A stretch of 32,463 bases of DNA from Acidobacteriota bacterium. Lineage in GTDB: Bacteria > Acidobacteriota > Blastocatellia > Chloracidobacteriales > Chloracidobacteriaceae. This document shows positions 1-32,463 of the stretch, piece after piece. The first letter of the stretch is position 1, and each line of letters starts with the position of its first letter. Position numbers and translations under genes: made by a program. Where the stretch lies: contig JACQXX010000147.1 in assembly GCA_016208495.1 (NCBI GenBank), forward strand, positions 1-32,463, read 5' to 3'. The notes beneath the pieces are model-generated. The model worked only from the letters and a program-made list of their open reading frames with translations. It was not told the origin of the DNA and ran no database searches.

Positions 1-125
1 AATATCCCTTTCCGATCCCAACTCTGTAACGTAATCACTGCCCGCCCGATTAACGCGCCAAATTCGCGTGGTTTGTATATATTCATACATAGCTTTATAT
101 AGCAACAAAATATAAAATTCAAGAA
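1..125. other. AT-rich flank with no recognised gene
   Basis: I see no convincing gene, RNA or repeat here. The sequence becomes AT-rich next to the truncated four-helix-bundle gene and may be the breakpoint that removed its 3' half. Confidence 0.3.
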
Positions 126-320
126 CTATTCTAGCTCTTTTCGGTGTTTTCTTCCGTAACCTTCGGCAATATTTGCAGGAACTGAAACCGCCGCTCGCTG
201 AATTTGACTGATCAATCCAAATTTTTCCTCCGAGGGAAAAGACCTGGTAATCTGATAAATTGATTCAACTAAATCAATGCTTTTTCTCCAAACTTCTAAA
301 TCACGGTAAGTTTGCAACAT
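126..320 (-). pseudogene. Truncated four-helix-bundle protein (23S rRNA intervening-sequence family)
   Basis: The 64-residue product opens with the hallmark of the four-helix-bundle family first seen in 23S rRNA intervening sequences: YRDLEVWRKSIDLVESIY, then FPSEEKFGLISQIQRAAVSVPANIAEGYGRK. Family members are usually about 115-125 residues, so only the first half is present, ending KELE-stop. Reading past the stop gives no recognisable second half, so this looks like a 3' truncation and not a single nonsense change. The start is well placed, with a GGAGG about 8 nt upstream on the minus strand. Biochemical function of the family is unknown. It may still be translated, but the bundle would lack its last two helices. 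Confidence 0.7.
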
Positions 321-410
321 AAATGAGCCTCCAAAACATTAAATTTGGAAGCAAATAGGCAAGCCTCATTCCATAATTTGTTAAATCTCAATTTACTGGA
401 TGTTCGAAAA

Positions 411-476
411 CCCCGAACCCCGAACCCCGAACCCCGAACCCCGAACCCCGAACCCCGAACCCCGAACCCCGAACCC
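411..476. repeat. Heptanucleotide tandem repeat, unit CCCCGAA
   Basis: About nine perfect tandem copies of a 7-bp unit (CCCCGAA, or TTCGGGG on the other strand) run up to the base before the stop codon of the hybrid sensor kinase gene. The same unit or its CCCTGAA variant recurs at 4802-4916, 10460-10639, 25416-25584, 26657-26799, 27030-27065, 27258-27300 and 28951-29107. Confidence 0.95.
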
Positions 477-477
477 T

Positions 478-3400
478 CTATTCACTCTTCTCCACCTGCT
501 CGACCAGATCCAGAATTTCGTCAAATTGATAGTTTTTGACCATGGCTGTCAACTCAACGGCCAGTTCCGGGTTCAGATGACGAATGGTTTCAATCAACCG
601 GGTCGCGGCTTCAGTATCTCCGATGGTCAGGGCATGAGACAATTTTTGGATTTCGACCAGCGGCAACCGGGCCAGATCATCCACCCTGATTTCACCCGAG
701 GCTGGTGTTGAGAGGGGTGAGGTATCTTCTTCGGAATCATAGACATATTCAAGCTTGAGGTGATGGGCCATTTTGTCGAAGGCTTCATTTTCACGAAATG
801 GTTTGGGGAGAAAATCGTCGCACCCGGCAGCAAAAATGGCTTCCCGGTCATGCTCAAACACACTGGCCGAGAGCGCAATGATTTTTCGATGGAATTGCCC
901 ATTCGTTGCGGCAAGTTTTTGGTTTGATTCCTGCTCCTGTTCACGGATTTTCCGTGTTGCCTCATAGCCATCCATCACCGGCATGCGAATGTCCATCCAG
1001 ATCAGATGTGGATTCCACTCCGCCGCCAGTTCAACCGCTTCCTTCCCGTTCACCGCTTCCCGGAGCTGAAACCCAATCGGAGTCAGGAGTTTGATCAGCA
1101 GCGCCCGGTTCTCATATTTGTCATCCACGACCAGAACTCGATAGGGTGGGCTTCCTGGCGCCAACCCAATGACTCGGCGTTCTTCATTTCTGACCAGTTC
1201 GCCCGACACTCGTTCCAGTTCGACGGCAAAGGCAAAGACCGAACCTTTTCCATAGGTACTGCGAACGGTGATATCTCCGCCCATCAACCGGGCGAAATTG
1301 GAACTGATGGCCAGCCCAAGCCCGGTGCCTTCAGCCGATTTCTGACCGCTTCGGGTTTGGACGAACGGTTCAAACAATTGTGGAATTTCCTCGGGTGTAA
1401 TTCCAACTCCAGTATCCTGGACTTCAAAATACGCGGTACCGCCACTCCACCGGGCCCGCAAGGTGATGCCGCCCGATTCAGTAAATTTGACCGCGTTGCC
1501 GAGCAGGTTGATGAGAATCTGGCGTAACTTCCCTTCGTCCCCCCGCACAAACTGGGGCACGGAAGGGTCAATTTCAAACAACAACATCAGGTTTTTCGCC
1601 TGGGTGCGCACACGAAACATTTCCTGCAAGGTTTGGAGCAATTTTTGGAGATCAAATGGCTGTTCAGAAAGTGTGATTTTTCCGACTTCGATTTTTGAAA
1701 TTGAAAGCACATCGTTAATGAGTCCAAGCAGGTGCTCACCGCTCCGCAAAATAATGCTCAGGTTTTCCTGATCTTCGTGATCACGCGTTGACCGGCGCTG
1801 CATAATCTGCACAAACCCAAGGATAGCATTGAGCGGAGTGCGCAACTCGTGACTCATATTGGCCAGAAATGTACTTTTCGCCCGGTTGGCGTCCAGAGCT
1901 TTTTTCTCGGATTGAATGGCATCTTCTTTGGCGGTCAGGGCCTGACGCTCGGACAGCTTTAACTTATCCACCGTTTCCGCCAGTTCAGTTGCTTTGCGTT
2001 GGATTTCATGCTCTGAAAACTTGAGCTGGTTAATGGTTTCAGCCAGACGGGCAGTTCGTTCCCTGACTTTGGCTTCGAGTGCTTCGTTGTGACGCTTCAG
2101 GGATTTCAACCGGAGCCGAACGCCTCCGACCATCAGCCCCAAAATTGATCCAAAGACGAGCAGGTACGCCCAGGTGGTCTGATAGAAATACGGCTTGAGC
2201 GTAAATGTCAGGGCATCTCCGGTTTCATTCCAGACGCCGTCATTGTTACAAGCCCGGACCCGAAACCGGTAGGTGCGCGGCGGCAGATTTGTATAATAAG
2301 CCCGTGTCAGGGTGCCCGCCTCAACCCAATCGTGGTCATAGCCTTCCAGCCAGTATTGAAACCGGACCTTTTCGGGCGCCGCAAAACTTAAACCGGCAAA
2401 ATGGAATTCAAACTTGTTTTTCCCAGGACTCAACATCAGGGATTGGGCACGATCAATTGGCTGTAAATCAACGATGAATTTTTCAATGATGACGGGAGGC
2501 GGGGTTTCATTGAGCTTGATGCTGGCGGGGTTGACCATACTGACACCCGCCGTGGTCGGAAACCACAACCGGCCATCGTGAGCCTTAAACCCGGCGGGAT
2601 AGGCCGCCGCCGTACATTGACTGCTGGCCATTCCATCCGATTTTCCATAGGACAGGATATTTAACTGACTTATCTTTTTGTCCAAATAGTCTGCGAGTGC
2701 CTGACGGCTGACTGAAAACACGCCGCGGCTGCCACTGCCCCACAACTGGCCCACATTGTCTTCCAGAATTTGGAAAACGGCATCGTTGATCAATCCGTCT
2801 TTTGAGCTGATGGAAGCAAACTTTCCGTCCCGATAGCGTGAAATGCCGGCGTTGGTTGCAATCCACATCACGCCGTCAGCGTCCTCATGAAATGACCATA
2901 TCTGATCGCTTGCCAGTCCATCTTTGGTGGTGATAACCGAATATTTACCATCTTTGAGACAGGTTACCCCACCGCCAAACGTGCTGATCCAGAGTGTATG
3001 GTCACGCGATTCATACAGTGCGAAAATGACATTGCGGGCCAACCCGTTTTCAGTGGTCACGGTGGTAAAAACACCATCCCGATACCGATTCAAACCTCCG
3101 CCATAGGTACCAATCCAGAGTGTGCCTTCATGATCAACACACAAGGCGCGGATGGTATTGTGGTTCAGGCCATTGGCCGTGGTGTAGACCGTAAATTTGC
3201 CATCACGGAAGCGACACAATCCGCCAACATCAGTCCCAACCCACAGATTGCCTTCCTTGTCTTCACACAGGGCTCGAACAATATTGCGGCCCAGGCCATT
3301 TTGCGTGGTATAAGCCCGCCAGACACCCTGTTCATAACAATTGAGGCCACCCCCAATGGTGCCAACCCATAACCGGTGTTGACTGTCTTCAAAAATGGCC

Positions 3401-4440
3401 CGCGTGTCGTTGCTGGAGAGCCCTTCCTTTGTCCCGAAAGTGGTTAATTTTCCATCTTTAAATCGAACCAGCCCGCCATCAGTCCCAACCCACAGATTGC
3501 CTTCACGGTCCTCCCACAATGCCCGGACGACATTGTTGGGCAGGTCTTCCTTCATGGTGAAAACCGAAAGTTTTCCGTTGGTAAACCGCAACAATCCGCT
3601 GCCGCCGCTGCCAATCCAGAAATTCCCATCCCGGTCTTCCAAAAAGGAAAGCAGCGGGTCGCTCAACACACCACTGGTCACATTGAGCGTTTCAAGTTTG
3701 TCATCTTTGAATGAGCACAACCCGCCACGACCAGTGCCAATCCACAGCACCCCATCACGGGTTTCAAACAGCGACAGGAGCGAATTATCGGCCAGCCCTT
3801 CGCGAGTGGTGTAAGTCGTGATTTTGCCATTTTGAATCCGGTTCAGTCCGCCATTGGTGGTTCCGACCCATAATATCCCTTTGGAATCAACCGTAAGTGA
3901 CCGGACATAATCGCTTGAAAGTCCATCTTTGGCTGTGATTTTGGTGATCTCTCCCGTGGAGTGAATGCAATTCACTCCGCCGCCATCGGTTCCAATCCAC
4001 AGATTGCCCGATTTGTCGAAAGCCAGGCAAAAAATGTAGTTATTGGCAAGTCCCTGCAAGGTTGAATATGTCAAAAACCGCCCCTGGTCGTATTTCACCA
4101 CCCCGCCACCATTGGTTCCAACCCACAGGGCTCCGTCCGTTCCTTCAACCAGCGTCAGGATTCCATTGACTGAGAACGCTGGTGTGGTGCGGCTGTCAAA
4201 GGTCGTAAACTCAAGTCCATTAAACCGCACCAGTCCTTCATACGTCCCCAACCAGATGTAGCCGTCCCGTGTCTGGACGATGGTGGTAACTGAAGTATGG
4301 GGCAATCCATCCTGCCAGACCCGCTGGTTGTATTGAGTGATGGCTTTATTTGGATCTAATCCAAACACCGGTGATGTTGCGCAAGCCAGTGTGAGAATCA
4401 ATCCAATGAGTCCGCAAAATAAGATGCGCATTTTGACCAT
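478..4440 (-). CDS. Hybrid two-component sensor kinase with 14-blade periplasmic propeller
   Basis: A membrane sensor that should detect a periplasmic signal and phosphorylate its own receiver. From the chosen start it is about 1320 residues. It begins with a signal-like segment (MRILFCGLIGLILTLACATS). Fourteen two-component-propeller repeats follow, each with a D/E-G-x-L-W-V/I-G-T core (for example DGYIWLGT, EGNLWVGT), enough for two seven-bladed propellers. Then come a Y_Y_Y domain (about 690-750), one membrane segment (about 757-780), a coiled coil, HisKA with SHELRTPLNAI (His864), HATPase with DTGVGI and GTGLGLAIS, and a receiver domain with WMDIRMPVMDG (Asp1150). The last 100 residues match nothing I know, and no DNA-binding domain is present, so output must pass to another protein. 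The start is uncertain: ATG 4440 or ATG 4431 both precede the signal peptide, and neither has a strong ribosome site. Ligand unknown; related sensors in Bacteroidetes sense glycans. Confidence 0.88.
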   Translation of the reverse strand: MVKMRILFCGLIGLILTLACATSPVFGLDPNKAITQYNQRVWQDGLPHTSVTTIVQTRDGYIWLGTYEGLVRFNGLEFTTFDSRTTPAFSVNGILTLVEGTDGALWVGTNGGGVVKYDQGRFLTYSTLQGLANNYIFCLAFDKSGNLWIGTDGGGVNCIHSTGEITKITAKDGLSSDYVRSLTVDSKGILWVGTTNGGLNRIQNGKITTYTTREGLADNSLLSLFETRDGVLWIGTGRGGLCSFKDDKLETLNVTSGVLSDPLLSFLEDRDGNFWIGSGGSGLLRFTNGKLSVFTMKEDLPNNVVRALWEDREGNLWVGTDGGLVRFKDGKLTTFGTKEGLSSNDTRAIFEDSQHRLWVGTIGGGLNCYEQGVWRAYTTQNGLGRNIVRALCEDKEGNLWVGTDVGGLCRFRDGKFTVYTTANGLNHNTIRALCVDHEGTLWIGTYGGGLNRYRDGVFTTVTTENGLARNVIFALYESRDHTLWISTFGGGVTCLKDGKYSVITTKDGLASDQIWSFHEDADGVMWIATNAGISRYRDGKFASISSKDGLINDAVFQILEDNVGQLWGSGSRGVFSVSRQALADYLDKKISQLNILSYGKSDGMASSQCTAAAYPAGFKAHDGRLWFPTTAGVSMVNPASIKLNETPPPVIIEKFIVDLQPIDRAQSLMLSPGKNKFEFHFAGLSFAAPEKVRFQYWLEGYDHDWVEAGTLTRAYYTNLPPRTYRFRVRACNNDGVWNETGDALTFTLKPYFYQTTWAYLLVFGSILGLMVGGVRLRLKSLKRHNEALEAKVRERTARLAETINQLKFSEHEIQRKATELAETVDKLKLSERQALTAKEDAIQSEKKALDANRAKSTFLANMSHELRTPLNAILGFVQIMQRRSTRDHEDQENLSIILRSGEHLLGLINDVLSISKIEVGKITLSEQPFDLQKLLQTLQEMFRVRTQAKNLMLLFEIDPSVPQFVRGDEGKLRQILINLLGNAVKFTESGGITLRARWSGGTAYFEVQDTGVGITPEEIPQLFEPFVQTRSGQKSAEGTGLGLAISSNFARLMGGDITVRSTYGKGSVFAFAVELERVSGELVRNEERRVIGLAPGSPPYRVLVVDDKYENRALLIKLLTPIGFQLREAVNGKEAVELAAEWNPHLIWMDIRMPVMDGYEATRKIREQEQESNQKLAATNGQFHRKIIALSASVFEHDREAIFAAGCDDFLPKPFRENEAFDKMAHHLKLEYVYDSEEDTSPLSTPASGEIRVDDLARLPLVEIQKLSHALTIGDTEAATRLIETIRHLNPELAVELTAMVKNYQFDEILDLVEQVEKSE

Positions 4441-4801
4441 GTTGCCGTGACAATGGTGGTGCGTGATCGCAAATTGGTCTACCTGGGGTTTTGACTCAGG
4501 TGAACCGCGGCTTCCTTTCACTTTGCATTTGTGAATCAGAGAACCTTGAGTTCCTGTTTTTCCACAAACATTGGAACCGGCGACTGGAAACAACCCAACC
4601 GCTGGTCTCGACTGAGAGACAAGGTTTTTTCACCAACAACCAAATGAAAGTTCTTTCCGCCATAGAAGTCACTGGTGGCAGACAAAATCAATTTCAGAAT
4701 GTGTTCGGCAATCAAAGTTGCGAGTAAGGTGGCAGGAGCCATTCTACTCAGAAGGTGAGAATTCGTTAAAGAAATTTCCAGAAAAAACGCAAAAAAATGT
4801 A
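4441..4801. other. Intergenic region, no gene seen
   Basis: This lies between the sensor kinase and the heptamer repeat. It should hold the promoter of the kinase gene on the minus strand. I could not identify confident -35/-10 boxes, a terminator or an RNA gene. The kinase reading frame stays open up to 4593, but the encoded stretch (positions 4441-4593) does not look like conserved protein and lies upstream of the signal peptide. Confidence 0.4.
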
Positions 4802-4916
4802 GTTCAGGGTTCGGGGTTCGGGGTTCAGGGTTCGGGGTTCGGGGTTCGGGGTTCGGGGTTCGGGGTTCGGGGTTCGGGGTTCGGGGTTCGGGGTTCAGGG
4901 TTCGGGGTTCAGGGTT
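4802..4916. repeat. Heptanucleotide tandem repeat (GGGTTCG / GGGTTCA), about 16 copies
   Basis: A run of 7-bp units mixing GGGTTCG and GGGTTCA. It is followed by TTTTCGAATTTATG and a short run of TGTCCTTT-type units (4920-4950) before the end of the AAA+ ATPase gene. The same order, heptamers then TTCG-A/T then TGTCCTTTT units, is found at 10460, 26657 and 28951. Confidence 0.93.
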
Positions 4917-4984
4917 TTCGAATTTATGTCCTTTATGTCCTTTTTCTCTTTCTCACCACTTTCTCTTTCTCACCGCCCGGTACC

Positions 4985-7900
4985 TTACCCTTTCCCAGTC
5001 TCAATTTTCCTGAGCGCCTTGAGCAGGTCTTTGAGCATATCGAGGTTTTTTAAGGTCCGGTCAAGCTGGGTTGAAATTTTGGTCTCAACGCCTGGCGTGG
5101 TTGAGACTTCGCGAGCCAGTGACCGCACCATCGGCAGCAAGGCACTTTCAACATTGACCAGCATTTCATTGAGCAGGTCATACACACCCGGCGAGAGGGT
5201 TTGCACAATCGCTGTTTTGGCGCTGGTGGTGGCCAGTTTTTCAAGTGTTTGATCCAGCTTGTTGAGATAGGGTGCCAGTTCAGCGCCGTTGGTCGTCGCA
5301 CTTTTGACTTCAATTGATGGTGGAGTCGCTTGATGAGTTATAACTTTTTCCAATCCGGAAGCCACCGAGTTGAGCAGTGAAGTCAGCGTTGGATCCGTGG
5401 CCGGGGTTGTTTGCATTCGCCGCAGCACATTCAACGTTTGGTCAAGTTTGGTCAAATAGGTTGAAAGGTCGTTGCTTCGGGCAGATTGTTCGGTTTGCAG
5501 TGCCGTTACTGAATGCAAGCTCGTCAGGGCAGCGCAAATGTCTTCAAGCCGTTCGGAAACCAACCCAATTTGGCCAGTGACTTTCACCACCGGATCATCA
5601 TCTTTGCCACCCATTACTTTGACCCGTGCAAATCCGCGTTTGATTTCGTTCCAGCGGCTGGTTTGTTCCGGGGACATCCGCCCGCGCAACTCGGCCAGTT
5701 TGAGCAGGTTATGCTCAGCACTGGTGGTCAGGGTTTGCGATTCGCCAAGGTAGTGATCATCCAGCAAGTTTTCCAACTCATCCGGATTCATCACCGCCAC
5801 GACTTTTTCGGCCAGCTTGTTCATATTCCGATAGCTTCCCTGGAGCTTGAACGGCGGCTCGGTTCGGTAGGCGTCATCTTGAGAAGCCGACCGGATGTAC
5901 TGCTGGTTGACCTTGAGCACCGTCTGTTGAATCTGGAGCAGGTTTTTGAAAACACTGACGATTTCGCCGATTTCAACGCCGGAATACCCATGCGAAAGCT
6001 GGTCGCTTTGGACCGCCTCACCTTTGGCCATTTGGACCAGTTTGTACACATCACCCGGTTCACGGGTTGTCAGCGGTGCCAGGACACGGTTTGATGTCAG
6101 CGCATTCTCCAGATAACTCAACTCAAACAGTGTTTCGCGACCTGTCAGAACATCGCCTAAATTGTAGGTATCAGACCGGTTGGCCAGCATATCCGGAATC
6201 TGGAATTTCTGGCCGGATTCGGTATACGGGTTTCCAGCCATACAGACGCAAAATCGTTTTCCGCGCAGGTCGTAGGTTTGCGTCTGACCATTCCAGACGC
6301 CTTCAATTTTGCGCTGGGCGTCACACAGGGAAATAAATTTTTGGAGAAATTCGGGATGTGTATGCTGGATGTCATCTATATAGAGCATCACGTTGTTGCC
6401 CATTTCGAGCGCCAGGTTGAGTTTCTCGATTTCCTGGCGAGCCGTGGCATTCGGAGCTTCCATCGGATCCAGTGACGTCACTTTATGCCCGAGTGCCGGT
6501 CCATTGATTTTCATAAACACCAGCCCAAGTCGGCTGGCAATGTACTCCATCAACGTCGTTTTCCCGTATCCGGGCGGTGAGATCAACAGGAGCATTCCCA
6601 TCAAATCGGTGCGTTTCCCATCACCAATCACTCCAATCTGTTTGGCCAGATTGTCACCAATCAGCGGCAGGTACACATCATTGATCAACCGGTTGCGCAC
6701 AAACGAACTCATCACTTTTGGCGTGAATTCATCCAGCCGGAGTCGTTCCCGTTCCTGTCGCAACAGGGCATGACGCTGCTCCTGATAGGCCCGAAATGTG
6801 GGAACTCGGTCGGTTCGAAACCGTCCCAATCGCATCAGAAATTCATCGAGTCGAACCATCAACCGGCGCTCGGACAGTCGAGGATGCTGTCCCAGGAGTC
6901 CATCCACAACCAGTCCCGGAATGGTGCTGCTTTGCACTCGCTCCAGCCGGCCATCAGTTAACAGCAACGCCACGGCTTCGGCTACTGCCAGCCGGGTTTC
7001 AACGACTTTTTCAATTGTGGCGGTGGCGACAAACGCATCTAGCCAGGCACTGGCCAGACGGTAACTCTGCCCCAGATCACCTCGCAGTTCGGCCAGATCC
7101 TCAGCGAATGTCTGCCACTGACCATTGAGGTTGAGATGATCGGTAAAGGACTGACTGAGAGTCACGGCTTCGCCGCTGGTCACAAATACCCGGTCTGGTC
7201 GGCAAATTTCTTCAAACAAATAGGTTCCGGCAAACTGTATGTCCTGGTGCTGAAAGGGAATGGAATGAGCTGTCAAGAACCCGGATATGGCCACACTCAA
7301 CTCGCCAATGAGTGATTCAATCGCGGGAGTGGAACCAAACGCAGTTCGTAACCGGGCCAGACTTCGAGCCTGACGCCCCCATTTTTCGCGCTTCAAATCA
7401 TCCTCCAGAAATGCCCAAAACAGACAGGCCAGCGCCCGCGGCCCCGGTGCAAACCGCAACCGGCCTGCGGTTCGATAGAGTTGCAAAACCCTGGCCAAAA
7501 TCAAGGCGGCATCCGTATCGTGGATGCCGCGTTCATAGCCTTCATCATAGCGGGTTTCAGCATAGGCTCTGACCGCGCCGATGAGACCTGTTTCCGAGAG
7601 TTCGGCATCGCGCAGCTTTTCCAAACTCAAATGATGGTTCCCGGATTCGGCATCAGACAGCAGGCAAAAGGCGAGATATTCACTCCGGTACACGTCTGGC
7701 GTTTCCGAAACCAGTGATTGCTCCCACAATTCGCGAGTGGCGTCAAATCCAGCATCTGCCACTGGTTGAAAGAAATCGGTCCCGCTCAAATGAAACATCA
7801 TCACGCCCTGGCGCGGGAGCATGGTCAGTTCAAGCGGCTGGGTGTTGACGCTCAAGCGGTGGCGTCCAAATTTCACCACCGCCGCGCCCTCAAACAAGTC

Positions 7901-10453
7901 CTGCCGGTCGCGCAGGACCCGCAAGGCATCTTCGCGGGTGGATTTCAGTCGTGATTCAACTTCGTCGGCTTTGACGCTGTCTTCGAGTTTGCGCAAGGCG
8001 TCAACCAGCTCGCGGACTTTGGCCACCATTTGATCAGCCGCGAAATAGGCGTTTAATTCATCGGCGTTTTTAAAGGTCGAAAGGCGGCGTTTGATTCCCT
8101 GCAACACGCGATCTGCGGCCTGAAACGTGTGTTCGGCGCGACGCTGGCGCTGTTCCACCAGCATTTGTCGTTTGGCCTGGAAGGCTTCCATCACGTCATC
8201 GCGTTTTTCAGCCAACTGAATCTGAAACTCATCAAATTCGCTGAACCGGCTTTCGATTTCTTCCAGCCTGAGCAGGAGCGTGCCCATCTGGGCATCACAC
8301 TTTTCGGGTGAATCAGCCAGGCTGATCGCACTGGAAACACTCTGAGCAAAAAGTTTGAACTGGGCGCCAAATTCGGCCACGCTTTCCCGCGACAGCAGCT
8401 CCTTGCGGCGGGCTTCGACAATCGCACGCGCGCGGTTGAGCCCACCCATCACCTCGGAAATGTCTTCCAGGATTTTGGTTCTGACCAGCGTGTCGTCAAT
8501 CTTTAAGCCGCCGATGACTTCGGTGAGTAAATCGAGTTCGTCCCCGATTTGCTTGACCGTAGTGCGAAGCGGGTTGATGGCGAGCACCGTGGTCACTGGT
8601 TCAGCCTCGGCCACCAGTTTGGCAATTTTGAGATGGTAGGGCTGAAGCGCTTTGTCGCCTCTCAAAAATTCAACGGCTCTGGTACTGACCCGGTCAAATT
8701 GCGCGACAACCTCTTGCTCTAGCTTTTCCAACTGGGACAGGTCTATGTAGCGAACTTCCCGAAGTGAAATCAAATGCCCACGCTGCCCGCGCAATTGCGT
8801 CAGGGCGTTGACATACGCATCCAGGGTTGTCCAGTTGGTCAGCCTCAGCGAACCAATCAGTTCGCGCAGCCCGGCAGTGGCTTTTTCGGTTGCCTCGGCA
8901 GCCTGTTTACGTAATTCCTCAACCTTTTCAAATTCATCAACGATCAACTCCGCCGTTGCCCGAATCTCGGTCAGAAGGGTGCCAATATTGCTCGCCTGGT
9001 CGTTATCAAGCCAGAAATAACTGTCCAGCGTTCGGCTGACCGTGGCAATCAGGTCTTCGTAGACCTGGGTGGTGGGAATTTGCTCGACAATTAACTTTTG
9101 AATACTGAGTGCATCGGAAATACCGCGCACCAGTTCAGCGTTCCCGATGCTTTCCAGAAATGTTCCGGTTGAGGGTGCGGCGGCGGCATATTCGTCACTG
9201 GTAAAGGGCGTCTGCCAGATTTGCATCGGATGGACGCGAGTGGGTTCGGCCTGCGCCTTGAGTACCACCAGTCGGCCATCATCAAACTTGCTGTACCCGT
9301 GACAATCAATCGGCAGCGCGACTTCTTTGCGAATCTTGTTGTATGGCAGTAAAACATTCCGGCCTTCGTCCCGGCGGTGAAAGATATAGAGCACGTCTTC
9401 GCCGTTGGGTGAGCGCACCATTCGTTTGTATTCCATTCCGGTGCTTTCGCCATAGGTTTTGTACTCGCCGGATTGCAGATAATACCCGCCGGGGAAAATG
9501 ATGCCGTGGTCTTCGGGAAGCTGGACACACGCCTGGCCAATTGCATCAATGCGAACCACGGTTTTGGTTCGGAGATTAAAGACAAAATAGCGGTAGTGTT
9601 TTTCACGAAACGGCAGAATTTTAAGCAGAATCAAACCGCCCAGTTTGGCAAAATATACCTCGGCATCATCAAGCGACTGGCGCGGGTCTTCGACCGGTTC
9701 TTCATAAATGCCAGTGCCGGATTCGGTGTTATCTTCGATTTTAATGGTCAGGTTGCCACCGATGGTTTCGACAAATACCTGATCGAGAATTGAAATATGC
9801 GGAAACTTCCCGCCAACCTGATCTTCACGGGTGGTTTGGGTCCACACAAAGTCGTGAGATGGCGGATAGACGTGATCTCGCTCGCCCCGATTATCGAGGT
9901 ACGTCACTTTTCCTTTCGGATCAACCGCCCAGCGAAAAACCTTGATGTCTTTGAGCAGCGCCCCAGTTTGGAAAATGGCCAGGATTTTCCCTTCGACAAC
10001 TCGAAGTTGCAGCAATCTGGCTTCTTTGTAATAGCGATAGAGTTCCTGAAAGTCCTTCACAAACTGTGGGTGACTCAGGAAATCCTCATCTGACCCCGGA
10101 GGAACGGGTTGAAAGGCAAAACCGGTTTCCGTTTTTTCAAGCCAGTGCAGACTCAACACATCTTCGACATTGGTTTCCGTCTTCAGCCCAATAAAGACGT
10201 TGTAGCCAAAGAGCATATACCGCCCGGCGTTGATGATGTCGCGCGCAATGCAATTGTGGACGGTGCGAATGCGTTCGCTGCCGATGATGGCCAGCTCTGA
10301 GCTACCGAACAAGTCCAATCGCCGCTGATTGAGCGCGTTGGTTTTCTCAGCCACAATCTTCGCCTGAGCCAGCAACCGGTCGCGAATGACCTCGTATGTG
10401 CCGCGATCAATTTCCTGGCCACCTGTGGTTGGAGGAATGTGTGGTGTGGTCAT
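4985..10453 (-). CDS. Giant coiled-coil AAA+ ATPase of the flotillin locus
   Basis: An 1822-residue protein. The first ~450 residues are mixed alpha/beta with many WxxP and GGYYLQSGEY-like patches that look like a beta-propeller or similar fold. Residues ~480-900 are long charged coiled coils (for example VEELRKQAAEATEKATAGLREL). Near 1290-1300 lies a Walker A (SPPGYGKTTLMEY), followed by a Walker B (NVMLYIDDIQHTHPEF) and a sensor-1-like AGNPYT. A C-terminal region rich in leucine and glutamine follows. From memory, databases label this family 'DNA repair ATPase', but nothing in the sequence demonstrates repair. It lies 188 nt downstream of the flotillin gene on the same strand, so co-transcription is likely. 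The leader is unusual: heptamer repeats begin 6 nt before the ATG and no Shine-Dalgarno is visible. The ATPase call is firm; the function is unknown. Confidence 0.78.
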   Translation of the reverse strand: MTTPHIPPTTGGQEIDRGTYEVIRDRLLAQAKIVAEKTNALNQRRLDLFGSSELAIIGSERIRTVHNCIARDIINAGRYMLFGYNVFIGLKTETNVEDVLSLHWLEKTETGFAFQPVPPGSDEDFLSHPQFVKDFQELYRYYKEARLLQLRVVEGKILAIFQTGALLKDIKVFRWAVDPKGKVTYLDNRGERDHVYPPSHDFVWTQTTREDQVGGKFPHISILDQVFVETIGGNLTIKIEDNTESGTGIYEEPVEDPRQSLDDAEVYFAKLGGLILLKILPFREKHYRYFVFNLRTKTVVRIDAIGQACVQLPEDHGIIFPGGYYLQSGEYKTYGESTGMEYKRMVRSPNGEDVLYIFHRRDEGRNVLLPYNKIRKEVALPIDCHGYSKFDDGRLVVLKAQAEPTRVHPMQIWQTPFTSDEYAAAAPSTGTFLESIGNAELVRGISDALSIQKLIVEQIPTTQVYEDLIATVSRTLDSYFWLDNDQASNIGTLLTEIRATAELIVDEFEKVEELRKQAAEATEKATAGLRELIGSLRLTNWTTLDAYVNALTQLRGQRGHLISLREVRYIDLSQLEKLEQEVVAQFDRVSTRAVEFLRGDKALQPYHLKIAKLVAEAEPVTTVLAINPLRTTVKQIGDELDLLTEVIGGLKIDDTLVRTKILEDISEVMGGLNRARAIVEARRKELLSRESVAEFGAQFKLFAQSVSSAISLADSPEKCDAQMGTLLLRLEEIESRFSEFDEFQIQLAEKRDDVMEAFQAKRQMLVEQRQRRAEHTFQAADRVLQGIKRRLSTFKNADELNAYFAADQMVAKVRELVDALRKLEDSVKADEVESRLKSTREDALRVLRDRQDLFEGAAVVKFGRHRLSVNTQPLELTMLPRQGVMMFHLSGTDFFQPVADAGFDATRELWEQSLVSETPDVYRSEYLAFCLLSDAESGNHHLSLEKLRDAELSETGLIGAVRAYAETRYDEGYERGIHDTDAALILARVLQLYRTAGRLRFAPGPRALACLFWAFLEDDLKREKWGRQARSLARLRTAFGSTPAIESLIGELSVAISGFLTAHSIPFQHQDIQFAGTYLFEEICRPDRVFVTSGEAVTLSQSFTDHLNLNGQWQTFAEDLAELRGDLGQSYRLASAWLDAFVATATIEKVVETRLAVAEAVALLLTDGRLERVQSSTIPGLVVDGLLGQHPRLSERRLMVRLDEFLMRLGRFRTDRVPTFRAYQEQRHALLRQERERLRLDEFTPKVMSSFVRNRLINDVYLPLIGDNLAKQIGVIGDGKRTDLMGMLLLISPPGYGKTTLMEYIASRLGLVFMKINGPALGHKVTSLDPMEAPNATARQEIEKLNLALEMGNNVMLYIDDIQHTHPEFLQKFISLCDAQRKIEGVWNGQTQTYDLRGKRFCVCMAGNPYTESGQKFQIPDMLANRSDTYNLGDVLTGRETLFELSYLENALTSNRVLAPLTTREPGDVYKLVQMAKGEAVQSDQLSHGYSGVEIGEIVSVFKNLLQIQQTVLKVNQQYIRSASQDDAYRTEPPFKLQGSYRNMNKLAEKVVAVMNPDELENLLDDHYLGESQTLTTSAEHNLLKLAELRGRMSPEQTSRWNEIKRGFARVKVMGGKDDDPVVKVTGQIGLVSERLEDICAALTSLHSVTALQTEQSARSNDLSTYLTKLDQTLNVLRRMQTTPATDPTLTSLLNSVASGLEKVITHQATPPSIEVKSATTNGAELAPYLNKLDQTLEKLATTSAKTAIVQTLSPGVYDLLNEMLVNVESALLPMVRSLAREVSTTPGVETKISTQLDRTLKNLDMLKDLLKALRKIETGKG

Positions 10454-10459
10454 AGGTCT

Positions 10460-10639
10460 TCGGGTTCAGGGTTTGGAAAACAGGGTTCAGGGTTCAGGGT
10501 TCAGGGTTCAGGGTTCAGGGTTCAGGGTTCAGGGTTCAGGGTTTTCGATTTTATGTCCTTTTCGTCCCTTTGGTCCTTATTCCTTGAACAGCGGTACCCT
10601 GTTTTTTCAAACCCTGAACCCCGAAACCCGAAACCCTGT
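10460..10639. repeat. Composite repeat: (GGGTTCA)n, TGTCCTTTT-like units, then inverted (CCCTGAA)n
   Basis: Heptamers GGGTTCA run from 10460 to 10543. A pyrimidine-rich linker with GTCC-TTTT units (10553-10580) follows, then the heptamers in opposite orientation (10605-10639, CCCTGAACCCCGAAACCC). The two heptamer blocks are complementary, so a transcript from either strand could fold into a long hairpin. The element occupies the whole gap between flotillin and ATPase genes inside their presumed operon. Confidence 0.9.
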
Positions 10640-10641
10640 TT

Positions 10642-12705
10642 TCATCCAACTTTCAAATTATCAACGCCCAGGTCCTTTGCGGCCTCAAGCAACTCCTGAA
10701 GCCTGGCTTTCTTGCCGTCGTCAATTCCATTTGACAACAGATAGGTCAAAATTCCCGCCAGTGTCAGGTCTTTGAGATTGACCGGCAAGCCCCGCTCGTT
10801 TTCAAGCATTGTTTGGACGGAACTGACCAGCCCCTGAGCGGTTTCGCTCCGGTTCACCACACCGTCAATCGTTTTCCCGAGCGTGATGCCGTTCAAGATC
10901 CGCTGCGAAAACAAAGCATCGCCACCCACAATGTCAATTTTGGCGTTTTGGAGCGCGGCAGCCAGAACTTTGGCCTGGGCTTCGGCAATTGCCTGTTGGG
11001 CCTGTAATGCTTGAAGCTCAAGGATGCGTTCGTTTTCAAGCCGCAATCTGAATTCTTCGTGGGTCCGGCTGGCTTCGTCGAGCACCTTCATCGCTTCGGC
11101 TTTCTGGGCAATCCCGGTGGCTTCCGATTCATATCGCTGTCGGGTGACTTCGGCTTCAGCCAACCCTTTGTTGCGCAGGTTTTGGGCTTCAGTCGTGCCA
11201 ATTCCAAGCTTGATTTCGGCTTCGGTCGTGCCTTTGTCCCGAATCACCTGGGCTTCAGCCGCGCCTTTTTCACGCATCACTTTGGCTTCAGCCAGACCAT
11301 ATTTTTCAAGCACCTGAGCTTCGGCGTCTTTGACCTTAACCTGAGCCAGACCAGCGGCGGCAGCTTCGGCCTGAACTCCTTCGGCCATTCGGAGCCGGGC
11401 CTTGGCTTGTTTGTCAGCAATTTCATATTCGGCTTCGGCAAAGGCAAGTTTTTCTTTCACTTTGAATTTTGAAGCCATTTCAGCGCCTTCCGCCGCCTTG
11501 AGGTCTTTGATCAATTTTTCCTGGGCCTCGCCTTCGGCGGTAATCACAGCGGCTTCCCGGATGCGTTTGGCCTCTTCGACCACCCGCAATGCCTTGATGA
11601 CTTCTTCCTGCTCGGCCACGGTTTTATCAACCGCAATGCGTTCACAGGTGACTTCGGCAATGGCCTTGCGCTGTTCTTCGAGGTCTTTTTCCTTGGAAAT
11701 GCGTTGCAATTCGACTTCCCGTTCACGGGCAATGGCTTCAACGGCCTGTTCGCGTTTGACGCGTTCGGTTTCAACCACGATGACGCGTTCGCGGTTCTTT
11801 TGGGCGACTTCCACCTGGCGCTGTTTGTTTTGCTCGTTGATGGCAATTTCCTCATCAGCTTTGATCCGGGCCAGTTCCGATTTGAGGCGTTCTTCGGACT
11901 GTACTTTTTGAATCTCGGCCTGTTCGCGGGCAATCACGGTTTCGATTTCGCGCCGTTGCTTGGCGGTGGCATCGGCCTGCTGCCGGTCAAGTTCCAAAAT
12001 GGCTTCGGCTGCTTCGACATCCTGTTTCTTAATCTGTTTCTTGCCATTGTTGGTATATTCGTTGGTCCGAATGTGCTCAATCGTGGTCAGTTCGGTGATT
12101 TTGCGAATGCCCTGGGCATCAAGGATGTTGTTGCTGTCAAGCGAGTTGAGCGGTGTTTGTTCTAAATAATCAATTGCGGCATCTTCGAGGACATAGCCAT
12201 TGAGGTCGCGGCCAATGACTTCGACAATTCGATCCCGGAATTCATCGCGCTTGGTATAGAGGTCCACAAAATCCAGTTGCTTCCCCACGGTTTTGAGGGC
12301 TTCGGAAAACTTGGCGCTAAAGAGTTCTTCAAGTGTTTTTGGATCCGAAGCGCGTGCGCAGCCAATGGACTGCGCCACCTTGACCACGTCATCGCGAGTT
12401 TTGTTGACCCGCACAAAGAAGGTTACCTTGATATCAGCCCGGATGTTGTCTCGACAAATCAACCCCTCCTTGCCCCGGCGGTCAATTTCAATCGTCTTTA
12501 CTGAAATATCCATAATTTCCGACTTGTGAAAAATCGGCATCACGATCATCCCGGTGAAGGTCACTTCTGGTTCGGGCCGCATTTTGTTGACGATGAGGGC
12601 TTTGCCTTGCTCAACTTTGACATAAAACTTGGCAAAGAGCGTCACGGCGCCAAGAACAATCAGCGCCAAAATACCAACGACGGCAAACGTAATAATGGGA
12701 CTCAT
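10642..12705 (-). CDS. yqiK: Flotillin-like SPFH protein (YqiK type)
   Basis: A 687-residue membrane-scaffold protein. It has an N-terminal hydrophobic anchor (SPIITFAVVGILALIVLGAVTL, residues 2-23), then an SPFH/band-7 domain (about 30-210, with VKVEQGKALIV and the strand ISVKTIEIDRRGKEGL). A very long Glu/Ala/Arg-rich coiled coil (about 225-600) contains repeated AEA-Q-V and GLAEAEV motifs typical of flotillins. E. coli YqiK is about 550 residues, so this copy has an extended coiled coil. Flotillins oligomerise into membrane microdomain scaffolds. The ATG overlaps the stop of the upstream YqiJ/NfeD-like gene (12702-12705, ATGA) and follows a GGAGGAGG ribosome site, so the two are translationally coupled. 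The large AAA+ ATPase follows downstream. The family call is strong; the cargo and role here are unknown. Confidence 0.9.
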   Translation of the reverse strand: MSPIITFAVVGILALIVLGAVTLFAKFYVKVEQGKALIVNKMRPEPEVTFTGMIVMPIFHKSEIMDISVKTIEIDRRGKEGLICRDNIRADIKVTFFVRVNKTRDDVVKVAQSIGCARASDPKTLEELFSAKFSEALKTVGKQLDFVDLYTKRDEFRDRIVEVIGRDLNGYVLEDAAIDYLEQTPLNSLDSNNILDAQGIRKITELTTIEHIRTNEYTNNGKKQIKKQDVEAAEAILELDRQQADATAKQRREIETVIAREQAEIQKVQSEERLKSELARIKADEEIAINEQNKQRQVEVAQKNRERVIVVETERVKREQAVEAIAREREVELQRISKEKDLEEQRKAIAEVTCERIAVDKTVAEQEEVIKALRVVEEAKRIREAAVITAEGEAQEKLIKDLKAAEGAEMASKFKVKEKLAFAEAEYEIADKQAKARLRMAEGVQAEAAAAGLAQVKVKDAEAQVLEKYGLAEAKVMREKGAAEAQVIRDKGTTEAEIKLGIGTTEAQNLRNKGLAEAEVTRQRYESEATGIAQKAEAMKVLDEASRTHEEFRLRLENERILELQALQAQQAIAEAQAKVLAAALQNAKIDIVGGDALFSQRILNGITLGKTIDGVVNRSETAQGLVSSVQTMLENERGLPVNLKDLTLAGILTYLLSNGIDDGKKARLQELLEAAKDLGVDNLKVG

Positions 12706-13520
12706 TGGGCCTCCTCCTTGTGTCGAGTCCGCCTGGTTGGAGCGTCGGGCTCCGATGAACCTTCTGATGGATGATGAGTGGATGTGCCAACACCGCTCAT
12801 CACTTTCGCCAGCGTGTCATCCAGCGGAGAAATGTGAAAAACTTCGTCTTTTGCGCAATAGTCAATAATGAGGGCACGTGAACCACGTGAGAGTCGGTTG
12901 TCCTCAGCGCATCGGACCTGGATCAAAACACCGCCCGTGGTATCCACTTCAGCTTGACCAAATTTGGAATCCACCCGAAGCGTGGTGACGGTGCAGAGTT
13001 TTCCAATCAGCGACGTATTTTCCTGGGCCAGATGCGCTTTAAAGAATTTTCGAAACGGTCGCAGTATAACGCCGCCAGCCAATCCCGCAATCACAAGCGA
13101 AGCGAACCCGACACTGGTCCCAGTGACCCACCCTGGAATCCCCCAGTTGGTAAGCGCTTTTTGGAATGGTTGGGCCAGCAGCGAGATGGTCCAGGCCAGA
13201 AGCAAAAAAATGCTCAGCGAGATGGTGAGTGGAACGGTTCCAATTCCTAGAAAATTGAGAAAATCATTCAGAAATTCGTGGCCATCGCCATCTGGACCGT
13301 CAATGTCTCCGGCATCCACGTCCACATCCACGTCCACATCCACGTCCACATCCACGTCCACATCCACGTCCACATCCACGTCTGCATCCACTTCCAGATC
13401 AAGGACGTCAATACCGATAGCCCCAACCACCACAAACAGCCAGTAGAGGCAAACCACCGACAAAAGCGCGCTGAAAATCACCGTGGGATAGGCCAGCACA
13501 GCGTCCAGAAACTCTGCCAT
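12702..13520 (-). CDS. yqiJ: YqiJ/NfeD-like inner-membrane OB-fold protein
   Basis: A 272-residue membrane protein that by family knowledge partners YqiK-type flotillins. It has an N-terminal membrane segment (about 14-37), then a low-complexity acidic stretch of alternating Asp-Val (about 42-70) ending DAGDIDGPDGDG. Two further hydrophobic segments (about 90-116 and 133-154) follow, then a soluble OB-fold-like domain (about 165-235, with SLIGKLCTVTTL and GGVLIQVRCAEDN). E. coli YqiJ has the same plan of membrane segments followed by an OB domain. A GAGAGG ribosome site precedes ATG 13520. It is the first gene of the yqiJ-yqiK-ATPase operon. The Asp-Val run is encoded by 12-bp tandem repeats and may vary in length between strains. 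Confidence 0.82.
   Translation of the reverse strand: MAEFLDAVLAYPTVIFSALLSVVCLYWLFVVVGAIGIDVLDLEVDADVDVDVDVDVDVDVDVDVDVDVDAGDIDGPDGDGHEFLNDFLNFLGIGTVPLTISLSIFLLLAWTISLLAQPFQKALTNWGIPGWVTGTSVGFASLVIAGLAGGVILRPFRKFFKAHLAQENTSLIGKLCTVTTLRVDSKFGQAEVDTTGGVLIQVRCAEDNRLSRGSRALIIDYCAKDEVFHISPLDDTLAKVMSGVGTSTHHPSEGSSEPDAPTRRTRHKEEAQ
13315..13391. repeat. 12-bp in-frame tandem repeat encoding (Asp-Val)n
   Basis: The unit GTCCACATCCAC (plus strand) is repeated about six times, with degenerate copies at both ends. Read on the minus strand it codes DVDV. Because the unit is a multiple of three, copy-number changes would keep the yqiJ-like frame open. Confidence 0.92.
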
Positions 13521-13801
13521 AGATTACCTCTCAGCGTTGGTTACCGTGGGGGCTGCTGATAAACAACAAACTGCAAACCACGATTTACAGGAAATGAGCA
13601 TTTTTGTTTTCATTACCAGTTATATTCAAGCAACAAGGTGATACTCAAATGTAACCTATTAAAAGCTCTGACACCACCAGATAACTATCAAGCAACCTAT
13701 TTTCAATCAATATGTTACAGCCTTATTTCTTTTGACTGCCAGTCCAGTTCTCTTCTATCGCATCTGTTTTTCACCAATCTCAACGAATGATTTACTCGAT
13801 G
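13521..13801. other. AT-rich intergenic region upstream of the yqiJ-yqiK operon
   Basis: This 281-bp gap is clearly more AT-rich than its surroundings, as expected of a promoter region for the minus-strand yqiJ-yqiK-ATPase operon. I see the short direct repeats AACCTATT at 13652 and 13696, but no convincing -35/-10 pair, no -24/-12 element and no reading frame. Confidence 0.35.
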
Positions 13802-15445
13802 TTACGAAAGTGTATCATCAATTTCAGATACCAGAATCTCAATTGGAGCAACAGTTTTTGGTTCCGGCCACTCAGGGTTGAAGGAACCTTCCAGAGTTGG
13901 CGGCAAACCAAGTTGCTTCAAAATCTGGTTTTCCACCCCTGTTTTGAGTTCGGTGGTAAGCTGAACCCTGTCAGCAAACCGGACCCGGATCCTGGGTCTT
14001 GGGGTTTGGTCCAAAAAACCTGTGAGGGTTTTTCTCAGCAGCGTGAGTTGGTCTAAATCAACGATGAGCTGTCCTTTCTGAATCCTGACTGTCAGCTCAA
14101 AAGGATTCTTTGGAACAAAATAAAACCAAATCCCTGGTGGTGGCTGCCGGACGAGGGCATCACTTTCGAGTTTGGCAATAACTGCTCGGCGACTGGCATC
14201 CACAACCTCCGGCAGAGGGAATGTCTCAACTCCGGCAATAATTTCGATCCGCGTTACCCCTTTTTGATCCGTGACCAGAAAATACTGATCTAACCTGGCA
14301 TTTAAAGTTGTTAGACCAAGTTGGACCGCCGGCAGAAAATCTTGTGACAGCCTGGAAAAATAGACGGGATCCGTCACCGGCAGAAGTTTAGGTTCAACTG
14401 GTTTCGGCGTTACTTCAGGGGCCAATCCACCTTTCCGAACCTGAATCTGATCTAATTGCAAATCAACCGGTTCCCCCAGCTTTTGCTCTAAAGCTCTGGT
14501 CAAAGCCTCAACTTCAGATCGGCTAAAGTAATTTAATGTCCGAATTGTGGCCTCCACCACCAGTCCGCGGTTTTCAATTCGCTGCACCGACCATCCCCCA
14601 ACCAGTCGGGTTCGAGATTCCTCAGGTTTGAGTTGTTGTGTCAGGGCAAGCCCAACGTTTCTGCGCAACCTTGAATTCTCAGCCGCTGTGATCAGAGCAA
14701 GCGCCAGTGGAATCGCCAGCAATCCAAGAATGACAACCGATACAATCAATCGGGTTGAAACTGACCAGTGAGGTTTTTCATCGTTGATCTCCGAAATCCG
14801 AAATGAAGCCAGAAAAAACAATATGGCCGCACTGACGATGATGGCCGCCAGATTTGTAACAAATAACGACAACGCTCCAAATACGATGTGCGCGTCCAGT
14901 TGAAATACCCCAAATCCCACGACGCAGAGTGGGGGCATGACGGCTGTTGCAATGGCAACCCCCGGAATAGCAGTCAAGCCTTTGCGGGAAACCAGGGTAT
15001 ATGTCCCGGCACATCCTGAGAAAAAAGCAATTCCCAGGTCCAGTAAATTCGGGTTCGTCCGAGCCAGAATTTCGGAAGTAGGTTCTTTCAATGGTGAAAT
15101 AGCGACAGCGAGGGCTGAGATCAAAATAGCCGCGATGACACTCAGCAAAATGGTCCGCATCGCAGCCTTCCCCAATTCCCAATCACCAATCGCCAGTGCC
15201 AGTCCGGCGGAAAGAAAGGGGCTCATCAGCGGGGAAATGAGCATAGCACCAATCACCACAGCCGGACTGTTGGCTAAAAGGCCCAATATCGCCACCAAAC
15301 AGGCCAGAACCAGCATCATCAAATAGGATGGCCGCAACTGGTAACTGTCCCGAACTTCTCGATAGACTTCGTTGCGCTCTGATTCTGATATTTCAAAGAA
15401 CCTGACTGAAAAAGAATACATCCGGTCAAAGTATTGGGGTGACAT
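13802..15445 (-). CDS. DUF389 multi-pass membrane protein
   Basis: A 547-residue protein. The first ~40 residues are charged. The next ~190 form six or so hydrophobic segments with the DUF389 hallmark VVIGAMLISPLMSPFLSAGLALAIGD and a later GVAIATAVMPPLCVVGF. A further membrane segment lies at about 235-255 (LIVSVVILGLLAIPLALAL). The C-terminal half is soluble, with repeated alpha/beta units such as VEATIRTLNYFSRSEVEALTRAL that resemble BON-like or OmpA-like folds; I cannot assign it. The function of DUF389 is unknown. It starts 50 nt after the antiporter stop with an excellent AGGAGG site 7 nt before ATG 15445, so the pair is probably one operon, which suggests a role in ion balance or envelope stress. 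Confidence 0.82.
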   Translation of the reverse strand: MSPQYFDRMYSFSVRFFEISESERNEVYREVRDSYQLRPSYLMMLVLACLVAILGLLANSPAVVIGAMLISPLMSPFLSAGLALAIGDWELGKAAMRTILLSVIAAILISALAVAISPLKEPTSEILARTNPNLLDLGIAFFSGCAGTYTLVSRKGLTAIPGVAIATAVMPPLCVVGFGVFQLDAHIVFGALSLFVTNLAAIIVSAAILFFLASFRISEINDEKPHWSVSTRLIVSVVILGLLAIPLALALITAAENSRLRRNVGLALTQQLKPEESRTRLVGGWSVQRIENRGLVVEATIRTLNYFSRSEVEALTRALEQKLGEPVDLQLDQIQVRKGGLAPEVTPKPVEPKLLPVTDPVYFSRLSQDFLPAVQLGLTTLNARLDQYFLVTDQKGVTRIEIIAGVETFPLPEVVDASRRAVIAKLESDALVRQPPPGIWFYFVPKNPFELTVRIQKGQLIVDLDQLTLLRKTLTGFLDQTPRPRIRVRFADRVQLTTELKTGVENQILKQLGLPPTLEGSFNPEWPEPKTVAPIEILVSEIDDTLS

Positions 15446-15495
15446 TCAGACCTCCTTTCCGGCGGGTGAGAGTGTCGTTCTCATACAACTTGAGG

Positions 15496-16767
15496 TTATT
15501 GAATCTCTGAAAATATCCGATCTTCTTCAATGACCTGTTCATCCAACCGGGCGGCGTCTGACCGGATTTCCGAAGCAAACAATCGGGTCAGAAATGGTGG
15601 CGCAATCAACGTGGTCATCACGGCCATAAACACCACAATTCCATAGAGTGAAGCTGACAAAACTCCAAGACTGAGGCCAATTTGGGCCACAATGATCCCA
15701 ACCTCACCACGGGGAACCATGCCCATTCCGACCTGCAAACCGGTTCGAACTCTATTTCCAGGGAGTGCGGCCAACCCACATCCGATCAACTTGGTCAAAA
15801 TTGCTATCAGCGTCAGGGCAATAGCCAGAATCAAAACCCTGGTTTGCAAAAAGACCTGAATATCGAGTTGGAGTCCAATCCCAACCAGGAAAAATGGAAC
15901 GGTAAATTCCATTACCGCCCCGGCTTGCTGGTGGAGGTTGGTTTCCTCAGCCGTTTCAGAGAGCGCCATTCCAGCCAGAAAGGCACCAATAATAGCCGCT
16001 ACCCCAACCACGGCACCTGCGAGCGAAAGACCAAGGCAGAGGATCATTCCAACCACAAAATAGGTTTCCCCAACCTGGAGTTGCTCAATTCCGGGTTGGG
16101 CTTTGCGCATCAACCGGCTTCCAAAAAATAAAACAAACAGCGTAAACCCAATCGAAATACTGGCGGATAGGGCCAGATCCAGAAATCTGACTTCTCCTCG
16201 GGCAAAGCTGCTCACCCCGCTCAGAACCAGCAGCGCCAGAATGTCATCAATCACGGCGGCACCAAGGATCAGTTGACTGGCCTGGGTATTGAGTACTTTC
16301 ATCGCCCCCAGCACTCGCGCGGTGATACCGACACTGGTTGCCACCAACGCGGCACCGATAAAGGCACTTTCAACCTGGGTGTAGCCAAGCCCCCACATCA
16401 GCCCCCACCCACCCAGAAATGGAAGAATGACGCCTGAAATGGCAATCAAAAGTGCCCGCCGGCCCACCTTGAAAAGAGATGTCGGATTGATTTCAAGCCC
16501 GACCAGAAACAGAAGCAGAATCACCCCGATTTCAGCCAGAACCTGGGTGACTTCGGTCGGATGAATCCACCCTAGCACACCGGGGCCAATGATGACACCG
16601 GCCAGGATTTCGCCCACCACCGCCGGCTGGTGCAGGCGCTCAAAGAGTTCAGCCGCCAGCTTGGCGGCAGTAAAAATGACAAACAAACTGAGCAGGGTTT
16701 TGACTTCAGCACCATCTGAAGACATCGCCAGCATCAACGCCAATGGTGAAATAAGGGTTGTCAGCAA
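15496..16767 (-). CDS. CPA2-family monovalent cation/proton antiporter
   Basis: A 423-residue polytopic membrane protein with about 12-13 hydrophobic segments. Characteristic CPA2 features are LHQPAVVGEILAGVIIGPGVLG near residue 45-66, GVILLLFLVGLEI near 81-93, and the discontinuous-helix motif ILGAAVIDDILALLVLSG with paired aspartates Asp174-Asp175, which bind cation and proton. It lacks the TrkA-N/RCK domain of KefB/KefC, so it resembles the short NapA/GerN-like Na+(K+)/H+ antiporters. The start is TTG at 16767, chosen because AAGGAG lies 7 nt upstream; an internal ATG at 16734 would cut into the first helix. It is divergent from a TetR regulator and is followed by the DUF389 gene. The ion preference cannot be read from sequence. 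Confidence 0.88.
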   Translation of the reverse strand: MLTTLISPLALMLAMSSDGAEVKTLLSLFVIFTAAKLAAELFERLHQPAVVGEILAGVIIGPGVLGWIHPTEVTQVLAEIGVILLLFLVGLEINPTSLFKVGRRALLIAISGVILPFLGGWGLMWGLGYTQVESAFIGAALVATSVGITARVLGAMKVLNTQASQLILGAAVIDDILALLVLSGVSSFARGEVRFLDLALSASISIGFTLFVLFFGSRLMRKAQPGIEQLQVGETYFVVGMILCLGLSLAGAVVGVAAIIGAFLAGMALSETAEETNLHQQAGAVMEFTVPFFLVGIGLQLDIQVFLQTRVLILAIALTLIAILTKLIGCGLAALPGNRVRTGLQVGMGMVPRGEVGIIVAQIGLSLGVLSASLYGIVVFMAVMTTLIAPPFLTRLFASEIRSDAARLDEQVIEEDRIFSEIQ

Positions 16768-16846
16768 TGATTACTCCTTTCTGAGCTGCGATAAACCAGC
16801 TCGGATTGCTCAAAACTGGAAATGAAATAAAGAAACCGCGTTTTTG

Positions 16847-16859
16847 TAAGTGTTACTTA
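16847..16859. promoter_or_regulatory. Candidate operator palindrome between tetR and antiporter
   Basis: TAAGT-GTT-ACTTA is a 13-bp inverted repeat in the AT-rich 160-bp gap between the divergent antiporter and TetR genes. A further inverted pair, GTTAC at 16852 and GTAAC at 16877, overlaps it. The position fits autoregulation and control of the antiporter operon, but there is no independent support. Confidence 0.35.
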
Positions 16860-16927
16860 TATATTTGACAGCAATCTTGTAACAGATTAAGCTTGGCCCG
16901 TCAAACATTTTCGATCTGAGTTGGTTT

Positions 16928-17623
16928 ATGTCACATCACACTATTCCAGAAGAACCATCACCGATTTTCGAACCCGTCGTTTCCCAACCTGAATTGATCA
17001 AACGGGAGCCCACAACTGACCTTGGCCACCGGATTGTCAGTGCCACGGTCGAAGAATTTGCCACCAAGGGCATTGTCGGCGCCCGGGTGGCAGAAATCGC
17101 CCGGCTGGCTGGTACAACCGACCCGGCTTTCTACCGGTATTTTCACGGACTACGGCAGGCCGCGCTTTTCATCATGAGCGAGTATTACTGGAAACCGCTC
17201 AATGTTCGGGTCAGCCACTATCTGCAGGTTACCCAGGATCCGGTTGGTTTGTTTGAAGCCATCGTCCAGGCACTGATTCATTCTTCAGCCGATGACCCAA
17301 ATCGGCCCTGGCTGGCGGAATCCAAGGTCTTTCAAATCGTGGTCGCCCAAATGCGCAATCCCTTTTTGCTGCCAGATTCCCTGCTGGATCGCGAATATCT
17401 GGGTTTTCTCGAAAAATTGACCGGGATCATAGCCGCCGGGCAACAACTGGGAAGATTTCAACCGGGTGTCCAACCGTCGGTTCTGACATCGCTCCTCGTG
17501 ACTGCTCTCCACGGAATGTTAATGCAAAACATTCTTTATCCAGACTCCCCTCAGGCAACCGAAGAAGAAATAAAACTGGTCGCAGCCCGGCTGGTTGGCT
17601 GGACTGAAAAATTCTTGGGCTGA
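16928..17623 (+). CDS. TetR/AcrR-family transcriptional regulator
   Basis: A 231-residue one-component repressor. After a 30-residue N-terminal tail, the TetR DNA-binding domain is clear at about 32-80: RIVSATVEEFATKGIVGARV, AEIARLAGTTDPAFYRYF. The remaining ~145 residues form a helical ligand-binding/dimer domain with no recognisable specificity. The gene is divergent from the CPA2 antiporter-DUF389 operon across a 160-bp gap, so control of that operon and of itself is the natural inference. The ATG at 16928 has only a weak ribosome site. The effector is unknown. Confidence 0.85.
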   Translation: MSHHTIPEEPSPIFEPVVSQPELIKREPTTDLGHRIVSATVEEFATKGIVGARVAEIARLAGTTDPAFYRYFHGLRQAALFIMSEYYWKPLNVRVSHYLQVTQDPVGLFEAIVQALIHSSADDPNRPWLAESKVFQIVVAQMRNPFLLPDSLLDREYLGFLEKLTGIIAAGQQLGRFQPGVQPSVLTSLLVTALHGMLMQNILYPDSPQATEEEIKLVAARLVGWTEKFLG

Positions 17624-17649
17624 AGGCTTGGGGCTGAAGAACTGGTTTT

Positions 17650-17700
17650 ATTTCATCCCTCATCCTTCATCCCTCATCCCTTCGATTGCCCTCATCCCTG
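17650..17700. repeat. Degenerate heptamer repeat, unit TCATCCC
   Basis: Six or seven partly degenerate 7-bp units (TCATCCC, TCATCCT) lie between the TetR gene and the small membrane protein. A shorter version occurs in the ro60 leader near 23808-23826. Confidence 0.75.
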
Positions 17701-17796
17701 GTTTTTTCAGCCCTGGCCCAGTGATTTTTCTGGTTTCCCTGACGGCAATGGCGCATAATTGGGTCACCCCTTCTGACTTTTACTGGTGAGGTTTTT

Positions 17797-17994
17797 ATGG
17801 CTTATCTGATGTATTTTCTGCTTTTTGTCTATGGTGTGGTCGGCGTGGGAACGATGCTGTATGTTCTCAATATCGGTCGCAATCGAATGGCAACCGCACT
17901 GCTCGCGGGGGTATTCTGGCCATTGTTTTGGATTACCGGCATTGATGAGCAAAATAAACGCATGACCGGAAGTGACCGCCAGTTTCCGAGATAA
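17797..17994 (+). CDS. Small two-helix membrane protein, function unknown
   Basis: A 65-residue protein with two hydrophobic segments (about 3-23 and 33-47: MATALLAGVFWPLFWITGI) and a polar C-terminus (DEQNKRMTGSDRQFPR). A GGTGAGG lies 7 nt before the ATG, and codon use resembles neighbouring genes. It ends 33 nt before the GT-C membrane protein gene, so the two are probably cotranscribed. I recognise no family. Confidence 0.55.
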   Translation: MAYLMYFLLFVYGVVGVGTMLYVLNIGRNRMATALLAGVFWPLFWITGIDEQNKRMTGSDRQFPR

Positions 17995-18027
17995 AAACCA
18001 CCCTTTCCCCTGGATATTCATACCGCT

Positions 18028-19941
18028 ATGACCAACCACCTTGCCAATCTTGGTGTTTCGGTTCTGTTTTTCTTCCTGTTTTATTCGCTTGGAACCATTT
18101 GCCGAAGAAAAATTCTTAGCTCAGACGACCGGCTTTTTTTTCTTCCATTTGATATTGGCTTTGGCGCAATTCTGGTCTCGCTGGTGATGTTTGGGCTGGG
18201 AATCTTTCACCTCTTCACCCCACTGGTTGGGAAAATCTGGCTTGGTTTCAGCATCATCTCGCTTTTCAATCCACCTCTATGGAAAACAGTTCGGGCGGCG
18301 GTTTCCCAACTGCACCATATTCCTAAACCAGCCTATCCATTGATTGCTTTATCCGGAATTTTGCTGGCCATGGCGGTTATGTCTGCCTTGGGACCACCAA
18401 GTACCAAAGATGATTTGGTTTATCACTTGCAGGTGCCCAAAGCCTATTTTCAACATCAGGGGTTTTTGGAATTCCCGTCAAATATTTACTCTTACTTCCC
18501 TTATCTCGGGGAAATGCTGTATCTGGCTGGCATGATGGCTGGCAGCGACCGGGTTCCAGCCCTGCTCCATTGTGGATTTGGGCTTTGTGTTTTCCTGGCA
18601 ATCTATCTTTTTGCCCGCCAGTTAGGGGTTTCAAAGCTTGGAAGCTGGGTGGCTGTGGCAGCGGTCGCAACCACATCGGTGGTTTGGAGAGAAATGGGAA
18701 CAGCCTATGTTGATGTCTTGCTGACCCTCTTTGTCTTGCTTGGGTTGATGTCTTTATTTGAATGGCCTGTCACACGTCACAACCGATGGATGATCATGAT
18801 TGGCGTGGCGCTGGGTGCGGCCTATTCGGTAAAAATCTCAGCCCTTGTCTTTTTCCCACTGTTCTTTTTGGTGTATTTGTTTTTACTTCGTCAACAGGCA
18901 AATCAATCTGGAGTTGAGATTTCCATCAGGGAGGTCGTGACGGCCAGTGTGGTGGTTGGCCTGACGGCTGCCGTGATCATGCTGCCGTGGATGGCGCGCA
19001 GTTTTTACCTGACCCACAATCCAGTCTTTCCGTTCCTGTTTGGGATCTTTCCAACCCAAAGCACCGGGTGGGATGCCCAGCGAGCGGCAGATTACGCACT
19101 GTATCTTCAGGGGTATGGAAGTCCTGACAAAAATCTGCTGGATTATCTGCTGCTTCCATTCAAAATTTCACTCTTTGGTCAATATGAAGTCCCAGAACGA
19201 TATGATGCGGTGGTAGGAATTTTTTACCTGTTATTTCTCCCAGCGTTGTTCACGATTCGGCTATGGGGAGCGCAGATTCGCCTGTTGTTGATTTTTGTCG
19301 GCGGTTACTGGGGATACTGGATGTTTTCAAGTCAGCAGGGGCGGTTTCTTCTGCCTTTATTTCCAGTACTGGCTATCTTAATTGTCTATAGTTTTGAACA
19401 GTGGAAGACAACGGTACGAGATCAAATTCAACCACAAATCCTTGATACAATTTTCTTTATGGTTTGTAGCCTCACCCTGATTTGGAATACAGTCCAGGTG
19501 GGTCAACTGTTTCACAAACTTGAATCCTGGCCCCTGCTGACTGGTCAAATCTCTGAGCCGGATTTTTTGCGATCAAAATTTCCGGAATATGCCTTGTTTG
19601 AATATATCAATCGTGAGTTGCCACCCACGGCAAAATTGTTTCTGGTTTACACGGGAAACCGGACTTACTACCTCGAACGCCCATTTTTGACGGCCTATGT
19701 TTTTGAGGACTTTGCCTTTATCCAACTGGTTATGACCTCAGCCAACGCTGATGAAATGGCTGCCAAATTGCACCAGCAGGGCGTGACTCATGTGTTGATC
19801 AATCCCCGATTTCTCGTTGATCCGACCCTCAATCCGTTTCAAACTTCGGCTGAACAGCAACGCGCGAAGGATTTCTTGACCAAATCCTGCCAATCCTTGA
19901 AGTCAGCCAATGGATTGATCCTGCTTAAACTCAATGAGTAA
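18028..19941 (+). CDS. GT-C (GT39/PMT-like) membrane glycosyltransferase
   Basis: A 637-residue polytopic protein with about 11-13 hydrophobic segments and a soluble C-terminal tail (about 500-637). GT-C enzymes transfer sugars from polyprenyl-phosphate donors on the outer face of the membrane and carry an acidic motif in the first extracytoplasmic loop. Here it is PSTKDDLVYHLQVPKAYF, with Asp128-Asp129, followed by NIYSYFPYLGEMLYLAGM as in PMT_2/ArnT-type proteins. The AYSVKISALVFFPLFFLVY segment is also typical. The start ATG lacks a strong ribosome site. Together with the next two genes it forms a plus-strand cluster that may decorate lipid, protein or polysaccharide. The acceptor is unknown. 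Confidence 0.75.
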   Translation: MTNHLANLGVSVLFFFLFYSLGTICRRKILSSDDRLFFLPFDIGFGAILVSLVMFGLGIFHLFTPLVGKIWLGFSIISLFNPPLWKTVRAAVSQLHHIPKPAYPLIALSGILLAMAVMSALGPPSTKDDLVYHLQVPKAYFQHQGFLEFPSNIYSYFPYLGEMLYLAGMMAGSDRVPALLHCGFGLCVFLAIYLFARQLGVSKLGSWVAVAAVATTSVVWREMGTAYVDVLLTLFVLLGLMSLFEWPVTRHNRWMIMIGVALGAAYSVKISALVFFPLFFLVYLFLLRQQANQSGVEISIREVVTASVVVGLTAAVIMLPWMARSFYLTHNPVFPFLFGIFPTQSTGWDAQRAADYALYLQGYGSPDKNLLDYLLLPFKISLFGQYEVPERYDAVVGIFYLLFLPALFTIRLWGAQIRLLLIFVGGYWGYWMFSSQQGRFLLPLFPVLAILIVYSFEQWKTTVRDQIQPQILDTIFFMVCSLTLIWNTVQVGQLFHKLESWPLLTGQISEPDFLRSKFPEYALFEYINRELPPTAKLFLVYTGNRTYYLERPFLTAYVFEDFAFIQLVMTSANADEMAAKLHQQGVTHVLINPRFLVDPTLNPFQTSAEQQRAKDFLTKSCQSLKSANGLILLKLNE

Positions 19942-20006
19942 TACCATTTTGGAATGAAGCGGTCGTATTAGAAAACAGTCAAGTCATTCAATAAAATGAA
20001 CTTAGT

Positions 20007-20036
20007 GAACTACTGACTATTGACTACTGACTACAA
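20007..20036. repeat. Heptamer repeat, unit TGACTAC/TGACTAT
   Basis: About four 7-bp units lie in the 130-bp gap between the first GT-C-like gene and the next small gene. It is another sequence class of the heptamer repeats seen across the window. Confidence 0.75.
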
Positions 20037-20071
20037 ACTGGTATCACCCTGGCCCACTTTTGAAGGAAAAT

Positions 20072-20509
20072 ATGAGCCAATCCTGGTCTGACAAACACTT
20101 TCGGAAACAACGAGCTTTCACTTTACTCACTCTCCTGGCAACCGGGCTGGTTATGTCTGGTCTTTTTAAAATGATCCAGCTTACCCGAGAAGGTCCGATA
20201 CAGGATGCAGTTTCGATTTATGAACACCGGCTTGCTGGAGTAAAAATGGCCCTCCCGAAAAAAGGAACGCTGGGATACTTGAGCTACCCGCCGTTAACCG
20301 ACTTAATGGCTGATCGAATTGAAACTCAAAAGTATTTTTTGTCGGTGTATGTGTTGTCTCCGGTTCTGCTTGATTATCAACACGACCACCAGTTGTACCT
20401 CGGTAATTTTGAAGAAGGAGTTCCACCTGGATTTCTTGAAGCCCAAAGATTGCTTGTGGTTCAGGATTTTGGAAATGGAGTGTTACTTCTCAAGAAGGGA
20501 GCCCACTAA
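20072..20509 (+). CDS. Small membrane-anchored protein of the GT cluster, function unknown
   Basis: A 145-residue protein with one N-terminal membrane segment (about 17-38: FTLLTLLATGLVMSGLFKMI) and a soluble domain with YLSYPPLTDLMADRIETQKYFLSVYVLSPVLLD split over two pieces. The C-terminal pattern resembles the soluble tail of GT-C accessory proteins, but I recognise no family. GAAGGAAAA lies just before ATG 20072. Its TAA stop shares one base with the next ATG (20507-20511, TAATG), so the downstream glycosyltransferase is translationally coupled. This suggests a subunit or accessory protein of that enzyme. Confidence 0.7.
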   Translation: MSQSWSDKHFRKQRAFTLLTLLATGLVMSGLFKMIQLTREGPIQDAVSIYEHRLAGVKMALPKKGTLGYLSYPPLTDLMADRIETQKYFLSVYVLSPVLLDYQHDHQLYLGNFEEGVPPGFLEAQRLLVVQDFGNGVLLLKKGAH

Positions 20510-21930
20510 TGGCGCTGATTGGGTTGCTGGTTCCCGGATTGCTTGGATTTGCTATCGTCGGGTTGCTCTGGCCAAAAGAAGAAAAACTCGGTTCATCAAT
20601 GCTTTTGAAAATTTGCCTGGCGTTTGGATTAGGGTCTGGGTTGACATCGGGTACCTACTTTTTATGGCTGGCACTGATCGGAGTCCCAGGGTCTCTATAC
20701 TATGGCGTGGAGGTGGCACTGACTCTGCTTTTGCTGGCAACACTTGGGTATATCGCTCGGAAGAATGCGGCGACCAGTTCGGTTTCCTGCGTTTTGGATG
20801 TGCCGCCAACCACCTCATCAAACGCAGTTTTGTCCTACAGTTTTGTGATTGCCCTGGGAGTTGCAGCTATTTCTTTCTTCTGTTTGCTGGTCTGGAATCC
20901 ACACGGAGAGTGGGATGGCTGGGCGATCTGGAACCTTCGGGCCAGGTATTTGTTTCGGAGCGGCCTTGAGTGGAAACAGACATTTTCGCCCATCTTGAAA
21001 TGGTCGCACCCAGATTATCCGCTTGGAATTCCAGCCAGTATTTCCCGATGCTGGACAATGATGAGGGCTGAAACGGTTGCTGTTTCTCAATGTCTGGCAA
21101 CAGTGTACACGGCGGGAACAGTAGGATTGCTTTTTGCCGCCCTGGCACGGCTCAGGTCCCAAAGCCAGGCCATGCTCGCAGTTCTGGTCTTAATTGGATT
21201 TCCGCTTTTTGTGGCTCAGGGAGCGTCACAGTATGCCGATGTTCCCCTGGGGTTTTTCTACCTGGCGACTGTGGTGTTGATTGGTTTGTACTATGACTTG
21301 AGCGAACGTAACCCTGGCCTGCTCGTCCTGGCTGGAATGATGGCCGGACTGGCGGCCTGGACCAAAAATGAGGGAATTCCCTTTTTAATGATTGCTTTCT
21401 TTGCCCTGGCTGTCGGGTTAACCTGGAAAAAAGAAGTCAACTCAGCAGTGAGTCACTTTCTGACGTTTTGCCTGGGCGCCCTGCCCGGCATTCTGATCCT
21501 GATCTATTTTAAACTCTACCTGGCGCCTCCAAATTACCTGACCCAGAATTCGGGACTGGGTGACAAACTGGCCAGAGTCATTGATCCAGGACGTATTTTG
21601 CAGATTCTGCAGGCTTTTTTTTCTGAAATTACATTTGCCTACCTGATTCCGGTGTTGGTGGTATATGCCCTGGTTGTCGGGTTCCGCCTGGAATCACGAC
21701 TCATCCGACCACTCCTTATTTCAGCCGGTATTTTGCTGTTCACCCTCATCGGGTATTTTTTGGTTTATCTCATCACTCCACTTGACCTCACCTGGCAACT
21801 GGCCAACTCAGTCAACCGGTTATTTATGCAATTATGGCCGAGCTTTCTGTTTTTGTTCTTTTTGATGGTCAGTGGCCCCGAACAGGAAAAGAAGCCAGAC
21901 CTGGAACCATTGACTCCTCCTTCAACTTAA
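20509..21930 (+). CDS. GT-C-like polytopic membrane protein, probable glycosyltransferase
   Basis: A 473-residue protein with about 11 hydrophobic segments. After four helices comes the loop NPHGEWDGWAIWNLRARYLF, whose Asp136 sits where GT-C enzymes carry the catalytic acidic residue. Later segments AGMMAGLAAWTKNEGIPFLM and QGASQYADVPLGFFYLA are typical of bacterial PMT_2/ArnT-like proteins, where the K-N-E patch follows a helix. Translation is coupled to the preceding small gene. Its stop TAA overlaps the rtcR stop on the other strand at 21927-21930, leaving no room for a dedicated terminator. Substrate unknown. Confidence 0.7.
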   Translation: MALIGLLVPGLLGFAIVGLLWPKEEKLGSSMLLKICLAFGLGSGLTSGTYFLWLALIGVPGSLYYGVEVALTLLLLATLGYIARKNAATSSVSCVLDVPPTTSSNAVLSYSFVIALGVAAISFFCLLVWNPHGEWDGWAIWNLRARYLFRSGLEWKQTFSPILKWSHPDYPLGIPASISRCWTMMRAETVAVSQCLATVYTAGTVGLLFAALARLRSQSQAMLAVLVLIGFPLFVAQGASQYADVPLGFFYLATVVLIGLYYDLSERNPGLLVLAGMMAGLAAWTKNEGIPFLMIAFFALAVGLTWKKEVNSAVSHFLTFCLGALPGILILIYFKLYLAPPNYLTQNSGLGDKLARVIDPGRILQILQAFFSEITFAYLIPVLVVYALVVGFRLESRLIRPLLISAGILLFTLIGYFLVYLITPLDLTWQLANSVNRLFMQLWPSFLFLFFLMVSGPEQEKKPDLEPLTPPST

Positions 21931-23540
21931 CCCTGGTCAGTTCCAGTCGTTATATCTGCCCAGGAAAGATCAAACTTCGCGAGGTATTTCCGCAACCGGT
22001 CGGCGTCGTTGGCATTTTTCTTCTCAAGGCGCGAATGGGCAAAGAGTTCGCGGCCAGCCTCGGAAATGGATCGGGCTTCACGACATACTTTGAGCACATC
22101 TTCGAGCTGAACCCGGTCAAACCGATCCAGGGTAGCGCTTCGTTCTGGTCCGAGCACTTTTTCAACCAGCGAATCGGCTTTCCCCTCCGATGGCAATCGC
22201 CACGATTCGCGGAGTCGGCCCAGCTCCTCTTCAACTTCGGCGAGCGAAATCCGGCCTCCATCGGCCAGGGTCGCCATGCGGGTAATGGCGGCGTTTAAAT
22301 CGCGAAAATTCCCGGCCCAGCGGCCTTCCACCGAAGTGGCAAATGATAAAAATCGCTGGCGGGCTTCTTTATTGATCGTCACCCGGTTGCCCGTAAACCG
22401 GGCGAATTGTTCGAGTTCATATTGCAGATTCGGTTCGATATCTTCAAACCGGTCTTTGAGTCCCGGTAGCCGAAAGGTCCAGAGATTGATGCGGGCCAGT
22501 AAATCTTCGCGGAAGTTGCCTTCGTGGACCTGACTGGTCAAGTCACGGTTGGTACCGGCAATCAACAGGAAATCGCTGCGGACTTCGTGATCGGCACCCA
22601 GCGGCATAAACACCTTTTCTTCCAGCGCCCGCAGCAGCATCGCCTGTTCGTCAACGCCCAGCTCTCCGATTTCATCCAGAAACAGCAATCCACCATCCGC
22701 CACACGCAGCAATCCGGGCCGGTTTTGCATCGCTCCGGTAAATGCACCTTTGACGTGGCCAAACAACGTAGACATCGCCGTATCGCCCCGCAGTGTCGCG
22801 CAGTTGACATCCACAAACTTCCCCGAAACCAGATGCCGCCCTTTTTTCAACTCATAAATGCGTTTGGCAAGCTGCGACTTCCCTGCCCCCGTCGGTCCCA
22901 TCAACAGAATTGGCGCCCGCGACACAATCGCCACCCGTTCGATTTGCTCGATCATCCGGTTAAAGCTGGCGTTACGGGTTTCAATGCCTGACTTGAGAAA
23001 ACTCTGGCTTTCCTGCTGTTCCTGGCGAAACCGCGAAGCAAGCTGGTCATACTTCGAAAGATCCAGGTCAATAACACTAAATTCGCCCGGATGATCGCCT
23101 CGAAACCGTTTGGACGGCGAGGTTTGAAGCAAGTTTGCCGGAAAGTGACGCGATTCAGTCAGCAAAAACATACAGATTTGCGCCACGTGCGTCCCGGTCG
23201 TGAGATGGATCAGATAGTCCTCGTGTTCGATATCAAACGGATACTGGCGGGCAAAATCGTGGAGCGTCCCGTACACCTGGCCAAAATCCCAGGGATCTTC
23301 GAAATCAATTTTCACCAGCCTGACTTCGGTTTCAGGTGACACTGACTGGATGTCGCCTTTGATGGTTTCGGCCAGTTCGGCGAACTTTTCCTGATAGAGC
23401 AACTCAAACCGATGGACCAGCAGGTTTTCGTGCTGGCACACGGCCACTGTTGGCCGCCAGCGTTCCCATCGCGTCGGACCTTTCCCGCCATCCAGTGTTG
23501 GCCCAAGCAACCCAATCACGACTGTTTGCAGAACGGTCAT
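21927..23540 (-). CDS. rtcR: RtcR, CARF-domain sigma54 activator of the RNA-repair operon
   Basis: A 537-residue bacterial enhancer-binding protein. Residues 1-180 are the RtcR CARF-type sensor domain (TVVIGLLGPTLDGGKGP, and YLIHLTTGTHVAQICMFLL near 109-127). The AAA+ domain has Walker A GPTGAGKS (215-222), the sigma54-contacting GAFTGA loop (265-270) and Walker B LLFLDE (285-290). The C-terminal ~60 residues contain the DNA-binding helix-turn-helix (VCREARSISEAGRELF). In enterobacteria the CARF domain restrains the ATPase until an RNA-end ligand is bound; RtcR then activates rtcBA transcription. Here it is divergent from a matching -24/-12 promoter 145 bp away, so the regulatory circuit is complete in the window. 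All catalytic motifs are intact. The ligand cannot be told from sequence. Confidence 0.95.
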   Translation of the reverse strand: MTVLQTVVIGLLGPTLDGGKGPTRWERWRPTVAVCQHENLLVHRFELLYQEKFAELAETIKGDIQSVSPETEVRLVKIDFEDPWDFGQVYGTLHDFARQYPFDIEHEDYLIHLTTGTHVAQICMFLLTESRHFPANLLQTSPSKRFRGDHPGEFSVIDLDLSKYDQLASRFRQEQQESQSFLKSGIETRNASFNRMIEQIERVAIVSRAPILLMGPTGAGKSQLAKRIYELKKGRHLVSGKFVDVNCATLRGDTAMSTLFGHVKGAFTGAMQNRPGLLRVADGGLLFLDEIGELGVDEQAMLLRALEEKVFMPLGADHEVRSDFLLIAGTNRDLTSQVHEGNFREDLLARINLWTFRLPGLKDRFEDIEPNLQYELEQFARFTGNRVTINKEARQRFLSFATSVEGRWAGNFRDLNAAITRMATLADGGRISLAEVEEELGRLRESWRLPSEGKADSLVEKVLGPERSATLDRFDRVQLEDVLKVCREARSISEAGRELFAHSRLEKKNANDADRLRKYLAKFDLSWADITTGTDQG

Positions 23541-23684
23541 ATCTATTTCTCTACTTTACCTAGAAAATTTTCGAAGAATGATCAAACCATATTTCCTACC
23601 AAAAAGCAAAAACACCAACTAAAAAATAAATATTCCTTTTATTATCAGTTATTTAAAAAATATTTTCAAAAATCTTAGTACGTC

Positions 23685-23700
23685 TGGCACGCCCTGTGCA
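23685..23700 (+). promoter_or_regulatory. Sigma54 (-24/-12) promoter of the ro60-Y RNA-rtcB-rtcA operon
   Basis: TGGCACGCCCTGTGCA matches the sigma54 consensus TGGCACG-N4-TTGCW with one mismatch. The invariant GG (23686-23687) and GC (23698-23699) are exactly 12 bp apart. The predicted start is near 23711, giving a 148-nt leader to ro60. The divergent neighbour is RtcR, the expected activator. The upstream 23541-23684 stretch is very AT-rich and should hold the RtcR enhancer sites, but I could not define them. Confidence 0.88.
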
Positions 23701-23733
23701 CTATGGAAAGACATCGGAATGAAACGATCTTAG

Positions 23734-23828
23734 AATTATGAATTATGAATTATGAATTATGAAGAGGTTATCTGATTGAAGATGAAAGAGTTGTCTTTCT
23801 CATAACTCATCATTCATCCCTCATAATT
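23734..23828 (+). promoter_or_regulatory. Foldable 5' leader of ro60 with four AATTATG heptamers
   Basis: Four perfect AATTATG units (23734-23761) open the leader. The last pairs with CATAATT at 23822-23828. Inside, GAGGTTAT (23764-23771) can pair with ATAACTC (23802-23808), and GAAAGA-GTTG-TCTTTC forms a tip hairpin (23784-23799). The ribosome site (AAGGAG, 23844-23849) lies outside the hairpin. This could stabilise the mRNA; a regulatory role is only inference. Confidence 0.5.
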
Positions 23829-23858
23829 GGTATACCTTGTCCGAAGGAGAACATCACA

Positions 23859-25412
23859 ATGGCAAACAAAAACTTGTTTCAGTCACTTCCTGGCACCTTG
23901 ATTCCACAGACCAACGCCCTCAACAACGAGCGTGTACGGGCGTACCGCTTCAGCCCAAAACATCAGTTGGCGCAATACACGATCACTGGCTGTTTGAACA
24001 ACACATTTTATGCGTCAGCCGGACAGCAACTTGAGACCGTGTTGGAACTGTGCAAAACCATTGAACCCGAGTTCATTGCGAAAACCGCCGTGTACTGCCG
24101 TGAGCGTGGTTTTATGAAAGATATGCCGGCGCTGTTGACAGCGGTGCTTTCAACCAAAGACCGCGATGCCTTTGCCCGTGTGTTCCCTCGGGTGATTGAT
24201 AACGGCAAAATGCTCCGCAACTTCGTGCAGATGATGCGCTCAGGTGTGGTAGGCCGCAAATCACTGGGTTCATTGCCAAAACGGATGGTGCGCGAGTGGT
24301 TTGAGACTCGCACCGAAGATCAAATCTTCGATGCGTCGGTTGGTCAGAGCCCATCGTTTGCCGATATTTTGAAAATGGTTCACCCAAAACCACGCAACGA
24401 GCAGCGCGAAGCGTTGTTTGGCTACCTGATCGGTCGCGACATCAACAAAAACCTGTTGCCGGACCGCATCAAACTGTTTGAAGCCTACAAAGCCGGATAC
24501 CGGGCGGAAGTCCCAGACATTCCGTTCCAGATGTTGACGGCTCTGGAGTTGAAAACACCTGAATGGACAGCCATTGCCCGGAACGCTCCGTGGCAGATGA
24601 CCCGGATGAACCTGAACACATTTGCGCGGCATGGTGTATTTGCTCAGGAAGGAATGACTGAGTTGATTGCCAACCGGCTGCGTGATCCAAAAGCGGTGAA
24701 ACGGTCACGTGTGTTCCCATACCAGTTGATGACCGCGTTTATGTCAGCCGATGCCAGCGTTCCAGTCGCGGTTCGGGATGCGTTGCAAGATGCAATGGAA
24801 ATTGCCCTCGACAACGTGCCTGAGTTCAATGGAAAAGTGTATGTCCTGCCTGACGTGTCAGGTTCGATGTCATCACCGGTAACGGGCTACCGTCCAGGAG
24901 CAACCAGCGTGGTTCGGTGTATTGACGTAGCGGCACTGGTCGCAGCCGCCGTGTTGCGCCAGAATCCTCAAGCGGAAGTGATTCCATTTGAACACCGCGT
25001 CGTCAACATTGACATCAACCGGCGTGACTCAGTGATGACCAACGCCAAAAAACTGGCCTCAATTGGTGGTGGCGGAACGAGCTGCAGCGCGCCACTGGCG
25101 TTGCTCAACAGCCAGAAAGCCAAAGGTGATTTGGTGATCTACGTCTCAGACAACGAGTCCTGGGTAGACGCCAGCCGGGGTCGCGGAACAGCGACCATGA
25201 AAGAATGGGCAGTGTTCAAACAGCGCAACCCACGGGCGCGCATGGTGTGCATTGACATTCAGCCATACGGCACAACGCAGGCAGCCGAGGCCGAGGACAT
25301 CCTCAACATCGGCGGCTTCTCAGACCAGGTCTTTGACGTAATCAGCCTGTTCGCTCAAAACCAACTGGTGGCCGAGCACTGGGTTGGCGTCATCAATCAG
25401 GTGCAAATCTGA
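23859..25412 (+). CDS. rsr: Ro60 orthologue (TROVE domain plus vWA), Y RNA-binding protein
   Basis: A 517-residue Ro60/Rsr protein. Family members form a HEAT-repeat ring that binds Y RNA on its outside and the ends of misfolded or damaged RNA in its cavity. Bacterial Rsr works with exonucleases such as PNPase in RNA maturation and stress decay. The TROVE ring covers about 15-320 (for example YTITGCLNNTFYAS, ETVLELCKTIEPEFIAKTAVYCRERGFMKDMPALL split, TPEWTAIARNAPWQMTRMNL). The vWA domain (about 325-505) has a full MIDAS: DVSGS (Asp332, Ser334, Ser336), Thr407 in GGTS and Asp431 in SDNES. AAGGAG lies 9 nt before the ATG. It is the first gene after the sigma54 promoter, and the six Y RNAs lie immediately downstream, as in other rsr-yrl loci. 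Confidence 0.95.
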   Translation: MANKNLFQSLPGTLIPQTNALNNERVRAYRFSPKHQLAQYTITGCLNNTFYASAGQQLETVLELCKTIEPEFIAKTAVYCRERGFMKDMPALLTAVLSTKDRDAFARVFPRVIDNGKMLRNFVQMMRSGVVGRKSLGSLPKRMVREWFETRTEDQIFDASVGQSPSFADILKMVHPKPRNEQREALFGYLIGRDINKNLLPDRIKLFEAYKAGYRAEVPDIPFQMLTALELKTPEWTAIARNAPWQMTRMNLNTFARHGVFAQEGMTELIANRLRDPKAVKRSRVFPYQLMTAFMSADASVPVAVRDALQDAMEIALDNVPEFNGKVYVLPDVSGSMSSPVTGYRPGATSVVRCIDVAALVAAAVLRQNPQAEVIPFEHRVVNIDINRRDSVMTNAKKLASIGGGGTSCSAPLALLNSQKAKGDLVIYVSDNESWVDASRGRGTATMKEWAVFKQRNPRARMVCIDIQPYGTTQAAEAEDILNIGGFSDQVFDVISLFAQNQLVAEHWVGVINQVQI

Positions 25413-25415
25413 AAT

Positions 25416-25584
25416 CAGGGTTCGGGGTTGAAAAACCAGGGTTCAGGGTTCAGGGTTCAGGGTTCCGTTTCCCAGACTTCAAGGAAAATGTTCAACCCAA
25501 ATCAAGCTTCAGTACTGTTGTTACAACTCTGAAGCACAAGAACCAATTGAATTGAGAGACCCTGAACCCTGAACCCTGAACCCT
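25416..25584. repeat. Facing heptamer blocks (GGGTTCA)n and (CCCTGAA)n after ro60
   Basis: Forward heptamers lie at 25416-25429 and 25437-25465, and inverted heptamers at 25559-25584, flanking a 93-bp unique stretch. The blocks are complementary and could close a long hairpin between the ro60 stop and the first Y RNA. Confidence 0.88.
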
Positions 25585-25590
25585 AAAATT

Positions 25591-25655
25591 GGGCCGAATG
25601 CTGCCTGGGACTACATTTGATTAATGAACTGTCTCTTGCATTTCCTTGTCGGCCC
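25591..25655 (+). ncRNA. Minimal Y RNA lacking a tRNA-like domain (Y0)
   Basis: The 7-bp terminal stem GGGCCGA (25591-25597) / UCGGCCC (25649-25655) is perfect. It is followed by the conserved AUGC, and the second helix is formed by GGGAC (25606-25611 region) with GUCUC, plus UGC/GCA flanking a 2x2 internal loop. The UACAU and CCUUGUCG elements shared by all six RNAs are present. Only a ~19-nt loop replaces the ~90-nt tRNA-like domain of its neighbours. By analogy with Y RNA architecture this is a bare Ro60-binding module. It could be a processing end point, a competitor for Ro60, or an ancestor or remnant of the array. Confidence 0.75.
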
Positions 25656-25667
25656 TCCTTTTACATC

Positions 25668-25852
25668 AATTATGAATTATGAATTATGAATTATGAGTGA
25701 TACCGTCCTGGTCATATCATCGTGCCAGGGAAAAGTTAAACCTTTGAGAAAAATGTCTTTTCCCGCAATTCTGACCAAATAATAGTAAAAGTTAGTTTAT
25801 GACACCTTCACAAAATAACTTTTTCATAATTCATAATTCATAATTCATAATT
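25668..25852. repeat. Large inverted repeat of AATTATG heptamers enclosing a nested hairpin
   Basis: Four perfect AATTATG copies (25668-25695) face four perfect inverted copies (CATAATT, 25825-25852), giving 28-bp arms around 129 nt. Within the loop, GGGAAAAG (25728-25735) can pair with CTTTTCCC (25757-25764). It sits exactly between the minimal Y RNA and the first tRNA-like Y RNA. It resembles a barrier or terminator-like structure, though no U-run follows the inner hairpin. Confidence 0.8.
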
Positions 25853-25863
25853 CAAAAAGCCTG

Positions 25864-26006
25864 GTGACGAATGCTTGAAGGAACTACATTTAATTTGCCG
25901 GTCCCCGGTTCGAGTCCGGGCTGCGCCGCCACGATGGCGCAGTAGCTCAGTTGGTAGAGCAGCAGACTCGCTTCGGCGGGTTGTTTCTTCACCCCCTTGT
26001 CGTCAC
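25864..26006 (+). ncRNA. yrlA: Y RNA 1 with permuted Met-like tRNA domain (YrlA type)
   Basis: Terminal Ro60-binding stem GUGACGA (25864-25870) / UCGUCAC (26000-26006), and second stem UGAAGGAAC / GUUUCUUCA. The tRNA-like domain is in permuted order: T arm CCCGG-UUCGAGU-CCGGG (25904-25920), acceptor strand CUGCGCC, loop GCCACGAU, acceptor strand GGCGCAG (25936-25942), D arm GCUC-AGUUGGUA-GAGC (25945-25960). The acceptor loop keeps a GCCA that looks like discriminator plus CCA. GCAGA (25962-25966) can still pair with UUUGC (25894-25898) as an anticodon stem. The overall sequence most resembles elongator tRNA-Met. A UUCG-capped hairpin (25967-25980) is inserted where the anticodon loop would be. 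T and D loops keep UUC and GG, so the elbow contact should form. Confidence 0.9.
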
Positions 26007-26031
26007 TTCCTTCCAAATAACCAGAGAAAAA

Positions 26032-26105
26032 GTTCAGAGTCCCGCCTTCAGGCGGAATGAAATGATCGGGAAGACCTTTTACCGCCTAAAGGCGGGACTC
26101 TGAAC
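26032..26105. repeat. 74-bp palindromic REP/MITE-like element
   Basis: Arms of 24 bp (26032-26055 and 26082-26105) are inverted copies with one mismatch. Each arm contains its own small hairpin CCGCC-TTCA-GGCGG. The element sits between Y RNA 1 and Y RNA 2. It has no coding capacity. The nested palindrome is typical of REP-type repeats mobilised in trans, but copies elsewhere cannot be seen from this window. Confidence 0.8.
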
Positions 26106-26117
26106 AAGTTGAGTTTC

Positions 26118-26250
26118 GGTGACGAATGCCTGAGGAACTACATAGGGGCCCGGAGGCGCCTGGTTCGACTCCAGGGTGTGCGACGTGCTCGCACACAAGC
26201 TCAGCGGTTGAGCGTCGGGAAAAAAGGTTTCTCACCACCTTGTCGTCACC
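26118..26250 (+). ncRNA. yrlA: Y RNA 2 with permuted tRNA-like domain
   Basis: Terminal stem GGUGACGA / UCGUCACC (perfect), second stem UGAGGAAC / GUUUCUCA (8 bp). Permuted tRNA domain: T arm CCUGG-UUCGACU-CCAGG (26159-26175), acceptor GUGUGCG-ACGUGCU-CGCACAC (26176-26196), D arm GCUC-AGCGGUU-GAGC (26199-26213), and anticodon-like stem UCGGG (26215-26219) with CCCGG (26149-26153). The acceptor loop does not keep CCA. I cannot name the parental tRNA with confidence. Elbow nucleotides (GG in the D loop, UUC in the T loop) are intact. Confidence 0.9.
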
Positions 26251-26333
26251 TTAAAATACAGGGCTAGGGGCTGAGGGCTGAAGACAATCCAAATATATCA
26301 GCCATATAATTTTAAAAACTGATCGGGTTGAGT

Positions 26334-26657
26334 ATGTCGAGTAGTGAAAACACCTGCGAACTCTGTAGCCGAACGGTCCGCCGCGTGACCAGACATCATT
26401 TGATCCCACGGGCGCGGCATAAGGTCTATAAACGCAAGAAAGATTTCGATCATTCGGTGCTGCATTGCGTGATTCAAACCTGTAGCCCGTGCCATCGCAA
26501 CCTGCATGCGCATTTGACCGAACGCGAACTGGCGACCAGCTACAACACGATTGAAAAGCTCTTGACCCATCCTGGTGTGAAGAATTTTACCGACTGGGTT
26601 GCCACCAAACCTGATATGGCGCTCAGAGTTCGACGGTCCAGGGCTAAAGGCAGTTAG
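26334..26657 (+). CDS. Small HNH-type zinc protein inside the Y RNA array
   Basis: A 107-residue protein of the HNH endonuclease superfamily. CELC (Cys8, Cys11) and CSPCHRNLHAHL supply a four-cysteine zinc site, and RHHLIPRARHK carries the HH of the catalytic motif. The tail TYNTIEKLLTHP-like segment and FTDWVATKPD are common in this small stand-alone HNH family. The ATG at 26334 was chosen over a TTG two codons upstream; the ribosome site is weak. Heptamer repeats begin at its stop codon. It lies between Y RNA 2 and Y RNA 3, so it is probably carried on the same transcript. Whether it cuts DNA, RNA or the Y RNAs themselves is unknown. Confidence 0.8.
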   Translation: MSSSENTCELCSRTVRRVTRHHLIPRARHKVYKRKKDFDHSVLHCVIQTCSPCHRNLHAHLTERELATSYNTIEKLLTHPGVKNFTDWVATKPDMALRVRRSRAKGS

Positions 26658-26799
26658 GGTTCGGGGTTCGGGGTTCGGGGTTCGGGGTTCGGGGTTCGGG
26701 GTTCGGGGTTCTTCGAATTGAGTTTCTTTTCGTCCTGTTTGTCCCTTTTGTCCTTTTTGTCTTTATTTCAAACCCTGAACCCTGAACCCTGAACCCTGA
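26657..26799. repeat. Composite heptamer repeat between HNH gene and Y RNA 3
   Basis: (GGGTTCG)n from 26657 to 26711, a linker with TTCGAATT and four GTCC-TTTT units, then inverted (CCCTGAA)n at 26771-26799. The inverted block ends 4 nt before Y RNA 3. It has the same design as 10460-10639 and 28951-29107. Confidence 0.9.
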
Positions 26800-26802
26800 T
26801 TT

Positions 26803-26946
26803 GCGGCGAATGCCAGAGGAACTACATAAAGATTCTGGTTCACGAAAGTGAGTTCAGGTGCAAATCCTGACGCCTCCATCACTTACGGAGGTGTGGCGGA
26901 ACAGTAGACGCGCTGGAAAAACCGTTTCTCGCCCCCTTGTCGCCGC
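26803..26946 (+). ncRNA. yrlA: Y RNA 3 with permuted Leu-like tRNA domain
   Basis: Terminal stem GCGGCGA / UCGCCGC differs from Y RNA 1 at two base pairs on both strands, a clean compensatory change. Second stem GAGGAAC / GUUUCUC. The tRNA part is class II: a variable arm UUCAC-GAAA-GUGAG (26839-26852), T arm UCAGG-UGCAAAU-CCUGA (26854-26870), acceptor CGCCUCC-loop-GGAGGUG (26871-26893), D arm GCG-GAACAGUAGA-CGC. This matches tRNA-Leu closely, including GGCGG and UAGACGCGCUGG on the 5' half. The acceptor loop begins AUCA, like a mutated CCA end. The T loop is UGC instead of UUC and the D loop lacks GG. The anticodon-stem strands no longer complement. Confidence 0.88.
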
Positions 26947-27067
26947 TTTCAACCGAATGAAGAATGAAGAATGAAGAATGAAGAATGAAGAATTGAGAAT
27001 GAAGAATTGAGAATGAAGAATTTCGAAATCCCTGAACCCTGAACCCTGAACCCTGAACCCTGATTTG
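26947..27067. repeat. Spacer of heptamers (GAATGAA)n and (CCCTGAA)n between Y RNAs 3 and 4
   Basis: It begins TTTCAACCGAATGAAG, runs through about nine GAATGAA/GAATTGA-type 7-bp units, then TTTCGAAAT and about five CCCTGAA units ending CCCTGATT. It is nearly identical to the spacer at 27211-27303 apart from heptamer copy number. Confidence 0.9.
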
Positions 27068-27210
27068 GTAGCGAATGCCTGAGGAACTACATTCCAGGGT
27101 GGAAATCTCGGGTGCGATTCCCGAGTCTGATTGTGAGCAATCAGGTCGTCTAAAAGCAGGACGCCACTTGCGCCATTGGCGCTGTCCGTTTCTCAAAACC
27201 TTGTCGCTAC
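27068..27210 (+). ncRNA. yrlA: Y RNA 4 with permuted Glu/Gln-like tRNA domain
   Basis: Terminal stem GUAGCGA / UCGCUAC (perfect), second stem UGAGGAAC / GUUUCUCA. T arm CUCGGG-UGCGAUU-CCCGAG (27107-27125), acceptor UCUGAUU-GUGAGC-AAUCAGG (27126-27145), D arm GUC-UAAAAGCAG-GAC (27148-27162) as in the UCGUCUA-type tRNAs for Glu and Gln. Anticodon-like stem CCACU (27164-27168) / GGUGG (27098-27102). An extra hairpin GCGCC-AUU-GGCGC (27170-27182) replaces the anticodon loop. As in Y RNA 3, the T loop is UGC and the D loop has AG in place of GG. Confidence 0.88.
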
Positions 27211-27303
27211 TTCAAACCGAATGAAGAATGAAGAATTGAGAATGAAGAATTTCGAAATCCCTGAACCCTGAACCCTGAACCCTGAACCCTGAACCCTGAT
27301 TCA
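27211..27303. repeat. Spacer of heptamers between Y RNAs 4 and 5
   Basis: Same order as 26947-27067: CAAACCGAATGAAG, GAATGAA/GAATTGA units, TTTCGAAAT, then CCCTGAA units ending CCCTGATT directly before the next Y RNA. The two spacers mark Y RNAs 3-5 as a tandem duplication. Confidence 0.9.
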
Positions 27304-27450
27304 GGTGCGAATGCCATCGGAAGTACATGCCTGTAACGCACGAGGTCTGGGTTCGAATCCCAGCGATCCCCCCACTATCTTCCATCCAGTATGGGGATTG
27401 TAGTTTAATGGCTAGAACGCGTAAAAACCTTTCGACCCTTTTGTCGCACC
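27304..27450 (+). ncRNA. yrlA: Y RNA 5 with permuted Asp-like tRNA domain
   Basis: Terminal stem GGUGCGA / UCGCACC (perfect). Second stem UCGGAAG (27317-27323) / CUUUCGA (27429-27435), which replaces both strands of the UGAGGAAC/GUUUCUCA helix of its neighbours. T arm CUGGG-UUCGAAU-CCCAG (27347-27363), acceptor CGAUCCC / GGGAUUG closed by a long loop (27371-27393) that begins CCCA. D arm GUUU-AAUGGCUA-GAAC (27403-27418), and a 4-bp anticodon-like stem GCGU / ACGC. The stretch CCUGUAACGC resembles the tRNA-Asp anticodon arm with GUC changed to GUA. Elbow nucleotides GG and UUC are intact. A short T-run (CTCTTTTTAG) follows and might end the transcript of this RNA. Confidence 0.88.
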
Positions 27451-27458
27451 CTCTTTTT

Positions 27459-27535
27459 AGGGCTTGGGGCTTGGGGCTGAGGGCTTGGGGTCAAAAACTA
27501 AGCACCAGTCACCAAATACCAGTCACCAGATTCAG
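27459..27535. repeat. Degenerate heptamers GGGCTTG and CACCAGT before rtcB
   Basis: About four GGGCTTG/GGGCTGA units (27459-27489) are followed by CACCAGT, CACCAAA, TACCAGT and CACCAGA (27504-27531). These are two more unrelated 7-bp units in one 90-bp gap. Confidence 0.75.
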
Positions 27536-27543
27536 TCCACAAT

Positions 27544-28950
27544 ATGAAGAAAAAAATTGATTCCAAGCGCCACCCAATTGCGAACCACCGTCTGTCTCCG
27601 GCTGAAATGGCCGGGATGTTGACCGATGATACCGACGAACTGATTGAAGATCCCGCGCCGGTCCGGAAAAAGAAGGCCGAAGCGCTCGAGAAAATTGCCA
27701 TGACTGAGACACTCCAGGACACAACCCCGCCAGGATATAACCTGATTGAAACCAAAGACGGCGTTCCGATTAAAGCCTGGACCAAAGGCGTTCCGATTGA
27801 ACAGGAAGCCCAGCGCCAGTTGCGCAACATTTCGCAATTGCCGTTTGTTTACAAGTGGGTTGCCGCCATGCCGGATGTGCATTGGGGCATCGGCGCCACG
27901 GTCGGAAGCGTGATTCCAACCAAAGGCGCGATCATTCCGGCGGCTGTGGGTGTGGATATTGGTTGCGGGATGTGTGCGGTCCAGACGACGTTAAATGCAA
28001 ATAATCTTCCTGATAACCTTCATAAACTCCGTGAGTGTATCGAGCTGGCTGTTCCACATGGACGAACCCACAACGGAGGCCCCGGTGATCGAGGTGCCTG
28101 GGGAACGCCGCCGCCGCGTCAGATTGAGACATGGACCCAGCTTAAAGAAGGCTATGACCGAATTGTGGCCAAACATTCGAAATTGAGCCGAGGGAATGAT
28201 ATCAATCATTTAGGGACACTCGGAACGGGAAATCACTTCATCGAACTGTGTCTGGATGAAGCCAACAACGTGTGGATTATGCTCCATAGCGGGTCACGTG
28301 GCGTCGGTAACCGCATCGGTTCATACTTTATCGAGTTGGCCAAACTGGACATGATGCGCAACCTTCATAACCTGCCGGACAAGGATCTGGCGTATTTCAT
28401 GGAAGGCGCCGTGCATTTTGACGACTACGTTGAGGCCGTATCCTGGGCGCAAAACTATGCTCGCTGGAATCGGAAGTTGATGTTAGAGCAAATCATTGAT
28501 GCGATGACTGATTCAGGTGAACTCCCTGAGTTCTCTCCGTCAGTTGAAGTCGTGAATTGCCATCACAACTATGTTCAGATGGAACAACATTTTGGCGAAA
28601 CAGTGTATGTAACTCGCAAAGGTGCTGTCCGCGCAGGTGTCGGTGATATGGGCATCATCCCAGGAAGTATGGGGGCGCGATCCTATATCGTGCGCGGAAA
28701 GGGGAACCCCGAGAGCTTTCATTCGTGCAGCCACGGTGCCGGACGGGCCATGTCGCGTAGTGCAGCGAAAAAACGATTTACCGTCGAAGATCACGTCCGG
28801 GCGACTGCTGGGGTTGAATGTCGCAAAGACAAGGATGTGATTGATGAAACACCGGCGGCATACAAGGACATTGATGCCGTGATGCACGCCCAATCTGACC
28901 TGGTCGAGGTCGTGCATACCTTAAAGCAGGTGTTGTGTGTGAAGGGGTAG
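27544..28950 (+). CDS. rtcB: RtcB, GTP-dependent RNA ligase
   Basis: A 468-residue 3'-5' ligase that joins 2',3'-cyclic-phosphate or 3'-phosphate ends to 5'-OH ends with GTP and Mn2+. Motifs: PDVHWGIGATVGSVIPTKGA, VGVDIGCGM (Asp138, Cys141), GTGNHF (His231), HSGSRG (His248), NCHHNY (His340), and the guanylylation motif SCSHGAGRAMSR (His397, equivalent to E. coli His337). E. coli RtcB has about 408 residues. Here ~55 residues of charged sequence (KKKIDSKRH, RKKKAEALEK) precede the conserved start near ETKDGVPIKAW. ATG 27544 lacks a ribosome site; an internal ATG at 27700 would give a standard-length enzyme, but the upstream codons look coding. It lies 93 nt after the last Y RNA and belongs to the sigma54 operon. 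Confidence 0.96.
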   Translation: MKKKIDSKRHPIANHRLSPAEMAGMLTDDTDELIEDPAPVRKKKAEALEKIAMTETLQDTTPPGYNLIETKDGVPIKAWTKGVPIEQEAQRQLRNISQLPFVYKWVAAMPDVHWGIGATVGSVIPTKGAIIPAAVGVDIGCGMCAVQTTLNANNLPDNLHKLRECIELAVPHGRTHNGGPGDRGAWGTPPPRQIETWTQLKEGYDRIVAKHSKLSRGNDINHLGTLGTGNHFIELCLDEANNVWIMLHSGSRGVGNRIGSYFIELAKLDMMRNLHNLPDKDLAYFMEGAVHFDDYVEAVSWAQNYARWNRKLMLEQIIDAMTDSGELPEFSPSVEVVNCHHNYVQMEQHFGETVYVTRKGAVRAGVGDMGIIPGSMGARSYIVRGKGNPESFHSCSHGAGRAMSRSAAKKRFTVEDHVRATAGVECRKDKDVIDETPAAYKDIDAVMHAQSDLVEVVHTLKQVLCVKG

Positions 28951-29107
28951 GGTTCAGGGTTCGGGGTTCGGGGTTCGGGGTTCGGGGTTTTCGAAAAAGT
29001 ACGATTCAAGATACCCATATACCCTTCAGGGTCTTGCGGATTTTCCTTTTCGTCCTTTTTGTCCTTTGGGTTTTACCCTGAACCCTGAACCTTGAACCCC
29101 GAACCCC
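28951..29107. repeat. Composite heptamer repeat after rtcB
   Basis: (GGGTTCR)n starts directly at the rtcB stop (28951-28989). A linker with TTTTCGTCC-TTTTTGTCC (29040-29060) follows, then inverted CCCTGAA/CCCCGAA units (29075-29107). It has the same composite design as at 10460 and 26657. Confidence 0.9.
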
Positions 29108-29122
29108 AAAGTTATGGTTCCG

Positions 29123-29223
29123 GCAGGGGTAGGAGCGACTGGCCATGTGTGGTTCCATCACCCAATGCGAGCTGTGTCTCGGATTCCGCAAATCTGAAAA
29201 TTCGTTCTCCAGATCGCCCCTGC
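29123..29223. other. Possible structured element or small MITE between rtcB and slipin
   Basis: GCAGGGG (29123-29129) faces CCCCTGC (29217-29223), and GCGA (29167-29170) faces TCGC just inside the right arm. The 101-bp unit has no ribosome site and no convincing reading frame. It lacks the Y RNA stem motifs, so I do not count it as a seventh Y RNA. It could be a degenerate mobile repeat or an unassigned RNA. Confidence 0.3.
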
Positions 29224-29362
29224 TACGGAGCCGCCCATTTGTAAGGTAACACCAGGTTTTGTTTATTTCTTGGACACGCATCGGGCTCACTGAGTGAAAA
29301 ACCTGTCTTTCCCTCAGCCCTTAGCCCCAAGCCCGAAAGTGTGCTGCCAGGAGGATAGAGTC

Positions 29363-30211
29363 ATGAAAAGAGAAGTAATTATTAAAGACACCCATCGTGG
29401 GTTGTATTATGAAGATGGCGTCCTCACCAAGCTTCTGGAAGGCGGGCGCTATGTGATTCCACGTCATTTTAATCTTGGGTTTTACCGCCGTCCAAAAGTG
29501 GAAATCGTCCTGGTGGACATCCGCGAACGAGATTTGACGATTAAAGGTCAGGAAATTTTGACTTCAGACAAGGTCGCGATTCGGGTGAGCATCGTGGTGC
29601 AATTCCGGGTGACAGATCCAAAAGCCGCACTGCACGAAGTTCAAAACTACGAAGATCGCCTCTACAGCGACGTTCAACTGGCCGCCCGTCGGTCTCTGGC
29701 ATCAATGGCGCTCGAAGAAATTTTGACCAACCGCAACCGCCTCAACGAAGACATCCGGCACGATGTGAAAGAAGCGGCAGCGAGCTACGGCGTGGCTATC
29801 CTGCGCGCTGACGTGAAGGATTTGATCTTCCCAGGGAACTTGCAGGAAATTATGAACCGCGTGCTGGCAGCCGAACGCATGAGCCAGGCTCAGTTGATCG
29901 AAGCCCGAACCAAGGCTGAAGTTCAGCAAATTGATGCGCAGGCCCGGTCTCAGTCACAACATATCGAAGCCGAAACGCAGGCTGACAATCGTCGCACCAT
30001 TGCCCAAAGTGAAGCTGCGGCCCACACCCTCAAAACCGAAGCCGAAATTCGAGCCCTTCGCGACCGTGCCGAAGCAGCAGACGCATACAACCAGCATCCA
30101 GCACTGATGCGGCTACAGGAACTTGAAACCCTGCGTGAGCTTTCACGCACGGCCAACGCCCGCATTTACATCGGGTTTGATAAGCATCAGGAACTGGCAA
30201 GCGGCGAGTAG
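29363..30211 (+). CDS. Slipin (SPFH/band-7) protein of the RNA-repair operon
   Basis: A 282-residue stomatin-like protein. The SPFH domain occupies about 1-190 (GLYYEDGVLTKLLEGGRYVIPR, VEIVLVDIRERDLTIKGQEIL). It is followed by a short Ala/Glu/Gln-rich coiled coil (about 180-245) and a helical tail (ALMRLQELETLRELS). AGGAGG lies 8 nt before ATG 29363; a GTG 23 codons upstream lacks a ribosome site and encodes unlikely sequence. No N-terminal membrane hairpin is present, so it may be soluble or depend on a partner for membrane contact. Its place between rtcB and rtcA in a sigma54 operon suggests a role in RNA-damage response, perhaps scaffolding Ro60 or RtcB. That is inference. Confidence 0.87.
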   Translation: MKREVIIKDTHRGLYYEDGVLTKLLEGGRYVIPRHFNLGFYRRPKVEIVLVDIRERDLTIKGQEILTSDKVAIRVSIVVQFRVTDPKAALHEVQNYEDRLYSDVQLAARRSLASMALEEILTNRNRLNEDIRHDVKEAAASYGVAILRADVKDLIFPGNLQEIMNRVLAAERMSQAQLIEARTKAEVQQIDAQARSQSQHIEAETQADNRRTIAQSEAAAHTLKTEAEIRALRDRAEAADAYNQHPALMRLQELETLRELSRTANARIYIGFDKHQELASGE

Positions 30212-30307
30212 TCAGTACCGCCTGCGTGAGCGGGTGGGTTGTAGAGATCAAAGAGCGAGGCTATGCTACTCGCTATTCGCAACTCACAATTCTTTAAGGA
30301 GTTTTCT

Positions 30308-31333
30308 GTGATTACCATTGACGGATCGTTCGGAGAAGGCGGCGGTCAAATTCTGCGCTCGGCGCTCGGATTGTCGCTTGTCACCGGAAAGCCATTCAAA
30401 ATTGAAAAAATTCGGGCTGGTCGGAAGAATCCAGGACTCCTTCGCCAGCATTTGACCGCTGTGAACGCCGCCACTCAGGTTGGCAATGCCGAAGCCGAAG
30501 GCGCCTCCCTTGGGTCAAAAACCCTGGTGTTCCAGCCTGGAACAGTCAATCCTGGCAACTTCCGGTTTGCAGTCGGAACGGCGGGCAGTGCGACACTGGT
30601 CCTGCAAACGATCCTCCCGGCGCTCCTGACGGTGACCGAACGAACCGAACTCACCCTTGAAGGCGGCACTCATAACCCGTTTGCGCCACCGTTTGATTTT
30701 TTGTCGAAAGCGTTTCTCCCACGGTTGAACAAGATGGGGCCGAAGGTTTCAGTTCGATTGGACCGACCAGGGTTTTATCCGGCTGGCGGAGGCAAGTTCC
30801 ACGTCACGATTGAACCTTCTCCGGATGGACTCCTTGGCTTCCACTTACCCGAACGCGGCAAAGTGCTCAATCGCCGCGTGAAAGCTTCGGTTGCCTGTTT
30901 ACCTCCGGAAATTGCAGATCGCGAATTGACCGAAATTTCGCGCAAAATGTCGCTCGAAAAGCACCACCTGGAAACCGAAGTGTTTGAAAATTCGCATGGG
31001 CCAGGCAATGTTGTGACCATCGAAATCGAAAGCGAACACGTCACCGAAGTCTTCACCGGCTTTGGCGAAAAAGGCGTCCGGGCGGAATCGGTGGCCGACA
31101 ATGCGGTGAAACTGGTGCGGCGCTATCTGACGTCGGATGTGCCAGTTGGCGAATATCTGGCCGATCAGTTGTTGATTCCGCTGGCGCTGGCCGGAGAAGG
31201 TTCATTCGTCACGCTTCCACCTTCGCGCCATACCACGACCAATATCGAAATCATTAAGTTGTTCCTGGATGTGGAAATTACGACTTCACAGTTGAATAAA
31301 ACGGCCTGGGAGGTTAGAGTGGCTGCAAAGTAA
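30308..31333 (+). CDS. rtcA: RtcA, RNA 3'-terminal phosphate cyclase
   Basis: A 341-residue enzyme that uses ATP to convert RNA 3'-phosphates to 2',3'-cyclic phosphates, with adenylylation of a histidine. It starts MITIDGSFGEGGGQILRSAL, the classic RtcA N-terminus. It continues with GRKNPGLLRQHLTAV, GTAGSATLVLQTILPALL and RPGFYPAGGGKF, and near the end has PPSRHTTTNIEIIKLF, where His308 matches the E. coli catalytic His309. Length equals that of E. coli RtcA (~338). The start is GTG 30308 with AAGGAG 6 nt upstream; an in-frame ATG 15 codons earlier has no ribosome site. It is the last recognisable gene of the RNA-repair operon, 96 nt after the slipin. Confidence 0.95.
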   Translation: MITIDGSFGEGGGQILRSALGLSLVTGKPFKIEKIRAGRKNPGLLRQHLTAVNAATQVGNAEAEGASLGSKTLVFQPGTVNPGNFRFAVGTAGSATLVLQTILPALLTVTERTELTLEGGTHNPFAPPFDFLSKAFLPRLNKMGPKVSVRLDRPGFYPAGGGKFHVTIEPSPDGLLGFHLPERGKVLNRRVKASVACLPPEIADRELTEISRKMSLEKHHLETEVFENSHGPGNVVTIEIESEHVTEVFTGFGEKGVRAESVADNAVKLVRRYLTSDVPVGEYLADQLLIPLALAGEGSFVTLPPSRHTTTNIEIIKLFLDVEITTSQLNKTAWEVRVAAK

Positions 31334-31372
31334 CCAGTCTGGTTCTTGGTTCTTCGAACGTATTGATTTCCA

Positions 31373-31432
31373 ACCACTAACCACTAACCACTAATCACTA
31401 ACCACTAACCACTAACCACTAACCACTAACCA
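31373..31432. repeat. Heptamer repeat, unit AACCACT, about nine copies
   Basis: Nearly perfect AACCACT units (one AATCACT) fill most of the gap between rtcA and the SGNH hydrolase gene. It is a further independent 7-bp unit. Confidence 0.92.
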
Positions 31433-31449
31433 CATTCTTCATAGGCTTT

Positions 31450-32229
31450 ATGAGACGTGCTTTGTTCAGGATTTGCGCAGTTGCGTGTTTGCTGGTGTTG
31501 ACGCTGGTGATGGTTGGGGATCGGAGTCGAGCCCAACAAACACCGGCGCTTCGGGTGCTGTTCATCGGGAATAGTTTGACCTACGTCAACCACCTGCCGG
31601 CCATGCTTGAAGCGATGGCCCGCGAATCCGGCCAACCACCGCTCGTGTACCAGAGCATTGCCTTCCCTGACTTCAGCCTGGAAGACCATTGGAAACAAGG
31701 AGATGCGCGCAGATCAATTTCTTCGGGCAAATGGGATGTCGTTGTCATGCAACAAGGTCCGTCTGCTCTTCCTGAAAGCCGTGTGCTGCTGCTCGAATAT
31801 GTGAAGAAGTTTTCCAAAGAAATCCGCAACAGCGGCGCCAAACCGGCAATGTATATGGTCTGGCCGGCCAAAGAGCGTTCGTTTGATTTTGAACGGGTCA
31901 GCGAGTCCTACCGACTGGCCGCCAAAGAAGCGGGCGGGATGCTCTTCCCTGTCGGAGACGCCTGGCGTACCGCCTGGAAACGCGATGCCAAACTGCCGCT
32001 CTACGGCGGAGACAATTTCCATCCGTCAGAAGCCGGAACCTATCTGGCCGCCGCCGTGATGTATGAGCACCTGTACCGCCGAAGCTCCGTCGGCCTGCCA
32101 GCCCAGTTCAAGCTCTCCAATCCAGAAGGAAAAAAAGTCAAACTTCCCCGCGAACAAGCTGAAGCACTCCAAACGGCAGCGACTGAGACGAATCAGGGGC
32201 AAGACCTGACAGGATTCTCTTCAAACTGA
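31450..32229 (+). CDS. Secreted SGNH-type hydrolase
   Basis: A 259-residue protein with an N-terminal signal peptide (RRALFRICAVACLLVLTLVM, ending near SRAQQ at 30). The SGNH fold follows: block I VLFIGNSLTYVNHLP with nucleophile Ser42, WDVVVMQQGPSALPESR near 94-110, and block V GGDNFHPSEAGTYLA with Asp187 and His190. SGNH enzymes are esterases or lipases; the N-residue of block III is not obvious. Start: no strong ribosome site before ATG 31450, since the AACCACT heptamers run close to it. It lies 116 nt after rtcA on the same strand, but the exported product makes a role in RNA repair unlikely; read-through transcription is possible. Substrate unknown. Confidence 0.78.
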   Translation: MRRALFRICAVACLLVLTLVMVGDRSRAQQTPALRVLFIGNSLTYVNHLPAMLEAMARESGQPPLVYQSIAFPDFSLEDHWKQGDARRSISSGKWDVVVMQQGPSALPESRVLLLEYVKKFSKEIRNSGAKPAMYMVWPAKERSFDFERVSESYRLAAKEAGGMLFPVGDAWRTAWKRDAKLPLYGGDNFHPSEAGTYLAAAVMYEHLYRRSSVGLPAQFKLSNPEGKKVKLPREQAEALQTAATETNQGQDLTGFSSN

Positions 32230-32277
32230 TTTCTTAAACTTAAATCCAGTGACCTTCAATTAGAATTAGGAGTAGAT

Positions 32278-32329
32278 ATGTTTGAGCTAAAAATATCAAA
32301 TGTAAGAGATTGGCAAGTAGTATCTATAA
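32278..32329 (+). pseudogene. Start of an AT-rich reading frame cut by the IS3 element
   Basis: AGGAG (32268-32272) precedes ATG 32278, which opens MFELKISNVRDWQVVSI before the insertion sequence begins at 32330. Beyond that point the frame runs into the IS and stops within ten codons. The 17 remaining codons are too few to assign a family. The rest of the gene, if it survives, would lie past the IS outside this window. Confidence 0.45.
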
Positions 32330-32463
32330 TGCTCCCCGAAAATCGGACAGGGAAATAAGTTAATTCCGCTGAGGGGAAAAGGAGGAACAGATGAGTACGA
32401 CGCGAAAAATTCATAGTGCGGAATTCAAAGCGAAGGTGGCATTGGAAGCCATCCGAGGATACA
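32330..32463 (+). mobile_element. Left end of an IS3-family insertion sequence
   Basis: The left terminus TGCTCCCCGAAAATCGGACAG-like motif begins with the TG typical of IS3 ends. A 40-bp leader and a strong AAGGAGG site precede a transposase OrfA start. The right part lies beyond the window. Confidence 0.8.
32391..32463 (+). CDS. IS3-family transposase OrfA, N-terminal fragment
   Basis: MSTTRKIHSAEFKAKVALEAIRG is the standard beginning of IS3-family OrfA, whose first helix-turn-helix binds the element ends. OrfA is usually about 90-105 residues and is joined to OrfB by programmed frameshifting. Only 24 codons are inside the window. AAGGAGG (32379-32385) lies 5 nt before the ATG. Confidence 0.85.
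   Translation, partial: MSTTRKIHSAEFKAKVALEAIRGY

Follow-up and report, generated by a model that had tools for sequence, protein, structure and literature searches.

Six candidate Ro60-binding Y RNAs with diverse tRNA-like modules at an RNA-repair locus of an Acidobacteriota bacterium

The window, by which we mean the whole stretch of 32,463 nucleotides that was analysed, contains a ro60 gene surrounded by genes of RNA repair. The Ro60 (Rsr) protein, encoded on the plus strand at 23859-25412, has a DVSGS sequence at residue 332 that we take to be the MIDAS motif. It is composed of TROVE and vWA domains (Pfam TROVE and vWA_Ro60), its closest solved structure is Rsr (PDB 2nvo, E 6.7e-27), and it is the sole Ro60 match in the genome at E values up to 0.001. 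Divergent from the Ro60 operon lies rtcR (21927-23540, minus strand), which encodes a sigma-54 activator with an RtcR sensor domain (NCBIfam RNA_repair_RtcR, 822 bits versus a cut-off of 650; Pfam RtcR also matches). Upstream of Ro60, at 23685-23700 on the plus strand, a candidate sigma-54-like promoter was found by a match to the pattern TGGCAC-N6-TGCA, which we assume to represent the consensus of such promoters; the pattern occurs twice in the window, versus 0.16 expected, and one of the two matches fits in front of the Ro60 operon. Further downstream, all on the plus strand, are the genes for the RNA ligase RtcB (27544-28950; Pfam RtcB, 429 bits), an SPFH/Band 7 protein (29294-30211; Pfam Band_7) and the RNA 3'-phosphate cyclase RtcA (30263-31333; NCBIfam, 438 bits versus a cut-off of 352). 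A divergent rtcR together with rtcB and rtcA characterizes an RtcR-type RNA-repair operon, and we read the locus as such an operon, housing an Ro60 RNP system controlled by RtcR and sigma-54.

The locus resembles the rsr-yrlBA-rtcBA operon of S. Typhimurium, as described in PMC7790460, in that RtcR is divergent and the order is Ro60, Y RNAs, RtcB and RtcA. Where that operon has two Y RNAs, the present one has six, with an HNH gene interspersed, and the SPFH gene separates RtcB from RtcA. The HNH-type gene, already reported in the earlier note, is real (26328-26657, plus strand, between the third and fourth Y RNA), though it scores weakly (NCBIfam HlpB, 57.7 bits versus a cut-off of 130; Pfam HNH, E 0.036). 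A homologue that is 64% identical sits within the Y array of a related genome, G001.

The Y array itself occupies positions 25591-27450, between Ro60 and RtcB, and all its members are on the plus strand. The earlier note had counted six Y RNAs there, and we confirm that number: our final detector gave exactly six matches on the plus strand of the window and none in 40 base-shuffles of 8 kb. A first detector was too loose (47 matches in 20 shuffles), one somewhat looser than the final version gave 2 matches in 30 whole-window shuffles, and a stricter, second one gave 5 matches in 100 shuffles and missed Y1. As had been claimed, each of the six has a perfect terminal stem (7/7 Watson-Crick pairs), UACAU and (C/U)UUGUCG, and in each the stem is accompanied by the Ro60-contact motifs CGAAUG...UUGUCG. 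A second helix of 7-9 bp, also attributed to all six, is not present as such in Y1. In unconstrained folding, in which the terminal stem forms in all six RNAs and the T-arm and acceptor hairpins form in Y2-Y6, three of the RNAs (Y2, Y5 and Y6) show the expected second helix, whereas that of Y1 is broken into 3+5 bp and other pairs take its place in Y3 and Y4. The folding z-scores range from -3.9 to -1.6.

The expectation that covariance models would recognize the array was borne out in part: the Rfam YrlA or YrlB models match all six sites (E 7.6e-8 to 0.21) but none of the matches exceeds a gathering score. Y2-Y6 score 25.4-47.6 bits with the YrlA model (RF02553, gathering score 69) and are therefore not formal members of that family; the match on Y2 is out of register. 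The YrlA gathering score is reached by six RNAs in five of the eight other Ro60 loci scanned. Y1 (25591-25655), short and lacking a tRNA module (fold z -3.9), resembles YrlB (RF02565) in length, stem and motifs, but differs from it in its interrupted second helix and in its score of 35.6 bits versus a gathering score of 97. At E values up to 1, the only further Rfam match in the window was to a miRNA model. The stem, the motifs, the linked Ro60 and the RtcR/RtcB/RtcA context support the earlier assignment, and Y RNAs of the Ro60-binding type appear to be the best-fitting reading of the array; we infer that these RNAs are expressed and bound by Ro60.

Inside each of Y2-Y6, but not in Y1, lies a circularly permuted tRNA whose opening is at the anticodon loop. 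The earlier note did not mention these permuted tRNAs, which are found inside five of the six Y RNAs. For each of the five, none of 1000 dinucleotide shuffles reached the observed permuted cloverleaf score, although for two of them the top-scoring parse differs from the drawing made by eye: in Y5 it shifts the D arm by one base, and in Y6 it has a variable loop of 14 bases. Y2 (25864-26006) contains a class I module that is Lys/Met/Phe/Thr-like, with GCCA directly after the acceptor strand, and its best match is a host tRNA. The class I module of Y3 (26119-26249; the 47.6-bit YrlA match) is not assignable to an isotype. Y4 (26803-26946) encloses a class II, Ser/Leu-like module whose long variable arm (TCAC-GAAA-GTGA, 26840-26851) forms a hairpin in folding; its T arm (26854-26870) carries G55 (TGCAAAT) and its D arm (26896-26911) A18, and its best match is a tRNA-Ser(gct) from the tRNA array adjoining Ro60 in the genome G426. 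In Y5 (27068-27210) the module is Gln-like, the top seven tRNA matches all being tRNA-Gln, and again the T arm (27108-27124) has G55 (TGCGATT) and the D arm (27148-27162) A18. Y6 (27304-27450), which has a related Y RNA in the genome G011, contains a D arm of the form GTTT..GAAC and CCCA after the acceptor strand; like Y3 it could not be assigned a tRNA type, and an anticodon-like stem, judged by eye, has three of five pairs if the variable loop is ordinary. YrlA of Salmonella and other bacteria shares with Y2-Y6 the terminal Ro60 stem, the CGAAUG/CUUGUCG motifs, the permuted order of T arm, acceptor and D arm, and the linkage to Ro60 and rtcBA. Unlike YrlA, the window has five such RNAs in one locus with differing tRNA bodies: one is class II with a variable arm, one is Gln-like, and two have an A18-G55 elbow.

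The cloverleaf-like parse, and the fact that in Y2 and Y6 the acceptor strand is immediately followed by CCA, might indicate that each module is a permuted tRNA gene whose product matures into a functional tRNA, and NCCA follows the acceptor strand in 12 of 83 modules, versus 1.3 expected. However, there is no anticodon loop, its place being taken by the Y stem, and on this ground the idea was rejected; in addition, 45 tRNA matches lie elsewhere in the host genome, and ARAGORN finds no tRNAs in the window. We regard this explanation as highly improbable. Recent capture of host tRNAs was also discarded: the identities are no more than moderate, and the Ro60-array tRNAs of other species are closer to Y4 and Y5 than any host tRNA is. 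This better fit is partly expected, the array tRNAs compared being far more numerous than those of the host. Searches of the window's own Y RNAs for rRNA pieces gave nothing beyond 11-base chance-level matches, and those of phage and plasmid collections gave short matches only, several of them at tRNAs. Extending an H69-like match of the Y RNA in G011 along 23S gave nothing above the level of shuffles.

The Y RNAs could alternatively be relics, that is, unexpressed and decaying copies left by a lost tRNA array and by repeats. The spacers of the array are rich in heptamer repeats, a tRNA array lies beside Ro60 in some relatives and is absent from the window, and Y6 and Y3 fold barely better than shuffles (z -1.6 and -1.8). 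On the other hand, all six terminal stems are perfect and the motifs are intact, and the homologous Y RNAs in G001 retain pairing. When Y2 is compared with its two homologues there, 7/7 acceptor pairs are kept with 5/7 positions changed on both sides, and 5/5 T-stem pairs are kept with two changed on both sides, the helix strands having been chosen by hand. Decay of this kind seems improbable to us.

The earlier note considered one or two Y RNAs per locus to be the norm and the array to be an expanded version. The former does not apply to this Ro60 clade, in which at least three Y RNAs lie beside Ro60 at 36 of 80 loci. The latter is correct insofar as six is near the top of the range, yet the number is not unique: 4-6 Y RNAs are present at 26 of the 80 loci, for which reason we dismissed high copy number as the main point, and one relative has seven. 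The unusual point is how diverse the tRNA-like modules are, their identities differing within the array. D arms departing from TAGCTCA are found in four of the five modules (Y3 by one base) versus 9 of 78 elsewhere (Fisher p 0.0018), and in 14 of 91 in another comparison set; these comparisons and those of the elbow rely on our own parsers, and the rows compared lack phylogenetic independence.

The elbow pair of Y4 and Y5 is A18-G55 in place of G18-U55. In the wider Y RNA set, A18 is present in 8/8 parsed G55 modules versus 0/74 U55 modules, U55 going with G18 or T18 and G55 only with A18. A second parser applied to the same set also placed A18 in 8/8 G55 modules and put it in 2/77 U55 modules; both of these RNAs (from L063 and L065) consist of a T arm and an acceptor and lack a D arm. 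Outside the eight stands the L181 Y RNA (G55, and A18 by eye), whose D arm was not parsed, and the L132 Y RNA has G55 and no D arm. An earlier candidate set contained five G55/A18 modules and one G55/C18 row, a minus-strand candidate of L073, which was taken as false. A18-G55 occurs in 0/46 host tRNAs and is present in some array tRNAs of Ro60 loci. Among those array tRNAs, from which a badly parsed tRNA-His (L129) was dropped, the second parser placed 62 U55 tRNAs at A18, and those with long D loops mostly retain GG further upstream. At least one, the tRNA-Leu(tag) of L072, has no GG and combines A18 with U55, so the rule is not strict among array tRNAs, for which we rely on counting by hand. 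The swap offers a clean mutational handle, since G18/U55 can be restored.

The anatomy of the array, its tRNA mimicry, the diversity of the bodies and the gene context, as they appear in the DNA, led us to propose, with confidence evenly balanced, that the array specifies six Ro60-bound Y RNAs, of which Y2-Y6 are tRNA look-alikes serving as docking platforms or decoys. The tRNA arrays that relatives carry at loci of this type also speak for the proposal. Ro60 would grip the RNAs by their terminal stem and the CGAAUG/UUGUCG motifs. The distal end of Y2-Y6 would display a tRNA body that has no anticodon loop, the Y stem entering there, and no free acceptor ends, a loop joining the 5' and 3' acceptor strands. 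As the bodies resemble different tRNA types, the operon would make a small repertoire of look-alikes that cannot be charged and offer no anticodon to cut. RtcR binds tRNA fragments (PMC7790460), and the system would presumably be induced by tRNA halves; the look-alikes would most likely act during tRNA cleavage, so that proteins recognizing tRNA bodies, either ribotoxins or the operon's own repair and decay enzymes, might be held on Ro60. That YrlA might competitively inhibit the nuclease is a possibility named in PMC7790460, according to which the roles of Rsr and Y RNA in the RNA-repair operon were not addressed by its studies. With members mimicking different tRNAs, the decoy idea can be tested one Y RNA at a time, each predicting a tRNA or tRNA-binding enzyme to be protected or captured.

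As studied in D. radiodurans, the bacterial Ro60-Y RNA complex serves RNA decay by tethering Ro60 to PNPase (PMC7790460 and PMC8394870). It is conceivable, though we consider it rather unlikely, that each Y RNA of the window is an ordinary tether of this kind, its partner being PNPase or another ring-shaped exonuclease, the tRNA-like fold being a mere handle and the differences among six redundant copies being drift. Arrays of 2-5 Y RNAs, mostly of the TAGCTCA type, are indeed common. Drift, however, would break helices, whereas the acceptor and T stems show two-sided changes and the two elbow positions swap in concert; moreover, a handle has no need of class II or Gln-type bodies. Several observations weigh against the display of look-alikes: tethering to PNPase needs no diversity of tRNA types, the diversity of the array could be drift in redundant copies, Y3 and Y6 have no assignable type, the anticodon-like stem of Y6 is incomplete, the second helix is unformed in the unconstrained folds of Y3 and Y4, and the Rfam scores are below gathering.

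A broader reading, which we put forward as speculative and on balance doubtful, is that Ro60 islands are inducible tRNA-replacement systems, consisting of a spare tRNA set and uncuttable look-alikes. Here, the spare tRNAs would have been lost, with several of their bodies surviving as display modules of Y RNAs. The A18-G55 elbow would then be a coordinated tertiary change that, by removing U55, hides the RNA from enzymes reading the normal elbow. The trn operon of Anabaena, a stress-induced tRNA array whose repressor is shared with rtcB, slipin and HNH genes (the TrcR regulon; PMC10272220), is comparable insofar as the window has RtcB, SPFH and HNH genes and some relatives pair a tRNA array with Ro60 and Y RNAs. 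It differs in that its control is by a repressor rather than RtcR; in addition, a tRNA array is lacking in the window, and Ro60 and rsr are absent from the main text of that paper. Among the relatives, 12-34 tRNA genes are located near Ro60 at 15 of 80 loci; that large tRNA arrays go with Ro60 loci in Acidobacteriota suggests a damage-replacement system of wider reach.

The host genome (8.4 Mb, 99% complete), of which the window is contig C147, contains a single Ro60 match. At this locus rtcR is in reverse orientation, and is followed in the forward direction by Ro60, the Y RNA array (which includes an HNH gene), rtcB, an SPFH gene and rtcA; a putative sigma-54-like site, recognized by its sequence pattern, is located at 23685, between rtcR and Ro60. 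Judged from the sequence, this RtcR/RtcB/RtcA operon contains six intact Y RNA genes, Y1 (25591-25655), Y2 (25864-26006), Y3 (26119-26249), Y4 (26803-26946), Y5 (27068-27210) and Y6 (27304-27450), five of which contain tRNA bodies of differing kind that have neither an anticodon loop nor free ends. Tandemly repeated heptamers (GGGTTCG, CCCTGAA, GAATTAT, GAATGAA) are present in most array spacers (window 25437-27299 and flanks).

A detector based on a 7-nt stem, a CGAAUG-type 5' motif, a UGUCG-type 3' motif and a second helix found exactly six Y RNAs on the window's plus strand; 40 shuffled 8-kb sequences gave none, and previous versions, run on whole-window shuffles, gave two matches in 30 and five in 100. 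The terminal stems of all six are Watson-Crick paired at 7/7 positions. The six-member array proposed in the earlier note is real. The host genome has four copies of the 5' motif pattern, all of them within the array; class-wide the pattern is present in 28 of 162 genomes, against 2 of 162 for a backward-read control. In the covariance-model check suggested in that note, the Rfam YrlA and YrlB models match all six places (E 7.6e-8 to 0.21), but none of the six RNAs reaches the gathering score of either model. For Y4 and Y6 (25 and 30 bits) the YrlA score alone is insufficient, because tandem tRNA genes of the host score up to 29 bits; these two are settled as Y RNAs by their independent stem and motifs. 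Unconstrained folding gave z values of -3.9 to -1.6, better than most shuffles, and in these folds Y3 and Y4 did not form the expected second helix. All in all, the six RNAs are very probably Y RNAs. Two odd tRNA gene clusters of the host lie away from the locus (G000:C68:10270-10572 and C110:23084-23530), and the C68 cluster gives weak YrlA matches as tandem tRNAs. The 3'-motif stretch of Y1, TTCCTTGTCGG, equals E. coli 23S rRNA 1939-1949, with CGAATG about 20 bases further in the 23S, possibly by chance.

In each of Y2-Y6, UACAU and the second helix's 3' strand enclose a module in which the 3' strand of an anticodon-like stem, a variable loop, a T arm and the acceptor 3' strand are followed by a closing loop, the acceptor 5' strand, a D arm and the 5' strand of the anticodon-like stem. 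This predicted layout is that of a tRNA whose anticodon loop is opened and whose acceptor ends are connected. The permuted-tRNA parse gives 19-21 pairs for each of the five, with acceptor 7/7; the observed total was reached by 0 of 1000 dinucleotide shuffles in every case, and any parse at all was obtained in 1 of 5000. By eye, the anticodon-like stem has five pairs in Y2-Y5 and 3/5 in Y6. It is highly probable that Y2-Y6 mimic tRNAs. Of 83 Y RNA modules (rows not independent), 12 have NCCA immediately after the acceptor 3' strand, against 1.3 expected at 1 in 64; this may possibly be a trace of tRNA 3' ends in the acceptor-closing loops.

Comparison with relatives speaks for selection on the fold. 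Y2 aligns end to end with two Y RNAs of G001, the best-matching relative that has the locus, which belongs to the same family as the host. With helix strands chosen by hand, the pairs kept in all three RNAs amount to 7/7 in the acceptor, 5/5 in the T stem, 5/5 in the anticodon-like stem and 4/4 in the D stem, and both sides have changed at 5/7 acceptor, 2/5 T-stem and 3/5 extra-hairpin positions. One G001 copy has 8/9 pairs in the second helix and 4/5 in the hairpin. Y6 has a related Y RNA in another relative, G011, which belongs to the same order.

The modules of Y2-Y6 differ from one another. In a comparison with 645 tRNAs (those of the host plus those found in the loci), the seven top-ranking matches of Y5, a tRNA-Gln-like module, are all tRNA-Gln (top score 53; best host tRNA 39, from slightly different pieces). 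Y4 has a class II tRNA D arm and a long variable arm, and matches best a tRNA-Ser(gct) from the tRNA array beside Ro60 in genome G426 (score 61), then a Leu (49), its best host match being a Leu (43). Y2 belongs to class I and resembles Lys/Met/Phe/Thr tRNAs (scores 71-66), and Y3 and Y6 are tRNA-like with no isotype assignable among the 645. The D arm does not start with TAGCTCA in four of the five array modules (in Y3 because of a single base). The corresponding figure for modules from other loci is 9 of 78, including two doubtful parses (Fisher p 0.0018); in a differently selected module set it was 14 of 91, some doubtful. Other Leu-like class II modules were seen by eye within Y RNAs of other genomes (L086:9746-9898; L183:1497-1661).

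Ordinary tRNA has Psi55, its second T-loop base, paired with G18 (part of PMC4810234), and all 46 host tRNAs have U55 and GG. Y4 and Y5, on the other hand, have G55 and A18. Among 187 unique Y RNA candidates, 83 were parsed with a D arm: A18 is present in 8/8 G55 modules vs 0/74 U55 modules (71 G18, 3 T18). The remaining A55 row, a 186-nt candidate, was taken as a false parse. A second parser recovered the same eight, yet also placed A18 on two U55 RNAs without a D arm. The eight modules come from six genomes, some close kin, and represent perhaps three or four lineages. The tRNAs of the loci include 12 with G55 (13 listed, one bad parse left out), of which, by eye, 11 carry A18 and the twelfth C18; the rule does not hold strictly in the other direction, since A18 also occurs in at least one array tRNA with U55. 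Since UGxRA T loops are known from T-box interdigitated T-loops (part of PMC7583486), the swap has a structural precedent outside tRNA. Lacking U55, RNAs of the Y4/Y5 type would be unable to carry Psi55. Altered elbows (A18 with G55) together with short variable loops were also seen in five tRNA-like genes at L063:165-2431, whose anticodons are of Leu and Gln type and one of which has C19/G56 instead of G19/C56; they lie upstream of Ro60, at a distance of 5.6-7.8 kb, in a record titled Pedosphaera.

The earlier note had called the array expanded. Y RNAs numbered 0, 1, 2, 3, 4, 5 and 6 at 7, 16, 21, 10, 18, 7 and 1, respectively, of the 80 Ro60 loci compared (named genomes; best 80 of 90), these counts being lower bounds as contig ends cut some loci, and G011 has seven. 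The array is thus near the upper end of the range in length, but ordinary in kind. Fifteen of the 80 loci have ≥10 tRNA genes, in fact 12-34, of which 12-33 are upstream on the Ro60 strand; in 14 of the 15 the last array tRNA ends 68-514 bases before Ro60. The window itself has no tRNA genes. Because six hand-picked relatives have 66-83 tRNA matches per genome vs 45 in the host, these arrays look like a second tRNA set. Among the papers covered by our literature search, none was seen to join tRNA arrays to bacterial Ro60; the Anabaena trn operon shares its repressor with rtcB, a slipin and HNH genes (part of PMC10272220). According to ARAGORN, the tRNA arrays of these fifteen Ro60 loci (L066, L069, L070, L076, L078 and ten others) cover up to 20-21 amino-acid types. 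Further cases are L174 (genome G162; 30 tRNAs, distant Ro60), L158 (a viral contig; 28 tRNAs), and L227 (32 tRNAs) and L228 (34 tRNAs), where the piece examined includes a Y RNA motif and no Ro60.

How might such RNAs act? Upon tRNA cleavage, the operon would make Ro60 RNPs, whose Y RNAs could compete for, or dock, proteins recognising tRNA bodies, and several tRNA-body types would cover several targets. We tentatively favour this decoy or docking role, at somewhat less than even chances. Two tRNA-modifying enzymes take YrlA as a substrate (part of PMC8394870). Alternatively, the array RNAs could be plain PNPase tethers, which we consider somewhat less likely; in D. radiodurans, PNPase is directed by Rsr together with Y RNA (part of PMC7790460). 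Relative to the bacterial Y RNA literature covered, the new part is the diversity of the array's tRNA bodies together with the A18-G55 elbow.

Unusual Y RNAs were also observed elsewhere. A 202-nt Y RNA of G011 (L171 reverse complement 8435-8636, the same as L055 3797-3998, minus strand) has a 26-nt stretch 92% identical to 23S rRNA 1909-1934, the helix 69 region (E 2.9e-5 for this RNA as one of 187 queries). Y RNAs resembling tRNAs opened at the D loop, with the anticodon arm kept, were seen by eye at L163 (genome G022; reverse complement 8796-8937), L178 (minus strand, 1497-1646) and L079:7721-7815, two with a 7-nt loop (CTAAGAA, CTGAAAC). A recurring type starting roughly GGRTGAATGC...AGGACTACAT, has non-tRNA hairpins (L056, L061, L064, L066, L069, L077 and L083); Rfam scans of four of these seven loci listed no match at the corresponding positions.
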